Below are positions 1 through 64,000 of a stretch of 64,000 bases of DNA, piece after piece. Under the pieces are notes generated by a model, which worked only from the letters and a program-made list of their open reading frames with translations, was not told the origin of the DNA and did not search any database. The stretch comes from Pseudactinotalea suaedae. GTDB lineage: Bacteria; Actinomycetota; Actinomycetes; Actinomycetales; Beutenbergiaceae. The stretch's first letter is position 1; every line of letters begins with the position of its first letter. Location of the stretch: the NCBI RefSeq assembly GCF_009733815.1, contig NZ_WNXY01000003.1:1-64000 (forward strand), in the 5' to 3' direction. Position numbers and translations under genes: made by a program.

Positions 1-1
1 C

Positions 2-277
2 GTGCGAGCGCCGCTCCGGGCCGGCGTGCTGGTGCGGGCGCCCCGTGAGGGCGCGTCCGAGCGAGCACCGGGTCGGGCGGACGTGCCGTCGCGAGCGCCG
101 GTCCGGGTGCGCGCCGCGGCGCCGGCCGGACGCGGGCCGGCGGACCTGTCGGCCTTCTTCGGGGAGGAGCCACCCCGGGCGGGCGGGGTCGCGGTGCTCC
201 TCATGGCGGTGACGGTAACCCAGCTCGCGCCCCGAGCCCGGCAGACATTCCGCCGGCAGGCGAGACTGTGCAGGTGA
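2..277 (+). CDS. Possible C-terminal part of an unidentified protein (5' end outside window)
   Basis: An open frame enters from the left edge and stops with TGA at 275-277. Third codon positions are almost all G or C until about position 220, as expected for a real gene, and the translation is rich in Ala, Arg and Pro before a short hydrophobic stretch. Its stop overlaps a GTG codon at 274 that could be an alternative mutY start (GTGA overlap), which would fit translational coupling. I recognise no domain. Composition of this kind also arises by chance in high-GC DNA, so it may be a spurious frame. Confidence 0.3.
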   Translation: MRAPLRAGVLVRAPREGASERAPGRADVPSRAPVRVRAAAPAGRGPADLSAFFGEEPPRAGGVAVLLMAVTVTQLAPRARQTFRRQARLCR

Positions 278-1167
278 CGACGAGCAGCGAGCACCCGGAG
301 CGGCTGTTGCCGCTCGTGCTCGACTGGTACGCCAGGCACCGGCGCGACCTCCCGTGGCGGGTCCCGGGCACCTCGGCGTGGGCGGTCCTGGTGTCGGAGG
401 TGATGCTGCAGCAGACCCCGGTGGTGCGCGTGGAGCCCGCCTGGCGGGAGTGGATGCAGCGCTGGCCCGACCCTGCGGCGCTGGCCGCTGCGACGCCCGC
501 CGAGGTGCTGCGGGCCTGGGACCGCCTCGGGTACCCGCGCCGGGCGCTACGGCTGCGCGACGCCGCGATCGCGATCCGTGACCGGCACGGCGGCACCGTC
601 CCCCGCACCACCGCGGAGCTGCGCGCGCTCCCGGGCGTCGGCAGCTACACGGCCGCGGCGATCCGGTCGTTCGCCTACGGCGAGCGCGACGTGGTGCTCG
701 ACACCAACGTCCGACGCGTCCTCGCGCGGGCGCTCGACGGCGCCGCGCTGCCCGCTCCGTCGCTGACCCGCGCCGAGGAGCGCCGCGCCGAGGCCGTGGT
801 GCCGGCGGACCCGGCCACCAGCGCCCGGTGGAACATCGGGCTGATGGAGCTGGGAGCCCTGGTCTGCACCGCGCGGGCGCCGCGGTGCGGTTCGTGCCCG
901 CTGGCGCACACGTGCGCGTGGCGCCGTGCGGGCGCACCCGGCGACGTCCACGCGGCCCGACGGCGTACCCAGCCCTGGCAGGGCACCGACCGCCAGGCCA
1001 GGGGGCGCCTCATGGCGGCCCTGAGGGACGCCGTCGAGCCGCTCGCCGTGACCGAGCTGCCCGACTGGGGCGACGAGACCCAGCGGGACCGCGCGCTCGC
1101 GGGACTGGTCGCCGACGGGCTCGTCGAGGTCACGCCACAGGCTCGATACCGGCTGCCGGAGGGGTAG
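268..1167 (+). CDS. mutY: A/G-specific adenine glycosylase MutY
   Basis: This is a base-excision repair glycosylase that removes adenine mispaired with 8-oxoguanine. The 299 residues contain the HhH-GPD fold: the catalytic Glu44 in SEVMLQQT, the helix-hairpin-helix LPGVGSYTAAAI near residues 121-132, and catalytic Asp145 in VVLDTNVRR. A [4Fe-4S] loop follows with Cys200, 207, 210 and 216 in the C-X6-C-X2-C-X5-C spacing of MutY and EndoIII. The C-terminal NUDIX-like domain of E. coli MutY is missing, as is usual in short actinobacterial MutY proteins, so recognition of 8-oxoG is probably handled differently. The start is GTG at 268 or GTG at 274. The 3' end overlaps the convergent MFS gene by 38 bp. 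Confidence 0.93.
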   Translation: MQVTTSSEHPERLLPLVLDWYARHRRDLPWRVPGTSAWAVLVSEVMLQQTPVVRVEPAWREWMQRWPDPAALAAATPAEVLRAWDRLGYPRRALRLRDAAIAIRDRHGGTVPRTTAELRALPGVGSYTAAAIRSFAYGERDVVLDTNVRRVLARALDGAALPAPSLTRAEERRAEAVVPADPATSARWNIGLMELGALVCTARAPRCGSCPLAHTCAWRRAGAPGDVHAARRRTQPWQGTDRQARGRLMAALRDAVEPLAVTELPDWGDETQRDRALAGLVADGLVEVTPQARYRLPEG

Positions 1168-2371
1168 GCAGCGGGGCGCGGCCGAGCACGAACCCCGCGG
1201 CCATGGCGCCGAGCACCCCCAGCAGCGTCCCGACCAGCAGCAGCCGGTAGTCCAGGACGGCGACCAGCCCGGCGCCGACCAGGGTCAGCAGCGCCTGCGG
1301 TGCGTTGATGCTCATCATCGTGGCCGCAGCGGTGCGGCCCTGCATGCGCGGCGTCGTCACCTTCTGGCGCACGGTCACGAAGGCGACCACGGTCCAGGTG
1401 ACGCCGAAGCCCAGCACCGCCATGCCGCCCGCGACCACGACCACGCTCGAGGTGAGCATCGTCGCCGTCCCGAGCGCCAGCAGGGCCAGCCCGATCGAGA
1501 ACGTGCGGACCTCGCCGAGGCGGCCGATCGCCGTCGCCGACGACGCGCCGCCGAGCACGGCGCCGATGCCCTGCACGCTGACCAGCACACCGAGCGCCGA
1601 GGTCTGCAGGCCCAGACCCTGCTCGATCACCGGGAACGCCGCGACGTTGAGCAGTGCCGTCGCGCTGAACGCGATCGTCACGAGCAGCGTCAGCGGGCCC
1701 AGCACCGGGGTGGCGACCACGTGGCGGAAACCTGCCCAGACCTGCCGGGAGAAGGACTCCGTGCTCGGTTCGCTCGGCGACTCCGCGACCTTGACCGCGA
1801 GCAGCAGCACAGCGGTCAGGAGGAAGCAGGCGATCGTCAGCAGCACGACCGAGTGCGGACCCAGGGCCACGTACATGGCGGTCCCGATCAGCGGCGAGAT
1901 CAGCCTGAGCGCCTGGTCGATCGTGGACAGCATGCCGTTGCCGGAGGCGAGGTCGGCGTCGGGGAGCATGTCGCGCAGCAGCGCCGACTGCGCCGCACCG
2001 GTGAGCACGCCGAGGGTGCCGTAGCCGAAGATCACGAGGTAGATCAGCCAGATCTGCTCCGGCCCCCGCACCAGCAGCATCGAGGCGACCACCACCGCGC
2101 CGATCAGGTTCCCCGTGACCATCAGCCGGCGCCGCGCGAACGTGTCGACGAGGTGCCCCATCAGCGGCCCGGTGAGGGTCGCGAGCCCGAGCGCGGCGAA
2201 CACGATCGCCGCCGCGGCGTCCGAGCCGGAGAGATCCTTCACCCAGACGGCGACCGAGAGGTAGAGGGCGCTGTCACCCACGTTGGTCGCGAACCACGCG
2301 ACCGAGAGCCGCCGGAAGGACCGGTGCCTCCAGGCCGCCGGTCGACGGCGGAGCGCTGCCGCGATGCTCAT
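1130..2371 (-). CDS. MFS transporter (probable drug/metabolite efflux)
   Basis: The 413-residue protein has about 12 hydrophobic segments and the major facilitator loop signature GHLVDTFARRRLMVTGN between TM2 and TM3. It resembles the MFS_3/EntS-type exporters that move drugs, siderophores or metabolites outward with proton antiport. The chosen ATG overlaps the stop of the upstream ArsR-type gene by 4 bp (ATGA), so the two genes are translationally coupled. This pairing suggests that the regulator's ligand is the exporter's substrate. The substrate cannot be read from the sequence. The frame stays open upstream of this ATG, but that part is antisense to the regulator and is not homologous to MFS proteins. 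Confidence 0.85.
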   Translation of the reverse strand: MSIAAALRRRPAAWRHRSFRRLSVAWFATNVGDSALYLSVAVWVKDLSGSDAAAAIVFAALGLATLTGPLMGHLVDTFARRRLMVTGNLIGAVVVASMLLVRGPEQIWLIYLVIFGYGTLGVLTGAAQSALLRDMLPDADLASGNGMLSTIDQALRLISPLIGTAMYVALGPHSVVLLTIACFLLTAVLLLAVKVAESPSEPSTESFSRQVWAGFRHVVATPVLGPLTLLVTIAFSATALLNVAAFPVIEQGLGLQTSALGVLVSVQGIGAVLGGASSATAIGRLGEVRTFSIGLALLALGTATMLTSSVVVVAGGMAVLGFGVTWTVVAFVTVRQKVTTPRMQGRTAAATMMSINAPQALLTLVGAGLVAVLDYRLLLVGTLLGVLGAMAAGFVLGRAPLPTPPAAGIEPVA

Positions 2372-2982
2372 CGCTCGTCGCCTTCCTGGGCGGGCGGCTC
2401 GGGGTTCAGCACGGCGAACAGGTGGCTGCGCCGCGCCCCCGGGGGCCGCAGCGACGGGTCGGCGTCGCGTCCCCCGAACCACTCCGCGGCGACCGTCTGC
2501 AGGTGCTCGCTCAGCCGCGCGAGCTCGGCGGCGTCGGCCCAGAACACGCTGGAGGTGACCGTGCTCGCCTGCGCCCACTCCTCCTGCTCCTGCGGGTAGC
2601 CGGCGAGATAGGTGCGGATCCGCTCCGCCTGCCGCAGCACCTGCAGCCCGGCGAGCTCGGCGACCGCGCGCCGCGACCCGGGCGCCTCCGCTGCCTCGGA
2701 GCTGGGCCTGACGTCCAGGCCGCCGCGCACGGTCGAGCGCCACGGCCGTTCGCGACCACGCCGGGGGGCCGGCTCGATGAACCCGTACTTCGCGAGCGTG
2801 TGCAGGTGGAAGGAGCACGAGGCGACCGACTCGTCGACCGCGTCCGCACACTGCGTCGCGGTGGCGTCCTCGACGTTCTCGAGGTAGTCGAGCAGGGCCA
2901 GGCGGACCGGGTGCGCCAGCGCGCGGATCCTCTCGGGACTGCTGATCGAGGTCTGCGTGCGGCCGGGGTGCTCGGTGCTCAT
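2368..2982 (-). CDS. ArsR-family (winged-helix) transcriptional regulator
   Basis: The 204-residue protein opens with an ArsR-like winged helix: RIRALAHPVRLALLDYLE is helix 1, followed by an HTH with CSFHLHTLAKYGFIE as recognition helix and a basic wing (RRGRERPW). The C-terminal half is helical and acidic, possibly for dimerisation or ligand binding, and has no obvious metal-binding Cys cluster. It therefore belongs to the non-metal HTH_20-type ArsR proteins that often govern MFS exporters. It is first in a two-gene operon with the exporter. A -10 element lies six bases before its ATG, so its mRNA is probably leaderless, and repeated TTGAT motifs just upstream are likely autoregulatory operators. 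Confidence 0.85.
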   Translation of the reverse strand: MSTEHPGRTQTSISSPERIRALAHPVRLALLDYLENVEDATATQCADAVDESVASCSFHLHTLAKYGFIEPAPRRGRERPWRSTVRGGLDVRPSSEAAEAPGSRRAVAELAGLQVLRQAERIRTYLAGYPQEQEEWAQASTVTSSVFWADAAELARLSEHLQTVAAEWFGGRDADPSLRPPGARRSHLFAVLNPEPPAQEGDER

Positions 2983-2988
2983 GCGCTC

Positions 2989-3031
2989 ACGCTAGATCAT
3001 CAAGAAATCTTTATCAAGTGTTATTGATCAA
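2989..3031 (-). promoter_or_regulatory. Promoter and operator-like repeats of the ArsR-MFS operon
   Basis: On the minus strand TTGATA (3017-3012) and TAGCGT (2994-2989) are separated by exactly 17 bp and make a good housekeeping promoter. The transcription start would fall at or next to the ATG at 2982, so the transcript should be leaderless. The surrounding 40 bp are unusually AT-rich and contain TTCTTGAT twice and the palindrome TTGATCAA (3024-3031), which are plausible sites for autoregulation. Operator function is inferred. Confidence 0.65.
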
Positions 3032-3073
3032 GAACTCTTGAGCGAGTCGATCGGCTGCGTGGCCACCAGGGCC

Positions 3074-3079
3074 TATCGT
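3074..3079 (+). promoter_or_regulatory. -10 element of the small membrane protein gene
   Basis: TATCGT lies seven bases before the GTG start at 3087, the spacing expected for a leaderless actinobacterial transcript. There is no Shine-Dalgarno sequence before the GTG. No clear -35 is visible. Confidence 0.45.
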
Positions 3080-3086
3080 CATCGCT

Positions 3087-3584
3087 GTGGAGACCGTGCC
3101 CGCCGACGTGCTGATCGCACGCGCCGTCCGCGCCCACACGCGTGCGCTGGTGACGCTCGCCGCCGCGTGCGTCGTGCTGGCCGGCATCGGGACCGCGGCG
3201 CTCTCGCTCGCGGGCGAGGACCTCCGCACCCCTCCCATCACGGCCGGGCTGTCGGTGCTGGGGGTCGCCCAGGTGTGCGCGCTGGTCGCGGCCGGCATCG
3301 CCGGTCTTGGCCTGCTGCGCGTGCTGCGCGAGGTCGGCGAGCCCGGCAGCCACGACTCCGCGGCCGCCGTGCGCTCCCACGTGCCCGTCGACGCCATCCG
3401 CAGGACGGCGGCGCGGTTCGCGATCCTGATGCGCGTCATCGTCGGCGCCTGCGTGCTCGTCATCGCGGTCTGGGCCGTCGCCGACGCGGCCGGCATCATC
3501 GGCGCCGTCATCGGTGCCGTGGTGACGTTGCAGCTCGTCGTCGCGCTCGCGGTGCTGCGGGTCCACCTGCTCCGCTCGCTCTGA
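3087..3584 (+). CDS. Small four-helix integral membrane protein of unknown function
   Basis: The 165-residue protein has four hydrophobic segments at about residues 20-42, 50-76, 105-128 and 133-155, with a charged loop between the second and third. This fits the small DUF2975-like membrane proteins that are commonly encoded beside short transcriptional regulators in Firmicutes and Actinomycetota, although no such regulator follows here. It starts at GTG, preceded at the right distance by a -10 element rather than a ribosome binding site. It is divergent from the ArsR-MFS operon and ends just before a long palindrome. I assign no function. Confidence 0.6.
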   Translation: METVPADVLIARAVRAHTRALVTLAAACVVLAGIGTAALSLAGEDLRTPPITAGLSVLGVAQVCALVAAGIAGLGLLRVLREVGEPGSHDSAAAVRSHVPVDAIRRTAARFAILMRVIVGACVLVIAVWAVADAAGIIGAVIGAVVTLQLVVALAVLRVHLLRSL

Positions 3585-3596
3585 CCGAGAGCACCG

Positions 3597-3659
3597 CCCT
3601 TCCCCGATTTCAACGCACTTTCGACGTGTCGAAAGTGCGTTGAAAGCGGGGAAAAGGGG
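3597..3659. repeat. Long palindrome between convergent genes (terminator or REP-like element)
   Basis: The 18-bp arms 3608-3625 and 3628-3645 are perfectly complementary and separated by only two bases. After one mismatch (3607/3646) the pairing continues through CCCCG/CGGGG and CCCTT/AAGGG. The centre is ACTTTCGACGTGTCGAAAGT. It sits between the convergent membrane-protein and SorC genes, so it may terminate transcription from both sides. The stem is much longer than a normal terminator and could be a dispersed palindromic repeat. Confidence 0.75.
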
Positions 3660-3668
3660 CGGCGCCGG

Positions 3669-4631
3669 TCAGGAGGGGCGGGCGGTGGCCCGCTCCAGCA
3701 GGTTGCCGGCGGTCGTCTCGTCGAGGACGAGGTCGGTGGCCACCCGGGCGCGCAGCGCGCCGAGGAGTGCCGGCACCTTCCGGTCGCCGACCACGACGCA
3801 CACGCGTCGCGCGATCCGGCGCAGCTCGCGCGGGGTCGGGCCGGTGGCTCGGCTGTTGATCTCGATGTCGCGGTAGCTGCCGTCCTCACGATGGAACACG
3901 GTGCAGACGTCACCGACGACGCCGTCGGCGGTCAACGCCGTCATCTCCTGGTCGGTGAGGTACCCGGCCGAGTAGACGTGCGAGGGGACCTCCGCCGTCA
4001 GGGCGCCGACGCCGAACAGGGCGATGTCGACCCGGCGCTGCATGTCCAGCACCCGCGAGACGCTGCGCTCGCGCCACATCAGCGTCTTGGTCTCGGGGTG
4101 GTCGAAGAAGGCCGGCACAGGGAAGTGCTGACTGGTGGCGTCGAAGTTCTCCGCGATCGCGCCGATCAGGTCGCTCGCGTAGGTGATGCCGCTGGCGTAG
4201 GTGTTGGCCGCCCCGTTGAGCTGGACCACGGTCGAGCCGGTCGTGGGCATGCGGCGCAGGTGGCCGGCGATCGCCGAGACCGTGGTCCCCCACGCCACCC
4301 CCAGCACCATCCGGGAGGTGAACCACTGCCCGAGCAGGTTCGCCGCCACGGCCGCCACCTGGTCCAGCCGCTGCAGCTCGGTGGATCGCGGCCGTACCGG
4401 AACCACGTGCGCACGGATGCCGAACGTGGCCGCCAGCCGGTGACCCAGGTTCTGCCCGCTCCGGCTGGTGGGCTGCTCGACGGCGATCCGCACCATCCCC
4501 ACCTCACGTGCGTGGGCGATCATCCGCGACACGGTCGAGCGCGAGACCTGCAGGGTCGTGGCGATGACGTCCATCGTCTGGTTCTGCAGGTAGTACATCG
4601 TGGCGGCGCGGAAGGCGTCCTCGTCCTGCAC
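3669..4631 (-). CDS. SorC/DeoR-type sugar-binding transcriptional regulator (probable glycerol regulon regulator)
   Basis: The 320-residue protein starts with a sigma-like HTH (ATMYYLQNQTMDVIATTL then SRSTVSRMIAHAR), followed by the SorC sugar-phosphate binding fold with the GVAWGTTV loop and the FGVGAL loop typical of the family. I place the start at GTG 4631, which has GGGAGG ten bases upstream and gives the family-typical N terminus. An in-frame GTG at 4670 has no ribosome binding site and lies inside an operator palindrome. The gene is divergent from glpD, with two tandem operators between them, so it most likely controls glpD-glpF-glpK in response to a phosphorylated glycerol metabolite. 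That effector is an inference. Confidence 0.82.
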   Translation of the reverse strand: MQDEDAFRAATMYYLQNQTMDVIATTLQVSRSTVSRMIAHAREVGMVRIAVEQPTSRSGQNLGHRLAATFGIRAHVVPVRPRSTELQRLDQVAAVAANLLGQWFTSRMVLGVAWGTTVSAIAGHLRRMPTTGSTVVQLNGAANTYASGITYASDLIGAIAENFDATSQHFPVPAFFDHPETKTLMWRERSVSRVLDMQRRVDIALFGVGALTAEVPSHVYSAGYLTDQEMTALTADGVVGDVCTVFHREDGSYRDIEINSRATGPTPRELRRIARRVCVVVGDRKVPALLGALRARVATDLVLDETTAGNLLERATARPS

Positions 4632-4664
4632 GGTTTCACGGCCTCCCAGCGCGGTCTGCGGGTC

Positions 4665-4702
4665 CTGCACGTATGTGCAGGATGCTTGCGCGAATGTGCG
4701 CG
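4665..4702. promoter_or_regulatory. Two tandem operators between the SorC regulator and glpD
   Basis: The palindrome CTGCACGTATGTGCAG (4665-4680) is followed by a second, related copy TGCGCGAATGTGCGCG (4687-4702). The two copies start 21 bp apart, about two helical turns, so dimers bound to them would lie on the same face. They sit between the divergent regulator and glpD and are the obvious binding sites for the SorC-type protein. Confidence 0.7.
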
Positions 4703-4785
4703 ACCCGCAAGTCTGTGACCCGTGCGGCGTCGCAGCCGCACCCGGGTCCCGTTCTCGGGACGTCGGTCAGACCTAGAAGGGAGCG

Positions 4786-6531
4786 GTGTCCATCGTGACA
4801 GCAACGGCCCTCACCGCGCAGACCCGCACCGAAGCCCTGGCAGCCATGAGCGATGACGCCGGGCTCGACGTCCTCGTCGTCGGTGGCGGCGTCACCGGCG
4901 CCGGCATCGCCCTGGATGCCGCCACCCGCGGCTTGCGGACCGGCATCGTCGAGGCGCAGGACTGGGCGAGCGGCACCTCCTCCCGCTCCAGCAAGCTCGT
5001 GCACGGCGGCCTGCGCTACCTGCAGATGCTCGACTTCCACCTGGTGCACGAGGCGCTCAACGAGCGCGACCTGCTGCTGTCCGAGCTCGCACCGCACCTG
5101 GTGCGCGCCGTGCCGTTCTTGTACCCGCTGGAGCACCGCGTCTGGCAGCGTTTCTACGTCGGGTCCGGGGTGGGCCTGTACGACGCGCTGGCCTCGCTGT
5201 CCTCCCGCCGTCGTGCGACCCCGTTCCACAAGCACCTCTCCCACACCCAGCTCCACAAGGTCTTCCCCGACCTGCGCTCCGACGCCGCGATCGGGGCGAT
5301 CCAGTACTGGGACGCCCAGGTCGACGACGCCCGCCTGGTCGTCACCCTGGTCCGCACCGCCGCCGCCTACGGCGCGCTCGCCGCGTCCCGCACCCAGGTC
5401 GTCGAGCTCACCAAGCAGGGCGAGCAGGTCACCGGTGCCGTCGTCGTCGACCTCGAGACCGGTGAGCAGCGCACCATCAAGGCCACGACGGTCATCAACG
5501 CGACCGGGGTCTGGACCGAGAAGACCGAGGCCCTGGCCGGCACCGAGGGCGGCCTGCGCGTGCTGGCGAGCAAGGGCATCCACATCGTGGTCCCCCGCGA
5601 GCGCATCCGGGGCGAGCGAGGCCTGATCCTGCAGACCGAGAAGAGCGTCCTGTTCGTGATCCCGTGGTCGCGGTACTGGGTGATCGGCACCACCGACACC
5701 GCCTACACCGAGGACCCGGTGCACCCGGTCGCCACCGCCGAGGACATCGACTACGTGCTCGACCACGCCAACGCGGTCCTGCGCGACCCGCTCACGCGCG
5801 ACGACGTGATCGGCACCTGGGCAGGGCTCCGCCCGCTGCTGCAGCCCGGCACCAAGGAGGGCACCTCCTCCGCCAAGGTCTCGCGCGAGCACACCACCGC
5901 CTCCCCCACCCCCGGGCTGGTGGTCATCGCCGGCGGCAAGCTCACGACCTACCGCGTGATGGCCAAGGACGCCGTGGACTTCGCCCTGGGCGAGCAGGCC
6001 AGGACGACGCCCTCGATCACCGACCGTGTGCCGCTGGCCGGCGCCGTCGGGTTCGCGACCGCCCGGCGCAAGGCGCGCGGCTGGGCCGACACCTATGGCT
6101 GGACCAAGCAGATCACCGACCACCTGCTGCACCGCTACGGCGGTCAGCTGCGCGACATCGTGGCGGCGATCGAGACCCAGCCCGACCTCGCGAAGCCTCT
6201 CGAGGGCGCCCCCGACTACCTCCGTGCCGAGATCGCGTTCGCGGCGACGCACGAGCAGGTGGTCCACCTCGAGGACGTGATGCTCCACCGCACCCGCCTC
6301 ACCTACGAGCAGCGCGACGGCGGAGCCGCGGCTCTCGACGAGATCGTCGAGATCCTCACGCCGATCCTCGGGTGGGACGCCGAGCGGGCGGCGGCTGAGA
6401 AGCAGTCCTACCTCGACCGACGGGCGGCCGAGGAGGCCGCCGCACAGACCACCAGCGATGCCGAAGGCGCGCTGGCCAGGGCTCGGGCGCGCGACATCGT
6501 CCCGATGCGTCCCCTCGACGCGCCTACCTGA
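4786..6531 (+). CDS. glpD: Aerobic glycerol-3-phosphate dehydrogenase GlpD
   Basis: This FAD enzyme oxidises sn-glycerol 3-phosphate to dihydroxyacetone phosphate and passes electrons to the membrane quinone pool. The 581 residues start with the FAD-binding VVGGGVTGAGIALDAATRG near residue 30 and continue with the family signature SSRSSKLVHGGLRYLQ. Further on are VIPWSRYWVIGTTDT, GTWAGLRPLLQPG and the C-terminal FAD contact GGKLTTYRVMAKDAVD. The length matches the family. GAAGGGAG lies just before two GTG codons (4786 and 4795); the second has 11 bases of spacing and the first only 2, so the exact start is uncertain. It is the first gene of the glycerol cluster, followed by glpF and glpK. Confidence 0.95.
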   Translation: MSIVTATALTAQTRTEALAAMSDDAGLDVLVVGGGVTGAGIALDAATRGLRTGIVEAQDWASGTSSRSSKLVHGGLRYLQMLDFHLVHEALNERDLLLSELAPHLVRAVPFLYPLEHRVWQRFYVGSGVGLYDALASLSSRRRATPFHKHLSHTQLHKVFPDLRSDAAIGAIQYWDAQVDDARLVVTLVRTAAAYGALAASRTQVVELTKQGEQVTGAVVVDLETGEQRTIKATTVINATGVWTEKTEALAGTEGGLRVLASKGIHIVVPRERIRGERGLILQTEKSVLFVIPWSRYWVIGTTDTAYTEDPVHPVATAEDIDYVLDHANAVLRDPLTRDDVIGTWAGLRPLLQPGTKEGTSSAKVSREHTTASPTPGLVVIAGGKLTTYRVMAKDAVDFALGEQARTTPSITDRVPLAGAVGFATARRKARGWADTYGWTKQITDHLLHRYGGQLRDIVAAIETQPDLAKPLEGAPDYLRAEIAFAATHEQVVHLEDVMLHRTRLTYEQRDGGAAALDEIVEILTPILGWDAERAAAEKQSYLDRRAAEEAAAQTTSDAEGALARARARDIVPMRPLDAPT

Positions 6532-6619
6532 GCCCGGTGCCGCGCAGCGGCATGCTGTCGGTGTGGCGCATCGGGGCGCTCACACCCTTCACCCCCTCGA
6601 TGACGAGAAAGAGAGTCTG

Positions 6620-7354
6620 ATGGACATCATCATCCCGGAGGCAGTGGGCACGTTCCTGCTGATCCTCCTCGGCTGCGGCGTCGTCGCGAACGTCGTGCTG
6701 GCCGGCACCAAGGGCAACGGCGGGGGCTGGCTGCTCATCAACTTCGGATGGGGACTCGGCGTGTTCGCCGGTGTCTACGCCGCCGTCGACACCGGTGCTC
6801 ACATCAACCCGGCCGTCACGTTCGGGCTGTGGGCCGCGGGCGGGGACCTCGCACCGGAGATCCCGGCCACCGTCTCGAACGTGCTGATGTACCTGGTCGG
6901 CCAGTTCATCGGTGCGATCCTGGGTGCGGTGTTCTGCTGGCTCGCCTACAAGCAGCACTTCGACGACGAGCCGGACCCCGCGAACAAGCTCGCGGTGTTC
7001 TCGACCGGCCCGGCGAAGCGCTCCTACGGCTGGAACACCGTCACCGAGGTGATCGCCACCTTCGTGCTGGTGTTCGTCGTGATCTCGTTCGCGGGAACCC
7101 CCAGTGAGCTCGGCCCGCTGGCCGTGGCGCTGCTGGTGGTCGGTATCGGCGCCAGCCTCGGTGGTCCCACCGGCTACGCGATCAACCCCGCACGTGACCT
7201 CGGACCGCGCATCGCGCACGCGATCCTGCCGATCAAGGGCAAGGGCTCCTCGGACTGGGGGTACTCCTGGGTCCCGGTGCTCGGTCCGGTCATCGGAGGC
7301 GTGCTGGCGGGGCTGCTCGCCGACCCGCTACTCAGCTTCCTGCCGCTGGACTGA
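6620..7354 (+). CDS. glpF: Glycerol facilitator GlpF (aquaglyceroporin)
   Basis: The 244-residue MIP-family channel has six membrane segments and both half-helix motifs: the first NPA at about residue 63 in HINPAVTFG and the second in YAINPARDLGPR. The Asp after the second NPA (NPARD) is the hallmark of glycerol-conducting rather than water-only channels. It admits glycerol by facilitated diffusion for phosphorylation by GlpK. The start is the ATG at 6620, after an AAAGAGAG stretch. It lies 88 bp downstream of glpD, and a strong hairpin separates it from glpK. Confidence 0.94.
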   Translation: MDIIIPEAVGTFLLILLGCGVVANVVLAGTKGNGGGWLLINFGWGLGVFAGVYAAVDTGAHINPAVTFGLWAAGGDLAPEIPATVSNVLMYLVGQFIGAILGAVFCWLAYKQHFDDEPDPANKLAVFSTGPAKRSYGWNTVTEVIATFVLVFVVISFAGTPSELGPLAVALLVVGIGASLGGPTGYAINPARDLGPRIAHAILPIKGKGSSDWGYSWVPVLGPVIGGVLAGLLADPLLSFLPLD

Positions 7355-7363
7355 TCTCGCTAC

Positions 7364-7394
7364 GGGGTGCCGTCGCTGATCTCGACGGCACCCC
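7364..7394 (+). terminator. Strong hairpin between glpF and glpK
   Basis: GGGGTGCCGTC (7364-7374) and GACGGCACCCC (7384-7394) form a perfect 11-bp stem with a 9-base loop. No T-run follows. It could be an attenuator or partial terminator, or an mRNA stability element that sets glpF and glpK expression separately. Confidence 0.65.
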
Positions 7395-7461
7395 GCGCAC
7401 CGCCCCGAACCACTGCGCCGTCATCTCGGCGCGCCACACGATGAAGTGAAGGGAACCCCTC

Positions 7462-8982
7462 ATGGCTGACGAGAAGTTTGTCCTCGCGATCGACCAGGGC
7501 ACCACCAGCACCCGCGCGATCGTCTTCAACCACTCCGGCGAGATCGTCGAGAGCGGCCAGCTCGAGCACGAGCAGATCTTCCCGAAGGCGGGCTGGGTCG
7601 AGCACGACCCGGTCGAGATCTGGCGCAACACGCGCGAGGTGGTCGCGCTGGCGCTGACCCGCGCCAACATCACCAAGGACAGCCTGGCCGCGGTGGGCAT
7701 CACCAACCAGCGCGAGACCGCCGTCGTCTGGGACAAGAACACCGGCGAGCCCGTCTACAACGCGATCGTCTGGCAGGACACCCGCACCCAGAAGATCGTC
7801 GACGAGCTCGGCGGCGGTGACGGCGACAAGTACAAGGCGAAGGTCGGTCTCCCGCTCGCGACCTACTTCTCCGGCCCCAAGGTCAAGTGGATCCTCGACA
7901 ACGTCGAGGGCGCGCGTGAGAAGGCCGAGGCCGGCGACCTCCTTTTCGGCAACACCGACACCTGGGTGCTCTGGAACCTCACCGGCGGCACCTCGGGCGG
8001 CGTCCACGTCACCGACGTGACCAACGCCAGCCGCACCATGCTGATGGACCTGTCGACGCTCGACTGGGACGCCGACATCGCCTCCGACATGGGCATCCCG
8101 CTCTCGATGCTGCCCGAGATCAGGTCCTCCTCCGAGGTCTACGGCGAGGGTCGGCCCAACGGCCACCTCGCCGGCATCCCGATCGCGGGGATCCTGGGAG
8201 ACCAGCAGGCTGCGACCTTCGGGCAGGCGTGCTTCGAGGTCGGCATGGCCAAGAACACCTACGGCACCGGCAACTTCATGCTCATCAACACCGGCACCGA
8301 GCAGGTGCCGAGCGAGAACGGGCTGCTGACGACCGTCTGCTACAAGATCGGCGACCAGCCGGCCGTGTACGCGCTCGAGGGCTCGATCGCCGTCACCGGC
8401 TCGCTCGTGCAGTGGCTGCGCGACAACCTCGGCATCATCTCCTCCGCACCGGAGATCGAGGACCTCGCGAAGGGCGTCGAGGACAACGGCGGCGCCTACT
8501 TCGTGCCGGCGTTCTCGGGGCTGTTCGCCCCGCACTGGCGCTCCGACGCCCGCGGCGCCCTGGTCGGTCTGACCCGGTACGTCAACAAGGGCCACATCGC
8601 GCGGGCCGCGCTGGAGGCCACGGCCTTCCAGACCCGCGAGGTGCTCGATGCCATGAACGCGGACTCGGGTGTGGACCTGACCGAGCTCAAGGTCGACGGC
8701 GGCATGATCGCCAACGAGACGCTCATGCAGTTCCAGGCGGACATCCTGGGCGTGCCGGTGGTGCGTCCGAAGGTCGCGGAGACCACGGCGCTCGGTGCGG
8801 CCTACGCGGCCGGCATCGCCGTGGGGTTCTGGAACGGCGAGCAGGACGTCATCGACAACTGGGCCGAGGACAAGCGCTGGGAGCCCTCGATGGAGGACGC
8901 CGAGCGCGACAGGCTCTACCGCAACTGGAAGAAGGCCGTCACGAAGACCTTCGACTGGGTCGACGAGGACACCGAGGCCTGA
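7462..8982 (+). CDS. glpK: Glycerol kinase GlpK
   Basis: This FGGY-family kinase phosphorylates glycerol with ATP to sn-glycerol 3-phosphate, the substrate of GlpD. The 506 residues begin with the phosphate-binding [14 protein letters not shown] and contain [12 protein letters not shown], the catalytic Asp in AIVWQDTRT, and the ATPase motif [12 protein letters not shown]. The FGGY signature region [19 protein letters not shown] and the second ATP-binding motif [18 protein letters not shown] follow. The length is standard. The ATG at 7462 has GAAGGGAAC upstream. A GC-rich terminator-like hairpin follows the gene. Confidence 0.97.
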
Positions 8983-9014
8983 CGCCCTCGACGGCGTCGC
9001 TCACCACCCACGAC

Positions 9015-9047
9015 ACGCCCCCGTCGGCCATCGGCCGGCGGGGGCGT
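9015..9047. terminator. Terminator-like hairpin after glpK
   Basis: ACGCCCCCGTCGGCC (9015-9029) pairs with GGCCGGCGGGGGCGT (9033-9047) over 15 bp with one wobble and a three-base loop. It lies between glpK and the convergent TM2 gene and probably ends transcription in both directions. There is no U-tract, as is common for actinobacterial terminators. Confidence 0.75.
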
Positions 9048-9086
9048 CTCGCCGTGTCGGCGCTGCTGCGACGGTAGCCGCGCCGG

Positions 9087-9596
9087 CTACTCCCAGCTGC
9101 GGACGCGGGCGCCCTGACCGTCGTGCGCGCTCCCCGCGACGATCACGATGAAGTCGATCAGCGGCCAGATGCCGAGCGTCGCCCAGCCCAGCAGCAGCTT
9201 GGCGACCCCCATCCCGATGTTGCCCAGGTAGAACCGGTCCACGCCGAGCCCGCCGAGGAAGAAGCTGAGCAACGAGGCGACCGTGCGGCTCTTGGCCGAG
9301 ATGAGCTCACCTGGCGTGCCGTAGGGATACGGGCTCATCACGCCGTCCTGGACCGGCGAGTGGTACGGGCCGGAAGCGTAGGGCTGCCCGTAGGCCGGCG
9401 GGTGCTGGCTGGCCGCGTAGTGCTGCCCGTACGCCGGCGGCGGATACGACACCGGCGGCGGGTACGAGACCGGCGTCGGGCCGTAGCCGGGCGTCATGGG
9501 CTGCTGCTGAACCGGCGGCTGACCCGGGTACGGGGCGGTCTGCGGGATCCAGCCGAACGATCCGTCGTCATGCGTGGGTTGACCTGGTGCCGACAT
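9087..9596 (-). CDS. TM2 domain-containing membrane protein
   Basis: The 169-residue protein has a disordered N-terminal half of Pro, Tyr, Gln and Gly repeats, including two tandem SYPPP units and recurring AYGQ. A TM2 domain follows: SKTVASLLSFF-like first helix (residues about 103-120), the conserved GVDRFYLGNIGMGVAKLLL turn, and a second helix WPLIDFIVIVAGS. TM2 proteins of bacteria have no agreed role; Pro/Tyr-rich N termini are common in actinobacterial members and may mediate assembly at the membrane. No operon partner is evident, as lldD starts a separate unit upstream. Confidence 0.85.
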   Translation of the reverse strand: MSAPGQPTHDDGSFGWIPQTAPYPGQPPVQQQPMTPGYGPTPVSYPPPVSYPPPAYGQHYAASQHPPAYGQPYASGPYHSPVQDGVMSPYPYGTPGELISAKSRTVASLLSFFLGGLGVDRFYLGNIGMGVAKLLLGWATLGIWPLIDFIVIVAGSAHDGQGARVRSWE

Positions 9597-9776
9597 CGAG
9601 TACCCCGAGCTCTGTGCCGGAACCGCTCCGGTGGCGCGGGAGAGGTGACCTCTCCTTCAGGCCGCATGCTAGCCGAGCACCAGGCGCGCCTGCAGGGGAT
9701 CCGAGGCGACCCCGTCCATGCCGATGTCGGCATCCGGTCCGGGGGTCGTCCGGAGAACTGGAGGAGCTTCGTGACC

Positions 9777-11123
9777 TCAGTCCGTGGTCGTCCCGGCTCG
9801 CTTGCGGCTGCCGGTCCGTGCAGGCCTGGTCGTCGCCCGGGCCGGCGCGGCGGCGTCGACGCTCGCCTCGGCCGCCGCGGCGGTCGCCGGGCTGATCTGC
9901 CGGGGCGCCAGCCGCACCAGCTGGGTGACGTGCTGCGGACCCAGCTCCTCGAGGCTGGCGACCCCGATGAGCCTCATCACGCGCTCGATCTCGCCCGTGA
10001 TGATCTGGAGCATCCGCTCGACCCCGGGCTTGCCACCGGCCATGAGCCCGTACAGGTACGCGCGGCCGACCATCGTGAAGCGTGCGCCGAGGGCGACCGA
10101 GGCCACGACGTCGGCGCCGCTCATGATGCCGGTGTCCACGTGCACCTCGAGGTCCTTGCCGACCTCGCGGACGACCTCGGGCAGCAGCAGGAACGGCACC
10201 GGCGCGCGGTCGAGCTGACGCCCGCCGTGGTTGGAGAGCGTGATGCCGTCGACCCCGAGGTCGGCGAGCCTGCGGGCGTCCTCGACGCTCTGCACACCCT
10301 TGATCACGACCTTGCCGTCCCAGTGCGAGCGGATCTCGGCCAGGGCGTCGTAGTCGATGCTCGGGTCGAACATCGCGTCCAGGATGTCGGCGACCGACCC
10401 GTCGAACTTGGTGATCGAGGCGAACTCCAACGGCTCGGTGGTGAGGTAGTTGATCCACCACTCGGGCCGCGGCAGCGCGTCCAGGATCGTCATCGGCGTC
10501 AGCTGCGGCGGGAAGGACATGCCGTTGCGCTTGTCACGATGGCGGGCCCCCGCGACCGGGGTGTCGACCGTGATGAGGAGGGTGTCGTAGCCGGCCGCCT
10601 TGGCGCGCTCGACCAGATCGAGGGAGCGCTGCCGCTCCTTCATCATGTACAGCTGGAACCACAGCCGCCCGCGCGGGGCCGCCTTGCGGACCTCCTCGAT
10701 CGAGGTGGTCCCGAGCGTGGAGAGCGTGAACGGGACGTCGAACTGCTGGGCGACCGCAGCACCGGCCCGCTCACCGGCGGCATGCATCAGCCGGGTGAAG
10801 CCGGTCGGTGCGATGCCCACCGGGTACGCCGACGGCTTGCCCAGGACGTCCCACGACGTCGAGACGTTCGTGACGTCGCGCAAGATGCTGGGGTGGAACT
10901 CGACGTCCTCGAAGGCCCGCCGCGCTCGCGCCAGCCCGACCTCGTTCTCAGCGGCACCGTCGGTGTAGTCGAACGGGCCCTTCGGGGTGCGGCGCTTGGC
11001 GATCCGCCGCAGGTCCCAGATCGTCTGGGCCTTGGCGAGCCGCGCACCAGCGAAGTCCAGGCTCGGGGCGCGGAAGTTGAGCTGCTCGCGCAGCACGGAG
11101 AGGTTCGGGAGTCGTCGTTCCAT
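9777..11123 (-). CDS. lldD: FMN-dependent L-lactate dehydrogenase / alpha-hydroxy-acid oxidase (LldD-like)
   Basis: The 448-residue TIM-barrel flavoprotein oxidises L-lactate (or a similar alpha-hydroxy acid) to the keto acid. Seen are the FMN-binding [22 protein letters not shown] and [11 protein letters not shown], the Lys in VVIKGV, and the active-site signature [14 protein letters not shown] with the catalytic His base. The phosphate-binding [19 protein letters not shown] and [12 protein letters not shown] follow. A 40-residue Ala/Arg/Thr-rich tail goes beyond the usual domain end. The gene is divergent from an AEC-type transporter, which could move an organic acid such as lactate; that link is inferred. 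Confidence 0.9.
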
Positions 11124-11331
11124 GGCCTGTTCTCGTGTGGTGGTCGACGGCGGCAGTGCAGTCTCGCCGACCTCAGCCTAGTTCCGAGGTTTTACCGATT
11201 CAATCCAGGAGACCGCGGAGGGCGCGAACGACGCCGCCGATCCCCTTCGTTGTGCATTCGTACCAGTATGTGGGCTTTCCATCCCGGCATGCGATACGGT
11301 CGGTGATCGTGACGTCCGGGGTGAGCCGCCG
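11124..11331. promoter_or_regulatory. Divergent promoter region between lldD and the AEC transporter
   Basis: These 208 bp hold the promoters for both divergent genes. The sequence is locally AT-richer around 11185-11205 and 11250-11280. An imperfect dyad around GCATTCGTACCAGTATG (11254-11270) could be a regulator site. I cannot assign -35/-10 elements with confidence. Confidence 0.4.
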
Positions 11332-12252
11332 ATGATCGCCGTCTTGACGTCCCTGGGCACGATGGCAGCCATCGTCGCCGTGGGATGGCTGCTCGGCCAC
11401 CTCAAGGTCCTCGGCGACGGCGCGCAGCTGGTCATCGCCAAGCTCGTGTTCGTGGTCGCGACCCCGTCGCTGCTGTTCGCCACGATCGCCGAGTCCGACC
11501 TGCACCTGCTGCTCACCCGGACCGCGCTCGTCACCGTGGTGACGACGAGCGCGATGGCCGTGATCGCCGCGCTCGTGCTGCGCCTCGTGCTGCGCCGGGA
11601 CGCCGGACAGACGACGATCGGCGCGCTCTCGGCCTCCTATCTCAACGCCGGCAACCTCGGGCTGCCGCTGTCGGTCTACATGCTCGGCAACCCGGTCGCG
11701 ATCGTCCCGACGCTGCTGTTCCAGCTGCTGGTGCTGGCACCTGCGGCGTTCGTGGTGATGGAGTCGCGCGGCAGCGGCCGGGGTGGCCGAGCGGTGCTGA
11801 TCGGGCTCGGTCGGTCGCTGCGCAACCCGATCATCATCGCGGCCCTGGCCGGGGTGGCGCTGGCGCTGCTGCCGGACGCCCCGACGTGGCTGCTCAACCC
11901 GTTCCACCTGGTCGGCGCCGCCGCGGCGCCGCTGGCCCTGATCATGCTCGGCATGACGTTGTCCGGGCCGCAGGCCAGCGGCAGCCGCGCCCCGGCCCCG
12001 GACCTCGCGCTCGCCGTGGTGCTGCGCACGATCGGCCACCCGGTCGCCGCATGGGCGCTGGGCACCTGGCTCGGCCTCGAGGGTGCGGCGCTGTTCGGCG
12101 TGGTGGCGATGGCTGCGCTGCCCACGGCGCAGAACGTCCTCGTCTACGCGATGCGCTACGGCAGTGGTCAGCCGATCGCCCGCGACTCCCAGCTGGTCAC
12201 CACCGTGCTCGCGGTCCCGGTCCTGATCGTCGTGGCGCTGCTGTTCGGCTGA
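11332..12252 (+). CDS. AEC-family transporter (auxin efflux carrier / malonate-type permease)
   Basis: The 306-residue protein has about ten hydrophobic segments arranged as two five-helix halves, as in the AEC (TC 2.A.69) family. Family-typical motifs visible include the GNLGLPLSVYMLGN segment in TM5 and PTAQNVLVYAMRY near the C terminus. Bacterial members move organic acids such as malate, malonate or lactate. Its divergent position to lldD suggests a hydroxy-acid substrate. The ATG at 11332 follows GGGGTGAG at a workable distance. Confidence 0.85.
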   Translation: MIAVLTSLGTMAAIVAVGWLLGHLKVLGDGAQLVIAKLVFVVATPSLLFATIAESDLHLLLTRTALVTVVTTSAMAVIAALVLRLVLRRDAGQTTIGALSASYLNAGNLGLPLSVYMLGNPVAIVPTLLFQLLVLAPAAFVVMESRGSGRGGRAVLIGLGRSLRNPIIIAALAGVALALLPDAPTWLLNPFHLVGAAAAPLALIMLGMTLSGPQASGSRAPAPDLALAVVLRTIGHPVAAWALGTWLGLEGAALFGVVAMAALPTAQNVLVYAMRYGSGQPIARDSQLVTTVLAVPVLIVVALLFG

Positions 12253-12294
12253 GCCGCGGAGACCCGCCGACCCTGCGGCGCCGGTCAGCACCGG

Positions 12295-13068
12295 TCAGCT
12301 CAGCATCCGCTCGAGGTTGCTCTCGAACCACGCGAGGTGCTCGACGGCCTCCCGGAGGAACCCGTCGGCCACCCAGGTGCGCTGCGGCTCGATCCCGCGC
12401 GCGGCAAGGTCGGCGACCTCCTCGCAGGTGCGCCGCTTGCGGGCCAGGATCGCGGCGGCGATCTCCGCGACGTCGATGTCCTTCTCGTAGCCGTAGCCGT
12501 CGAGGAAGACGCGCAGCCGTGCGCTGCGGTCGGGCACCTCGGTGAAGCCGTGCCAGCGCAGGCAGTCCTCGTCGCTGCGCAGCGGCAGCAGGTAGTCGAG
12601 CGCGTAGGCGATGTCGTCCATCGCGGGCCCGGGGCGCGCGAAGTCCCAGTCGAAGAGGCCGACCGCCAGCCCGTCGCGCCACGCCATGTTCCACGGACCG
12701 GGATCGCCGTGCAGCACGGTGAGCGACTCGCCCGCGACCCCCGGAAAGGCCCAGACCGCTCCCGGCGGCGGATCGAAGCTGCGGGCGGCATCGTGCATGC
12801 GCCGCAGCAGCGCGGCGGCGGACCGCAGGCCGCGGTCGGTCGCCTGCAGGGCCCACGCGTCCTTCCCGGCGACGCCCGCCACGAACCGGACGACCTCGAC
12901 CCCCGTGGCGCCGCCGTCACCGGTGGCCGCCGGCTGGTACGAGAGCGGCTCGGGTACCTCGAGGCCCTGCCCGTGCAGGTGGCGCAGCAGTGCGTGCACG
13001 GTCGGTGTCCAGGCGTGGGCCGGGCGCCGCACGAGGTCGCCGTCGACCTCGACCCGGCGCTCGCTCAC
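12295..13068 (-). CDS. Aminoglycoside-phosphotransferase-fold small-molecule kinase
   Basis: The 257-residue protein has the APH fold: Brenner's motif HGDPGPWNMAWRDG (catalytic Asp and Asn) near residue 120 and the metal-binding FDWDFARPGPAMDDIAYALDY about 20 residues later. Members phosphorylate antibiotics, choline, homoserine, hexoses or other hydroxyl compounds. The glycine-rich nucleotide loop is weak, as is normal in this family. Its GTG start overlaps the stop of the upstream esterase-like gene by 4 bp (GTGA), so it is coupled to a sugar-uptake locus. I therefore favour a metabolic kinase acting on the imported compound over antibiotic resistance, but the substrate is not visible. Confidence 0.75.
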   Translation of the reverse strand: MSERRVEVDGDLVRRPAHAWTPTVHALLRHLHGQGLEVPEPLSYQPAATGDGGATGVEVVRFVAGVAGKDAWALQATDRGLRSAAALLRRMHDAARSFDPPPGAVWAFPGVAGESLTVLHGDPGPWNMAWRDGLAVGLFDWDFARPGPAMDDIAYALDYLLPLRSDEDCLRWHGFTEVPDRSARLRVFLDGYGYEKDIDVAEIAAAILARKRRTCEEVADLAARGIEPQRTWVADGFLREAVEHLAWFESNLERMLS

Positions 13069-14219
13069 GCGCGCATCACCGTCTCGAGCCAGGCGAACGC
13101 CTCGGTCCGTATCTCACCGGCGAGGCAGTGGGGCAGATCGGCGAGGACGCCGCGGTAGGCGTCCGGAGCGCCGGCCTCGACGTAGAGCCGGCCGATGCGG
13201 TCGTGCGCGGCACGCATGCCCGCCTCGGAGAACAGCCTGTCCCGGAGGCCGTAGCCCACGAAGAGCGGCAGCGGCCGGGCGGAGGCCGCGATGTCCGGCC
13301 AGTCGGCCACGCGCCCGAGGCCGGGGTTGTTCATCATCCAGGTGTGGCTGTGCAGGTAGCCGTCGAGCAGGTGCTCGTAGGTCGACATCATCGAGGCGAT
13401 CACGGCCGCCCGGAGCTGTCCCGGCGCCGCGAGCGCCGCAAGGGTCGCCGCTCGCGCCCCTCCCCCGGACATGCCGATGACGGCGACGCCACCCGGCGCC
13501 ACGCCGCCGAGCCTGGTGAGGAGGTCCACGGCGATCAGGTCCTCCCGGCCGACGACACCACCCCACGACGTCCCCAGCACGCCCAAGGTCTTGGCCATCG
13601 CGTCCTCGTGCGCGGCGGCGTGCACGTCGTAGGTCCGGCTCTCGCTCAGCGCCTGCCCGTCGTGAGCCATCGCTGCCAGCTGCAGCGCCGCCACGCTCTC
13701 GCTGCGCCACGGCATGTCCTCCAGGGGCGCTCGACGCGAGCCCCAGCCGAACACGTCGTGCACGAGGACCGAGAAGCCGCGGCGGGCGAGATCATTGGCG
13801 TACGGCCGGCCGTCGTAGTACTCCTCGCGGCACGCCAGCACCTCGGGCGTGGGCCCGTCCGGTCCGTCGGCGATCTTCTCCTTGCCGACGTACTTCATCC
13901 CACCGTGGCAGTGCAGCGCCACGACGCCGGGAAGCGCACCGGTCGCGCCCGCGGGACGCAGCAGCCACCCCTGTGCGGGCGCCCCGAAGCCGACGTCCCA
14001 GGTGAGCTCGACGCCGTCGACGCCGTCAACCTGCCAGGTACGCCCGCGCTCGGGGGTCACCGGGGACCACGGCGGCGGGTTGAGGACGTCCCGGAACCGT
14101 GCGCGGACGGCAGCACCGTCGGCGTCCGCGGCCAGGACCGGGCCGGCTGACCGCAGCAGCGGCAGCAGACCTGAGATCGAGCCGAGGTCGGCGAGCACGG
14201 GTGGTGAGAGCTCCGGCAC
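13065..14219 (-). CDS. Alpha/beta hydrolase (Abhydrolase_7 / acetyl-xylan-esterase-like)
   Basis: The 384-residue protein has an alpha/beta hydrolase core: the oxyanion region VVALHCHGGMKYVGKEKI, the nucleophile elbow VIGMSGGGARAATLAAL (GMSGG), a likely acid in YGLRDRLFSEAG, and His in ADLPHCLAGE. It has no signal peptide, so it should act in the cytoplasm. The HCHGG motif and length fit the Abhydrolase_7/dienelactone-hydrolase-like group often found in carbohydrate loci, where deacylation of a sugar is plausible. It starts with GTG and lies 128 bp downstream of the ABC permease genes on the same strand, followed by the coupled APH-fold kinase. Confidence 0.75.
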   Translation of the reverse strand: MPELSPPVLADLGSISGLLPLLRSAGPVLAADADGAAVRARFRDVLNPPPWSPVTPERGRTWQVDGVDGVELTWDVGFGAPAQGWLLRPAGATGALPGVVALHCHGGMKYVGKEKIADGPDGPTPEVLACREEYYDGRPYANDLARRGFSVLVHDVFGWGSRRAPLEDMPWRSESVAALQLAAMAHDGQALSESRTYDVHAAAHEDAMAKTLGVLGTSWGGVVGREDLIAVDLLTRLGGVAPGGVAVIGMSGGGARAATLAALAAPGQLRAAVIASMMSTYEHLLDGYLHSHTWMMNNPGLGRVADWPDIAASARPLPLFVGYGLRDRLFSEAGMRAAHDRIGRLYVEAGAPDAYRGVLADLPHCLAGEIRTEAFAWLETVMRA

Positions 14220-14347
14220 TGGTCATCGCTTTCGTCGGGGTTGCTGGTGGCGCAGCGAGGACAACCCTGCCACTCGACGGCGGCGACGTCGCGTCAGGTC
14301 GTCCGGGCCGCCGACGACCGGGGCCCAGCAGGCGGGTGGCGGACCGA

Positions 14348-15250
14348 TCAGCCCTTGACGGCGCCCTGGGTGACGCCTTCCATCACCCAGCGCTGGGCGA
14401 GCAGGTAGGCGATGATCGCGGGCGCCATGGCCATCAGGTAGGACGCGAAGGCGATGTTGTAGTTGCTGCTGAACTGGCTCTGGAACAGGTTCTGCCGCAC
14501 CGGAAGGGTCTGCATCGCCGGATCGGAGATGATGAGCGACGGCATCATGAAGTCGTTCCACGCGTAGAGGAACGCGAAGATGCCGACCGTCGCGCTCATC
14601 GGCGCCAGCAGCGGGAAGATCAGCTTCCAGAAGGTCTGCCAGGTCGTCGCCCCGTCGATCCGCGCGCTCTCCTCCAGCTCGATGGGGATCGAGCGCAGGA
14701 ACGCGCTGAACAGCAGCACGCTGAAGCTCAGCTGGAACATGCTGGCGAGCAGGATGACGCCCAGCGGGTTGTCGAGCCCGAAGCGGCCGGTGAGCTGGAT
14801 CTGCGGCAGCGCCACGACCGGGAACGGGATGAACATCGCACCGAGCAGGTAGAAGAACGCCCCCTTGAACAGCCGGTTGTCCCAGTTGCGGATGATGGCG
14901 TAGGACGCGAAGGCGGCCAGGAAGATCGTCAGCGCCACGGTCCCGGCGGTGACCAGCACGGAGACACCGAACCCGACTCCGGCGTCCGTCAGCTGCCAGG
15001 CGTCGATGAAGCCCTGGACGCTGATCGGCGAGGGCAGCGAGAACGCGTTGCCGTCGACCGACTGGGACGAGGTCTTGAAGGCCATCGCGATGGTGACGTA
15101 CAGGGGCAGCAGCACGGTGACGGCGCAGAGGAGCAGGATGATCGTCGTCGGCCAGCTCACCCGCTCCAGCACCACTCTGGGTCGTCTGTTGCGGGAGCCC
15201 GCTCGGATGCCGGGTGTGGTGGGCGGAGCCTGGGCAGTGGTGGCGACCAT
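14348..15250 (-). CDS. Carbohydrate ABC transporter permease (MalG type)
   Basis: The 300-residue inner-membrane subunit has six transmembrane segments and the cytoplasmic EAA loop EESARIDGATTWQTFWKLIFPLLAP (near residues 190-215) that docks to the ATPase. It is a CUT1 permease of the MalG/UgpE group. Its ATG overlaps the stop of the partner permease by one base (TGATG). No ATPase gene is present; actinobacterial CUT1 importers usually share a housekeeping MsiK-type ATPase encoded elsewhere. The operon order is binding protein, MalF-type, MalG-type. Confidence 0.9.
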   Translation of the reverse strand: MVATTAQAPPTTPGIRAGSRNRRPRVVLERVSWPTTIILLLCAVTVLLPLYVTIAMAFKTSSQSVDGNAFSLPSPISVQGFIDAWQLTDAGVGFGVSVLVTAGTVALTIFLAAFASYAIIRNWDNRLFKGAFFYLLGAMFIPFPVVALPQIQLTGRFGLDNPLGVILLASMFQLSFSVLLFSAFLRSIPIELEESARIDGATTWQTFWKLIFPLLAPMSATVGIFAFLYAWNDFMMPSLIISDPAMQTLPVRQNLFQSQFSSNYNIAFASYLMAMAPAIIAYLLAQRWVMEGVTQGAVKG

Positions 15251-16143
15251 CAGACGGAGTTCCTTCCGCGCGTCACGACGAGCTGGAGAACGGCGATGAC
15301 GACCGCGACGACGAAGAACATCGTGGCGGTGGCCATCTGATAGGCGTAGTCGCCGGAGTTGAACCCGGAGATGATCGTCATCGCGATGCTGCGGGTCGCG
15401 GTGCCCGGCCCGCCGTTGGTGAGACCGACGATGACGTCGTAGGCGTTGAGGAAACCCTTGAACCCGAGAATGACGTTGATGAGGACGTAGCCGGCGACGA
15501 GCGGCAGCGTGATCCGGAGCAGCTGCTGCCGCCCGCTCGCGCCGTCGATCGCGGCGGCCTCGTAGACGTCACCCGGGATGGAGAGCAACCCCGCGATGTA
15601 GATCAGCAGCGCGCTGGGGATCGCCTGCCAGGCCGTCACGATCACGATCGCGATCCACGCCAGGTCCTCGCTCGCCAGCATGCTGGTCTGCAGCGCCTCG
15701 ATCCCGAGCAGGCTGCCGAGCGCCGGCACCGAGTTCTGGAAGAGGAACTGGAAGACGTAGGCGATGATGATGCCGGACACGACCATCGGGATGACGAAGA
15801 TGGCCCGCAGCCCGGTCTTGAACCGGATGCGTGCGACCAGCCCGACCGCGAGCAGCAGCGCGCACACGTTCACCACGACGACGGTGACGAGCGCGAACCC
15901 GAAGGTGAACAGGAAGCTCGAGGCGATCGCCGGATCACTGAACGCCGCGATGTAGTTCGTGAAGCCGCTGAACTGCCACTCACCGATGCCGATGGAGTCG
16001 GTGAAGCTGAAGAAGATGCCGATGATCCCCGGCACGGTGATGGCGAGCGTGAACAGGATGAGCGCGGGCAGCAGGAACGCGTAGTAGATCGGCTCGACCT
16101 TGCGGGCGCTGCGCGCGGTCGGCCTCGCGGTGGTGGCGGTCAT
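15250..16143 (-). CDS. Carbohydrate ABC transporter permease (MalF type)
   Basis: The 297-residue CUT1 permease has an N-terminal helix (YYAFLLPALILFTLAI), further membrane spans and the EAA loop YEAAAIDGASGRQQLLRITLPLVAG, followed by NGGPGTATRSIAM typical of MalF/UgpA proteins. It starts at ATG 16143; the preceding binding-protein gene ends with a 4-bp overlap (stop 16140-16142). The open frame extends upstream, but that portion is antisense-phase coding of the binding protein, not a real N terminus. Confidence 0.9.
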   Translation of the reverse strand: MTATTARPTARSARKVEPIYYAFLLPALILFTLAITVPGIIGIFFSFTDSIGIGEWQFSGFTNYIAAFSDPAIASSFLFTFGFALVTVVVVNVCALLLAVGLVARIRFKTGLRAIFVIPMVVSGIIIAYVFQFLFQNSVPALGSLLGIEALQTSMLASEDLAWIAIVIVTAWQAIPSALLIYIAGLLSIPGDVYEAAAIDGASGRQQLLRITLPLVAGYVLINVILGFKGFLNAYDVIVGLTNGGPGTATRSIAMTIISGFNSGDYAYQMATATMFFVVAVVIAVLQLVVTRGRNSV

Positions 16144-17462
16144 CGCCCGTTCTCCTCGTTCTCGTTGGACGGGGCGGGCTGACGGAACGCCAGCCGTGCC
16201 CAGTCGGCGTCGAGCGTGGCCAGCTGGGTGGCGGGATCCGCTCCCAGGATGATCGCCTGCGCGTAGTTCTCGGTCGGGATCGAGCGCGGGATGAGGATGC
16301 CTGGCCCCTGGTAGACCTGACCGGCCTCGTAGTACTCGAGCATGCCCGCGACGCGTGGGTCGCTGGGCTGGGCGCCACCCTCCTGGGGGACGAACCCGAG
16401 CTGGGACTCGTTGTAGGCGGTGATGACCTCCGGTTGGAACAGGTACTCCAGGAAGTCCCGAGCCGACTCCTGGTGGTCCGAGCCCTCGGGGATCATGGCG
16501 GCGAGGTCGATGTTGACCCGGACCGCCAGGTCGGCAGGGTCCTCGGTCATCGGCAGCGGGAAGGTGCCGAGCTCGAGGTCGGGTGCCGTCAGCGCGAGCT
16601 CGCTGAAGGCCCACGGTCCCTGCAGGTACATGGCGCCCGCGCCGCTGGCGAAGTCGACATTTCCCCGGTCGTAGGTCCGGCTCGCCGCGTCGGCGTTCGT
16701 GTAGCTCTCCGCCAGCTCCACCATCTTCTCGACGGGTTCGAGGAACTGCTTCTGGAAGGCCACCTCGGAGTCCGGGCCCACCTCGGTGCCCTGTGCTGCG
16801 AGACGGTCGTAGAAGTCGATGACGTCCAGCGACCCGCCGATCGAGTAGTCGAACCAGCCCTGGTTGATGGTCCAGGCGTCGGCGAAGGTCGCGTAGAACG
16901 GGTCGATCCCGGCGGCCTTCAGGGTCTCGGCCACCTCGATGAGCTCGCTCCACGTCTGCGGGACCTCGAGGTCGTGCTCGGCGAAGATCTCCATGTTGTA
17001 GATGACGGAGGCGCCCATCACCGAGTAGGGCAGCGCCGGGGTACGCCCCTCGCAGACGCCGTACTGGTCGAGCAAGGGCTGCAGGTCGGTGCGCATCAGC
17101 GACGCCGCCTCGGTCTCGGAGAGATCGGAGAGCACGCAGCGCTGCACGAACCGGGCGATCTCGTAGTTGTAGTTGGCGAGCATGAGGTCGGGCGGGTTGC
17201 CACGGACGAAGCTCGCCGCGATCGCGTCGGGTCCCGAGGTGTCCATGATGACGCGGACGTCATCCTGCGAGGCGTTGTAGTCGGCGACGACCTGGGTCAT
17301 GTACTCGATCGCCTCGCGCTTGCTGAAGGTGAACCGGATCTCCTCGGGTCCGCCGTCACCGCCTGCGCCGCAGGCACCCACGAGCACGAGTGCAGCAAGC
17401 GTGAGCGTCGCGGCGACCCGACGCCTCAGGCGGCGCGAGCGCGGCACGGGGATGGCGGCCAT
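16140..17462 (-). CDS. Extracellular sugar-binding lipoprotein of the ABC importer
   Basis: The 440-residue protein has a lipoprotein signal peptide: Arg-rich start, hydrophobic TLTLAALVLVGA, then the lipobox Cys in VGAC. The mature part follows the family 1 solute-binding fold, with YNASQDDVRVIM near the N terminus, an ALPYSVMGASVIYN ligand-lobe segment and WTINQGW. It would capture the sugar outside and deliver it to the two downstream permeases. The ATG at 17462 has AAGGAG five bases upstream; the in-frame GTG at 17468 is too close to that site. It heads the operon and is divergent from the LacI-PmoA fusion gene. Confidence 0.9.
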   Translation of the reverse strand: MAAIPVPRSRRLRRRVAATLTLAALVLVGACGAGGDGGPEEIRFTFSKREAIEYMTQVVADYNASQDDVRVIMDTSGPDAIAASFVRGNPPDLMLANYNYEIARFVQRCVLSDLSETEAASLMRTDLQPLLDQYGVCEGRTPALPYSVMGASVIYNMEIFAEHDLEVPQTWSELIEVAETLKAAGIDPFYATFADAWTINQGWFDYSIGGSLDVIDFYDRLAAQGTEVGPDSEVAFQKQFLEPVEKMVELAESYTNADAASRTYDRGNVDFASGAGAMYLQGPWAFSELALTAPDLELGTFPLPMTEDPADLAVRVNIDLAAMIPEGSDHQESARDFLEYLFQPEVITAYNESQLGFVPQEGGAQPSDPRVAGMLEYYEAGQVYQGPGILIPRSIPTENYAQAIILGADPATQLATLDADWARLAFRQPAPSNENEENGR

Positions 17463-17888
17463 GGTCACTCCTTCGGGAGGGCACCATCCGACCGATCGCG
17501 GTCGTCGTCGACCGCAGCCGGTAGGTGCAGGGCAGATCCTTCGTTGGACGCTACTGTCGTGCGGTCGATCAGAGGAGTACGAGTACTCGACGAATCACGT
17601 GCACCGTAGCACCGCTCGAGCGGGTCGGATCCGTGGTGGGGCGGATCGGCGCGGTGCCGGCCATCGGCGGTGACCCCCGAGCGGATCGTGATCGCCGGGG
17701 CCGTGGCCGAGGGCATGGAGCCAGCGCTCGCGATCGCCCACCGCCCTGTGGCGTCACCGCTGTCGTCCCGTGCCCCGGCACGCCCGCGCCGATGCCGCTG
17801 TGGGAGGCTGTAACCGCTTGCATCGCGGCCGCCCGAGGGCCGTGCGTCCGCGACGTCGTCACCGATGCGCCCACGGCAGGGAGGGAAC
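17463..17888. promoter_or_regulatory. Divergent promoter region with a perfect LacI-type operator
   Basis: The 426-bp gap separates the binding-protein operon from the LacI-PmoA fusion gene. At 17809-17822 TGTAACCGCTTGCA matches the LacI-family consensus TGnAAnCGnTTnCA at every fixed position. It lies 67 bp before the fusion gene. A second palindrome, CGAGTACTCG (17580-17589), is about 118 bp upstream of the binding-protein gene. I see no gene in the gap. Confidence 0.65.
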
Positions 17889-19775
17889 ATGAACGGTCCG
17901 CGTCACGCGACCATCGGCGACGTCGCGAAGCTCGCGGGGGTCTCCGTCGCCACGGTCTCACGGGTGATGAACGCCCACCCCGCGGTCAAGCCCGAGACCC
18001 TCGAGCGCGTCCGTGACGCCGCGGCCCAGCTGGACTACGTGCCCAGCAGCGCCGCACGCAGCCTCTCGCTCGGACGGACCCACACGGTCGCCCTGCTGAT
18101 GCCCGACCTGTCGAACCCGATGTTCCAGCAGGTGCTCCGCGGGGCGAACCGCGCGGCCGCTGCCGCCGGGTACCGGCTGCTCGTCAGCGACAGCGTCGAG
18201 GATCCCGAGGCGGAGGCGGACCTGGCGATCGAGGCGCGCCGCCGCTCGGACGCGCTCATCCTCTGCTCCCCCCGCATGTCGCCCCGCGACCTGCGCCGCG
18301 TGCTGTCCGCGACCGAGCCCGTCGTGCTGATCAACCGCGAGGCGGAGGCGGCGGGGGTGCCGTCGCTGGTGGCCGACTACGCCGAGGGGGTACGCATCCT
18401 GGTGCGGCGGCTGATGCGCCACGGCCACCGCTCGTTCGTGTACCTGTCAGGCCCGCCGCGCAGCATCCCGAACAGCGAGCGGGTGCAGGCGCTGCGCGTG
18501 CTCGCGCGTGAGCACGAGGAACTCACGCTCAGCGTGCTGCCCTGCGGCGGCGCGATCGAGGACGGCTACGCCGCGCTGGGTCCTGTGCTGGAGTCCGGGG
18601 CGACGGCGGTGCTCGCGTACAACGACGTCGTCGCCTTCGGCCTCCTCGGCAAGCTCAACGAGGCCGGCGTCGCCGTCCCCGGTGACATCTCGGTCGCGGG
18701 GTACGACGACATCCCGTTCTCGCGCTACGCCACCCCGCCGCTGACGACCATCTCGGTCCCCAAGGAGGAGCTCGGACGGCACGCCTGGGAGGAGGTCGAG
18801 CGGATGCTCGGCGGCGACCGGCGGGGCTCCACGCTCCGCTTCCCGCCGCGGCTCGTCGAGCGAGGCAGCACGGGTCCGGTGCCGCGTGAGCACATGCCGC
18901 CCGCGATCGCCGAGGTGGTCAACCCGGCGCTGGCCTGGCATCGCGACGACGACGACGTCGCGGCCGAGCTCAGTGTCGCCGGCGCGCTGCTCGCTCGCTA
19001 CGAGCGCCGCCCGGTCATGCCCGACGTCTACTCCCCGCGCCCCTACCTGCACCCGCTCTACACCCTCGCCGGCGCCGTGCTCACCGACGCCGGCGCCCCG
19101 GTGCACCGCCATCAGCACGGCATCTCGGTGGCGTTCCCCGACGTGGACGGCATCACCTACTGGGGCGGTCGCACCTATCTCGAGGACAGCGGTCCGGCGC
19201 TGCTGGCCAACCACGGCACCCAGATGTCGACCGAGCTCGTCACCGCGGGTGCCGCCACCGACGAGCGGCTCGTCTGGCACGGTCCCGACGGCGCCCACCA
19301 GCTGAGCGAGCGACGCCGCATCTCGGCCTCGATCCGGGACGACCGCGCGGGGTGGGAGCTGTCGTGGCGCAGTGCGCTGACCGCCGACGACCGTGACGTG
19401 GTCATCGCCAGCCCGGCGGGGAGCGGTCGCCCCGACGCGCGGTACGGCGGCATCTTCTGGCGGTTCCCCACGGTGGAGGGCGTCACGATTCACACGGCCG
19501 ACGGCGACGCGTCGGCGCACGGCGCTCGCTCACCCTGGGTGGCCCTCGTCCACCGCGACGAGACCAGGCCGTGGACGGTCGTGCTGCGCCAGGTCGGTGC
19601 CGCGCCGGTGCCGTGGCACGTCCGCACCGAGGGCTACCTCGCGCTGTGCCCGGCGATCGCCTGGGACGGCCCGGTGCGGATCGCTCGGGGCGAGACCTAC
19701 GAGATCGGGCTCGACGCCGTCGTGCTCGACGACGCCCTGACCCTCGAGGAGATCGAGGGGATCGCGCCTGCCTGA
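17889..19775 (+). CDS. LacI-family regulator fused to a PmoA/DUF6807-like domain
   Basis: The 628-residue protein is nearly twice the LacI length. Residues 1-335 are a complete LacI protein: HTH ATIGDVAKLAGVSVATVSRV with hinge helix, then a periplasmic-binding fold (VALLMPDLSNPMFQQVL; AYNDVVAFGLLGKL; SVAGYDDIPFSRY). Residues from about 345 to the end resemble the PmoA/DUF6807 family, with a His-rich HRHQHGISVAF, YWGGRTY and GGIFWRFP, a predicted beta-sandwich of unknown function. It likely represses the divergent ABC-esterase-kinase operon through the operator at 17809. The added domain may bind or modify the same sugar; that is inference. The ATG at 17889 has AGGGAGGG upstream. Confidence 0.8.
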   Translation: MNGPRHATIGDVAKLAGVSVATVSRVMNAHPAVKPETLERVRDAAAQLDYVPSSAARSLSLGRTHTVALLMPDLSNPMFQQVLRGANRAAAAAGYRLLVSDSVEDPEAEADLAIEARRRSDALILCSPRMSPRDLRRVLSATEPVVLINREAEAAGVPSLVADYAEGVRILVRRLMRHGHRSFVYLSGPPRSIPNSERVQALRVLAREHEELTLSVLPCGGAIEDGYAALGPVLESGATAVLAYNDVVAFGLLGKLNEAGVAVPGDISVAGYDDIPFSRYATPPLTTISVPKEELGRHAWEEVERMLGGDRRGSTLRFPPRLVERGSTGPVPREHMPPAIAEVVNPALAWHRDDDDVAAELSVAGALLARYERRPVMPDVYSPRPYLHPLYTLAGAVLTDAGAPVHRHQHGISVAFPDVDGITYWGGRTYLEDSGPALLANHGTQMSTELVTAGAATDERLVWHGPDGAHQLSERRRISASIRDDRAGWELSWRSALTADDRDVVIASPAGSGRPDARYGGIFWRFPTVEGVTIHTADGDASAHGARSPWVALVHRDETRPWTVVLRQVGAAPVPWHVRTEGYLALCPAIAWDGPVRIARGETYEIGLDAVVLDDALTLEEIEGIAPA

Positions 19776-19825
19776 TGCCGAGCCGCTCGTGCCCTCCGGG
19801 TCACGCTGCGGGCAGCCGGACACCC

Positions 19826-22054
19826 TCAGGCGGTGAGCGGGATCTCGACGGCGGAGCCCGGGTCGAGAGCCACGGTCACGCTGGTCGTGCCGAACCTGAT
19901 GGTCCGCTCCCCCGCGCGCTCGCCCGTGATGCTGGCCTGCGTGAGTCGACCGTCGGCCCAGGCCAGGTCGAGGGTGCAAGGGCCGGGCGTCCGGATGCCC
20001 CGGAGCCGCCCGTTGCGCCACGCGCCGGGGAGCGCCGGGAGCAGGTGGATCGTCTCGCCGTCGGTCTGCACGAGCATCTCGAGGATGGCGGCGGCGCCAC
20101 CGAAGTTGCCGTCGATCTGGAACGGCGGGTGGGCGTCCAGCAGGTTCGGGTAGGTGCGCCGGGTGTCGAGGAGCAGGCGGAGCACCTGGTGGGCGTGGTC
20201 CCCGTCGCGCAGCCGCGCCCACAGCGCGATCCGCCACGCGGTGGCCCATCCGGTCGACTCGTCTCCCCGGTCCTGCAGGCTCACGCGCGCGGCAGCCGCC
20301 AGCGCCGGCGTGCCGTCCGGGCTGATCTGCCGGCTGGGGTAGAGGCCGTAGAGGTGGGACACGTGCCGGTGCTGCTGCTCGGGTGCCTGCGCGTCCCAGT
20401 CCTGCTGCCACTCCTGCAGCTGGCCGTGCGACCCGACCCGGTTCGGGGGCAACCGCTGCGCCGCGGCGCGGATCTCCTCCACCAGCGCGGGGTCGACCTC
20501 GAGGGTCTCCGCGGCCTCGGTGGTCGCCCCGAACAGGTCCCGCAGGATCTGGGCGTCCATGACCGGTCCGGCCACGAGCGAGGTGCCGTGGTGGTGCTCG
20601 TTCTCGGGCGAGATCGAGGGTGAGGTCACCAGCGCGCCGGTGGCCTCGTCGACCACCAGCGTGTCGAGGAAGAACTCGCAGGCCCCGCGCAGCAGCGGGT
20701 AGATCGAGGCGAGGTAGGCGGCGTCGGGTGCGTAGCGGTAGCGGTCCCACAGGTGCAGCGTCAGCCAGGCACCTCCGGTGGGCCACATGCCCCAGCGGGC
20801 GCCGTCGATCGGCGCTGTCGCGCGCCACAGGTCGGTGTTGTGGTGGCACACCCATCCGCGGGCGCCGTACATCTCGCGCGCGGTCCGCTCGCCGCTGACG
20901 GCGATCTCCCGCACCAGCCGGTCCAGCGGTTCGACCAGCTCGGGCAGCGCTGCCGGCTCGGCCGGCCAGTAGTTCATCTCGGTGTTGATGTTGACCGTGT
21001 ACTTGCTGCCCCACGGCGGAGCGGTGTGCGGGTTCCAGATGCCCTGCAGGTTCGCGGGCTGGGTCCCCGGCCGGGACGAGCAGATCAGCAAGTAGCGGGC
21101 GTAGTCCAGGTACAGCGCGGCGAGCGCCGGGTCGTCCTCGGTCTCGTTCCTGCGCAACCGCTCGTCGGTCGGCAGGTCCGAATCGGGGCCGAGGTCCAGG
21201 TGCAGCCGGTCGAACAGCGCCCCGTGAGCGGCGGCGACATCGGCCGCGATCGCCTCGAAGCCCCGCCGCGCAGCCGTGGCCACCTGCTCGGCCGTGACGG
21301 CCGTCGGGTCACCGCTCAGATCGCCGGGACCCACGTAGCTGGTCGCGATCGCGATCAGCAGCGTGACCTCGTCGGCGCCCTCGATCACGAGCACCTCACC
21401 CGCGGCGCGCACGGCACCACCGGTGCTGACTGCGCGCACCCGGGCCGTGAACGTCAACGCTCCCGGCGTCTGCTCGTGCGGGTCGTTGCGGCCCGCGAGC
21501 ACCAGCTCGCTGCCCTCCGCCACGGCTCGTGCGTCCGTCAGCGGGCACGCGAAGCTCAGCCGCGCCGACACCGCACCGGGCGCGGAGGCGGCCAGGTGAA
21601 CGGCGATGACCTGGTCGCCGGGAGAGGCCACGACACGGCGTCGGTGCGTGACGCCGTCGGTCACCACCTCCGAGGAGGCCAGCGCGGTGGCGAGGTCGAG
21701 GGAGCGGCGGCTCTCGCCGTCGTCGGCCACACCGTCGAAGGCGATCACGAGGTCACCGAGCGTCGAGTACGCCGCCTGCTTGAGCGGCCGCGCCATCACG
21801 CCGCGGTCGGTGAGCTGGTCGGCCTCGAGGTAGCGGCCCTGCGCCAGCAGGTCCCGCACCCGCGGCAACGCCTCCGCGGCAGCGGGATTGATCGGGTCGT
21901 ACGGGCCGCCCGACCAGAGCGTGTCCTCGTTCAGCTGCAGCCGCTCGGTCGCGGCGCCGCCGTAGACCATCGCACCGAGCCGGCCGTTGCCCACCGGCAA
22001 CGCCTCGGTCCACTCCGATGCCGGTCGGTCGTAACGAAGGACGCGCTCGGTCAT
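19826..22054 (-). CDS. Glycoside hydrolase family 95 (alpha-L-fucosidase/alpha-L-galactosidase type)
   Basis: The 742-residue enzyme carries the GH95 layout: N-terminal beta domain ([30 protein letters not shown]), then an (alpha/alpha)6 barrel with [36 protein letters not shown] and [17 protein letters not shown]. By comparison with Bifidobacterium AfcA the Asn pair in NINTEMNYW, the Glu in SPENEH and the Asp in IDGNFGG are the catalytic set. There is no signal peptide, so it should act on imported oligosaccharides. It is the last gene of the xylA-xylB operon, overlapping xylB by 4 bp, which suggests fucosylated or L-galactosylated xyloglucan fragments as substrates. Confidence 0.88.
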
Positions 22055-23493
22055 CGGGTCAGGAAGAGCTGCGACGCCTCGGCGTAGCGCTCGCGGAGCC
22101 CGACGGCGGGGTCCTCGACCTCGTACGTCTGCGTCGCGTCGATCTCCCAGACCGGGGCCTCGGCTTCGCCCGAGAGCACCCAGGCGGCCTGGCGGGCGAC
22201 GCCGTCGGCGACGTACTCGCCCGGCTTCGGCACCACGACGGCCCTGCCGAAGACGCTCGGTGCGATCCGCCGAACCGCCTCCGACTGGGCCGCTCCGCCG
22301 ATGAGGATGATCCGCTCGACCGCGACCCCCTGCGCCACGAGCGCATCCATCGCGAACGCCAGCGAGCACAGCACGCCCTCGACGGCGGCCCTCGCCAGGT
22401 TGGCCGGGGTCGTGTTGGCGAGCCGGACTCCGTGGAGCGAGCCCGTGGAGTCGGGCAGGTTGGGCGTGCGCTCGCCCTCGAGGTAGGGCACCAGCACGAG
22501 TCCCTCGGCGCCGGGCGGCGCCGAGAGCGCGAGGTCGGCGAGCTCGGTGTGGGAGACCCCGAGGAGCCGACCGACGGCGTCGAAGGTGCGCGAGCCGTTG
22601 ATCGTGGCGAGCAGCGGCAGGTAGCGACCGGTCGCGTCGGAGAACCCGGCCACGAGACCGCTCACGTCGCGCGTCGGTGTGTCGGAGACCGCGGTGACCA
22701 CGCCGGAGGTGCCGATCGAGACCATCACGTCACCCGGGCGGGCACCGAGGCCGAGGGCAGCGCCCGCGTTGTCACCCGTGCCGGGGCCGATCACCAGGTC
22801 GCCCAGGCCGGCCCGTGCCTGCTCGCCCGGCCCGATCACCGCGGGCAGCCCGACCCGGCGCCCGAAGCCGCGCTCGAGGAGGTCGAACCGGTAGCTGTCG
22901 CTCGCGCCGTCGAAGTAGCCCGTGCCCGAGGCGTCGGAACGGTCGGTCACCAGGCGCGCCAGGCCGTCGGCGCTGAACCCCTCGCTGACGGGCCCGTCGC
23001 CGGCGATCCGCCAGGTCAGCCAGTCGTGCGGGAGCGCGACCGCCTCGACGCGCTCGGCGTTGCTCGGCTCGTGCTCGGCGAGCCAGCGCAGCTTCGTGAT
23101 CGTGAACGAGGCGACAGGGACGATCCCGACGGCGTCGGCCCACGCCTTCTCGCCCGAACCCGGTGTGCCGTCACCGAGCTCGGCGATCAGGTCGCGCGCA
23201 GCCTTCGCCGACCGGGTGTCGTTCCAGAGGAGTGCGTCACGGACCACGGCGCCCTCGCCGTCGAGCGCGACCATGCCGTGCTGCTGGCCGCCGACCGAGA
23301 GGGCTGCGACGTCGTCGAGCCCTCCCGCGGCGGCGCTGGCCTGCTGGAACGCGCTCCACCAGGCGTTCGGGTCGACCTCGGTGGCGTCGGGGTGCTTCGC
23401 CGAGCCGAAGCGCCGTAGCGCTCCGGTCTCGGCATCGCGGATGACGACCTTGCAGGACTGCGTCGAGGTGTCGACGCCGGCGACCAGAGGCAT
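22051..23493 (-). CDS. xylB: Xylulokinase XylB
   Basis: This FGGY kinase phosphorylates D-xylulose to xylulose 5-phosphate for the pentose phosphate pathway. The 480 residues show the phosphate-binding [16 protein letters not shown], the [14 protein letters not shown] and LLWNDTRS segments with catalytic Asp, [30 protein letters not shown], and the second ATP motif [16 protein letters not shown]. It starts nine bases after the xylA stop, and its own stop overlaps the GH95 start (ATGA). Length and motifs match actinobacterial XylB. Confidence 0.94.
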
Positions 23494-23502
23494 GAGACGT
23501 TC

Positions 23503-24684
23503 TTAGCCGATCAGGTGGTCGATGGCGAGCTGGTTGAGCTGCACGAAGTGGTACTCGCGCTCCCCGGCGGCGTCGGCGTCGAAGTCCTCGTGGGCGCTGC
23601 GGTCGGCCAGCAGGTCGGCGACGGACTCGCCCTCGGACAGCGTCGGCTCCGAGAGCTCGAGCACACCGCTGGCCGCGAAGGCCTCCTGCACCCGCGGGTC
23701 GGCGCGGTAGGCCTTGGCCTTCTCGGCGAGCAGCAGGTAGGTCTGCATGTTCGCGGCGGCGGACTCCCAGACGCCCTCGATGCCCTCGGTGCGGGAGGGC
23801 TTGTAGTCGAAGTGGCGCGGGCCGTCGTAGCGGGGGCCGCCGCCCGGGAAGCCGTTCTCGAGGAGGTCGACGGTGAAGAACGCCGAGAGCAGGTCGCCGT
23901 GACCGAACGCGAGGTCCTGGTCGAACTTGATCGAGCGCTGCCCGTTGAGGTCGATGTGGAAGAGCTTGTCGCTCCACAGCGCCTGGCCGATGCCGGTGGT
24001 GAAGTTCAGACCCGCCATCTGCTCGTGGCCGACCTCGGGGTTGAGGCCCACGATGTCGCCGTGCTCGAGCTGGGCGATGAAGCCCAGCGCGTGGCCGATG
24101 GTGGGCAGCAGGATGTCGCCGCGGGGCTCGTTCGGCTTGGGCTCCAGCGCGATCTTGAGCCCGTAGCCCTTCTCCTTGATGTAGGCGGCGGCGGTGTCGA
24201 CGCCCTCGGCGTAGCGGTTGAGGGCGGCGTAGGTGTCCTTGACACCGTCGTACTCGGAGCCCTCGCGCCCGCCCCACATCACGAACGTGCTCGCGCCGAG
24301 CTGGGCGGCGAGGTCGATGTTGCGCAGCACCTTGCGGAGCGCGAACCGGCGCACGCCGCGGTCGTTGGAGGTGAAGCCGCCGTCCTTGAAGACCGGGTGG
24401 CTGAACAGGTTCGTCGTCACCATCTCGATCTCGAGGCCTGCCGCGTCGGTGGCGGCCTTGAAGTCGGTCCAGATCTTCTCGCGGGTGGCGTCGTCGGTGC
24501 CGAAGGGCACCACGTCGTCGTCGTGGAACGTCACGGCCCAGGCGCCGAGCTCGGCGAGCTTGGTGGCGTACTCGCGCGGGTCGAGGGCGGGGCGGGTGGC
24601 GGAACCGAACTGGTCGTTGGCGAGCCAGCCGACGGTCCACAGACCGAAGGAGAACTTGTCGTCAGGGGTGGGCTTGCGGACCAT
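23503..24684 (-). CDS. xylA: Xylose isomerase XylA
   Basis: This metal-dependent TIM-barrel isomerase converts D-xylose to D-xylulose. The 393 residues are of the short class I type found in actinobacteria. Motifs include [10 protein letters not shown] at the N terminus, [11 protein letters not shown] with the active-site His, [20 protein letters not shown] with metal-binding Glu, [12 protein letters not shown], and [20 protein letters not shown] with the metal-binding Asp residues. The ATG at 24684 has GGAG six bases upstream; an in-frame ATG further up would add residues foreign to the family. It heads the xylA-xylB-GH95 operon. Confidence 0.96.
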
Positions 24685-24783
24685 GGCGGGCTCCGTTGCT
24701 CGAGACCCAGACCGCGCTGCGAGGCCGATCGAGGACCACAGAGTCCTCAGATCCCTCGACGCGTGCGTGGGAGCGGGTTTGTT

Positions 24784-24821
24784 GTTGTTCACAACTTATC
24801 GGGATCGCCGGCCACGGTCAA
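24784..24821 (-). promoter_or_regulatory. xylA promoter with overlapping operator
   Basis: On the minus strand TTGACC (24821-24816) and TAAGTT (24798-24793) have a 17-bp spacer. The inverted repeat GTTGT-TC-ACAAC (24784-24795) overlaps the -10 and the predicted start site, the right place for a repressor. The likely binder is the divergent LacI-type protein, although this dyad is not a classic CG-centred LacI site. The leader before xylA would be about 100 bases. Confidence 0.6.
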
Positions 24822-24872
24822 GATCTCGACGACGGACCGACGGCGGTCCTGCCGCGCGAGCGGGAACGCGCT

Positions 24873-24878
24873 TACCCT
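24873..24878 (+). promoter_or_regulatory. -10 element of the divergent xyl-locus LacI gene
   Basis: TACCCT lies six bases before the ATG at 24885, as for a leaderless transcript. No Shine-Dalgarno sequence is present before the ATG. No clear -35 is visible. Confidence 0.45.
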
Positions 24879-24884
24879 GAGCGC

Positions 24885-25910
24885 ATGCCAGGACCGGTGA
24901 CACTGAGCGACGTCGCGCGCGAGGCCGAGGTCTCGCTCGCGACCGCGTCCCGTGCGATCAACGGCTCCGCGAACCGGACCGTGCGGCCCGAGCTGCGCGA
25001 GCGGGTGCTCGCGGCCGCCGAACGGCTGCACTACTCCCCCGACGCGAACGCGCAGGCGATGGCCCGGGGCCGCACCACCACGATCGGGCTGATCGTCCAC
25101 GACATCGCCGACCCGTACTTCTCCTCGATCGCGGCAGGCGTCACGGCCGCGGCCGACCAGCTCGGGCTCGTCGTGACGCTGCTGACCACGCAGCACCAGC
25201 GGGGCCGTGAGCAGCAGTTCGTCGAGGTGCTGCAGAGCCAGCGCGCCCGCGCGATCCTCATCGCGGGCGGTCGCTACGACGACGCCGACGGCACGGAGTC
25301 CTTGTCCCAGGCTCTCGCCGGCTACATGGCCTCCGGCGGTGCGGTCGCCCTGATCGGCCAGCCGCTGCCGGACGTCAGCACGGTGGCGATCGGCAACACC
25401 AGCGGCGCGATCGAGCTGGCGCAGCGCATGCACGGGCTCGGCTACCGGCGCTTCGGCGTGCTCGCCGGCCCGGAGGGCCACATCACCGCGCGGGACCGAC
25501 GCGACGGCTTCGTGCAGACCCTCGCCGACCTCGGCGCACCCGTGGCCCCGGGAGCGATCGTCGAGTGCGCCTTCACCCGCGACGGCGGCTACGAGGGCAT
25601 GCGTGACCTGCTGAGCCGGGACCTCGCCGTCGACCTGGTGTTCGCCGTCAACGACGTGATGGCGGTCGGCGCCATGGCGGCCGCCCGCGACGCGGACCGC
25701 GAGGTCGGGGCCGACGTGGCGGTCGCCGGGTTCGACGACATCGTCACGCTCCGCGACGTCAACCCGGGGCTGACCACCGTGCGGCTCCCGCTCGACGAGC
25801 TCGGCGCCAAGGCGATCGAGCTCGCCCTGGCCGGTCCAGCTGCCGAGGCCACCGTCGTGGAGGTCGACGGCGAGGTCGTGGTCCGCGCGTCGACACCCCC
25901 TCGGGCCTGA
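24885..25910 (+). CDS. LacI-family transcriptional regulator (probable xylose repressor)
   Basis: The 341-residue regulator has the LacI HTH VTLSDVAREAEVSLATASRAING with the hinge helix PDANAQAMARGR, then the two-lobed sugar-binding domain (TIGLIVHDIADPYFSSIAAGV; FAVNDVMAVGAMAAARD; VAVAGFDDIVTLRDVNPGLTTVRLP). It is divergent from xylA-xylB-GH95 and is the natural candidate for their repressor, with xylose or a xylo-oligosaccharide as effector. The ATG at 24885 lacks a ribosome binding site but has a -10 element at leaderless spacing. An in-frame start further upstream would overlap the xylA promoter and was rejected. Confidence 0.87.
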   Translation: MPGPVTLSDVAREAEVSLATASRAINGSANRTVRPELRERVLAAAERLHYSPDANAQAMARGRTTTIGLIVHDIADPYFSSIAAGVTAAADQLGLVVTLLTTQHQRGREQQFVEVLQSQRARAILIAGGRYDDADGTESLSQALAGYMASGGAVALIGQPLPDVSTVAIGNTSGAIELAQRMHGLGYRRFGVLAGPEGHITARDRRDGFVQTLADLGAPVAPGAIVECAFTRDGGYEGMRDLLSRDLAVDLVFAVNDVMAVGAMAAARDADREVGADVAVAGFDDIVTLRDVNPGLTTVRLPLDELGAKAIELALAGPAAEATVVEVDGEVVVRASTPPRA

Positions 25911-25943
25911 CCCCGGTCAGGGCGCATGCCTCGGGTGGCGTCG

Positions 25944-26122
25944 GTGGGACAGCGCCCACGTCGCCGCAGCGTGCCGCAGCGTCGGTGCGTGAGCGCCCAC
26001 ATTTCCGCAGCGGCGGTGGGACAGCGCCCACAGCGGGCCTCGGCGTGGGCGCTATCCCACCCCCGGTGCACCAGAGTGGGCGCTGTCCCACCGCCGCAGC
26101 ACCCGTGTGGGGGCTGCCGCAC
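25944..26122. repeat. Cluster of palindromic GTGGGACAGCGCCCAC repeats
   Basis: The 16-bp unit GTGGGACAGCGCCCAC occurs exactly at 25944-25959 and 26016-26031. Its reverse-complement forms are at 26045-26060 (one change) and 26076-26091 (exact). Degenerate copies lie near 25987-26000 and 26105-26122. Opposed copies can form large alternative hairpins. The array fills the gap between convergent genes, so it may act as a bidirectional terminator or be a dispersed REP-type element. No gene is seen in the gap. Confidence 0.8.
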
Positions 26123-26161
26123 CGACGCAGGGCGGGGGCCGCAAGAGGCGACCGGCGTGGG

Positions 26162-26881
26162 CTACGGAAGCCGGCTGATCGCCTCGGCGTAACGGTCGAG
26201 GACGATCTCGGCCAGACGCGGATCCGGACCGAGGGGCTGGGTGACGACGTCGGCCCCCACCTCTGCGAGCCGGTCGTAGAAGTAGCCCGGGGCGAGCAGG
26301 AACGCGACCACGACGACGCGGGACGCACCTTCCCGGGCGGTGGCGACGGCCTCGCCCACGGTCGGCTTCGCCATCGCACCGAACCCCACGGTGACCGGGC
26401 CCGGGTGCAGCGCACGGAGCCCGGCGATCACGTGCTCGACGTCACGCGCGGCCTCGGGGCGGCTCGAGCCTGCGGCGGCGACCACGACGGCGTCCTCCGG
26501 TCGCACGCCTGCGTCGCGCAGCCGTTCGGCGGCGATCTCCACCAGCCGGTCGTCGGGACCGAGCGGGGTCGCCGCGACCGCGCGTCCGGCGCCGTCGCCA
26601 CGGTCGGCCACCGCCTCCGCCACGTCGACGTTCACGTGGAACCCGCCCGAGAGAAGCAAGGGCACCACGACCGCATCACGCGACGCTCCGCCGTCGGGCC
26701 TCACGACGTCGGTCACGACATCGGCGACGGCCGGCTCCTGCACGTCGACGAACGCCTCGCGCACCTCGAGGTCGGGGCGGACGGCGCGGACGCCGTCGAG
26801 GATGCCGCGGATCACGGCGCGTCCCTCGGGGTCGTTCGTGCCGTGCGAGCAGCCGATCAGCACAGCGGGGGTGGGGGTCAT
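26162..26881 (-). CDS. Sirohydrochlorin chelatase (CbiX/SirB type)
   Basis: The 239-residue protein has the tandem CbiX fold: VLIGCSHGTNDPEG with the N-terminal metal-binding His, VVVPLLLSGGFHVNVD with the second His, and a degenerate C-terminal repeat ending VVVVAFLLAPGYFYDRLAE. It would insert Fe2+ into sirohydrochlorin to make siroheme, the cofactor of NirB encoded in the same operon; cobalt insertion for B12 is the alternative. Its ATG overlaps the stop of nnaR by 4 bp. It is the last gene of the nitrite cluster. Confidence 0.88.
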   Translation of the reverse strand: MTPTPAVLIGCSHGTNDPEGRAVIRGILDGVRAVRPDLEVREAFVDVQEPAVADVVTDVVRPDGGASRDAVVVPLLLSGGFHVNVDVAEAVADRGDGAGRAVAATPLGPDDRLVEIAAERLRDAGVRPEDAVVVAAAGSSRPEAARDVEHVIAGLRALHPGPVTVGFGAMAKPTVGEAVATAREGASRVVVVAFLLAPGYFYDRLAEVGADVVTQPLGPDPRLAEIVLDRYAEAISRLP

Positions 26882-28023
26882 CGCTCGGCCAGCTCCAACC
26901 GGTAGCCACGTTTGACGACGGTCTTGACGACGTCGCGGCGCCCCATCGCCTCGCGGAGCCGCCCGATCGCGACCTCGGCGGCGTGCGGGGTGGCGGCGTC
27001 GCCCGGCAGCACGGTGAGGACGTCGTCGCGGGTGACGACCTCGCCGCGGCGCGCGGCGAGCAGTCGCAGCACCTCGAGGCCGCTGGGTGAGAGCGGCAAC
27101 AGGTGCCCGTCCAGCACCGCCACGCGCGAGCGGATCTGCAACGGCCCGGCGACGGTGGTCAGCGCCAGGGTCTCGACGTGCTCGTAGTGCGCCACGAGCG
27201 TCCGCACGAGCGCGCCCAGCCGGCCACGCTCCGGGATCAGCGGGTGGACGCCGCGGCGCTCCAGCGGGCCCGCGGTGACCGGGCCGACGGCTGCCGCGAC
27301 CATCGACCCGTCAGCGAACCTGGCGAGGATCGGCGTGGCCGCACCCTGCTCCTCGACGGCGGCCAACCACGCCTCGGCACCGGGTGCCGAGGTGAACACC
27401 ACGGCATCGATCTCACCGTTCGCCGCGGCCTCCACCGAGTCCGCGAGCGCCTGCGGGTCCGGCGGCGGCCCCCACCGGTACACCAGCAGGCTCACCACCT
27501 GCGCGCCGGCCTCGGCGAGGACGACATCGAGACCGTCCGCGCCCGCGCCGTGCTGCTGGACGGCGATGCGCTGCCCAGCGACTCCTTCACGCAGCAGCAG
27601 ATCGGCGATCTCCGCCGACGTCTCGGACTCGGCGACCCAGTCGGCGACCAGGCCGACCGCCTGGATCGCGCCCCGAGCCTTGGGGCCGCGGGCGATCAGC
27701 CGGGCGTCGGTGAGCACCGCCACCAGCTGGTCGGCGAGGCCGTGCGCATCGGCCGCCTCGAACCAGGAGCGGAACCCGATCCCGGTCGTGACGATCACGG
27801 TGTCCGGCGGGTGCCGCACCAGCTCGGCGGTCGCGGCGAGCAGGCGCTCGTCGTCGGCGTGCGGGATCATCGTCAGCGCGGGCGCGTGGCGGACGATCGC
27901 TCCCCGGCGCTCGAGCGCGGCCGCGAGCTCGTGCTTGCGCCGGTCGGCGGTGATCAGGACGGCGCAGCCGGCCATCACCTGGCCGAGCGCTGCCCGCCCC
28001 GCGCCGCCCTCGCCTGCGCTCAC
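26878..28023 (-). CDS. nnaR: HemD-like regulator with C-terminal winged helix (NnaR type)
   Basis: The 381-residue protein joins a uroporphyrinogen-III-synthase-like domain (about residues 18-265: VLITADRRKHELAAALERRGA, VIVTTGIGFRSWFEAA, VVFTSAPGAEAWLAAV) to an OmpR/PhoB-type DNA-binding domain (LLPLSPSGLEVLRLLAARRGEVVTRDDVL ending VKTVVKRGYRLEL). This architecture is that of NnaR, an activator of nitrate/nitrite assimilation in mycobacteria and streptomycetes that works with GlnR. Some members are annotated as HemD enzymes, but the position after nirBD favours a regulator. The GTG start overlaps the stop of a 55-residue gene (GTGA). Confidence 0.85.
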   Translation of the reverse strand: MSAGEGGAGRAALGQVMAGCAVLITADRRKHELAAALERRGAIVRHAPALTMIPHADDERLLAATAELVRHPPDTVIVTTGIGFRSWFEAADAHGLADQLVAVLTDARLIARGPKARGAIQAVGLVADWVAESETSAEIADLLLREGVAGQRIAVQQHGAGADGLDVVLAEAGAQVVSLLVYRWGPPPDPQALADSVEAAANGEIDAVVFTSAPGAEAWLAAVEEQGAATPILARFADGSMVAAAVGPVTAGPLERRGVHPLIPERGRLGALVRTLVAHYEHVETLALTTVAGPLQIRSRVAVLDGHLLPLSPSGLEVLRLLAARRGEVVTRDDVLTVLPGDAATPHAAEVAIGRLREAMGRRDVVKTVVKRGYRLELAER

Positions 28024-28187
28024 GCGAGCGCTGCCGCGGCGGCGTGCTCCGCGGCGGGCAGCATCGGGCTCGCCCCGGCGGTCAGCGCCTGGGTCACGAT
28101 CCGGTCCAGCTGCGCGACGCCCATCGGGACGAGGGTAGCCGCGCGAACCCCGCGGCCGGCCAGGCCGATCCGCACGAGGGCGCTCAC
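28020..28187 (-). CDS. Unrecognised 55-residue protein coupled between nirD and nnaR
   Basis: A GTG at 28187 overlaps the nirD stop by 4 bp (GTGA), and the TGA of the 55-codon frame overlaps the nnaR GTG by 4 bp in the same way. The two junctions therefore tile exactly, which is strong evidence of a real gene. The product begins MSALVRIGLAGRG, has an internal Met at residue 22 followed by GVAQLDRIVTQALTAG, and ends in an Ala-rich helix (AAEHAAAAALA). It may be an amphipathic helical peptide. I know no family for it. An alternative is that it merely maintains translational coupling to nnaR. Confidence 0.6.
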   Translation of the reverse strand: MSALVRIGLAGRGVRAATLVPMGVAQLDRIVTQALTAGASPMLPAAEHAAAAALA

Positions 28188-28534
28188 GAGACGGGTCCGC
28201 TGCGGACGTGCACGACGCCGTCGATCACCTCGACCGGCCAGGTCGCCAGATCCGGTGCGAGCCCTGGGCGGGGCGAGTAGCCGACGGCGTCGAGGCAGCG
28301 TCCCGTCGTCAGGTCGAAGACCTGCTTGTACATCGGCGACGCGACGGTCGGGACACCGCCACGGGTGCCGACGATGCCGCGGGACATCACGTTCGCGCCC
28401 GAGTAGGGGTCACGCTGCTGCACCGCCCGCACGGTGTCGTCGGGGAGCCGGAACAGCGCGATCTGGGTCTCGCCGAGCAGCCCGGCCGCGCCACGCTCGA
28501 CCGCCAGGTCGGCGAGCCTGCAGATCGCGGTCAT
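28184..28534 (-). CDS. nirD: Nitrite reductase small subunit NirD
   Basis: The 116-residue protein is the Rieske-like small subunit of the cytoplasmic NAD(P)H nitrite reductase that makes ammonium. It shows the NirD fold (ICRLADLAVERGAAGLLG, IALFRLPDDTVRAVQQRDPYSGANVMSRGIVG, SPMYKQVFDLTTGRCLD) and, as expected for NirD, lacks the Cys-His ligands of true Rieske proteins. Its ATG overlaps the nirB stop by 4 bp, and its stop overlaps the following small gene. Confidence 0.94.
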   Translation of the reverse strand: MTAICRLADLAVERGAAGLLGETQIALFRLPDDTVRAVQQRDPYSGANVMSRGIVGTRGGVPTVASPMYKQVFDLTTGRCLDAVGYSPRPGLAPDLATWPVEVIDGVVHVRSGPVS

Positions 28535-31098
28535 ACGCGGACCTGTCCCGCGCGTTCGGCCTCGCTCGCCGGGCGCAGCTGGCCGCGCTCGCTGACGTAG
28601 GCGAGGTCGGGGTCGGGTGTGTCGGGAGCGTTGACGAACGAACCGAACCGGCGCAGCTTCTCCGGGTCCTCGAGCACCGCGCGCCACTCGTCCGCGTAGC
28701 TGCCCACGTGCGCGGCCATGGCGGCGTCCAGGTCGAACCCGATACCCAGTGAGTCCTCCATGACGACCTCGCGGATCGCCTCGATGCCGCCCTCGTGGTC
28801 CTCGACCCAAGCGGCCGTGCGCTGCAACCGGTCGGCGGTGCGCACGTAGTACATGAGGAACCGGTCGATGGTGCGGATCAGGGTGGCGTCGTCGAGGTCC
28901 TCGGCGAACAGCGTCGCGTGCCGTGGGTTGAACCCGCCGTTGCCGCCGACGTAGACGTTCCAGCCCTTCTCGGTGGCGATCACGCCGACGTCCTTGCTGC
29001 GGGCCTCGGCGCACTCGCGCGCGCACCCGGAGACGCCGAGCTTGATCTTGTGCGGCGAGCGCAGGCCGCGGTAGCGCAGCTCGAGCTCCACGGCCATGCC
29101 GACCGAGTCCTGCACGCCGTAGCGGCACCAGGTGGAACCCACGCACGACTTCACGGTGCGCAGCGACTTGCCGTACGCGTGCCCGGACTCCATGCCGTGC
29201 TCCACGAGCCGCTGCCAGATGAGCGGCAGCTGCTCGATGCGGGCGCCGAACATGTCGATCCGCTGACCGCCGGTGATCTTGGTGTAGAGCCCGAAGTCCT
29301 TGGCGACCTGCCCGATCACCAGCAGCTGGTCGGGCGTGATCTCGCCCCCGGGGATGCGTGGGACCACCGAGTACGTGCCGTCCTTCTGCATGTTGGCCAG
29401 CACGTGGTCGTTGGTGTCCTGCAGCGTCGCCTGCTCGCCGTCGAGGATGTGGCCGTTGCCGAGCGAGGCGAGGATCGAGGCGACGGTCGGCTTGCAGATG
29501 TCGCAGCCGCGGCCGGGGCCGGTCCCGAAGCGCGCGATGATCTCGCTGAACGTGTGCAGGTCCGCGACGCGCACGGCGTCGAAGAGCTGCGCACGGGAGA
29601 CCTCGAAGTGCTCGCACAGCGCGTTGGAGACCTCGACGCCGGCCCGCTCGAGCTCGGTCGTGGTGATCTTCTTGACCAGCGGCAGGCAGGAGCCGCAGGT
29701 GGTGCCGGCGCGGGTGCAGGCCTTGACGCCGGCGAGGTCGGTGCAGCCGTGCTCGGTGACAGCGTCGCGGATCTCTCCTGCGCTGACGTTGTTGCACGAG
29801 CACACGGAGGCGGAGTCGGGGAGCTCGAGGCTCGGTGCCGCTCCGGATCCTTCGGGGAGCAGCAGCTGCCCGGGGTCGCCGGGCAGCTCGGCGCCCAGCA
29901 TCGGGCGCAGCGAGGCGTACTGCGCGGCGTCGCCCACGAACACGCCGCCGAGCAGCGTGCGGGTGTCGTCGGAGACGACCAGCTTCTTGTAGACGCCGGC
30001 CACCGGGTCCGCGTACACGAGCTCCATCGAGCCGGGGGTGCTGGCGAACGGGTCGCCGAAGCTCGCGACGTCCACACCCTGCAGCTTGAGCTTGGTCGCG
30101 GTGTCGGCGCCCGGATAGGTCGCCTCACCGCCCAGGAGCCGGTCGACGACGACCTCGGCCATCGCGTATCCGGGCGCCACGAGGCCGACGCAGCCGTTGC
30201 CGCCGACGTTCGCGACCTCGCCGACGGCCCAGATGCGCGGGTCGGTGGTGCGGCAGCCGGCGTCGACGACGATGCCGCCACGCTCGCCGACGGGCAGCCC
30301 GGCGGCACGGGCCAGCTCGTCCCGGGGCCGCACGCCGGTGGCGATCACCACGACGTCGGCATCCAGGCGGCCGCCCTCGCCGAGATCGATCGAACCGACG
30401 TGGCCCGTGCGGCGCGAGGCGCGGATACGGGAGGTCAGCGCCTCGCAGCGGACCGCGATGCCCATGCCCTGCAGGATCCGCTTGAGCGCCTCGCCGCCAC
30501 CGAGGTCGATCTGGGCGTTCATCAGGTGCGTCGTCGCCTGCAGCACGGTCGCCTGCGCGCCCAGCGCCTTCAACGCACCGGCGGCCTCCAGTCCGAGCAG
30601 ACCGCCACCGATGACCGCACCACGCACCGGCCGCTGCCAGCCGTTCGCGCTCGGAGCCGATGCCCGCTTCTCCTCGACCCACCCGCGGAGCGCCGCCACG
30701 TCGTCAAGAGTGCGATAGACGAACACACCGGACAGGTCGGCGCCGGGGATCGGGGGCACCGCTGCGCTGGACCCGGTGGCCAGCACGAGCTCGTCGTAGC
30801 CGTGCACGCGGCCGAGCCGGTCGGTGACCGTGCGCGCCGCCCTGTCGATCTCGACCACGGCGGCATCACGCCGGAGCGTGACCAGCTCGTCGTCCCACAG
30901 CGCCGGGTCGCCGAGCGTGAGCTCCTCGGCGTCACGCGCGGAGAAGTAGCTCGTGAGTGCGACGCGGTCGTAGGGCTTGCTCGCCTCCTCGGCGAGCACG
31001 GTGACCTCCCAGATCCCGGTCTCGTCGCGGGCACGCAGCGCCTCGACGAGCCGCTGGGCGACCATGCCGCCGCCGACGACGACCAGCCGGCGAGCCAC
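28531..31098 (-). CDS. nirB: Nitrite reductase [NAD(P)H] large subunit NirB
   Basis: The 855-residue flavoprotein reduces nitrite to ammonium with six electrons from NAD(P)H. In order it has a GGGMVAQRLVEAL FAD site, an internal GGGLLGLEAAGAL NAD(P)H site, a BFD-type [2Fe-2S] region (VCSCNNVSAGEI, then CTRAGTTCGSC), and the sulfite/nitrite reductase core. The siroheme-[4Fe-4S] ligands are in SCVGSTWCRYG and SGCARECAEA. Only one base separates its GTG start from the nirC stop. Expression is likely under GlnR and NnaR; siroheme would come from the chelatase at the operon end. Confidence 0.96.
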   Translation of the reverse strand: MARRLVVVGGGMVAQRLVEALRARDETGIWEVTVLAEEASKPYDRVALTSYFSARDAEELTLGDPALWDDELVTLRRDAAVVEIDRAARTVTDRLGRVHGYDELVLATGSSAAVPPIPGADLSGVFVYRTLDDVAALRGWVEEKRASAPSANGWQRPVRGAVIGGGLLGLEAAGALKALGAQATVLQATTHLMNAQIDLGGGEALKRILQGMGIAVRCEALTSRIRASRRTGHVGSIDLGEGGRLDADVVVIATGVRPRDELARAAGLPVGERGGIVVDAGCRTTDPRIWAVGEVANVGGNGCVGLVAPGYAMAEVVVDRLLGGEATYPGADTATKLKLQGVDVASFGDPFASTPGSMELVYADPVAGVYKKLVVSDDTRTLLGGVFVGDAAQYASLRPMLGAELPGDPGQLLLPEGSGAAPSLELPDSASVCSCNNVSAGEIRDAVTEHGCTDLAGVKACTRAGTTCGSCLPLVKKITTTELERAGVEVSNALCEHFEVSRAQLFDAVRVADLHTFSEIIARFGTGPGRGCDICKPTVASILASLGNGHILDGEQATLQDTNDHVLANMQKDGTYSVVPRIPGGEITPDQLLVIGQVAKDFGLYTKITGGQRIDMFGARIEQLPLIWQRLVEHGMESGHAYGKSLRTVKSCVGSTWCRYGVQDSVGMAVELELRYRGLRSPHKIKLGVSGCARECAEARSKDVGVIATEKGWNVYVGGNGGFNPRHATLFAEDLDDATLIRTIDRFLMYYVRTADRLQRTAAWVEDHEGGIEAIREVVMEDSLGIGFDLDAAMAAHVGSYADEWRAVLEDPEKLRRFGSFVNAPDTPDPDLAYVSERGQLRPASEAERAGQVRV

Positions 31099-31099
31099 C

Positions 31100-31960
31100 T
31101 CAGACCCCCTCGGAGACGAGCGCCGGCTGCAGCCGGGGCTTGGGTGGCGGCGTCACGGCCGCGGTGCTGCGCTTGCGGCCGTAGGCGAGGAACAGCGGCG
31201 CCACGGTGAACACCAGGCCGCCGGCCAGGTTGCCGAGCACGGTGGGGATCTCGTTCCAGATCAGGTAGTCGGCGATCGTGAAGTCCCCGCCCAGCAGCAG
31301 GCCCGAGGGGAACAAGAACATGTTGACGATCGAGTGCTCGAAACCCATGAAGAAGAACAGCATGATCGGCATCCACATCACGAGGACCTTGCCGACGACG
31401 TCCTTGGCGACCATCGCCCCGATCACCCCGGTGGAGACCATCCAGTTGCACAGCATCGCGCGGACGAACAGCGTGAGCATGCCGGCACCCCCGTGCTCGG
31501 CGTAGCCGACCGTGCGCCCCTCTCCGATGTGGCCGATCGCCTGCCCCACCTCGTCGGGTGGGGTGTCGAACCCGTAGGTGACCACGATCGCCATCAGCAC
31601 CGCCACGGTGAAGGCACCGAGGAAGTTGCCCACGAACACCAGACCCCAGTTGCGCAGCACCCCCCTCATCGTGATCCCTCGCGAGCGGTCCAGCCAGGCC
31701 ATCGGGCCGAGCACCAGCACGCCGGTGAGCAGGTCGTAGCCGAGCAGGTACAGCAGCGAGAAGCCGACCGGGAACAGGATCGCGCCGAGCAGCGGCGATC
31801 CCGTCATCACGCTCACGGTGACCGCGAACGCGGCCGCGATGCAGAGCATCGCGCCACCCATCGCGGCCTTGACGAGCGTGTCGGTGACGCTCATCTTGAT
31901 CTTCGCCTCACCGGCGTCGGCCATCGCGACGACGAGCTCAGCTGGCTTCACGTACGACAT
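31100..31960 (-). CDS. nirC: Formate/nitrite transporter family channel (NirC-like)
   Basis: The 286-residue protein belongs to the FNT family of pentameric anion channels, with six membrane helices. The first signature GAMLCIAAAFAVTV follows the N-terminal KPAELVVAMADAGEAK; the second region has GNFLGAF and the third CNWMVSTGV. FEHSIVNMF contains the conserved pore His. Placed directly before nirB-nirD it should import nitrite, or export it to limit toxicity. I chose ATG 31960, with GGAG six bases upstream; the open frame extends further, but that part lacks FNT features. It is the first gene of the nirC-nirB-nirD operon. Confidence 0.9.
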   Translation of the reverse strand: MSYVKPAELVVAMADAGEAKIKMSVTDTLVKAAMGGAMLCIAAAFAVTVSVMTGSPLLGAILFPVGFSLLYLLGYDLLTGVLVLGPMAWLDRSRGITMRGVLRNWGLVFVGNFLGAFTVAVLMAIVVTYGFDTPPDEVGQAIGHIGEGRTVGYAEHGGAGMLTLFVRAMLCNWMVSTGVIGAMVAKDVVGKVLVMWMPIMLFFFMGFEHSIVNMFLFPSGLLLGGDFTIADYLIWNEIPTVLGNLAGGLVFTVAPLFLAYGRKRSTAAVTPPPKPRLQPALVSEGV

Positions 31961-32049
31961 GGGTCTCTCCAGGTCGGGAGGCGGGTCGCCACCGGTGCTC
32001 CCCGGGCCGGGGCCGTTCTGTGGCGTGTCGACGACGCTAGAGAGCGCTC

Positions 32050-32065
32050 GTTTCACCCTCGTCAC
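32050..32065 (-). promoter_or_regulatory. GlnR half-box upstream of nirC
   Basis: On the minus strand GTGAC-GAGGGT-GAAAC fits one half of the GlnR consensus gTnAC-n6-GaAAc exactly. It is about 90 bp upstream of the nirC start. GlnR is the known nitrogen regulator of nirBD in actinobacteria. A second half at the standard spacing is not visible, but a partner GAAACGTAAC lies about 21 bp further upstream. Confidence 0.55.
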
Positions 32066-32223
32066 AGGAGAGGACGGCACTGTTACGTTTCGCGCTCACC
32101 GCGACGTGACCCGTTGTGAGAACCCGCCCAGGCGTGCCCGGACGCCGAGTCGGGACGGGGTCGGCGGCCGCTGTTGCGCCGCCGGCGGCGGTGGTTCCCG
32201 CCGTGCGGAGCGGAACCCGCAGA

Positions 32224-32229
32224 TACAGT
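32224..32229 (+). promoter_or_regulatory. -10 element of the type III PKS gene
   Basis: TACAGT lies six bases before the ATG at 32236, so the transcript is probably leaderless. The sequence before the ATG (GGAAAA) is only a weak ribosome binding site. Confidence 0.45.
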
Positions 32230-32235
32230 GGAAAA

Positions 32236-33420
32236 ATGGCGATCAGCGTCAGGTCGATTGCGACCTCGGTCCCGCCGACCGTCATCAAGCAACCGGACAT
32301 GCGCGACCTTCTGCTGGTCCAGCCGGGTCGCAGCCGGCTCGCCCGCCGCCTCATCGCGTCGGCCTTCGATGCCTCGGCCATCGACACCCGCCACACGGTT
32401 GTGGGTGACCTCGACCTCGGCGCGCCGCTCGAGGCGGATCCGGCTGCCGTGGTCGAGGGTCCGGTCTTCTGCGATCGCGCGCAGCGGCGCATCCTCTCCC
32501 CCACCACGGGGACGCGCAACGACCACTACGTCGCGCACGCGCCCGGCCTGTTCCTCGAGGCGGCCCGCGGGGCGCTCGCCGCCTCAGGCGGTCTGGGGAC
32601 CGGTGACGTCACGCACGTCGTGACCGCATCCTGCACCGGCTTCTTCGCGCCCGGCCCGGACTACGTGCTCGTGCGGGACCTCGGACTGGCCGCCACCACG
32701 CGGCGCCTGCATGTGGGATTCATGGGTTGCTACGCGGCCTTCCCGGCGATCGCGGCCGCGCGGTCGATCTGCGCCGAGAACCCCGCCGCGGTGGTGCTGG
32801 TCGTGTGCGCCGAGCTGTGCTCGCTCCACCTCGAGGCGTCGGACGACCCGGACACCATCGTGGCCTCGGCGCTGTTCGCTGACGGCGCCGCCGCCGCCGT
32901 CGTCACCGGCCGACCCGCACCGGTGGGGCATCTCGTGCTCGATCTCGACGAGATGCGCACCACCCTGACCCCCGTCGGCGAGCAGGACATGGCGTGGACG
33001 ATCGGTGACCACGGCTTCGAGATGGTGCTCTCGCGCTACGTGCCGTCGATCATCTCCGAGCACATCCGCGGTGCGCTCGACCCGCTGCTCACGACGGCGG
33101 GGACGGACTCGATCGGGGCCGGTGGTCGCATCGCACGCTGGGCCGTGCACCCGGGCGGCCGCTCTGTGCTCGACAAGGTCGAGGAGGCTCTCGGGCTCAG
33201 CGAGGCGCAGATGGAACCGTCCCGGTCGGTGCTGCGGGAGTACGGCAACATGTCGAGCGCGACCGTGCTGTTCGTCCTGCAGCGCTTGCTCGCGGCGGCC
33301 GGCGGGACGCCCGACGCGGCGCCCGAGCGCGTGTGCGCCATGGCTTTCGGACCCGGCCTCACGGTCGAGTCGGCGCTGCTGACGATGAGGCGGTCCGACG
33401 GCGCGCCGGCCGCCGCGTGA
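32236..33420 (+). CDS. Type III polyketide synthase (chalcone/stilbene synthase family)
   Basis: The 394-residue homodimeric enzyme condenses a CoA or acyl starter with malonyl-CoA. The full catalytic triad is visible: Cys133 in TASCTGFFAPGPDY, His305 in WAVHPGGRSVLDKVE and Asn338 in REYGNMSSATVLF. GFMGCYAAFPA lines the chain tunnel, as in bacterial alkylresorcinol/alkylpyrone synthases (ArsB, SrsA, PKS18). It is coupled to a methyltransferase by a GTGA overlap and then to a flavin monooxygenase. The same order occurs in srsABC of Streptomyces griseus, which makes methylated phenolic lipid quinones. An alkylresorcinol-like product is the best guess. Confidence 0.9.
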   Translation: MAISVRSIATSVPPTVIKQPDMRDLLLVQPGRSRLARRLIASAFDASAIDTRHTVVGDLDLGAPLEADPAAVVEGPVFCDRAQRRILSPTTGTRNDHYVAHAPGLFLEAARGALAASGGLGTGDVTHVVTASCTGFFAPGPDYVLVRDLGLAATTRRLHVGFMGCYAAFPAIAAARSICAENPAAVVLVVCAELCSLHLEASDDPDTIVASALFADGAAAAVVTGRPAPVGHLVLDLDEMRTTLTPVGEQDMAWTIGDHGFEMVLSRYVPSIISEHIRGALDPLLTTAGTDSIGAGGRIARWAVHPGGRSVLDKVEEALGLSEAQMEPSRSVLREYGNMSSATVLFVLQRLLAAAGGTPDAAPERVCAMAFGPGLTVESALLTMRRSDGAPAAA

Positions 33421-34202
33421 GTCGCAGATCGGCGCCCGCGTACGCCCGCACGACTCGCTCGAGCCACGGTTTGGAGCGCCGCGACGTCGCCGCGGTCGAG
33501 CTGATGGACGACCCGGAGTGCGACGCGGAAGGACTGCGGCGCACCTACCGCGCCTTCGTCGCCGTCAACCGTCTGGTGGCCGGATGGCGGGCCGTCTACG
33601 TCCGCCGCCTGCGGCCGCTGCTGTCACGCGAGGTCACCACGACGCTCCTCGACATCGGGTCCGGCGGTGGCGACGTCGCCCGTTCCCTCGCCCGCTGGGC
33701 CGCGCGCGACGGGCTGCTCCTGGAGATCACCGCGATCGACCCCGACCCGCGCGCCATCGGGTACGCCGAGAGCCTGCCCGCGACTGCTGGCGTCACGTTC
33801 CGGCGCGCGCTTAGCTCCGACCTCGTGCGTGAAGGAGCTGCCTTCGACGTCGTCGTGTCGAACCACGTCCTGCACCATCTGGATCCCGAGGATCTCGATG
33901 GTCTGCTGCACGACAGCGCCGCGCTGGCTCGGCGCCTCGTCGTGCACAGCGACATCGCGCGCGGGCGGCTGGCCTACGTCGGCTACTGGGTCGGCACCAT
34001 CCCGCTCCACCGCCGCGGACGACCGCACGCGGCGTTCGTACGCGACGACGGCCTGCTCTCGATCCGGCGCAGCTACCGGCCCGACGAGCTCGCGGCCGTG
34101 CTGCCCGACGGCTGGCGCGTCGAGCGAGCGCCGTTCCGCGTGCTGGCCGTGCGTGAGCCGGCGTCGGTGTCGGGCGCGACCGAGCGCGACGCCGGTGCGT
34201 GA
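33417..34202 (+). CDS. Class I SAM-dependent methyltransferase of the PKS operon
   Basis: The 261-residue protein has the SAM-binding motif I LLDIGSGGGDVARSLARW near residue 78, an acidic second strand (ITAIDPDPRAI), and motif IV-like FDVVVSNHVLHHLDPEDL. It has no membrane segments. Its GTG start overlaps the PKS stop (33418-33420), and its 3' end overlaps the monooxygenase gene by 8 bp, so all three are coupled. It probably methylates the ring carbon or hydroxyl of the polyketide phenol. In some families this domain is annotated as UbiE/COQ5-like. Confidence 0.85.
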   Translation: MSRRSAPAYARTTRSSHGLERRDVAAVELMDDPECDAEGLRRTYRAFVAVNRLVAGWRAVYVRRLRPLLSREVTTTLLDIGSGGGDVARSLARWAARDGLLLEITAIDPDPRAIGYAESLPATAGVTFRRALSSDLVREGAAFDVVVSNHVLHHLDPEDLDGLLHDSAALARRLVVHSDIARGRLAYVGYWVGTIPLHRRGRPHAAFVRDDGLLSIRRSYRPDELAAVLPDGWRVERAPFRVLAVREPASVSGATERDAGA

Positions 34203-35352
34203 CGTCCTCGTGGTCGGCGGCGGGACCGTCGGCCTCGCCCTCGCCGCCCGCCTGGCACGTTGTGGACTGGACGTCGCCGTGTGGGAGCGACGGCCCGCAC
34301 CTGCTCCCGGCACGGGGCGTGCGGGACACTCCCGCGCGATCGGCATCCACGCTCCCGCGCTCGAGTCCCTCGAACCGGCGGTCGCCGACCAGATCGTCGC
34401 CGAGGCCGTCCAGGTGCGCCGCGGCATCGCCCGTACCCGCGAGCGCGTGCTGGGCGTCGTCCCCTTCGACGGCGTCTCGCGCCGGTTCCCCTACGTCGCG
34501 ACGCTTCCGCAGGTGCGCACGCAGCAGATCCTTCGCGAGGACGTGGCAGCCCTGAACGGCGTCCACCTCACCCACGACCGCACGCTCACCGCTCTCGAGC
34601 AGAAGCCCGGCGGGGTCCAGGTGTGGGCCGAGGACGGGTCCTCGGAGACGGCGCGCTTCGTGGTGGCCGCCGACGGCGCTCGGAGCCGGGTGCGCGACCT
34701 GCTCGGCGTGACCGCGCCCGTCCGCACCTATCCCGACAGCTACGTCATGGGCGACCTGCTCGACAGCACCGACGCCGGCGCGCACGCCGTCATCCACCTC
34801 GAGCGCGCGGGCGTCGTGGAGTCCTTCCCGCTTCCCGGAGCCCTGCGGCGCTGGGTCGTCCGTACGGCGTCGCCCGTGGCCGAGCCGACCGCCGAGGGTC
34901 TCGCCGCACTGGTCACCGAGCGGACCGGAGTCCTCGTGGACCCGGCGACGACCAGCATGCTCAGCGCGTTCACGGTCCGACGGCGGCTCGCCTCACGCAC
35001 CGTGGTGGGCGGCGTCGTCCTGCTCGGTGACGCCGCGCACGAGATCAGCCCCATCGGCGGCCAGGGCATGAATCTCGGATGGCTCGACGGCGCACGGCTG
35101 GCCCCGCTGCTTCTCGCCGCCGTTCGCGGCAGCGCGGACGAGGCCGCGACCGCCGCAGCACTCGACCGGTTCGACGCGGCACGCCGGCGGCGCGCTCGGT
35201 GGGCGGCACGGCAGGCCGAGCTCAACATGGGGCTCGGTCGCCCGGTCGCCGGGCTCGGTGCCGTGGTGCGGGACGGGTTGCTGACCGCCGCGCTCCGGAG
35301 CCCGGCCCGCCGCGCGTTGGCGTCGGTGTACGCCATGCGGCACCTCCGCTGA
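34195..35352 (+). CDS. FAD-dependent aromatic monooxygenase of the PKS operon
   Basis: The 385-residue protein is a PHBH-type group A flavin monooxygenase. It begins with the Rossmann motif VLVVGGGTVGLALAARLARCGLDVAVWERR, contains the second FAD/NAD(P)H motif VVAADGARSRVRDLLG, and ends with GDAAHEISPIGGQGMNLGWLDG that binds the FAD ribityl chain. It would hydroxylate the phenolic polyketide, probably giving a hydroquinone that oxidises to a quinone, as SrsC does. The GTG at 34195 overlaps the methyltransferase end by 8 bp. Confidence 0.87.
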   Translation: MRDVLVVGGGTVGLALAARLARCGLDVAVWERRPAPAPGTGRAGHSRAIGIHAPALESLEPAVADQIVAEAVQVRRGIARTRERVLGVVPFDGVSRRFPYVATLPQVRTQQILREDVAALNGVHLTHDRTLTALEQKPGGVQVWAEDGSSETARFVVAADGARSRVRDLLGVTAPVRTYPDSYVMGDLLDSTDAGAHAVIHLERAGVVESFPLPGALRRWVVRTASPVAEPTAEGLAALVTERTGVLVDPATTSMLSAFTVRRRLASRTVVGGVVLLGDAAHEISPIGGQGMNLGWLDGARLAPLLLAAVRGSADEAATAAALDRFDAARRRRARWAARQAELNMGLGRPVAGLGAVVRDGLLTAALRSPARRALASVYAMRHLR

Positions 35353-35367
35353 GACGCCGCCGAACGA

Positions 35368-36216
35368 TCAGACCGTCATCGACGTGCCCGCCAGGACGAG
35401 GCTGGCAGCAACGACCAGTGACGCCACGATGATCAGACGGAAGAGCAGGCGGCCGGGCGGACGCGTCACGACAAGGACGATCCCCAGCGCGGCGATGGCC
35501 AGGCACAGGACCAGCGCGACGATCCCGAGCGGAGTGGGCGACGACGCCGTCCCTGACAGCACGGGTCCGAGCGTCACCAGCGTGGCCGCGACGGCGAGCG
35601 CGACGAACGCGACCACGCCGGCAGCCACCCGCCCCAGGCGATGGGGCAGTCCGTCGATGCCGGTGGAGGCGTCGTCGTCGAGGTCGGGCAGCACGTTGGT
35701 GAAGTGGATCGCGACGCCGAAGGCACCACCGACGCCCAGCGCCCACCACGTGGCGGCCGCCGGCGGCTGGCTCGCCAGTGTCACGACGGCGGGGAGCAGC
35801 CCGAAGCTGAGGACGAACGGGACGACCGAGGCCGCCGTCCTCTTGAGCACGGCGTTGTAGGCCCAGCCGGAGGCCACCAGGACGAGGTGCGCCACCGCGG
35901 ATGGCCACCCCAGCACGAACGAGAGCGGGACGGTGAGCACAGCGAAGACCCAGGCGGCCGTGCGCACCGTGGTGACCGAGATGTCACCCCGGGCGACCGG
36001 CTTGTCGGTGCGGCGGACGGCGCGGTCCCGCGCGGCGTCCAGCCAGTCGTTGGAGAAGCCGATCGAGAGCTGACCGGCGAGGATCGCGATCCCCAGGGCC
36101 GCGACCCGCCACACCGGCAGGTCGATGCCGATGCCGAGGACGACCGCGAGAAGGGTGACCGTCGCGGTCGGCCCGGGGTGGCTGGCGAGCAGCAGCGAGC
36201 GGGTTCGGGCGAGCAT
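35368..36216 (-). CDS. UbiA-family prenyltransferase
   Basis: The 282-residue membrane enzyme has eight or nine helices and both Asp-rich motifs of the UbiA superfamily: NDWLDAARDRAVRRTDKPVARG near residue 50 and DLDDDASTGIDGLPHRLG near residue 175, which hold Mg2+ and the prenyl diphosphate. It attaches an isoprenoid to an aromatic or quinone acceptor. It is convergent with the PKS operon, 15 bp from its end, so prenylation of the polyketide is an attractive hypothesis; a respiratory quinone role is the alternative. The ATG at 36216 is preceded by a -10 element at leaderless spacing. The long upstream extension of the frame is not UbiA sequence. Confidence 0.85.
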   Translation of the reverse strand: MLARTRSLLLASHPGPTATVTLLAVVLGIGIDLPVWRVAALGIAILAGQLSIGFSNDWLDAARDRAVRRTDKPVARGDISVTTVRTAAWVFAVLTVPLSFVLGWPSAVAHLVLVASGWAYNAVLKRTAASVVPFVLSFGLLPAVVTLASQPPAAATWWALGVGGAFGVAIHFTNVLPDLDDDASTGIDGLPHRLGRVAAGVVAFVALAVAATLVTLGPVLSGTASSPTPLGIVALVLCLAIAALGIVLVVTRPPGRLLFRLIIVASLVVAASLVLAGTSMTV

Positions 36217-36222
36217 CCGACC

Positions 36223-36228
36223 ACGGTA
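36223..36228 (-). promoter_or_regulatory. -10 element of the UbiA gene
   Basis: On the minus strand TACCGT lies six bases before the ATG at 36216. No ribosome binding site is present, so a leaderless transcript is likely. Confidence 0.45.
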
Positions 36229-36248
36229 GGCCTGGGCCGACCCGGCGC

Positions 36249-37646
36249 TCAGCGCTCCGAGGGTGCGACAGCGCCGAGGAGCTCGGGCGGCAGCAGCTCG
36301 GCGTGGGCCGCCAGCAGCTCGTCGGTCATCGCACGGATCTGCGGCAGCGTGCACATCGTCGCGGTGAGCGGGTCGAGCGCGACGGCATGGTGGACGTGCT
36401 CGACGTCGCCGGTCAGCGCGGCCCGGACGGCGAGCGTCTGCACGTTGACGTTGGTGCGGTTGAGGGCGGCGAGCTGGGGTGGCAGCTCCCCTTGGGCCGT
36501 GGGCTGCACACCGTTGGCGTCGACGAGGCACGGCACCTCGACGCAGGCCTCCGCCGGCAGGTTCGTGATCAGCGAGCCAGCGTTCGGCACGTTCCCGTGG
36601 ACGACGCTGGGCACCCCCGTGACGATCGAGTTGACGATGGTGGCGCCGTACTCCACCGAAGGTGCCAGCTCACCCTGCAGGCGCTCGAGCTGATCGGTGA
36701 GGTCACCCGGGACGTCGTGCGCGGCACAGATCTCGTAGTAGTCCCACCGCTGCGGGATGTACTCCGAGACCAGCTCGGCGTTCTTGCGGAAGTAGGGCAG
36801 GTACTCGGAGGCGTGGTGGCTGGACTCGGTCTGGAAGTACCCGAAGGCGTTCATGATGTCCGTGCGGACCTGCTCGTTGCCGCCCTCGTACGTGCTGGCG
36901 TCGGCGGCAGCACCGGAGTGGTCGCCGTCATCGGCACGCAGCGACCCGGCACCGCGCCCGACCTGGTGCCGCGCCCGCATCTCGGCCCGCAGCCGGGGGT
37001 AGAGGTCCTCATCACCGTGACGGAGGTCGAGCACCCAGGCCTGGTGGTTGATCCCCGCGCACCGGTAGGTGACCTCCTCGTACGGCACCCCGAGCGTGCG
37101 CGCGAGCATCCGGGTGGTGCCCTGCACGCTGTGGCACAGCCCCACGGTGCGCAGGCCGAGCGCGTTGAGGTACGCCGTCGCCATCGCCATCGGGTTGGCG
37201 TAGTTGATGAACGTCGCCTCGGGGCACAGCTCCCGCGCATCGGCCGCGATGTCGCGGTACGCGGGGACCGATCGCAGGAACCTGAACACCCCACCCGGAC
37301 CCACGGTGTCACCGACGGTCTGGTCGATGCCGTACCGACGCGGGATCTCGACGTCGTGACGGTAGGCAGCGACACCTCCGACCTGGAAGGTGATGATCAC
37401 GACGTCGGCCCCGTCCAGCGCCTGGCGACGATCCGTCGTCGTCACCACGCGGGTGGGAAGCCCGTGATGGGCCACGAGGGCGCGCGCGGCCGAAGCGACG
37501 CCGTCGAGCCGGTCCGCATCGATGTCCATGAGCCTGATCTCGGCGCCCTGCAGCGCGGGAAAGCTGAGGAGGTCGCCGAAGAGCCGGAACGGGAAGACGA
37601 AGCCGCCGGCTCCGATGATGGCGATGGTGGGGGACGTCCGCGTCAT
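36249..37646 (-). CDS. Glycoside hydrolase family 4 (alpha-galactosidase/glucuronidase type)
   Basis: GH4 enzymes cleave glycosides by an NAD+- and Mn2+-dependent oxidation-elimination. The 465 residues start with the NAD-binding IAIIGAGGFVFPFRLF and contain YANPMAMATAYLNA, GLCHSVQGTTRMLA with the metal-ligating Cys and His, and AGINHQAWVLDL. CHSVQ is typical of MelA-type alpha-galactosidases, while alpha-glucosidases and 6-phospho enzymes differ here. No adjacent PTS genes are present, which fits a non-phosphorylated substrate. It is divergent from an AraC-type regulator, an arrangement similar to melA-melR. Confidence 0.88.
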   Translation of the reverse strand: MTRTSPTIAIIGAGGFVFPFRLFGDLLSFPALQGAEIRLMDIDADRLDGVASAARALVAHHGLPTRVVTTTDRRQALDGADVVIITFQVGGVAAYRHDVEIPRRYGIDQTVGDTVGPGGVFRFLRSVPAYRDIAADARELCPEATFINYANPMAMATAYLNALGLRTVGLCHSVQGTTRMLARTLGVPYEEVTYRCAGINHQAWVLDLRHGDEDLYPRLRAEMRARHQVGRGAGSLRADDGDHSGAAADASTYEGGNEQVRTDIMNAFGYFQTESSHHASEYLPYFRKNAELVSEYIPQRWDYYEICAAHDVPGDLTDQLERLQGELAPSVEYGATIVNSIVTGVPSVVHGNVPNAGSLITNLPAEACVEVPCLVDANGVQPTAQGELPPQLAALNRTNVNVQTLAVRAALTGDVEHVHHAVALDPLTATMCTLPQIRAMTDELLAAHAELLPPELLGAVAPSER

Positions 37647-37652
37647 GGTTCA

Positions 37653-37658
37653 ACGCTA
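37653..37658 (-). promoter_or_regulatory. -10 element of the GH4 gene
   Basis: On the minus strand TAGCGT lies six bases before the ATG at 37646 (TAGCGT-TGAACC-ATG), again the leaderless layout. No -35 is clear, as expected for an activator-dependent promoter. Confidence 0.5.
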
Positions 37659-37727
37659 GGGACGGGCACCGGTGGAAACCTCCGGTCCTGATCGCGCTTC
37701 TTCCGGTTCTCTTGGTTGGATGGGCGC

Positions 37728-38564
37728 GTGGGCCCTCAGTCCCTGATGCCGGACGGCGTGATCACCGAGCACGCCGGGCTCTGGACGTGCCGTGGCGCCC
37801 CGCCGCCGATGCCCCACCAGCACCGGCACGACGACGTCGAGCTGAACGTCGTGCGCACGGGCGCGCTGCGGTACCTGTTCGGTGGTGCCGAGGTCGATGT
37901 CGGACCGGGTCAGCTCGCCCTGTTCTGGGGGACCACGCCGCACCAGCTTCAGCAGCCCGGCACCAGCGAGGACGGCGACGTGCTGTGGCTGCACATCCCG
38001 CTGACCACCGTGCTGTCATGGTCGCTGCCTCCTGCTCACCTCGCGGTGCTGCTGCAGCCTTGCCTGCTCGTGGTGGACGCCGCCGACCTCGACTACGACG
38101 CGGCCACCGCGGTCCACCGCTGGCACGGGGACATCGAGCGCGGTGACCACGAGCTGGCCTTCCTCGAGGTGCAGGCGCTGGTGCGACGCACGTTGCGGCA
38201 GGCAGCCCATGACGCGCCCGCACCGCACGCCCCCGAGCACATCGACGCCGCCATCCTCATGACCCGCCTGATCGCGGAGCGGTTCCGGGATCCACTGACG
38301 CCCGCACACATCGCCGCCGCCAGCCACCTCCACCCCAACCACGCCATGACGGTGTTCCGCCGCGTGATGGGCTGCACCATCGGTACCTACCTGACCCGGT
38401 GCCGGATCAGCGAGGCGCAACGGCTCCTCATCACCACCCGCCTCTCTACCGCCGAGATCGCCCACGCAGCCGGTTTCGGCTCGCAGAGCCAGTTCTACGC
38501 CCACTTCACCCGCAGCTGCAGCCGCTCGCCCGGCCGCTACCGAGCCGACACCGCCACAGGCTGA
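37728..38564 (+). CDS. AraC-family transcriptional regulator (probable GH4 activator)
   Basis: The 278-residue protein has an N-terminal cupin sensor (HQHRHDDVELNVVRTGALRYLFGG, LFWGTTPHQLQQP) and a C-terminal pair of HTH motifs. The second contains the AraC signature LSTAEIAHAAGFGSQSQFYAHFTRSCSRSPGRYR. It resembles MelR/RhaS-type activators and is divergent from the GH4 gene, so it probably activates it with the cognate galactoside as effector. I use GTG 37728; TTG 37716 and ATG 37746 are in-frame alternatives without a clear ribosome binding site. Confidence 0.83.
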   Translation: MGPQSLMPDGVITEHAGLWTCRGAPPPMPHQHRHDDVELNVVRTGALRYLFGGAEVDVGPGQLALFWGTTPHQLQQPGTSEDGDVLWLHIPLTTVLSWSLPPAHLAVLLQPCLLVVDAADLDYDAATAVHRWHGDIERGDHELAFLEVQALVRRTLRQAAHDAPAPHAPEHIDAAILMTRLIAERFRDPLTPAHIAAASHLHPNHAMTVFRRVMGCTIGTYLTRCRISEAQRLLITTRLSTAEIAHAAGFGSQSQFYAHFTRSCSRSPGRYRADTATG

Positions 38565-38611
38565 CGACCAGCCCGAGGCGGAACGCACGACGCTGATCGC
38601 ACACGAGCTCG

Positions 38612-38656
38612 TTGACACCGCCGAGGCCCTCGTTTAGGCTACGGAAAGCGCATTCC
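38612..38656 (+). promoter_or_regulatory. Promoter and LacI-type operator of the Gfo/Idh-TIM operon
   Basis: TTGACA (38612-38617) and TAGGCT (38635-38640) are separated by exactly 17 bp, the best housekeeping promoter in the window. GGAAAGCGCATTCC (38643-38656) follows immediately, covering the transcription start, and is a LacI-type dyad. Nearly the same site occurs at 49388 and 56041. Repression by a LacI protein, probably the one at 49456, is inferred. Confidence 0.75.
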
Positions 38657-38682
38657 CAGGGCCACGACCTCCAGGAGACCCC

Positions 38683-39846
38683 ATGACCACCCGCACGCTC
38701 CGCATCGGCATGAACGGCATCACCGGGCGGATGGGATATCGCCAGCACCTCGTCCGCTCGATCCTGCCGATCCAGGAGCAGGGCGGCGTCACGCTGGCTG
38801 ACGGCAGCAAGGTGCAGGTCGAGCCGATCCTCATCGGCCGCCGCCCCGACGCCGTCGAGGAGATCGCCGAGCGCCACGGCATCGAGCGCTGGACCACCGA
38901 TCTCGAGGGCACGATCGCGGACCCGGAGGTCGACATCATCTTCGACGCCTCGATGACGTCGCTGCGGGCCGCCACGCTCACGGCCGCCATGAAGGCGGGC
39001 AAGCACATCTTCACCGAGAAGCCCACCGCGGAGACCCTCGAGGAAGCCATCGAGCTGGCGCGGCTCCGCCAGCAGACCGGCGTGACCGCCGGCGTCGTGC
39101 ACGACAAGCTCTACCTGCCCGGCCTGGTCAAGCTCCGCCGGCTGGTGGACGAGGGCTTCTTCGGCCGCATCCTCAGCCTGCGCGGTGAGTTCGGCTACTG
39201 GGTCTTCGAGGGCGACGTGCAGGCGGCCCAGCGACCGAGCTGGAACTACCGCAAGGAGGATGGCGGTGGCATGACCACCGACATGTTCTGCCACTGGAAC
39301 TACGTGCTCGAGGGCATCCTCGGCAACGTCAAGAGCGTGGTCGCCAAGACCGTCACGCACATCCCCACCCGGTGGGACGAGAAGGGCGCGGAGTACCCCG
39401 CCACGGCCGACGACGCCGCGTACGGCATCTTCGAGGTGGAGGGTCCGAGCGGCGAGGAGATCGTCGCGCAGATCAACTCCTCCTGGGCCGTGCGGGTCTA
39501 CCGGGACGAGCTGGTCGAGTTCCAGGTCGACGGGACACACGGCTCCGCCGTCGCCGGCTTGCGCAAGTGCGTCGCCCAGAACCGCGCCCACACGCCCAAG
39601 CCGGTGTGGAACCCCGACCTGCCGGTGACCGAGCCGTTCCGCGACCAGTGGCTCGAGGTCCCCGCGAACGCCGACCTCGACAACGGCTTCAAGCTCCAGT
39701 GGGAGGAGTTCATCCGCGACGTCGTGGCCGGTCGGGAGCACCGCTACGACCTGCTCTCGGCTGCCCGCGGCGTGCAGCTGGCCGAGGCCGGTCTCGCCTC
39801 CTCCGCCGAGGGGCGCCGGGTCGAGCTGGAGCCGATCTCTCTATGA
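38683..39846 (+). CDS. Gfo/Idh/MocA-family oxidoreductase
   Basis: The 387-residue NAD(P)-dependent sugar dehydrogenase-type protein has a Rossmann N terminus (IGMNGITGRMGYRQHL, an unusual variant of the GxGxxG motif) and the family hallmark FTEKPTAE, whose Lys is catalytic. A second active-site region is GGGMTTDMFCHWNYVLEG, with His at the place of the usual catalytic His. It shares a promoter with the coupled TIM-barrel gene (ATGA overlap). A dehydrogenase followed by an isomerase/epimerase suggests stepwise modification of a sugar; the substrate is unknown. The operator links it to the 46-56 kb locus. Confidence 0.85.
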   Translation: MTTRTLRIGMNGITGRMGYRQHLVRSILPIQEQGGVTLADGSKVQVEPILIGRRPDAVEEIAERHGIERWTTDLEGTIADPEVDIIFDASMTSLRAATLTAAMKAGKHIFTEKPTAETLEEAIELARLRQQTGVTAGVVHDKLYLPGLVKLRRLVDEGFFGRILSLRGEFGYWVFEGDVQAAQRPSWNYRKEDGGGMTTDMFCHWNYVLEGILGNVKSVVAKTVTHIPTRWDEKGAEYPATADDAAYGIFEVEGPSGEEIVAQINSSWAVRVYRDELVEFQVDGTHGSAVAGLRKCVAQNRAHTPKPVWNPDLPVTEPFRDQWLEVPANADLDNGFKLQWEEFIRDVVAGREHRYDLLSAARGVQLAEAGLASSAEGRRVELEPISL

Positions 39847-40721
39847 GCACCGGTGTGAACCGGCTGTCTCTCAATACCGCGACCACCAAGTTCGTCACGC
39901 TCGAGGAAGCGGTCCGGGTCGCCGCCGAGGCCGGCCTGACGGCGGTCGGACCGTGGCGTGATCGCGTCGCCGAGGTGGGCGTTGAGAAAGCGGCAGCGCT
40001 CATCCGCGGCGCCGGGCTGAGCACCTCGAGCCTGTGCCGCGGAGGATTCCTCACCGCACCCGACGCCGAGGGCCAGCAGGCCGCCCTCGCCGACAACAAG
40101 GCCGCGATCGTCGAGGCCGCGACGCTCGGCACGAGCGAGCTCGTGCTCGTGGTCGGCGGGCTGCCCGCCAATCCCGAGCCCGGCGCCGCCGCCCTGCCCG
40201 ACGGCGATCGCGACCTGGTCGCGGCCCGACAGCGCGTGGTCGACCGCCTGGGTGAGCTGGTGCCGTTCGCCGCCGAGCACGGTGTGCGCCTGGTGCTGGA
40301 GCCGCTGCACCCGATGTTCGCGGCCGACCGGGCCGTGCTGTCCACGCTGGGGCAGTGTCTCGACATCGCGGGCGCGTTCCCTCGGGAGAGCGTCGGCGTG
40401 CTGGTCGACACCTACCACGTGTGGTGGGACCCGGAGCTGGAGCAGCAGATCGCACGTGCCGGCCGGGAGGGTCGCCTCGCGCTCTACCAGGTCTGCGACT
40501 GGCTGCTGCCGCTCGCCGCCGACCCGCTGCTCTCACGCGGCTTCATGGGCGACGGCTACATCGACTTCCCCACGATCACCCGCTGGGTCACCGAGGCCGG
40601 CTACACCGGCGCGGTCGAGGTGGAGATCTTCAACCAGGAGATCTGGGAAGCGCCGGCCGAGCAGACGGTCGCGACGATGGTCGAGCGGTACGCGCGCCTG
40701 GTCGAGCCGCACCTGTCCTAG
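39843..40721 (+). CDS. Sugar phosphate isomerase/epimerase (xylose-isomerase-like TIM barrel)
   Basis: The 292-residue AP-endonuclease-2-fold protein shows the metal-binding residues of the family: Glu in LVLEPLHPMF, Asp-His in LVDTYHVWWD, Asp in CDWLLPL and Glu in AVEVEIFNQEIW. Such proteins isomerise or epimerise keto-sugars or cleave keto-glycosides. It overlaps the upstream Gfo/Idh gene by 4 bp, so the pair probably acts in sequence, the dehydrogenase making the keto substrate for this enzyme. The exact reaction is not determinable. Confidence 0.85.
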   Translation: MSTGVNRLSLNTATTKFVTLEEAVRVAAEAGLTAVGPWRDRVAEVGVEKAAALIRGAGLSTSSLCRGGFLTAPDAEGQQAALADNKAAIVEAATLGTSELVLVVGGLPANPEPGAAALPDGDRDLVAARQRVVDRLGELVPFAAEHGVRLVLEPLHPMFAADRAVLSTLGQCLDIAGAFPRESVGVLVDTYHVWWDPELEQQIARAGREGRLALYQVCDWLLPLAADPLLSRGFMGDGYIDFPTITRWVTEAGYTGAVEVEIFNQEIWEAPAEQTVATMVERYARLVEPHLS

Positions 40722-40741
40722 CGGCAACGAGGCGGCCGGGT

Positions 40742-40747
40742 GACAAT
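40742..40747 (+). promoter_or_regulatory. -10-like element of the first DEF-box gene
   Basis: GACAAT lies seven bases before the ATG at 40755. The same GTGACAATGG context with the same spacing recurs before the paralogue at 45052, which supports conserved promoter function and leaderless translation from these ATGs. Confidence 0.45.
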
Positions 40748-40754
40748 GGCCGCG

Positions 40755-41309
40755 ATGGTCGCCGTCGACGAGTTCGAGCTGGGCGTGGCACCGGTAGGTG
40801 CGCCGGCAGCGGCATCGCACAGCCGTGAACGGCACCGGGACCGCCCGGACGCGTGGGTCGCGCTGGCCGTCGCGGCTGTCGGGATCGGTGCGTTCGCCGC
40901 GCCGCCCACGCTGCCGCGGGCGAGCGCTGAGCTCCCGCAGTGGGGTGGGCTGGACGGCTTCACGTCCGTGATGGTCGACGACGACGTCGATGCCATCTCT
41001 CTCGCTCGGGAGGCCCTGGGCTTCTTCGCGTCCTTCGACGCCGAGGGCCGCCCGACCGGAACCGTGGTGGTGGTGCTCCGGCGTGGACCTGGCGCACCCG
41101 ACGAGCTGGCACCGGGTCAGACGGGCGCCGTCCTGGACACCGCGACCGGCGATCTCGCCACGATGCTGCTCGACCCCGAGGTGTTCACGACGCTCGAGGC
41201 CGCCGCCTACCGCTCGGACTGGGTGTGCGAGCCCAGCGCCGATCACGCGATCTGCACCGCCCTCGCCGACCCCGAGATCACGGTCGTCGTCGACCCGGTG
41301 AGCCCATGA
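40755..41309 (+). CDS. Short DEF-box membrane protein of unknown function
   Basis: The 184-residue protein starts MVAVDEFELGVA, sharing its N-terminal DEF motif with the three downstream propeller proteins. One membrane helix follows at about residues 32-50 (AWVALAVAAVGIGAFA), then an external domain of some 130 residues with no propeller repeats and two Cys late in the chain (WVCEPSADHAICTALADPE). It may be a truncated or diverged paralogue. It is coupled to the next gene (ATGA). The role is unknown; the topology puts the DEF segment in the cytoplasm. Confidence 0.65.
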   Translation: MVAVDEFELGVAPVGAPAAASHSRERHRDRPDAWVALAVAAVGIGAFAAPPTLPRASAELPQWGGLDGFTSVMVDDDVDAISLAREALGFFASFDAEGRPTGTVVVVLRRGPGAPDELAPGQTGAVLDTATGDLATMLLDPEVFTTLEAAAYRSDWVCEPSADHAICTALADPEITVVVDPVSP

Positions 41310-42604
41310 CGAACCAGGCCGAGGAGTTCGTCCTCGCCGAGCACGTGCCCGGTGCTGCGCCGGCGCGTGCGAGCACGCCGCTGCCGGCGAGCAGACGGGC
41401 AACGACCTGGGCCGTGGTCGGCGTCGCGCTCGTGGTCGGCGGTGTGCTCACCTCACCAGGCCCGATCTACCCACCCCTGGAGGACGGCATCGCCTGGAAC
41501 GTCCTCGACCTCGACCTGATGACCGAGCCGAGGGTCGCGTGGACGGCGGAGCTCTCAGCGGTCGAGGTGCTCGGTGCGGTCGACGGCACCGTGGTCATCG
41601 GGCTGGGCAGCGAGAGCCCCGCCGTCGACGAACCATGGCCCGATTCCACGACCGTCGGTCTCGATGCACGCACCGGCGCGGAGCTCTGGCGACTGACCGA
41701 CGGGACCTGTGTGCTCGGCGCCGACGCTGTGACGTGCGTGCAGGACCAGGGTTCACCCGATGCACGCGTCACGAACCATGCGGCGGACGGTACCGCCACG
41801 CGTCCGGTGACGCACGCAGGTGCGGTCGTCGCCACCAGGCTCGACGGCGGCGGCCTGCTGGTCGTCGAAGGCGGCAGCACAGCCATCGCCGAGCTCGTGC
41901 GCATCGACGACTGGGGCGCTGAGATGTGGCGGTCGAGACTGAGGTACTCAGGCCTCGCGGACTCGGGCTACTTTGGTCTCGACGTGGTGGGCGGGTACGT
42001 CTCCGCCGCGAGCGGCTGGTTCGACCTCGAGACCGGCGAGGCGCGGGAGCTCCCCTACCTGGAGTCGGACGCGAACGACGCACTCCGAGAGACTCTCGAG
42101 GACGGTTCGACCCTGGTCACGCTCGCAGACGGCAGGGAGGTCCACGTGCCGCCGGGTGAGCTGCTCCTCGAGGTCGACGACGCCCTCGGCGGCCCTGTCT
42201 CGCTGCACTCGAGCTCGGACGGCGCCCTCGTGTCGACCTGGGATGGCGGCTCGGCCACGTTCACCCCTTCGGCGGACCTCGATTGTCTTCTCCTGGCCCG
42301 CCTGCAAGGCGCGCTCGTCGAGCAGTGCCTGCCCTCGAGCGGGATCGGCACACTCCGCATGCGCGCCATCGACCAGCTGACTACTGAGCATCTTTGGGAG
42401 CACACCGGGACGACCGGGTTCGGTTCCGTACCGGCGACGGCGGACACACTCGTGCTTTCTCTTGCAGGAAGCGTCCAGGGCGTCGATCCGCGCACCGGTG
42501 TGCCCCGCTGGTCGGTCCCTGTAGCGGGCGTGAATCCGAGGGTGACCGTAACCGACGACTACCTCATCGTCCTGACGCCGGAGGCCGTCATCCGTCTGGG
42601 CTGA
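41306..42604 (+). CDS. Membrane-anchored PQQ-type beta-propeller protein (DEF-box paralogue 2)
   Basis: The 432-residue protein has a short cytoplasmic N terminus with AEEFVLAEH, one membrane helix (TTWAVVGVALVVGGVLT) and an extracytoplasmic domain of propeller-like repeats. Examples of the blade motif are LDARTGAELWRLTDG, FDLETGEAREL and VDPRTGVPRWSVPV. Cys pairs (GTCVLGADAVTC; DCLLL...EQCLP) could form disulfides. PQQ-like propellers without quinoprotein ligands usually serve as binding or scaffold domains (BamB-like). It is coupled to the short DEF-box gene and convergent with an EamA transporter. Confidence 0.75.
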   Translation: MTNQAEEFVLAEHVPGAAPARASTPLPASRRATTWAVVGVALVVGGVLTSPGPIYPPLEDGIAWNVLDLDLMTEPRVAWTAELSAVEVLGAVDGTVVIGLGSESPAVDEPWPDSTTVGLDARTGAELWRLTDGTCVLGADAVTCVQDQGSPDARVTNHAADGTATRPVTHAGAVVATRLDGGGLLVVEGGSTAIAELVRIDDWGAEMWRSRLRYSGLADSGYFGLDVVGGYVSAASGWFDLETGEARELPYLESDANDALRETLEDGSTLVTLADGREVHVPPGELLLEVDDALGGPVSLHSSSDGALVSTWDGGSATFTPSADLDCLLLARLQGALVEQCLPSSGIGTLRMRAIDQLTTEHLWEHTGTTGFGSVPATADTLVLSLAGSVQGVDPRTGVPRWSVPVAGVNPRVTVTDDYLIVLTPEAVIRLG

Positions 42605-42626
42605 CCGTGTTCGGGGTCGGTTCGGT

Positions 42627-43538
42627 CTACCCCGTGGACCCAGGCGACCCCACAGCGCTCTCCGGCGGAACGAGGACGATGCGCTGCGGCCTAGTCACGA
42701 GGTAGCAGCCGGCGAGGACCAGCACCAGCCCGACGACCTTGACCACGGTGATCGGCTCCTGGAGCACGATCGCGCCCGCGATCATCGCGACGGCGGGGTT
42801 GACGTAGGTGATCGTGGTGGCGCGGACCGGGCCGAGCTCGGCCACCAGACCGAAGAGCATGAGGAACGCCGCCGCGGTGCAGACCACCGCGAGGATCACC
42901 ACGGCGAGCAGCACCTGGCCGCTGGGCCACGCGCTCGGCAGCCCACCCGTGAGCAGGGTCAGCGGCAGGTAGACCAGCGCGGTGGCGCTCAGGGCGACCG
43001 CGATCACCGCGCGCGCCGGCAGGTCGGACAGGTACCGGCTGAGGATCACGGGCCCGATCGCGTAGCCGATGACCACCACGCCCACCTCGAGCACGGCACC
43101 CAGGTCGCTGCCGCCGACGTCGAGCCCGACGAGGGCGGCGACGCCCGCGATCCCGAGCGCGAGCCCGAGCCATCCTCGGACACCGAGCCGCTCGGCACGC
43201 CCCGTGAGGAACGCGATGGCGAGCCCGGCCAGCGGGACCGAGGCGATGAGCAGACCGGTCGTGGAGCTCGGCAGCACCTGCTCGGCACGGTTGAGGAACA
43301 GCCACGGGATCGCCACCTCGACGGCGGCGAAGGCGAGCACCGGTCGCCACCGGGCGAGTACCGGCGCGATCTCACGGCGCAGCAGGACCAAAGGCAGCAG
43401 CAGCACCGCCGCGAGCGCCGTGCGCACCAGCACGAGCGTGGCCGGGCTCAGCTCGGTCAGCGCGATCTTGATCAGCAGGTACGGGATGCCCCACGCGATG
43501 CCGAGCCCGATGAACAACAACGCTGCACGGCGGGTCAC
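42627..43538 (-). CDS. EamA/DMT-family transporter
   Basis: The 303-residue protein has ten hydrophobic helices in two EamA repeats, with family segments such as GIAWGIPYLLIKIALTELSPATLVLVRT at the start and LGPVRATTITYVNPAVAMIAGAIVLQEPIT in the second repeat. DMT transporters of this type export amino acids or other metabolites. Substrate is not predictable. It is inserted on the opposite strand within the DEF-box cluster, 22 bp from the convergent propeller gene. It starts with GTG at 43538. Confidence 0.87.
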   Translation of the reverse strand: MTRRAALLFIGLGIAWGIPYLLIKIALTELSPATLVLVRTALAAVLLLPLVLLRREIAPVLARWRPVLAFAAVEVAIPWLFLNRAEQVLPSSTTGLLIASVPLAGLAIAFLTGRAERLGVRGWLGLALGIAGVAALVGLDVGGSDLGAVLEVGVVVIGYAIGPVILSRYLSDLPARAVIAVALSATALVYLPLTLLTGGLPSAWPSGQVLLAVVILAVVCTAAAFLMLFGLVAELGPVRATTITYVNPAVAMIAGAIVLQEPITVVKVVGLVLVLAGCYLVTRPQRIVLVPPESAVGSPGSTG

Positions 43539-43665
43539 GGCGACATCTTGGCAGCAGCCACCGACTTACCGAGGCACCGCAGACCTGCTCAGGCACGACG
43601 CGTCGCCAACCACGCCCGATCGAGGCCTCCCCCGCGGCACGATGAGCACCAGAGGTGAGATGCCG

Positions 43666-44982
43666 ATGGCCGACGTCGATGAGTTCGACCTCGCCGAGGA
43701 GCGCCGCGAGACCGATGCCAGGCCGGTGCAGCGGTCGCGGCACGGCCCCTGGTTCTGGACGGCGTGGGCCGTCGTGCTCGTGGTCGTGGGTGCCGGCGCC
43801 GCGCCCGATCGACCGCTCCCCCTCGGCGCGGGCACCGAGCAGACGCCCCGGTACGGAATCCTCGACGTCGACCTCACCGTGGCCCCGGCGGTGGCGTGGT
43901 CCGTCGGCCTCGACGCCGTGACCGCTGCCGGATGGCCGCCGCTGCAGCGCGTGGGTGACGTCGTCATCGCCGTGACCGACCCGGTCACCGGTTTCGACGT
44001 CGCGACCGGAGAGCCTCGCTGGCAGCTGGGCGCCCCGGCAGGCGTCTGCAGCATCACGACCCGGGTGGTCTGCACCACCCGGTCGGGCGCCGACGGCGTC
44101 GTCACCGTCCTCGATCCCGCGACCGGCGACACCGAGGTGCTCCGGATCCCGGGCGCCGTCCACGCGATCGCGCTCGACGGCGGGCTGGTGGTGGCGGCCG
44201 ACGTCGACGGCGGTCATCTCATGGCGTTCGACGACGACGGCCAGATGCTCTGGGACACCCCGTTCGAGGGCGCGGCCGTGGACAGCGACGACGGCGGCGG
44301 CGGCAGGCTGCTGTCGGCCCTCGTGGACCACCTGCTGGTGGTCGGCGGAGGCATCACGTACGCCGTCGACACGCGCACCGGCGAGCTGCAGCCCGGGACC
44401 TGGGCGGTCTGGACCAGCGCGCTCGGCGTCGGGGTGGAGCTCGCAGGCGTGGAGGACCCGCGGCACTACTGGGTCAGCAGCGACGGTGAGGTGACGACGC
44501 GCGCCGAGGCGCTCCCGATGCAGGTCGACGACGGCGTCGGGGGTGACGTCCAGATCGACATGGTCGGCCCGCTGCTGCGGGCCACCGACGCGGAGGGACG
44601 CGAGCTCTGGACGCTGCCGGGTGAGGACGACGCCGACGACGACCGGCTCATCACGTTCGCGCTGGCCCGGCTGGCCGGCGTGGTGATGACCGCCGGCGTC
44701 GGCGACGACGTGACCGTCAGCGGCCACGACCAGCTCACCGGGGACGAGCTCTGGCGGCTCCCCGCGGGCTCCTGGCCGGACACGTTCGCGGGCGCAGGCA
44801 CCACGCTGCTGCGGTTGAGCGCTGACGACGCCTTCGCCGCGCTCGACATCCGGACCGGGGACGAGCTGTGGCGTCACCGGTTGGGTGACGTGATCGCCGT
44901 CGTCGCCACGCCCGACGGCGCGACGGTGCTCACCGAGGACGCGCTCACGAGGCTGGTCTGGCCATGTCAGCCGTGCGGGTGA
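43666..44982 (+). CDS. Membrane-anchored PQQ-type beta-propeller protein (DEF-box paralogue 3)
   Basis: The 438-residue protein starts MADVDEFDLAEER, has one helix (WFWTAWAVVLVVVGAGAA) and then the family-linking segment ILDVDLTVAPAVAWS. Its extracytoplasmic part carries propeller motifs (FDVATGEPRWQLG, LDPATGDTEVL, VDTRTGELQPGT, LTGDELWRLP, LDIRTGDELWRHRLG). Cys pairs occur early (GVCSITTRVVC) and at the end (CQPC). I chose ATG 43666, with GAGGTG seven bases upstream, because it aligns with the paralogues' N termini. Function unknown. Confidence 0.75.
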   Translation: MADVDEFDLAEERRETDARPVQRSRHGPWFWTAWAVVLVVVGAGAAPDRPLPLGAGTEQTPRYGILDVDLTVAPAVAWSVGLDAVTAAGWPPLQRVGDVVIAVTDPVTGFDVATGEPRWQLGAPAGVCSITTRVVCTTRSGADGVVTVLDPATGDTEVLRIPGAVHAIALDGGLVVAADVDGGHLMAFDDDGQMLWDTPFEGAAVDSDDGGGGRLLSALVDHLLVVGGGITYAVDTRTGELQPGTWAVWTSALGVGVELAGVEDPRHYWVSSDGEVTTRAEALPMQVDDGVGGDVQIDMVGPLLRATDAEGRELWTLPGEDDADDDRLITFALARLAGVVMTAGVGDDVTVSGHDQLTGDELWRLPAGSWPDTFAGAGTTLLRLSADDAFAALDIRTGDELWRHRLGDVIAVVATPDGATVLTEDALTRLVWPCQPCG

Positions 44983-45038
44983 GGTGGAGGACGCCCGAGC
45001 CCCTGCGCGTTCGGGAGGTGCCCGTCGCCCTGGCGCGT

Positions 45039-45044
45039 GACAAT
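45039..45044 (+). promoter_or_regulatory. -10-like element of the fourth DEF-box gene
   Basis: GACAAT lies seven bases before the ATG at 45052, in the same GTGACAATGG context as at 40742. No ribosome binding site lies close to the ATG. Confidence 0.45.
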
Positions 45045-45051
45045 GGCGACC

Positions 45052-46329
45052 ATGGCCGCCGTCGACGAGTTCGATCTCGCTGAGGCGAGCGACGACGGCG
45101 AGCGTGCTGGCACGCCGTCGGGTCGTCCGAGGCGGGCGCGGCCGTGGCCGTGGGCGCTCGCCGCGCTGGCGCTCGTGGGCCTCGGCGCGGCCAACGCCGT
45201 GCCCACCCCGATCGTGCTCGGTCAGGGGCAGGGCGCCGAGATCGGGCTGCTCGATCTCGACATCGGCGAGGCCCCCACCGTGGTCTGGGAGACCGCGCTG
45301 CGCTATCCCGAGACCATCCTGGCCGACGGCGGACGGGCTGTCGTGGTCGACAACGACCCCAGACTGCAAGGAAGCGTGCTGGGGATCGACCTGGCGACCG
45401 GCACCGAGATCTGGCGCTTCCACGACGAAGCGCAGACCTGCAGCCGATACCTCCCGATCGTGTGCGTGGAAGACCCTGGCAGCACCGATGCCGTGGTGGT
45501 CACGATCGACACGGAGGACGGCGCCCGCCAGACGCGGTCGCACCCGGGCGCGATCGCCGCCGTGCTGGCCGGCGACGACCTGGCCGTCATCGAAGCCACC
45601 GATGTCGACATCGAGAACGTGGTGCTGGTCGAGCCGGACGGCACCGAACGCTGGAGGGTCGCCGCCGATGCTGCGGAGACGGCGTCTGACCCGGTGTACG
45701 CGCAGCTGCGTGTCAGCTCGACCTCCGTGCTGATCGACTTCTCGGCGATCGAGATCGACCTCGTGACGGGCGCCCAGGCACCGACCACCAGGTGGCCCCT
45801 GGGCGACGGTGTCGAGGTCGAGCTCGGGTCGGACAGCACGCCGATCGTCACGACCGCCGACGGACGGTTCGAGCTCGGCCCGGGCGAGGCGTGGCTCAGC
45901 ATCGACGACGACCTCGGCGGTCCGATCGTGCTGACCCAAGCCGGCGACACGCTGCTCGCGGCGTCGCGGCGGATCGACGAGACCGAGCTGTGGCTGCGAA
46001 CCGACGAGGAGTGCTACTTCAGCGCCAGGCTCGGCGGCACCGTCCTGGCCATGTGCTGGGGTCCTCAGAACGAGCGCGTGCTCGCCCTCGACAAGCTGAC
46101 CGGCGGCACCCGCTGGGAGCTACCGGGCGCCATGGCGATCGGTGCGAGCCGTGAGGTGTTCCTGATGTCGGACCCCCGCGAGGGCAGGGTGCTCGCCGTC
46201 GACGCGGTCGACGGGTCGACGCTGTGGTCGCTGCCCGTACCGGTCGGCTCCTACGCCAGCGTCACCGAGCTCTCCGACGGAGTCCTGCTGACCACCGACA
46301 CCGAGCTGATGCGGCTGCAGTGGGACTGA
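45052..46329 (+). CDS. Membrane-anchored PQQ-type beta-propeller protein (DEF-box paralogue 4)
   Basis: The 425-residue protein starts MAAVDEFDLAEAS, has a basic stretch and one helix (WPWALAALALVGLGAANAV), then GLLDLDIGEAPTVVWE, matching the paralogues. Propeller motifs follow (IDLATGTEIWRFHDE, IDTEDGARQTRS, LDKLTGGTRWELPG, VDAVDGSTLWSLPV). Cys pairs are TCSRYLPIVC and ECYFS...MCWG. It ends one base from the convergent flavoprotein gene. The family appears to be lineage-specific. An N-in, C-out orientation suggests that it links a cytoplasmic partner to an outside ligand or cell-wall process. Confidence 0.75.
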   Translation: MAAVDEFDLAEASDDGERAGTPSGRPRRARPWPWALAALALVGLGAANAVPTPIVLGQGQGAEIGLLDLDIGEAPTVVWETALRYPETILADGGRAVVVDNDPRLQGSVLGIDLATGTEIWRFHDEAQTCSRYLPIVCVEDPGSTDAVVVTIDTEDGARQTRSHPGAIAAVLAGDDLAVIEATDVDIENVVLVEPDGTERWRVAADAAETASDPVYAQLRVSSTSVLIDFSAIEIDLVTGAQAPTTRWPLGDGVEVELGSDSTPIVTTADGRFELGPGEAWLSIDDDLGGPIVLTQAGDTLLAASRRIDETELWLRTDEECYFSARLGGTVLAMCWGPQNERVLALDKLTGGTRWELPGAMAIGASREVFLMSDPREGRVLAVDAVDGSTLWSLPVPVGSYASVTELSDGVLLTTDTELMRLQWD

Positions 46330-46330
46330 G

Positions 46331-48472
46331 TCAGTACACGTTCCCGTGCTCGCGGAAGTCGCGCCACACGTTCTCGAAGAAGTCGTCGTCAGCGGGGATC
46401 GGCCGCACCGGGCGCCAGCGGAACTCCGGGGTGCCTGCCGGGTCGACGCCCTCGGTGAGGTACGAGGCCTCCTGGATCTCGCCGTCGAGCGCTCCGCCGT
46501 CGAGGGTGAACCGGAACAGCTCCGGCAGCTCCAGCGGCTGCTCGGCGCGCTCGCCGTACCCGACCTGCGGCAGCTCGCCCGAGGGGTCGGTGTAGAGCAC
46601 CGATCCCCGCGACCGACCGCCGTGCGCCACGTAGTCCCTCATCGCGCTCAGGTACACGTAGGACGTCACGAGGATGTCGCGCACCAGGAAGGTGCGGTTG
46701 ATCGACCGTCGCGAGGTGCCGTCGGCGCTGATCAGCTCGCCGTAGGAGGCGAGCCAGGAGTGCACCTGCTCGAGCGCCTCGTCGATCGAGGCGGCGCTGC
46801 GCACCGGCCCGGCCTTCTCGCTCATCAGCGCCTGCACCTCACGCAGCAGGTCACCGGTGTTGTCCGGCGTACCCGCGGCCGCTCGCTCGGTCGCTCGCGC
46901 GACGAGGCCGACGGCGTCGCTCACCACGGGCTCGGCCGCCGCCACGAACGCGGGCTCACCGATCGGCGCGTCGGTGCGGGCGGCCGAGACGTACCGGGCC
47001 GCACGTGTGGCCCCCACCTGGCCCGAGTTCAGCGCTGCGCCGCCGGGTCGGTAGACGCCGTGCGCGCCCCCGGCCTCGCCGACCGGGAAGAACCCGGGCA
47101 CGTTCGACTGCCACCACGCGTCGACCAGCAGGCCGCCGTTGTTGTGCTGGGCGCACACGTCGACCTCGAGCATCTCCTTCTCGAGGTCCACGTACGGGTT
47201 CTTGCCCAGGTAGAACTGATAGGCGGGCTCGTTCATGCGCCGCAACCGCTCGATCGGGGTGCCGAACAGCACGCCCGCACGCTCCAGGTACTCGAAGGCC
47301 TCGGGCGACAGCGCGCTCGGGTCGAAGGTCTCCTGCACGGGGTTCGACCGGAAGTCCAGGAAGACGCGGCGGCCCCGCACCACGGTCTCGCGGTAGACGA
47401 GGAGGTCGATCAGGCTGGACCCGTCACGAGCCTTCCTGATGTCGAACGGCCACTGGTAGCCCTTGAGGAACACCAGCGACACCAGCCGGCCGTAGTCCGG
47501 GATCGTCTCGGTGAGGAACTCGCGCTCGTCGTTGCCGTCCGCATCGGTGGAGACGAACCGCGGGATCACCTGCATGTAGGTGCCGGAGACGTTCCAGCGC
47601 GGCTTGATCGAGGCGAGGCCGAACTGCCACTCGGTGAGGTTCTTGCCGTGCACGCCGGCGCGGTAGGCCGCGCCGCTGGCGCCCCACTGCCCGTTGGGAA
47701 ACACCCGTGTGGCGTAGATGCCGGCCGGGCCGCCGGTCGCGTACACGATGTTCGTGCACCGGAACAGCAGGTACGGGCTCTGCTCCGAGCCGGGCTTCAC
47801 GTCGGTGCGGAACACCAGGAGGCCGGCGATCTGGCCGTCCTCGGCTCGCACGAGGTCCACGACGCGGCACTCGTCGTACACCGGCGTGCCGTTGCGCGCG
47901 ACCTTCTTCTCGAGCTGGGCGACCATCGAGCGGGAGGTGTACGGCCCGACCGACGTGGCGCGGCGGCGCGGGTCGTGGTCGGTCTTGTAGCCGATGAACT
48001 CGCCGTACCGGTTCTGCGGGAACGGCACGCCGAGGTCGCACAGCCGCAGGAACCCGCGCGCGGACAGCGCCGCCTCGGCGAGCGCGTTGTCGCCGTCCAT
48101 CGCACCGCCGGAGAACAGCGTCTGCGCCATCTCGTGGACCGAGTCGTCGTCACCGCCCGACAGGGTCAGCTTGTAATAGGTCTGCTTGTCGCTGCCGGCG
48201 TTGCGCGAGGAACCCGCGTTGATCTTGTCGGCGACCATGACCACGTCGGTCTGCCCGAACTCCCACAGCCGGTCGGCGGCGCAGTAGCCGGCGGACCCGG
48301 TGCCCACCACCACGGTGTTCGCGGCCACCACCGGGATCTCCTGGCCGGCGATCGTGAGCCGGGGCGCGGCGTCGGGGTCACCGAGGACCACCTGGTCCGC
48401 CTGCTCCAGGTGCGCGGGCTCCAGCCCGGGGTTGGCGTCGTTGTCGAGCGGTGCGGTCAACGGTGCGGTCAT
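46331..48472 (-). CDS. FAD-dependent oxidoreductase (fumarate-reductase/APS-reductase-like flavoprotein)
   Basis: The 713-residue flavoprotein has an FAD Rossmann motif, VVVGTGSAGYCAADRLWEFG, around residue 45 and a long catalytic/capping region. FAD contacts near the C terminus are AQHNNGGLLVDAWWQS, FFPVGEAGGAHGVYRPGGAALNSGQ. HNNGG replaces the HTMGG of fumarate reductases, so it belongs to a different COG1053 branch. There is no signal peptide or heme domain. It follows an SDR gene by 73 bp on the same strand and shares its LacI operator region. I infer oxidation or reduction of a sugar-derived compound. Confidence 0.8.
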   Translation of the reverse strand: MTAPLTAPLDNDANPGLEPAHLEQADQVVLGDPDAAPRLTIAGQEIPVVAANTVVVGTGSAGYCAADRLWEFGQTDVVMVADKINAGSSRNAGSDKQTYYKLTLSGGDDDSVHEMAQTLFSGGAMDGDNALAEAALSARGFLRLCDLGVPFPQNRYGEFIGYKTDHDPRRRATSVGPYTSRSMVAQLEKKVARNGTPVYDECRVVDLVRAEDGQIAGLLVFRTDVKPGSEQSPYLLFRCTNIVYATGGPAGIYATRVFPNGQWGASGAAYRAGVHGKNLTEWQFGLASIKPRWNVSGTYMQVIPRFVSTDADGNDEREFLTETIPDYGRLVSLVFLKGYQWPFDIRKARDGSSLIDLLVYRETVVRGRRVFLDFRSNPVQETFDPSALSPEAFEYLERAGVLFGTPIERLRRMNEPAYQFYLGKNPYVDLEKEMLEVDVCAQHNNGGLLVDAWWQSNVPGFFPVGEAGGAHGVYRPGGAALNSGQVGATRAARYVSAARTDAPIGEPAFVAAAEPVVSDAVGLVARATERAAAGTPDNTGDLLREVQALMSEKAGPVRSAASIDEALEQVHSWLASYGELISADGTSRRSINRTFLVRDILVTSYVYLSAMRDYVAHGGRSRGSVLYTDPSGELPQVGYGERAEQPLELPELFRFTLDGGALDGEIQEASYLTEGVDPAGTPEFRWRPVRPIPADDDFFENVWRDFREHGNVY

Positions 48473-48545
48473 CGGTTCAGTCTCCTCGGGCTGTCGCCGA
48501 GATCGGTGATGGTGGCTCGGGCGGGCGCCGCGGCACGTGGCAGGG

Positions 48546-49328
48546 TCAGAGGGTGGGGATCTGCATGCCGCCGCCGACCGTGATGACGTCCCCGGTCGAG
48601 TAGGGCATCCGCTTGGCGGCGAGCTGCACGACGGCACCCGCCACGTCCGCCGGGGTGCCCCACCGCGGCATCGGGGCGAGCCCGCCGGCGAACAGCTCGT
48701 CGTACTTGGCCTGCACGCCGGCCGTCATGTCGGTCGCGATCACGCCCGGGCGCACCTCGTAGACGAGGATCCCCTCCGGTGCCAGGCGCACCGCCCACAG
48801 CTGGGTGGCCATGCCGACACCCGCCTTCGAGATGCAGTACTCGCCACGGTTGGTGCTGACCGCGGTCGCGGAGACCGAGGACACGTTGATGATCGTTCCG
48901 ACGGGCTGGGCGGGCATGCCGTCGCTCTCGCCCCGCTGGGCGATCATGGCGTTCGCCACCCGCTGGGTCAGGAAGTAGGGACCGCGCAGGTTGATGCCGA
49001 GTACCCGGTCGAAGCTCTCGGCCTCGGCCTCGAGGATGTCGGCCCGCACGCTCGGCGCGACGCCGGCGTTGTTGACCAGCAGATCGATCCGGCCCCACCG
49101 CTCGAGCGCGGCGTCGACGTAGCGGGCGTGGTCGTCGAGCTCGGCGACCGAGCCACGGACGTAGATGACCTCACCCTTCTCGCGAAGAAGGGCGATCAGG
49201 TCGACCGGTTCCTCACGGGTCGCGAGGATGGCGACGGCGTACCCCTCGGCCAGCAGAGCCTCGGTGATGCCGAGGCCGATACCGCGGTTCCCTCCAGTGA
49301 CGAGGGCGACGGGTCGTTCGCTGGGCAC
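48546..49328 (-). CDS. Short-chain dehydrogenase/reductase
   Basis: The 260-residue classical SDR has the cofactor motif VTGGNRGIGLGI, NNAG in LLVNNAGVAPS, the catalytic Ser in NVSSVSA and the YxxxK pair in YCISKAGVG, then RPGVIATDM. The Arg following Gly in the cofactor motif hints at NADP(H) or sugar alcohol use, but this is not decisive. The GTG start at 49328 has AAGGAG five bases upstream. It heads a two-gene unit with the flavoprotein and is divergent from the LacI gene, with a shared operator between. Confidence 0.87.
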   Translation of the reverse strand: MPSERPVALVTGGNRGIGLGITEALLAEGYAVAILATREEPVDLIALLREKGEVIYVRGSVAELDDHARYVDAALERWGRIDLLVNNAGVAPSVRADILEAEAESFDRVLGINLRGPYFLTQRVANAMIAQRGESDGMPAQPVGTIINVSSVSATAVSTNRGEYCISKAGVGMATQLWAVRLAPEGILVYEVRPGVIATDMTAGVQAKYDELFAGGLAPMPRWGTPADVAGAVVQLAAKRMPYSTGDVITVGGGMQIPTL

Positions 49329-49387
49329 GGATGCTCCTTGGGGTGGCAGGACGGATCACGTCCAGTGTGCCCGACGGCGGCCGATCC

Positions 49388-49401
49388 GGCAAGCGCTTTC
49401 C
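49388..49401. promoter_or_regulatory. LacI-type operator between the SDR and LacI genes
   Basis: GGCAAGCGCTTTCC is a CG-centred dyad, 12 of 14 bases identical to the site at 38643. It lies 60 bp upstream of the SDR start and 55 bp upstream of the LacI start, so it could serve both repression and autoregulation. Confidence 0.7.
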
Positions 49402-49442
49402 GTCAGCGGTCCGTTGTCGTCCAGAGCCGCTGCCCGGGTCAC

Positions 49443-49448
49443 TACGAT
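49443..49448 (+). promoter_or_regulatory. -10 element of the LacI gene at 49456
   Basis: TACGAT lies seven bases before the ATG at 49456 with no ribosome binding site, giving a probable leaderless transcript. Confidence 0.5.
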
Positions 49449-49455
49449 CGAGACG

Positions 49456-50454
49456 ATGCCGGACTCGAAGAAGGTCACGCTCAGCGACGTCGCCAAGGTC
49501 GCCGGGGTGTCGTTGTCGACCGCCTCGAAGGCGCTGAACGGCAGCGCTCGGATCTCCGAGGCCACTCGAGCGCGCATCGAAGAGGTCGCACGGCGCCTCG
49601 ACTTCCAGCCCAACGCGCTAGCGCAGTCCTTCGCGCGCGGCCGATCCCAGACGATCGGCATCCTCACGCAGAACGCGATCGGGACGTGGTCGGCGCCGAT
49701 CCTCGTCGGGGCAGCCTCCTACCTCGGGCGGCACGAGCACGCGACCCTGTTCTACGACGCGGCCTTCGACGCGGAGGTGCTCGAGGCGAGCATCCGCCGG
49801 CTCCGGGCACGGCGGATCGATGGGCTGCTGGTCATCGGCGACGGCCCGCACTACAACCTGCGGTCGGTGACCCACTCGTTCTCCGTTCCGGTCACCTACG
49901 TGTTCACCAGCACGGACGGCCCCGACGACGCGACGTTCGTGCCGGACGGCGTCATGGCGGGGCGGCTGGCCGCCCAGCACCTCCTGGAGATCGGTCGACG
50001 GCGAGTCGCGCACCTGACGGCGGCTGACGATATCGCTGCCACCGAGCGTCTCCAGGGCCTCACGGAGGGCTTGGCGGCAGCGGGACTGGCGCCGGTCGCC
50101 GTGCACGCGCAGCGGGACTGGTCAGAGGAGACGGGCGCAGCGACAGCCACCGCTCTGCTGCGGTCCGGTGTCGAGTTCGACGCGATCTTCTGCGGGAACG
50201 ACCACGTTGCCCGGGGGGCCGAGAAGGTGCTCCTCGCCGCCGGGCTGCGGGTGCCCGATGATGTCGCCCTCGTGGGTGTCGACAACTGGGAAGGCACCAT
50301 CGTCGGGCAGGGGACGCGCCACCTGACGACGATCGACCCGTTGCTCAGCCGCCTCGGAACAGCCGCGGCGAAAGATGTTCTCAGTGCCGATCACGTCGGC
50401 GGCAGGCAACCGCAGCCGTGCGTGCTGGTCATCGGCGAGACCACGGTCGGCTGA
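49456..50454 (+). CDS. LacI-family regulator of the oxidative sugar-acid locus
   Basis: The 332-residue protein has the HTH VTLSDVAKVAGVSLSTASKALNG and hinge helix PNALAQSFARGR, then the effector-binding domain (GILTQNAIGTWSAPILVGAA; IFCGNDHVARGAEKVLLAAG; VALVGVDNWEGTIVGQG). It is the only LacI gene near the 46-56 kb cluster and is flanked by the SDR-flavoprotein unit and the ABC operon (convergent, 3 bp apart). Sites resembling its own upstream operator occur before three units, so it is the likely master repressor. The effector is unknown. Confidence 0.86.
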   Translation: MPDSKKVTLSDVAKVAGVSLSTASKALNGSARISEATRARIEEVARRLDFQPNALAQSFARGRSQTIGILTQNAIGTWSAPILVGAASYLGRHEHATLFYDAAFDAEVLEASIRRLRARRIDGLLVIGDGPHYNLRSVTHSFSVPVTYVFTSTDGPDDATFVPDGVMAGRLAAQHLLEIGRRRVAHLTAADDIAATERLQGLTEGLAAAGLAPVAVHAQRDWSEETGAATATALLRSGVEFDAIFCGNDHVARGAEKVLLAAGLRVPDDVALVGVDNWEGTIVGQGTRHLTTIDPLLSRLGTAAAKDVLSADHVGGRQPQPCVLVIGETTVG

Positions 50455-50457
50455 GCG

Positions 50458-51387
50458 CTACTCCTTCAGGGCTCCCGCACTGCCGGCCGCGCGGATGAAC
50501 TGCCGCTGGAACGCCAAGAACACCAGTACGGGGACCAGCACGGAGATGAACATCGCCGCCATCAGCACCGCGAGGTCGGTGTTGTCGGCGATCCGCGGCA
50601 GCGCGACCGAGATGGGCTGCAGCTCAGGCTTGTTGAGCACGAGCAGCGGCCAGAGGAAGTCCTTGTAGGCCGCCACCATGGTCAGCAGGGACAGCACGCC
50701 GATGATGGGCCGCGCCATCGGCAGCACGATCTCGAGGAAGATCCGCACGGCTCCGGCGCCGTCGATCTTGGCGGCGTCGAACAGGTCGCGCGGGATCGTG
50801 GTCAGGAACCGCGACACGAGCAGGACGTTGAAGGCGCTGGCCGAGGCAGGCAGCCACACGGCCCAGAACGTGTTGAGAAGGTTGATGCCGAGCAACGGCA
50901 CGTCGATCACAGTCAGGTACAGCGCGACCAGCGAGATCACACCCGGGATGAACAGCGTTGCCAGCACAGCAGCAGAGACCACGCGCGCGTAGGCGGGCCG
51001 CAGCACGGCGATGCCGTAGCCGCCGGTCGTCGCGACCAGCAGCCCGAAGAACCACGAGCCGAGGCACACGAGCAACGTGTTTCCGAGGTACCGGGCGAAG
51101 TCGACCTCCGCGAACGCCTGGACGATGTTGTCCCACTGGATGCCGCTGGGCCAGATCGCGAACGGCTGCGCCAGCGTCTCGGTGCTCGTGGAGGTCGCGG
51201 CCTTGAACAGCCACAGCAGCGGGCCGGCGCACGTGACCGCGAGGGCGATCAGTACGCCGGTCCCGATCACGCCCACGACCGCGCGGACGCCCGGCTGCCG
51301 ACGGTCCATCATCGAGATGATGCTGCGTTCGGCCTCGTCCGCGGGCCGACGGCGGCGGGCGCGCGACGGGGCGCCGGCGGTGGTCAT
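50458..51387 (-). CDS. Carbohydrate ABC transporter permease (MalG type), sugar-acid locus
   Basis: The 309-residue CUT1 permease has an Arg-rich cytoplasmic N terminus, six helices and an EAA loop FDAAKIDGAGAVRIFLEIVLPMARP. Its ATG overlaps the stop of the MalF-type gene by 4 bp (51384-51387). It ends the operon. No ATPase gene is nearby, so a shared MsiK-like ATPase is expected. A continuous open frame running further upstream is antisense-phase noise through the MalF-type gene. Confidence 0.88.
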   Translation of the reverse strand: MTTAGAPSRARRRRPADEAERSIISMMDRRQPGVRAVVGVIGTGVLIALAVTCAGPLLWLFKAATSTSTETLAQPFAIWPSGIQWDNIVQAFAEVDFARYLGNTLLVCLGSWFFGLLVATTGGYGIAVLRPAYARVVSAAVLATLFIPGVISLVALYLTVIDVPLLGINLLNTFWAVWLPASASAFNVLLVSRFLTTIPRDLFDAAKIDGAGAVRIFLEIVLPMARPIIGVLSLLTMVAAYKDFLWPLLVLNKPELQPISVALPRIADNTDLAVLMAAMFISVLVPVLVFLAFQRQFIRAAGSAGALKE

Positions 51388-52337
51388 GAGGTGCTCCATC
51401 GTCGAGTGGCCCACATGTAGAGCGCCGACAGCAGGGACAGGGCCACGGCGAGCAGCAGCGACAGCGCGGTGGCGCGGCCGTAGTCGCCCGCCACGAATGC
51501 GTACCGGTAGATCAGCAGCAGGATCGTGAGACTGCCGTTCTCCGGCCCACCACCGGTCATGATGTAGGGCTCGGTGAAGGTCTGGAAGGTCCCGATCAGC
51601 TGGAGCAGCAGCATGATCAGCAGCACTCCACGCATCTGTGGCAGCGTCACGTGCCAGAACCGGCGAAGGATCCGGGCGCCGTCGATCTCCGCGGCCTCGT
51701 AGAGCTCGGTGCGGATCGTCATCAGGGTGGCGAGGTAGATGATGACCCCGGTGCCGAACCCCGCCCAGGTGGCGTACAGCACGAGCGAGGGGATGACGAG
51801 ATCGGGGTCGTTCAGCCAGGCGAGCGGGCCGAGACCGACCCACCCGAGCATCGTGTTGAACAGGCCGTTCGCGCCCGGGTTGTAGAAGGCCTTCCACAGC
51901 AGCACCGCCACGACGGGCGGGATGATCACCGGCAGGTAGGCCAGCGCCGAAGCCACGCCGCGCGTCCGGCGCATCTCGGCGAGGAAGACCGCCGTCAGGA
52001 TCGGGACCGGGAAGCCCACGACGAGGGCGAGCAACGAGAAGTACGTCGTGTTCCAGACCGCGATCCCCAGCAGCGGGTCGGCCAGCACGCGCTCGAAGTT
52101 CGCCAGCCCCACCCAGGTCGAGGTGATGAAGTTGGTCTGCTGCAGGCTCAACATCAAGCTGCGCAGGATCGGCCACCACGAGAAGTAGCCGAAGCTGAGC
52201 AGCAGCGGCAGGAAGAACAGCAGGGTCGTCAGCCCTCCGCGGCGCGCCCACGTGGCGGGGCTGCGGTGCCGCCGCCGGCGCGGCGGCGCGGTGAGGGGTT
52301 CGACGGCGGCCCGCACCGTCGTGTCTGTGACGGCCAT
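51384..52337 (-). CDS. Carbohydrate ABC transporter permease (MalF type), sugar-acid locus
   Basis: The 317-residue CUT1 permease has a first helix TLLFFLPLLLSFGYFSWWPIL, the SLQQTNF segment typical of the group, and the EAA loop YEAAEIDGARILRRFWHVTLPQMRG. TGGGPENGSLTILLLIYRYAF follows, as in MalF-type proteins. I chose ATG 52337 because GGAGG lies eight bases upstream; the frame could start earlier but without a ribosome binding site. It lies 70 bp downstream of the binding-protein gene. Confidence 0.88.
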   Translation of the reverse strand: MAVTDTTVRAAVEPLTAPPRRRRHRSPATWARRGGLTTLLFFLPLLLSFGYFSWWPILRSLMLSLQQTNFITSTWVGLANFERVLADPLLGIAVWNTTYFSLLALVVGFPVPILTAVFLAEMRRTRGVASALAYLPVIIPPVVAVLLWKAFYNPGANGLFNTMLGWVGLGPLAWLNDPDLVIPSLVLYATWAGFGTGVIIYLATLMTIRTELYEAAEIDGARILRRFWHVTLPQMRGVLLIMLLLQLIGTFQTFTEPYIMTGGGPENGSLTILLLIYRYAFVAGDYGRATALSLLLAVALSLLSALYMWATRRWSTS

Positions 52338-52407
52338 CGTCACGTCCTCCTTCAGGTTGGGCGGCGGTGCGGTCCGCGACGCCGCGGACCGCACCACCGG
52401 CGTCGGC

Positions 52408-53790
52408 TCAGCCGAGCTCGAGCGCCGACTGGAACGAGTCCTGGGCTGTCTGCAGGAGCTGTTCGATGTCGGCGTCCTGCCTCGTCAGGACTCCTTGGAC
52501 CACGGCGTCCAAGGTGTTGTAGAGCTCCTGAGCCTTGGCCGGAGGCTCAGGGACCAGGGTCACCTCTTCGACGGTCGAGAGGTAGAGGTCGTAGTTCTCA
52601 CGAGGGACGTTGATGTACGGCTCCACCCATCCCAGCCACTGGTCGTAGACATCGCGGTCGACGACGGGCAGCGCAGGCTCCCCGACGGCCACGCCATCCG
52701 CTGCTGCCGCCTCAGCCTCGGAGACGGCGACCTCCTCGTCGGTGTACTTGAGGAAGTCCCGGAACTCGACCCACGCCACCGCCGCAGCCAGCTGCTCCGG
52801 CGTCGCCGTCGGGCTGAAGACCGCGAGGTTGCCACCGGAGAGGGTGCCCAGCCCGGCAGGCTGCTGCGGCAGCGGCGCCACCCCGAAGTGCTCAGGGTCC
52901 ATCCCGTTCTTGACCACCATGTTGGTGTAGTTGTCAGCGCCCTGCACGAACATGCCGACCTGGCCGGATGCGAACAGCTGCACGGCGTCGTCGTAGTTGA
53001 CGAGAAAGTTGCTGCCCATCGTCTCGTCCTCCCACCGCAGCTGCTGGTAGTAGTCCAGGACCTCGGTCGTGGCGTCGTTGACGATGGTCGCCTCGGTGGC
53101 GTCCTCGTTCTCCAGGGTGGAGCCGAAGGCGTAGGACATCGTGGTCAGCACCCAGCCACCGGTGTTGTCCAACGTCATGGTGAGGAAGCCCTGCGCCTCC
53201 GTCTGCTCGTCGATCGCCTGCGCCGCAGTGCGGACCTCGTCCCAGGTCTGCGGCGGCGCGTCGGGATCGAGGCCAGCCTGCTCGAAGAGGTCACGGTTGT
53301 ACAGCAGACCCATCGTCCATGCGGAGGTCGGGATCGCATAGGTGCGATCCTCGGCCTGCGCCACGGCCAGCACCGACGGGTTCAGCCGGCTGAAGACCTC
53401 GCTGTCGGCCAGGTAGTCGGTCACGTCGGCGACCTGCCCGCGGGCGATCATCGACTGGATCTCGGTGAAGGGAGCAGAGATCACGGTCGGCATCGTTCCG
53501 CCTGCGATCAGCGCGTTCCACGTGTCGGCTGCCCACTCGGTCTCTTCAGGCTCGATCGTGATGTTGGGGTGCGCCTCGGTGAAGGCATCGAGCTTGCGCT
53601 CGAAGTCGGCTCGTAGCTCCGGGTTCTCCGTGGTGGGCATGTTGCCGACGGTGATCGTCACCGGCGCCTCGGTGTCCGCGTCGGACGCGTCACCGTCCGG
53701 TGCGCCGGCGCCTTGCGAGCACGCCGCCAGCGCGAACGCCGTGAACGTCGCCGCGAGCGCGAGCGCTGGGCGGCGTCTGATGTGTGTCAT
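52408..53790 (-). CDS. Extracellular sugar-binding lipoprotein, sugar-acid locus
   Basis: The 460-residue lipoprotein has an Arg-rich start, hydrophobic ALALAATFTAFALAA and a lipobox Cys (ALAAC), then an acidic linker. The mature protein has the family 1 solute-binding pattern: ITVGNMPTTENPE, FTEAHPNITIEPEE, TSAWTMGLLYNRDLFEQAGLD and GQVGMFVQGADNYTN. The ATG at 53790 has AAGGAG upstream with good spacing. Upstream on the same strand are the ManD-type and epimerase genes, so this importer and those enzymes belong to one operon and the ligand is probably their substrate or its glycoside. Confidence 0.9.
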   Translation of the reverse strand: MTHIRRRPALALAATFTAFALAACSQGAGAPDGDASDADTEAPVTITVGNMPTTENPELRADFERKLDAFTEAHPNITIEPEETEWAADTWNALIAGGTMPTVISAPFTEIQSMIARGQVADVTDYLADSEVFSRLNPSVLAVAQAEDRTYAIPTSAWTMGLLYNRDLFEQAGLDPDAPPQTWDEVRTAAQAIDEQTEAQGFLTMTLDNTGGWVLTTMSYAFGSTLENEDATEATIVNDATTEVLDYYQQLRWEDETMGSNFLVNYDDAVQLFASGQVGMFVQGADNYTNMVVKNGMDPEHFGVAPLPQQPAGLGTLSGGNLAVFSPTATPEQLAAAVAWVEFRDFLKYTDEEVAVSEAEAAAADGVAVGEPALPVVDRDVYDQWLGWVEPYINVPRENYDLYLSTVEEVTLVPEPPAKAQELYNTLDAVVQGVLTRQDADIEQLLQTAQDSFQSALELG

Positions 53791-53854
53791 CACAGAACTC
53801 CTTCGTTCGTCCCGGCCGGGTCGGCCGGGTGGTCTGATCACTGGTGGGACAGGT

Positions 53855-53876
53855 GCACCCTCGGTTCTCAGGGTGC
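53855..53876 (-). terminator. Hairpin between the ManD-type and binding-protein genes
   Basis: GCACCCT (53855-53861) and AGGGTGC (53870-53876) make a 7-bp stem with an 8-base loop, overlapping the stop codon region of the ManD-type gene (53868). It may stabilise the upstream mRNA or partly terminate, so that importer and enzymes reach different levels. Confidence 0.4.
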
Positions 53877-55124
53877 GATGAGGCCGCCGTCGATGCCCCG
53901 CACACCGGCGGCCCAGGCGTCGTGGCCCGATAGCTCGGCGGGGTACCTGGCCGCCGCTTCCTCGTCGATCGCGATGCCCCAGCCGGGTTCGTCATTCGGG
54001 TACCACCAGCCGTTGACGACCCGCGGGGTGCCGGGAAACACCTCGTGCACGGGCTCGGGGTAGACGTGGCACTCCTGGATCCCGAACGCCGCGCTGGTCA
54101 CGTCGAGCGCGATGTTCGCCGCCGCCCCGATCGGTGAGGTGTCACCCGGTGAGTGCCACGCGGTGCGGACACCCACGAGCTCCGCCGCCGCGGCGAGCTT
54201 GCGCGCAGCGCTGAGGCCACCGATGGCGGAGATGTGGCAGCGGATCAGATCGACCCCGCCACCGAGCACCAGCCGGGTGGCGTCCGTCATCGACGTCGCC
54301 AGCTCGCCAACGGCGATCGGAACCGGCGAGGCGGCGCGCACCCCTGGCAGCTGATCCCACAGCTCGGGGGCCAGCACGTCCTCGAGGAAGAACAGGCGGT
54401 AGTCCTCGAGGCTGCGAGCCAGCGTGACCGCCTGCTTCGGCGAGAGTCGCGAGTGGACGTCGTGCAGCAGCTCGACCTGATCGCCCAGGCGCGCGCGGGC
54501 TGCGGCGAACAGCTCCGGTGTGCGCCGCAGGTACTCGCTCACCTGCCAGCCGTGCGGGTACGGCGCCCCCGCGTCGGTCATCCCTACCAGGCTCGGGGCG
54601 CCGTAGCTGCCACGCCCCAGCTGGGAGACCTGCAGCCGCACGTGCCGCCACCCCGCCTCGATGAACGCCTCCGCCTGGTCGAGGGTCTCCTCGACCGTGG
54701 CCCCGCCTGCGTGCGTGTAGGTGTCGGCCGCTGCGCGCACCTTCCCACCCAGCAGCTCATGGACCGGTAGCCCGGCGCGCTTGCCGAGGATGTCCCACAG
54801 CGCCTGGTCCACGCCTGAGATCGCGTTGTTGCCGACAGGCCCCTCGCGCCAGTACGCCGAGAACCGTGCCAGGCGTCCGAGATCCTCGATGTCACCCGGG
54901 TACCGCCCGACCAGCAGGCGCGCGAGGTGTTCCTCGATGACGGTGACCACGGCCTTCCAGCGCTGCGTGAAGGTCGCGCACCCGAGACCGTAGAGCCCGG
55001 GCTCGGAGGTGTCGATCCGGACCACCACGAGGGGGATGCCGCCGGGTGCCGTCACGATCGCGCGAACTCCCGTGATCCGCAGGTCCGATACCGCCTCCCA
55101 CGGCTGGTCGAAGGTCTCGATCAT
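53868..55124 (-). CDS. Enolase-superfamily dehydratase, ManD/RspA subgroup
   Basis: The 418-residue protein belongs to the mandelate racemase/enolase superfamily. Metal ligands and catalytic residues are visible: Asp and His in LLHDVHSRLSPKQAV, Glu in FFLEDVLAPE, Glu in IAVGELATS, and the C-terminal His in TAWHSPGDTSPIGAAAN. The DVHSRLSP and HSPGDTSPIG segments match the D-mannonate dehydratase (ManD)/RspA subgroup, which dehydrates hexonic acids to 2-keto-3-deoxy acids, sometimes with low activity. Its ATG overlaps the epimerase stop by 4 bp. Sugar-acid dehydration after oxidation by the upstream gene product is the likely role. Confidence 0.87.
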   Translation of the reverse strand: MIETFDQPWEAVSDLRITGVRAIVTAPGGIPLVVVRIDTSEPGLYGLGCATFTQRWKAVVTVIEEHLARLLVGRYPGDIEDLGRLARFSAYWREGPVGNNAISGVDQALWDILGKRAGLPVHELLGGKVRAAADTYTHAGGATVEETLDQAEAFIEAGWRHVRLQVSQLGRGSYGAPSLVGMTDAGAPYPHGWQVSEYLRRTPELFAAARARLGDQVELLHDVHSRLSPKQAVTLARSLEDYRLFFLEDVLAPELWDQLPGVRAASPVPIAVGELATSMTDATRLVLGGGVDLIRCHISAIGGLSAARKLAAAAELVGVRTAWHSPGDTSPIGAAANIALDVTSAAFGIQECHVYPEPVHEVFPGTPRVVNGWWYPNDEPGWGIAIDEEAAARYPAELSGHDAWAAGVRGIDGGLIAP

Positions 55125-55984
55125 CGGCTGACCTCCTCGGTCTGGATACCGTGCTGCGCCTCGAAGCCGAGCAGCTCGCGAGCACGGGTGGTGTCGATCA
55201 GAGCGTCGCGGCCGTGGGGCTCGCGCCGTCTCGGGACGGCGGGGGCGTAGGTCGCGAGCAGCTCGGCAGTGGGCTCGGGCCGGTAGGTGTCCGGCGCCGA
55301 GACGCCGACGACGACCGCGCCGCGCACCGGGGCGACCAGCGCCTTCATCACGACTCCGGCGGCATCGCGGAGGTCCAGGTAGGACCAGCCCTCGCGCGCG
55401 GCCTGCGGGTCCTCGACCTGCGCGTGCCGCCTCACCTCGTCGGCACGGCCGACGAACGGGAACCGGATCGCGACGATGTCCATGTCCCAGCGGCTCGCCG
55501 CCATCTCCGCGGTCAGCTCGTCGCTGCGCTTGGACAGCGAGTACCAGTCGTCGATCGCCGCCGGGATGTCCTCGTCGATCGGGTAGTAGGCGGGGCTGAG
55601 GCCGTGGTGGTTCATCGGCACCCCGAAGGCGTTGATGCTGCTGGCGATCACCGCGCGCCGGATGCCGCGCTGCCCGGCCTGCGCGAGCACGTTGAAGGTC
55701 GCGTCGGTGTTGGTGCGGTACACGGTGTAGGGGTCAGCGAGGCTCGGGTGCGGGATGGCCGCCAGGTGCACCACCGCAGAGACCCCCTCGAGCGCGGCAG
55801 CGACGGCAGCCTCGTCCTGCGCGTCGGCGGTCACGATCGCCGTCGCCGCGGACGGCCCGGTCCACTCGATCGAGAGCCCGACCACCTCGGACCCACGCGC
55901 GGTGAGCTCGTCGACGACGGCCCGACCGATCTTCCCGTCGGCACCGGTGACCAGCACCCGTGGCGGCAGCGCGCCCTCGACCAT
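55121..55984 (-). CDS. NAD-dependent epimerase/dehydratase, uronate-dehydrogenase-like
   Basis: The 287-residue extended SDR has the NAD motif VLVTGADGKIGRAVVDEL, an HLAAIPHPS segment, SSINAFG with the catalytic Ser region, and YSLSK (YxxxK) in WYSLSKRSDE. Overall length and the HLAAIP, SSINAFG and FPFVG elements fit uronate dehydrogenases (hexuronate to aldarolactone) and related sugar dehydrogenases. It is the first gene of the epimerase-ManD-ABC operon and follows a strong LacI-type palindrome. I chose ATG 55984, with GAGGAG nine bases upstream; the frame is open further up. Confidence 0.8.
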   Translation of the reverse strand: MVEGALPPRVLVTGADGKIGRAVVDELTARGSEVVGLSIEWTGPSAATAIVTADAQDEAAVAAALEGVSAVVHLAAIPHPSLADPYTVYRTNTDATFNVLAQAGQRGIRRAVIASSINAFGVPMNHHGLSPAYYPIDEDIPAAIDDWYSLSKRSDELTAEMAASRWDMDIVAIRFPFVGRADEVRRHAQVEDPQAAREGWSYLDLRDAAGVVMKALVAPVRGAVVVGVSAPDTYRPEPTAELLATYAPAVPRRREPHGRDALIDTTRARELLGFEAQHGIQTEEVSR

Positions 55985-56037
55985 CAACCACGACTCCTCA
56001 TCATCGGCGGAGCTCGGCGATATCCCTGTCCGCCGAT

Positions 56038-56057
56038 CTGCGAAAGTGCTTTCGCAG
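56038..56057. promoter_or_regulatory. Palindromic LacI-type operator upstream of the epimerase operon
   Basis: CTGCGAAAGTGCTTTCGCAG is a perfect inverted repeat with 9-bp arms and a two-base centre, 54 bp upstream of the epimerase ATG. Its core, 56041-56054, matches the operators at 38643 and 49388 at 10 of 14 positions each. Confidence 0.7.
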
Positions 56058-56073
56058 TGACAGCGTGCACGCG

Positions 56074-56090
56074 TTGACAACAGTTGTCAA
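56074..56090. promoter_or_regulatory. Perfect 17-bp palindrome TTGACAACAGTTGTCAA
   Basis: Two 8-bp arms flank one central base. On the minus strand it provides a TTGACA-type hexamer about 33 bp upstream of the LacI-type operator, so part may be the -35 of the epimerase operon; it also looks like a GntR-type or other dimer binding site near iolR. Both roles are inferred. Confidence 0.55.
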
Positions 56091-56227
56091 GATGTTGGGC
56101 GCGGCGGTGCGAAAGCGTGGGCACTCGCCCAGCGGTGCAACCGACGAGCAACATCACCCCACCACGGCCACGGGCTCGCGCGGCCACCTGCGGACGGAGT
56201 TCGGCGTCCGGCCGCGCCGGCCCGGAG

Positions 56228-56965
56228 TCAGCGCGAGAACAGGGTGGTCTCGAAGACGTACCGCGAGGCGCGGTAGATGTGGTGACCCACCTCGACGACG
56301 TGACCGGCGTCGTCGTACGCCACGCGGTCGGCGGTGAGCAGGGCGCTGCGCGGCGATTCCTCCAGCATCCGCGCCTCGGCAGCCGTCGCGGTGCGGGCGC
56401 CGATGCGCTGCTTCGCGACCGAGGGCTGGTAGCCGCGCTCGCGCAGGCACTCGTACAGCCCGGTGCGCTCGAGATCCTCCCGCGAGGGCGCGAGCATCTC
56501 CGGCAGGAGGTTGGTCAGCACGGCGATCGGCTCGTCGCCGGCGAGCCGCAGCCGCTTGATCGCGACGATGTCGACCCCGGCAGCGAGCTCGAGCTCCTCC
56601 GCCTCCTCGACGCTCGCCTGGCGCCGCTCCCAGTCGAGCATCCGGGTGGTGGGCAGCTGACCGCTGCCCTCGAGGTCGTCGTACAGGCTGGTGAGCCCGA
56701 CCGGTCGGTGGATCTGTGCGGGCGAGACCTGGGTACCCACGCCCCGGCGCCGGACCAGCAGTCCGCGGTCGACGAGCGACTTCAGCGCCTGTCGAGCAGT
56801 CGGCCGGGAGATGCCGAGACGTTGCGCGAGCGCGATCTCGTTCTCCAGCGAGGACCCCGGTGCGAGCTGACCGTCCTGGATCGCCCGCTCGATGGCGGAG
56901 GCAAGCTGGTGGTAGAGCGGCACAGGGCTGGCTCGGTCCAGATCGAATCGCATCAATGCGGCCAC
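56228..56965 (-). CDS. iolR: GntR/HutC-family regulator of inositol catabolism (IolR-like)
   Basis: The 245-residue protein has a GntR winged helix (PVPLYHQLASAIERAIQDGQLAPG, then GISRPTARQALKSLVDRGLLVRRRGVGTQV) and a C-terminal UTRA effector domain (IKRLRLAGDEPIAVLTNLLP; ARMLEESPRSALLTADRVAYDDAGHVVEVGHHIYRASRYVFETTL). It is divergent from iolC, like IolR of Corynebacterium glutamicum, and is expected to repress the operon until an inositol metabolite binds. GTG 56965 is preceded by GGGGGA; further GTGs at 56998 and 56986 and ATG 56953 are in frame. Confidence 0.88.
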   Translation of the reverse strand: MAALMRFDLDRASPVPLYHQLASAIERAIQDGQLAPGSSLENEIALAQRLGISRPTARQALKSLVDRGLLVRRRGVGTQVSPAQIHRPVGLTSLYDDLEGSGQLPTTRMLDWERRQASVEEAEELELAAGVDIVAIKRLRLAGDEPIAVLTNLLPEMLAPSREDLERTGLYECLRERGYQPSVAKQRIGARTATAAEARMLEESPRSALLTADRVAYDDAGHVVEVGHHIYRASRYVFETTLFSR

Positions 56966-57029
56966 GGATCCCCCAGAGGTCGGCACGGGTCTGACCACAG
57001 GCTAGCGTCACGAGTGGCGTTTGAAAGAA

Positions 57030-57039
57030 TGTCCTGACA
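57030..57039. promoter_or_regulatory. IolR operator in the iolR-iolC divergent region
   Basis: TGTCCTGACA fits the motif KGWCHTRACA that I recall for C. glutamicum IolR at all ten positions and is itself a TGTC-CT-GACA dyad. It lies 83 bp upstream of iolC and 65 bp upstream of the iolR start. Confidence 0.6.
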
Positions 57040-57121
57040 AACTGTTGCACCGGAGCGCCCTCACAGGGCAGGCTCGGTGTCACTGCCACCGCTGGCACGC
57101 AGACGGAAGAAGGAATCGCGC

Positions 57122-58093
57122 ATGGCCCACCCGATCGCTGCTGCCGGCTTCGACGTGCTGACGATGGGACGCAGTGGCGTCGACCTGTACCCGCTGCAGA
57201 TCGACGTCGGCCTCGAGGACGTCACCTCGTTCGGCAAGTTCCTGGGCGGGAGCCCCACGAACGTCGCGGTCGCGGCAGCACGGCACGGCCGGTCCGCGGC
57301 CGTGGTCACCGGGGTGGGTGACGACCCGTTCGGGATCTACGTCCGCCGCCAGATGCGCGAGCTCGGCGTCGACGACCGGTTCGTCGTGGTCGACCCGCAG
57401 CTGCACACCCCGATCACCTTCTGCGAGATCCACCCGCCGGACGACTTCCCGCTCTGGTTCTACCGCGAGCCCAGCGCGCCCGACCTCCAGATCACGGCCG
57501 AGCACCTGCAGGCCAACGCCGCGGACGTCAGCTCGGCGGCGCTGTTCTGGGTGACCGTGACCGGGCTGTCCGTCGAGCCGAGCCGGGCCGCCCACCACGC
57601 GGCGCTGCAGATCCGCGGCAAGCGCACCCACACCGTCCTCGACCTCGACTACCGGCCCACCCTGTGGGCGGACGAGGCCACGGCGCGCGCCGCCGTCGGC
57701 GAGGTGCTCGGCCAGGTGACCGTCGCCGTCGGGAACCGCGAGGAGTGCGCGATGGCGATCGGCGAGACCGAGCCCGAGCGGGCCGCCGCGGCGCTGCTGG
57801 ACGCCGGGGTCGAGCTCGCCGTCGTCAAGATGGGGCCGCGCGGCGTCCTGGCCGCCACCGCGGAGGAGCAGGTGGTGGTCGAGGCGAGCACGGTCGAGGT
57901 CCTCAACGGCCTCGGCGCCGGTGACGGCTTCGGCGGCGCGCTGTGCCACGGCCTGCTCAGCGGCTGGGACCTGCACCGCACGATCTCCTTCGCGAGCGCG
58001 GCCGGCGCGATCGTCGCCTCCCGCCTCGAGTGCTCCACCGCGATGCCCACGACGGCGGAGGTCGAGCAGCTCCTGACGGGCAACCCGGTATGA
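57122..58093 (+). CDS. iolC: 5-dehydro-2-deoxygluconokinase IolC
   Basis: The 323-residue PfkB-type kinase phosphorylates 2-deoxy-5-keto-D-gluconate in the myo-inositol pathway. It shows LTMGRSGVDLYPLQ at the N terminus, the PfkB region GGSPTNVAVAAARHG, the NREE segment, and the catalytic GAGDGFGGALCHGLLSGWD with the Asp base. The ATG at 57122 has AAGGA seven bases upstream. It is the first gene of the iol operon and overlaps the aldolase gene by 4 bp. Confidence 0.94.
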   Translation: MAHPIAAAGFDVLTMGRSGVDLYPLQIDVGLEDVTSFGKFLGGSPTNVAVAAARHGRSAAVVTGVGDDPFGIYVRRQMRELGVDDRFVVVDPQLHTPITFCEIHPPDDFPLWFYREPSAPDLQITAEHLQANAADVSSAALFWVTVTGLSVEPSRAAHHAALQIRGKRTHTVLDLDYRPTLWADEATARAAVGEVLGQVTVAVGNREECAMAIGETEPERAAAALLDAGVELAVVKMGPRGVLAATAEEQVVVEASTVEVLNGLGAGDGFGGALCHGLLSGWDLHRTISFASAAGAIVASRLECSTAMPTTAEVEQLLTGNPV

Positions 58094-58965
58094 GCACCTT
58101 CCTGACCCCCGCCGACGCGATCACCGAGATCCGGCGCGACAGGCCTGGACGGGTGGCCGAGGCCCTGCTCGAGCGTCCGCGCTTCCCCGGGTTCGCCGGC
58201 ATCGACAAGCTGCTCGTGATCGCGGCCGACCACCCCGCGCGAGGAGCGCTCTCGGTGGGCGGTGACCCCCGGGCGATGGCTGACCGGCGCGACCTGCTCA
58301 CGCGGATCCAGGTGGCGCTGGGGCGCCCCGGCGTCCACGGGTTCCTCGGGACCGCTGACCTCGTCGAGGAGCTGGCGCTGCTCGGCGCGCTCGACCACAA
58401 GCTCGTGCTGGGGTCGATGAACCGGGGCGGCATCGCCGGCGCCGAGTTCGAGCTCGACGACCGGTTCACCGGGTACGACGCCCGCGGCATCGCCGCGGCC
58501 GGGCTCGACGGCGGCAAGATGCTGCTCCGGATCGACCCCGAGGACCCGGCGAGCGTCGTCACGATGGAAGCCTGCGCACGCGCCGTCGACGACCTCGCCG
58601 AGCGCGGCCTGATCGCGCTGGTGGAACCGTTCTGGAGCACGCGGGTCGACGGCAAGGTCCGCAACGACCTGTCCACCGATGCGGTCATCCGCTCGATCAC
58701 GATCGCGTCCGGCCTGGGGCGGACCTCCGCCTACACCTGGCTGAAGCTGCCCGCCGTGGCGGAGATGGATCGCGTGCTCGCCTCGACCACGATGCCGACG
58801 CTGCTGCTCGGCGGCGAGGTCGGACCGGGAGACCCGAGCGAGCAGCCGTGGCGCTCCGCCGTCGCCCTGCCCGCGGTCACCGGCCTCGCGGTCGGTCGCA
58901 GCCTGCTGTACCCGCCCGACGGCGACGTCGCGGCGGCGGTGGACGAGGCGGTGGGGCTGCTGTGA
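58090..58965 (+). CDS. Class I aldolase-like TIM barrel of the iol operon (Cgl0158 type)
   Basis: The 291-residue protein belongs to the DeoC/LacD-like aldolases and closely resembles the gene found after iolC in corynebacterial iol operons. KLLVIAADHPARGAL is the Asp-His segment of strand 1, MNRGG and DGGKMLLRIDPED follow, and a candidate Schiff-base Lys is in TSAYTWLKLPA. By position it should cleave 2-deoxy-5-keto-gluconate 6-phosphate into dihydroxyacetone phosphate and malonate semialdehyde, the IolJ step. It overlaps both neighbours by 4 bp. Confidence 0.82.
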   Translation: MSTFLTPADAITEIRRDRPGRVAEALLERPRFPGFAGIDKLLVIAADHPARGALSVGGDPRAMADRRDLLTRIQVALGRPGVHGFLGTADLVEELALLGALDHKLVLGSMNRGGIAGAEFELDDRFTGYDARGIAAAGLDGGKMLLRIDPEDPASVVTMEACARAVDDLAERGLIALVEPFWSTRVDGKVRNDLSTDAVIRSITIASGLGRTSAYTWLKLPAVAEMDRVLASTTMPTLLLGGEVGPGDPSEQPWRSAVALPAVTGLAVGRSLLYPPDGDVAAAVDEAVGLL

Positions 58966-60029
58966 GCGCACCAGCGAGTGAGGACCGGAGCGAAGCGAGG
59001 ACCGGACGGAGCGCACCAGCGAGTGAGGACCGGAGCGAAGCGAGGACCGGAGCGAGCGTCGGTGCGCGACCAAGGGCAGCGAGCGTCGGTGCGCGACCAG
59101 AGAGCCCTGTGAGCGCACCAGAGAGCCCGGTGAGCGCGCGACCAGAAGGCGCGAACGAGTACGTGATCAGGGCGGGGCGCGGCGAGGTCGTCACCGACAT
59201 CACCCCGGAGCGCGCCGGGTGGGGCTACTCCGGTCTCGAGGTGCGGGTGCTCGACGGCGGAGCTCGCCATGTCTGGCACCTCACCGGGGACGAGGGTGGG
59301 CTGCTGCCGTTGCGCGGCGCGCTGTCCGCGCACGTGACCACCGCGGACGGTGAGGAGGTCGAGCTGGAGCTCGCCGGCCGTGAGGCCGTCTGGGACGGTC
59401 CGGTCGACTTCGCCTACCTGCCGCTGGGCAGCCGGGTGGAGGTGCAGGCGGGCGAGCGCGGCGCACGCGTGGCCCTGGCGCGCGCACGCGCGAGCAGCAG
59501 CCTGCCGGTGCAGGTGCTGCGGGCCGCCGACGTGCCGACGCTGCTGCGGGGCGCCGGCGCTTGCAGCCGGCAGGTGCACAACTACACGATCGGCAGCAGC
59601 ATCCAGGTGGAGCGGCTGCTGGTGTGCGAGGTCTACACCCCGGGCGGCAACACCTCCGGGTACCCGCCGCACAAGCACGACACCCACAGCGACGTCGAGC
59701 GTGAGCTCGAGGAGATCTACTACTTCGAGGTGGCCGACACCGCCGGCGGGCCGGGGATGGCGTACCACCGCAACTACGGGACCCCCGACCGGCCGATCGA
59801 CGTGCTGGCCGAGGTCCGCAGCGGCGACGTCGCGCTGGTGCCGCACGGCTACCACGGTCCCTCGATGACCCTGCCGGGCGTCGACCTGTACTACCTCAAC
59901 GTGATGGCCGGACCGGCGACAGATGGCGAGTGGCTGATGGTCGACGACCCGGCCTGGGCCTGGTTGCGGGCGTCGTGGGAGGGCCAGCCGGTCGACCCGC
60001 GACTGCCCTTCGGAAGGAGCGATCGATGA
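58962..60029 (+). CDS. iolB: 5-deoxy-glucuronate isomerase IolB with repetitive N-terminal extension
   Basis: IolB converts 5-deoxy-D-glucuronate to 2-deoxy-5-keto-D-gluconate. The cupin core runs from about residue 63 to 350, with TPGGNTSGYPPHKHDTHSDVERELEEIYYFE holding the metal-binding His and Glu residues and LVPHGYHGPS the last His. The full frame has 355 codons, some 55-60 more than typical. The surplus is an Arg/Ser/Glu-rich repeat (two copies of a 15-residue unit SAPASEDRSEARTG plus degenerate pieces). GTG 58962 overlaps the upstream stop (GTGA); an in-frame GTG at 59109 would give a normal-length enzyme. Confidence 0.92.
   Translation: MSAPASEDRSEARTGRSAPASEDRSEARTGASVGARPRAASVGARPESPVSAPESPVSARPEGANEYVIRAGRGEVVTDITPERAGWGYSGLEVRVLDGGARHVWHLTGDEGGLLPLRGALSAHVTTADGEEVELELAGREAVWDGPVDFAYLPLGSRVEVQAGERGARVALARARASSSLPVQVLRAADVPTLLRGAGACSRQVHNYTIGSSIQVERLLVCEVYTPGGNTSGYPPHKHDTHSDVERELEEIYYFEVADTAGGPGMAYHRNYGTPDRPIDVLAEVRSGDVALVPHGYHGPSMTLPGVDLYYLNVMAGPATDGEWLMVDDPAWAWLRASWEGQPVDPRLPFGRSDR
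58965..59051 (+). repeat. 45-bp tandem repeat inside the 5' end of iolB
   Basis: A 42-bp block beginning AGCGCACCAGCGAGTGAGG is present at 58965-59006 and again at 59010-59051, identical and 45 bp apart, so the reading frame is kept. Shorter related repeats (AGCGTCGGTGCGCGACCA at about 59054 and 59083, GTGAGCGCACCAG at 58962 and 59109) extend the region to about 59150. Confidence 0.85.
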
Positions 60030-61939
60030 GCACAGCAACCGTTCGACTGACGGTCGGTCAGGCGCTGGTGAGGTTCTTGGCGCACCAGTGGACCGAGCGC
60101 GACGGCGTACGCCAGCAGATGTTCGCGGGGTGCTTCGGGATCTTCGGGCACGGCAACGTCGCCGGGTTCGGCCAGGGGCTGCTGCAGTCCTTCACCGAGG
60201 CGCGCGAGGCTGGCGTGCCCGCCGGCGAGCGTGGCCCCGACGAGCTGCCCTACTACCTCGCACGCAACGAGCAGAGCATGGTGCACGCCGCCGTCGGGTT
60301 CGCGCGGGCCTCCATGCGCACCCGGATGATGGCCTGCACGGCCTCGATCGGTCCGGGCTCCACGAACATGCTGACCGGCGCTGCGCTCGCCACGATCGAC
60401 CACATCCCGGTGCTGCTGCTGCCCTCGGACGTGTTCGCGAACCGCGTGCCAGACCCGGTGCTGCAGCAGCTCGAGCTGCCGACCGGGCCGGACGTCACCG
60501 TCAACGACGCGTTCCGCCCGCTCTCCCGGTACTTCGACCGCATCTGGCGGCCCGAGCAGCTGATCGCGAGCGCGCCGCAGGCCATGCGGGTGCTCACCGA
60601 TCCCGCCGAGACCGGTGCCGTCACCCTGTGCCTGCCGCAGGACGTGCAGGCGCAGGCTCACGACTGGCCGGTGGAGTTCTTCGCCGACCGGGTCTGGCAC
60701 ATCGGCCGTGCGCTGCCGCAGCCCGACGCGCTCGAGCGAGCGGTCACGGCGATCCGCGCCGCGCGCCGGCCGCTGCTGGTCTCGGGTGGTGGCACCGTGT
60801 ACTCGGGCGCGAGCGAGGCGCTGACGGCGTTCGCGGACGCCACCGGCATCCCGGTCGCCGACACGCAGGCGGGCAAGGGTGCGATCGCGTGGGACCACCC
60901 CGCGTCCGTGGGTGGCCTGGGGTCGACCGGCGCGAGCAGCGCCAACGCGCTCGCCGCCGAGGCCGACCTCGTCATCGGCGTCGGCACCCGCTACACCGAC
61001 TTCACCACGGCCAGCCACACGGCGTTCGGCCCTGACGCCCGCTTCGTCAACGTCAACGTGTCCGCCTTCGACGCCGTCAAGCACGGTGCTGAGATGGTCG
61101 TCGCCGATGCCCGGGCCACGCTCGAGGCCCTCGTGCCCGCGCTGGTGGGCTACGCCGTCGACCCGTCGTACACCCGCGAGATCGCCGAGCTGCGAGGCCA
61201 GGCCCAGCGCGTGGTCGACGAGTGCTACGCCGTGGTGCACGAGCCGCTGCCCGCGCAGACGGCCGTGCTCGGCGTCCTCAACGAGGTCGTGACCGCGGAC
61301 GACGTGCTGATCAACGCCGCCGGTTCCGCACCGGGTGACCTGCAACAGCTGTTCCGCGCCTCGGCGGCGGGCCAGTACCACCTCGAGTACGGCTACTCCT
61401 GCATGGGGTACGAGATCCCCGCCGCCATGGGCGTCAAGCTCGCGCGGCCGGAGGCCGAGGTCTACGCGCTCGTGGGTGACGGCGGCTACCAGATGGCCCC
61501 GCAGGAGCTCGCGACCCTGGTGTCGGAAGGCATCAAGGTGATCGTCGTGCTCGTGCAGAACCACGGGTTCGCCTCGATCGGGTCGCTGTCGGAGTCCCGC
61601 GGTTCCGAGCGGTTCGGCACCGCCTACCGCACCCGCAACCCCGCGACCGGGATGCTCGACGGCGGTGCGGACCCGGTCGACCTGGCCGCCAACGCTGCGA
61701 GCTTCGGGGCCGACGTGCTCACCCCGAGCGGGCTCGAGGAGCTCCGCGCCGCGCTCGGCAAGGCCCGGGCGTCCGACCGCACCACGGTCGTCGTCATCGA
61801 GACCGACCTCCAGGGCCCCAACCCTCCGGGGACCGCCTGGTGGGACGTGCCCGTCAGCGAGGTCTCCACCCTTCCCTCCACCCAGCGCGCGCGTAGCGAC
61901 TACGAGCGCGACCGTTCGAACCAGAGGTACTACCTGTGA
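60026..61939 (+). CDS. iolD: 3D-(3,5/4)-trihydroxycyclohexane-1,2-dione hydrolase IolD
   Basis: The 637-residue ThDP enzyme hydrolyses the ring of trihydroxycyclohexane-dione to 5-deoxy-glucuronate. It shows the Glu-bearing ARNEQSMVHAAVGFARA of the PYR domain, ACTASIGPGSTNMLTGAALATIDHIPVLLLPSD, and the Mg-ThDP motif GDGGYQMAPQELATLVSEGIKVIVVLVQNHG in the C-terminal domain. AAGGAG lies before the ATG at 60026, which overlaps the iolB stop. The length agrees with the family. Confidence 0.96.
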   Translation: MSTATVRLTVGQALVRFLAHQWTERDGVRQQMFAGCFGIFGHGNVAGFGQGLLQSFTEAREAGVPAGERGPDELPYYLARNEQSMVHAAVGFARASMRTRMMACTASIGPGSTNMLTGAALATIDHIPVLLLPSDVFANRVPDPVLQQLELPTGPDVTVNDAFRPLSRYFDRIWRPEQLIASAPQAMRVLTDPAETGAVTLCLPQDVQAQAHDWPVEFFADRVWHIGRALPQPDALERAVTAIRAARRPLLVSGGGTVYSGASEALTAFADATGIPVADTQAGKGAIAWDHPASVGGLGSTGASSANALAAEADLVIGVGTRYTDFTTASHTAFGPDARFVNVNVSAFDAVKHGAEMVVADARATLEALVPALVGYAVDPSYTREIAELRGQAQRVVDECYAVVHEPLPAQTAVLGVLNEVVTADDVLINAAGSAPGDLQQLFRASAAGQYHLEYGYSCMGYEIPAAMGVKLARPEAEVYALVGDGGYQMAPQELATLVSEGIKVIVVLVQNHGFASIGSLSESRGSERFGTAYRTRNPATGMLDGGADPVDLAANAASFGADVLTPSGLEELRAALGKARASDRTTVVVIETDLQGPNPPGTAWWDVPVSEVSTLPSTQRARSDYERDRSNQRYYL

Positions 61940-63465
61940 CCACCACCGCCCCCGGCACCGCCACTGCGACCACGCTGGTGGGTCACTGGATCGACGGCGC
62001 CGGGGTGCCGGTCGACCAGACCCGCACCGCCCCGGTGTTCAACCCCGCGACCGGTGCCGAGATCGGCCGTGTCGCGCTGGCGAACCAGTCCGAGACCGCG
62101 GCCGCGGTCAGCTCGGCCGTTGCGGCGCAGCTCACGTGGGGTGCGCTCTCGATCGGCAAGCGCGCAGGCGTGCTGTTCCGGTTCCGTGAGCTGCTCGCCG
62201 CCCACGCCGACGAGCTCGCCGCCGTCATCAGCCGCGAGCACGGCAAGGTGTTCTCGGACGCGCGTGGCGAGGTGGCCCGCGGGCTCGAGGTCGTCGAGTA
62301 CGCATGCGGCCTGCCGCAGCTGATGAAGGGTGAGCTGAGCGACGAGGCGGCCACGGGTATCGAGGTCTTCACCACCCGGGAGCCGCTCGGTGTGGTCGTG
62401 GGGATCACGCCCTTCAACTTCCCGGCGATGGTGCCGCTCTGGATGTCACCGGTGGCGATCGCCACGGGCAACGCCTTCATCCTGAAGCCGTCCGAGCGCG
62501 ACCCTTCCGCGGCGAACGTGCTGGCGCGGCTCTGGCAGCAGGCTGGCCTTCCCGACGGCGTCTTCACGGTGCTGCACGGCGACAAGGACACGGTCACCGC
62601 CCTGCTCGAGCACCCTGACGTCGCCGCGGTCTCGTTCGTGGGCTCGACGCCGATCGCGCGGCACGTGCACGCCACCGCGACCGCTACCGGCAAGCGCGTG
62701 CAGGCCCTGGGCGGCGCCAAGAACCACGGTGTCATCCTCGCCGACGCCGATCTCGAGGACGCCGCCGACCACCTGACCGCAGCCGCTTTCGGCTCCGCGG
62801 GTGAGCGCTGCATGGCGCTCTCGGTGGCGGTCGTCACGGACGAGGTCGCGGACGAGCTGGTGTCGCTGCTCGCCGACCGTGCACGAGCCGTCAAGGTCGC
62901 CCCCGGCGACCAGCCCGACGCCGACATGGGACCGGTCATCACCGCGGCAGCGAAGGAACGCATCGAAGGGCTCATCAGCTCGGCCGAGCGGGAGGGCGCC
63001 GACCTCGTGGTCGACGGCCGCGGCCTGCAGGTCGAGGGTCACGAGGAGGGCTTCTTCGTGGGCCCGACGCTCATCGACAACGTCTCCCCCGAGCACCAGG
63101 TCTACCGAGAGGAGGTCTTCGGCCCGGTGCTGGACATCGTGCGCGTCTCCGGCCTGGACGAGGCGATCGAGCTCGTCAACGCCAACCCCTACGGCAACGG
63201 CACCGCGATCTTCACGGCCTCCGGCGCCGCCGCGCGCGAGTACCGGCGTCGCGTCAAGGTCGGCATGGTCGGTGTCAACGTGCCGATCCCGGTGCCGGTC
63301 GCGTGGCACTCCTTCGGCGGCTGGAAGGACTCGCTGTTCGGTGACAGCCCGATCTACGGCCCGGAGGGCGTCAACTTCTACACGCGTCCCAAGGTGACCA
63401 CGCAGCGCTGGCCCGCCCGCGCGGTGGCGGCCTCGTTCCACTTCTCCGGCGACAGCGAGAAGTAG
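61936..63465 (+). CDS. iolA: CoA-acylating (methyl)malonate-semialdehyde dehydrogenase IolA/MmsA
   Basis: The 509-residue aldehyde dehydrogenase oxidises malonate semialdehyde (or methylmalonate semialdehyde) with NAD+ and CoA to acetyl-CoA (or propionyl-CoA). The MmsA traits are seen: GITPFNFPAMVPLWM, the GGAKNHGVILADAD segment with catalytic-Glu position, and the catalytic Cys in GSAGERCMALSVAV, then PIPVPVAWHSFGGWKDSLFGD. The GTG at 61936 overlaps the iolD stop by 4 bp. It completes the pathway from inositol to acetyl-CoA. Confidence 0.95.
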   Translation: MTTTAPGTATATTLVGHWIDGAGVPVDQTRTAPVFNPATGAEIGRVALANQSETAAAVSSAVAAQLTWGALSIGKRAGVLFRFRELLAAHADELAAVISREHGKVFSDARGEVARGLEVVEYACGLPQLMKGELSDEAATGIEVFTTREPLGVVVGITPFNFPAMVPLWMSPVAIATGNAFILKPSERDPSAANVLARLWQQAGLPDGVFTVLHGDKDTVTALLEHPDVAAVSFVGSTPIARHVHATATATGKRVQALGGAKNHGVILADADLEDAADHLTAAAFGSAGERCMALSVAVVTDEVADELVSLLADRARAVKVAPGDQPDADMGPVITAAAKERIEGLISSAEREGADLVVDGRGLQVEGHEEGFFVGPTLIDNVSPEHQVYREEVFGPVLDIVRVSGLDEAIELVNANPYGNGTAIFTASGAAAREYRRRVKVGMVGVNVPIPVPVAWHSFGGWKDSLFGDSPIYGPEGVNFYTRPKVTTQRWPARAVAASFHFSGDSEK

Positions 63466-63471
63466 GGCGAC

Positions 63472-64000
63472 ATGACCGACCGTCTCAGGATCGCCGTCAT
63501 CGGCGCCGGGCGCATCGGCGCCGTGCATGCACGGACGATCCGCCACCACCTCCGTGCCGACCTCGTGCTGGTCGCGGACGCGCACGCCGGCGCGGCCGCA
63601 CGGCTCGCCGAGGACCTGGGAGCCGAGTCGACGGACGACGTCGACGCCGCGCTCACCAGCGACGCGGTGGACGCCGTCGTCGTGGCCTCCCCCACGCCCC
63701 TGCACGTCCCCCACACGCTCACCGCCGTCGGCGCCGGCAAGTCCGTGCTGATGGAGAAGCCGGTGGCGCTCGAGGTCGAGCAGGTCGATGCCTGCATCGC
63801 CGAGCTCGGTGACCGCGCGGGCCGCGTCATGGTGGGCTTCAACCGACGCTTCGACCCCAGCGTGTCCGAGGTCCACGCCCGCGTACGGGCCGGCGACATC
63901 GGTACGGTCGAGCAGGTGACGATCGTCAGCCGGGACCCGGCGCCGCCGCCGTCGGAGTACCTGAAGGTCTCGGGAGGGATCTTCAAGGACATGACGATCC
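63472..64000 (+). CDS. iolG: Inositol 2-dehydrogenase IolG (3' end beyond window)
   Basis: The first 176 codons are present. The product begins MTDRLRIAVIGAGRIGAVHART with a perfect NAD-binding motif, has the Gfo/Idh hallmark VLMEKPVAL with catalytic Lys, and MVGFNRRFDPS and SRDPAPPPSEYLKVSGG characteristic of IolG. It oxidises myo-inositol to scyllo-inosose, the first step of the pathway. It starts six bases after the iolA stop, so it belongs to the same operon. The frame runs off the right edge without a stop. Confidence 0.93.
   Translation, partial: MTDRLRIAVIGAGRIGAVHARTIRHHLRADLVLVADAHAGAAARLAEDLGAESTDDVDAALTSDAVDAVVVASPTPLHVPHTLTAVGAGKSVLMEKPVALEVEQVDACIAELGDRAGRVMVGFNRRFDPSVSEVHARVRAGDIGTVEQVTIVSRDPAPPPSEYLKVSGGIFKDMTI

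Follow-up and report, generated by a model that had tools for sequence, protein, structure and literature searches.

Why should a LacI-type repressor carry, behind a complete effector-binding core, a second full domain of another family? The question is raised by a gene of the actinobacterium Pseudactinotalea suaedae that lies in the window analyzed here, a stretch of 64,000 nucleotides of contig NZ_WNXY01000003.1. The gene, denoted P0001 (17889..19775, plus strand), is a single uninterrupted frame in the open-frame list, encoding 628 amino acids and ending with a stop codon at 19773-19775. The sequence GGGAGGG (17879-17885) lies directly 5' of the ATG at 17889; an alternative in-frame ATG 24 bases upstream would yield a protein of 636 amino acids, but it is the 17889 start that GGGAGGG adjoins. 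Pfam search identifies a LacI-type helix-turn-helix (HTH; residues 8-53, 17910..18047; PF00356, 63 bits), followed by a periplasmic-binding-protein-like core (residues 64-331, 18078..18881) that is matched by both Peripla_BP_1 (PF00532; residues 64-304, 89 bits) and Peripla_BP_3 (PF13377; residues 172-328, 113 bits), and in a phmmer search of the PDB, residues 7-331, comprising the HTH and the core, align with the structures of CcpA, RbsR, PurR, and LacI. With these two parts, P0001 is a member of the LacI/GalR family, and it may resemble the same repressors also in the operator-like palindrome upstream of the gene. Beyond a linker, delineated as the gap between the Pfam matches (residues 332-359, 18882..18965), the DUF6807 (PF14100) domain occupies residues 360-624 (18966..19760), an assignment that draws on Pfam and genome searches, the AlphaFold2 model, Foldseek, and VIA-align. 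The Pfam match scores 197.8 bits, against a gathering score of 27, and spans positions 3-267 of the 270 in the profile, that is, a complete domain, with the boundary between the two halves located between residues 331 and 360. The solved LacI/GalR members differ in this respect: the 47 matched sequences are 274-381 residues long, so that none has room for an extra domain of 270 residues, whereas P0001 has about 290 residues more. With the DUF6807 family, P0001 shares the complete domain and differs by the N-terminal LacI part and two substitutions, D405V and H409Q. An earlier note, made by reading the sequence, had placed a LacI half and a PmoA/DUF6807-like C-terminal half in this frame; the coordinates and both halves are borne out by the frame and the Pfam matches, and the reservation that the C-terminal part might not belong to this family is removed by the score of the match at residues 360-624.

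AlphaFold2, run on residues 340-628 with four sequences, produced a best model of five with a pLDDT of 75.2 (57-66 for the other four) and a pTM of 0.78. Residues 401-407, which hold positions D405 and H406 of the motif discussed below, are within a stretch of pLDDT below 50, and the model of the full-length protein was poor (pLDDT 54.6, pTM 0.39) and was left out of the fold assignment. The top PDB match of the domain model in Foldseek is Slr1438 (E 2.6e-5), one of 14 matches that reach E 0.001, which include GalM, beta-galactosidases, phosphorylases, the YidC periplasmic domain, and an NDH subunit. Among the best 50 matches listed, VIA-align gave Z scores of 12.8-15.2 over 189-234 residues, with a chain of the NDH-PSI supercomplex (9grx, 15.2), Slr1438 (15.1), Bacillus subtilis GalM (14.6), and Escherichia coli b2544 (14.1), and ranked putative aldose epimerases and glycosidase domains alongside Slr1438 and GalM. 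The domain of P0001 is thus predicted, from a model of moderate quality, to adopt a beta supersandwich, which we take to be the galactose-mutarotase-like fold; sharing a fold in itself shows no function. The likeness to galactose-mutarotase-like proteins (aldose 1-epimerase, hexose-6-phosphate mutarotase) resides in the predicted fold, whereas similarity of sequence profiles was not found. PF01263 (aldose 1-epimerase) is absent from the Pfam matches of P0001 at E up to 0.01, and when its profile was compared by hhalign to that of 16 aldose-epimerase domains from related genomes, the probability was 2.4%. Searching the PDB sequences with the domain returned no match at E up to 1, and a 19-sequence profile returned only three chance-level matches, with E about 1. 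Thus, the domain search and structure prediction that the earlier note had proposed led to DUF6807 and a mutarotase-like predicted fold, and its characterization of the domain as "probable carbohydrate-active or sensing" fits this fold match and the surrounding sugar genes.

The name PmoA is a misnomer for DUF6807/PF14100, a family that was formerly labelled methane oxygenase/PmoA. Kinship to the particulate methane monooxygenase was rejected, as no monooxygenase family appears among the Pfam matches (E up to 0.01) and the model is beta-rich and mutarotase-like. The old name still misleads: a 2023 metatranscriptome study (PMC10291797), in the portion available, employs PF14100 as the model for PmoA, beside PmoB and PmoC, and with PF14100 being DUF6807, of mutarotase-like predicted fold, PmoA counts of this kind may not represent methane monooxygenase. 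In the available portions of two other articles, a PF14100 protein, Lac161_ORF9, is reported to share a possible operon with two beta-galactosidases that were new at the time (PMC5342196), and DUF6807 is named only by its DUF number (PMC10971088). For no DUF6807 protein did the literature and PDB sequence searches yield a ligand, an activity, or a structure, and the literature searched, with subscription papers and InterPro outside its scope, yielded no description of a LacI-DUF6807 fusion; in the available text of an article on LacI regulons (PMC4052901), five fusion-type terms occur zero times. For this family of unknown function, the predicted fold, the class of its partner enzyme, and the regulatory context lead to testable roles.

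To trace the distribution of the fusion, DUF6807 was searched for in a sample of 396 genomes of the phylum and a sample of 396 genomes of the window's order, and LacI and DUF6807 were both sought by HMM at every match listed. In the phylum sample, DUF6807 is present in 21 genomes, and the fusion in only three of these, namely, that of P. suaedae, G225, and G343, which all belong to the window's order. Within the order sample, DUF6807 is found in 89 genomes, and LacI and DUF6807 share one frame in 45, from 13 genera and 6 families, so that the architecture, for which the earlier note had proposed a survey, recurs well beyond this gene. The named carriers include Pseudactinotalea terrae (84% identity), placed in Micrococcales by the NCBI taxonomy, and Ruania rhizosphaerae (63%). 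None of the last 17 DUF6807 matches scanned by HMM is a one-frame fusion, and in a plasmid collection, none of the 1529 matching records reaches 80% coverage of the protein at a single location. The 45 genomes contribute 47 distinct fused domains to a total of 151 distinct domain sequences; after three shorter than 200 residues were dropped, these 47 were aligned with 101 domains not fused to LacI, some of them from MocA-DUF6807 proteins and some from genomes outside the order. Long N-terminal extensions at other loci were tried as candidates for further fusions and discarded: DUF6807 was the only domain seen in 8 of the 10 proteins scanned, so at least those eight extensions carry no known domain.

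Comparison of the fused and unfused domains reveals a D-H-x-x-H motif, defined in this analysis rather than in a published description of the family. Its D405, H406, and H409 are conserved in all 101 aligned domains that are not fused to LacI and in all 17 added ones (118/118). Among the 47 LacI fusions, by contrast, the motif is intact in 32 and broken in 15, with H409Q in 13, D405 replaced by V or L in 6, all of which also have Q409, and H406R in 2. In the alignment, the copy in the window reads V-H-R-H-Q at residues 405-409 (19101..19115), thus carrying both D405V and H409Q. Judged by residue, the losses fall into three lineages, namely, a clade of 11 alignment rows that includes the window, L144 with L149, and L131 with L139. 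Fisher tests, which ignore kinship, gave 5.7e-9 for fusion versus loss (with the 101 domains) and 4.6e-6 for MocA versus loss; by parsimony, the motif loss needs only 2 changes, with 1 to 2 independent pairs, a number at which a sign test cannot reach significance, so that both associations are suggestive only. Other charged residues persist. E474 and R476 (19308..19316) are kept in all 47 fused domains, as well as in 101/101 and 99/101, respectively, of the domains not fused to LacI, and R525 (19461..19463) and R579 (19623..19625) are each kept in all 148 domains of the main alignment; in 3 of the 17 added domains, which are distant members, R579 is aligned with A.

DUF6807 travels with Gfo/Idh/MocA dehydrogenases. 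At L105, and only there by Pfam, GFO_IDH_MocA and DUF6807 are confirmed within one protein; such MocA-DUF6807 proteins, which come from the same taxonomic order, likewise have DUF6807 as their C-terminal module and differ in that the partner is an NAD-binding oxidoreductase rather than a DNA-binding regulator. With a MocA HMM built from these same loci, MocA is detected inside the DUF6807 frame in 20 large and 2 small loci, one of the small ones being a repeat. By the same HMM, MocA (at least 499 bits) lies directly downstream of 22 of the 32 intact-motif LacI fusions, with a slight overlap between the domain matches of the fusion and the downstream MocA in 18 of the 22, whereas the remaining 10 intact fusions have no MocA in that position. 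In a separate gene call, one MocA cluster immediately follows the fusion in 13 loci, and in one more locus it lies one gene further on. None of the 15 broken-motif fusions has MocA directly downstream; upstream of 5 of these, at 2.0-3.6 kb, there is a weak MocA match (50-58 bits). In the window's case, L171 ends just past the fusion, and the absence is read from the gene that follows, a GH95 gene on the opposite strand. The neighbours of some fusions include sugar ABC importers, GH43, pectinesterase/GDSL, and galactarate/altronate-dehydratase genes. The P. suaedae genome encodes two further DUF6807 proteins with no LacI in their frames, one directly following a Gfo/Idh/MocA gene (L194:8073-8984, minus strand) and one in L193, near a ThuA gene and an altronate-dehydratase-like gene, the latter read by eye and named for its resemblance to L131:7957-9606, which is GD_AH by Pfam.

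LacI/GalR factors bind palindromic operators with a central CG. An operator-like site of this type, TGTAACCGCTTGCA (17809..17822), is located 67-80 bp before the start codon of P0001 and is the only match to TGNAANCGNTTNCA in the window, where the expected number of matches is 0.00. In the whole genome, TGNAANCGNTTNCA has two sites, this one and one other, and a reversed control pattern also has two, so it is the position of TGTAACCGCTTGCA, not its rarity, that speaks. The fusion gene of P. terrae is preceded by the same 14 bases, which stand 9 bases closer to the LacI domain and are unchanged even though the two genes differ at about 38% of their synonymous sites. The strict TGNAANCGNTTNCA is found upstream of 2 of the 47 fusions, whereas a looser core, AANCGNTT, occurs in the 350 bp preceding 22 of the 47, frequently in two copies spaced by 34 or 46 bp. 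Among the fusions with large flanks, the window's left out, this core is upstream of 21 of 46, compared to 46 of 417 other genes, with a p of 5e-8 that is optimistic because AANCGNTT was picked after the palindromes had been seen. No match to a sigma-70-type promoter or a terminator was found around the fusion gene. Judging from this arrangement, the likely targets of P0001 are its own gene and a divergent ABC operon on the minus strand, which encodes a putatively regulated solute-binding protein (SBP_bac_1/8; 16140..17468) and two permeases, the first (15250..16143) named by sequence reading and the second (14348..15250) by a BPD_transp_1 match. A short palindrome noticed by eye between the importer and fusion genes, CGAGTACTCG (17580-17589), is possibly a second regulator site.

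What, then, does the DUF6807 domain contribute to this repressor? In the reading that we favor, and to which we assign roughly an even chance of being correct, P0001 controls its own promoter and, probably, that of the divergent sugar ABC importer, and the enzyme-derived DUF6807 domain serves here as a second ligand sensor. The domain would descend from a sugar-handling protein of the mutarotase fold that worked with a Gfo/Idh/MocA dehydrogenase. The LacI core would bind the imported sugar; in the window's lineage, the DUF6807 domain would have lost catalysis and would still bind a related form of the sugar, and the two ligand signals together would set the affinity for DNA. In those fusions where the motif is intact and MocA follows directly, the domain may be a trigger enzyme that still turns over the inducer. 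The earlier note had proposed "dual sensing or moonlighting enzyme", and the sequence data, short of deciding between these options, lean differently in different proteins: because the window copy is without two residues kept in all 118 domains unfused to LacI, sensing is favored over catalysis in this copy, and because 22 of the 32 intact fusions have MocA directly downstream, an enzyme-regulator is possible there. The fusion hints that a former enzyme has come to form part of a genetic switch. Such a repressor, in which LacI is joined by a distinct second domain of sugar type, could also serve as a natural template for two-input sugar switches.

The competing explanation that holds up best extends the trigger enzyme to all fusions, the window's included. 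Under this scenario, DUF6807 would be an active sugar enzyme, with an epimerase-, hydrolase-, or lyase-like activity exerted together with a Gfo/Idh/MocA dehydrogenase, and induction would be linked to the turnover of the inducer. We consider this unlikely. The invariance of E474, R476, R525, and R579 in all the fusions, the MocA genes that directly follow 22 of the 32 intact ones, and the existence of MocA-DUF6807 proteins are all compatible with it. The window copy, however, is devoid of D405 and H409, its downstream neighbour is the GH95 gene on the opposite strand, and among the window genes scanned, one MocA was identified, at 38683.

The domain might instead be a structural appendage that binds no ligand and only sets the oligomeric state or stability of the repressor, a possibility that we rate still somewhat lower. 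In E. coli LacI, a C-terminal helix serves tetramerization, and DUF6807 occupies the position of this helix. The rates of evolution bear on this possibility in part. Between P. suaedae and P. terrae, dN/dS is 0.11 for the LacI part and 0.26 for DUF6807, so that the domain is constrained by purifying selection. The dN of DUF6807 relative to LacI is raised in the broken-motif proteins, as a purely structural role might suggest: its mean is 2.20 in 6 broken-motif pairs against 1.31 in 10 intact ones (Mann-Whitney p 0.0014), where the pairs are non-overlapping, hand-picked from the tree, and share ancestry; for all pairs (9 broken, 12 intact), the values are 2.21 and 1.35 (p 0.0016). The charged residues E474, R476, R525, and R579 nevertheless stay in all 47 fusions, and the ties of DUF6807 to MocA and sugar genes also speak against a mere appendage.

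The last explanation, that an assembly or sequencing error joined two neighbouring genes, could draw on the relatives in which LacI and DUF6807 are separate overlapping genes and on L198, where the two are in different frames with no stop at the junction, but is virtually eliminated by the same single-frame architecture in 45 of the 396 order genomes, which also excludes the frameshift that the earlier note had allowed for and makes P0001 a real single gene. In L006, L036, and L151, the separate genes overlap by 8, 4, and 4 bases, the LacI stop and the inferred DUF6807 start in another frame together forming GTGGCTGA, ATGA, and GTGA, respectively; with the stop of one gene overlapping the start of the next, the two genes look as if they were coupled in translation. 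In L006, DUF6807 is followed by a Gfo/Idh/MocA gene, again with a short overlap. The missing stop at the L198 junction makes a frameshifted fusion possible in that locus. In genome G592, where L198 and L205 are neighbouring, a DUF6807 domain, a strong MocA match, and the different-frame LacI/DUF6807 pair are close together on the same strand, an arrangement that may stem from a duplication or represent a split fusion copy. In the domain tree, which was built by a quick method without bootstrap and in which several unfused rows are long branches of unsure place, the fused rows form groups of 42 and 5 with unfused rows between them, an arrangement for which two changes suffice.

Returning to the second-sensor reading of P0001, these observations invite a scenario for its origin that we advance tentatively, as somewhat doubtful. 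The LacI regulator of a catabolic enzyme partnered with MocA would have captured this enzyme when their overlapping genes fused, and the catalytic-type residues would then have been lost in the window's lineage and two others, giving rise to a two-ligand repressor in which the enzyme fold would read a pathway intermediate and the LacI core would read the imported sugar. The intermediate stages of this evolution would be still alive in related genera: the series from separate genes through overlapping genes and intact-motif fusions to broken-motif fusions would let one trace an enzyme becoming a sensor in a repressor.

The genes around P0001 in the window encode, according to Pfam, an ABC importer, a GH95 enzyme, an FGGY kinase, and a xylose-isomerase-like protein. 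Adjoining the fusion, the stretch 19826-25910 contains the latter three, all on the minus strand, and a second LacI regulator on the plus strand; together with the ABC importer, this stretch may be a plant-polysaccharide or xylose locus. On the 5' side of the fusion, at 4786-8979 and 11332-12252, there are GlpD-, GlpF-, and GlpK-like genes, recognized by eye, and a relative of a Mem_trans carrier. In the same-family loci L161-L164, relatives of these glycerol genes come just before LacI-DUF6807, and the carrier comes just after it in L161, L162, and L164; given this gene order, the locus in the window may have been split by an inserted block. Another stretch of sugar genes, at 36255-39840, includes a family 4 glycosidase (minus strand) and a Gfo/Idh/MocA oxidoreductase (plus strand, 38683-39840). 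Finally, the window contains two adjacent arrays of 31-base repeats right after the second LacI regulator (25974-26130) and, at 58964-59058, a tandem array of two 45-base units with 96% matches.
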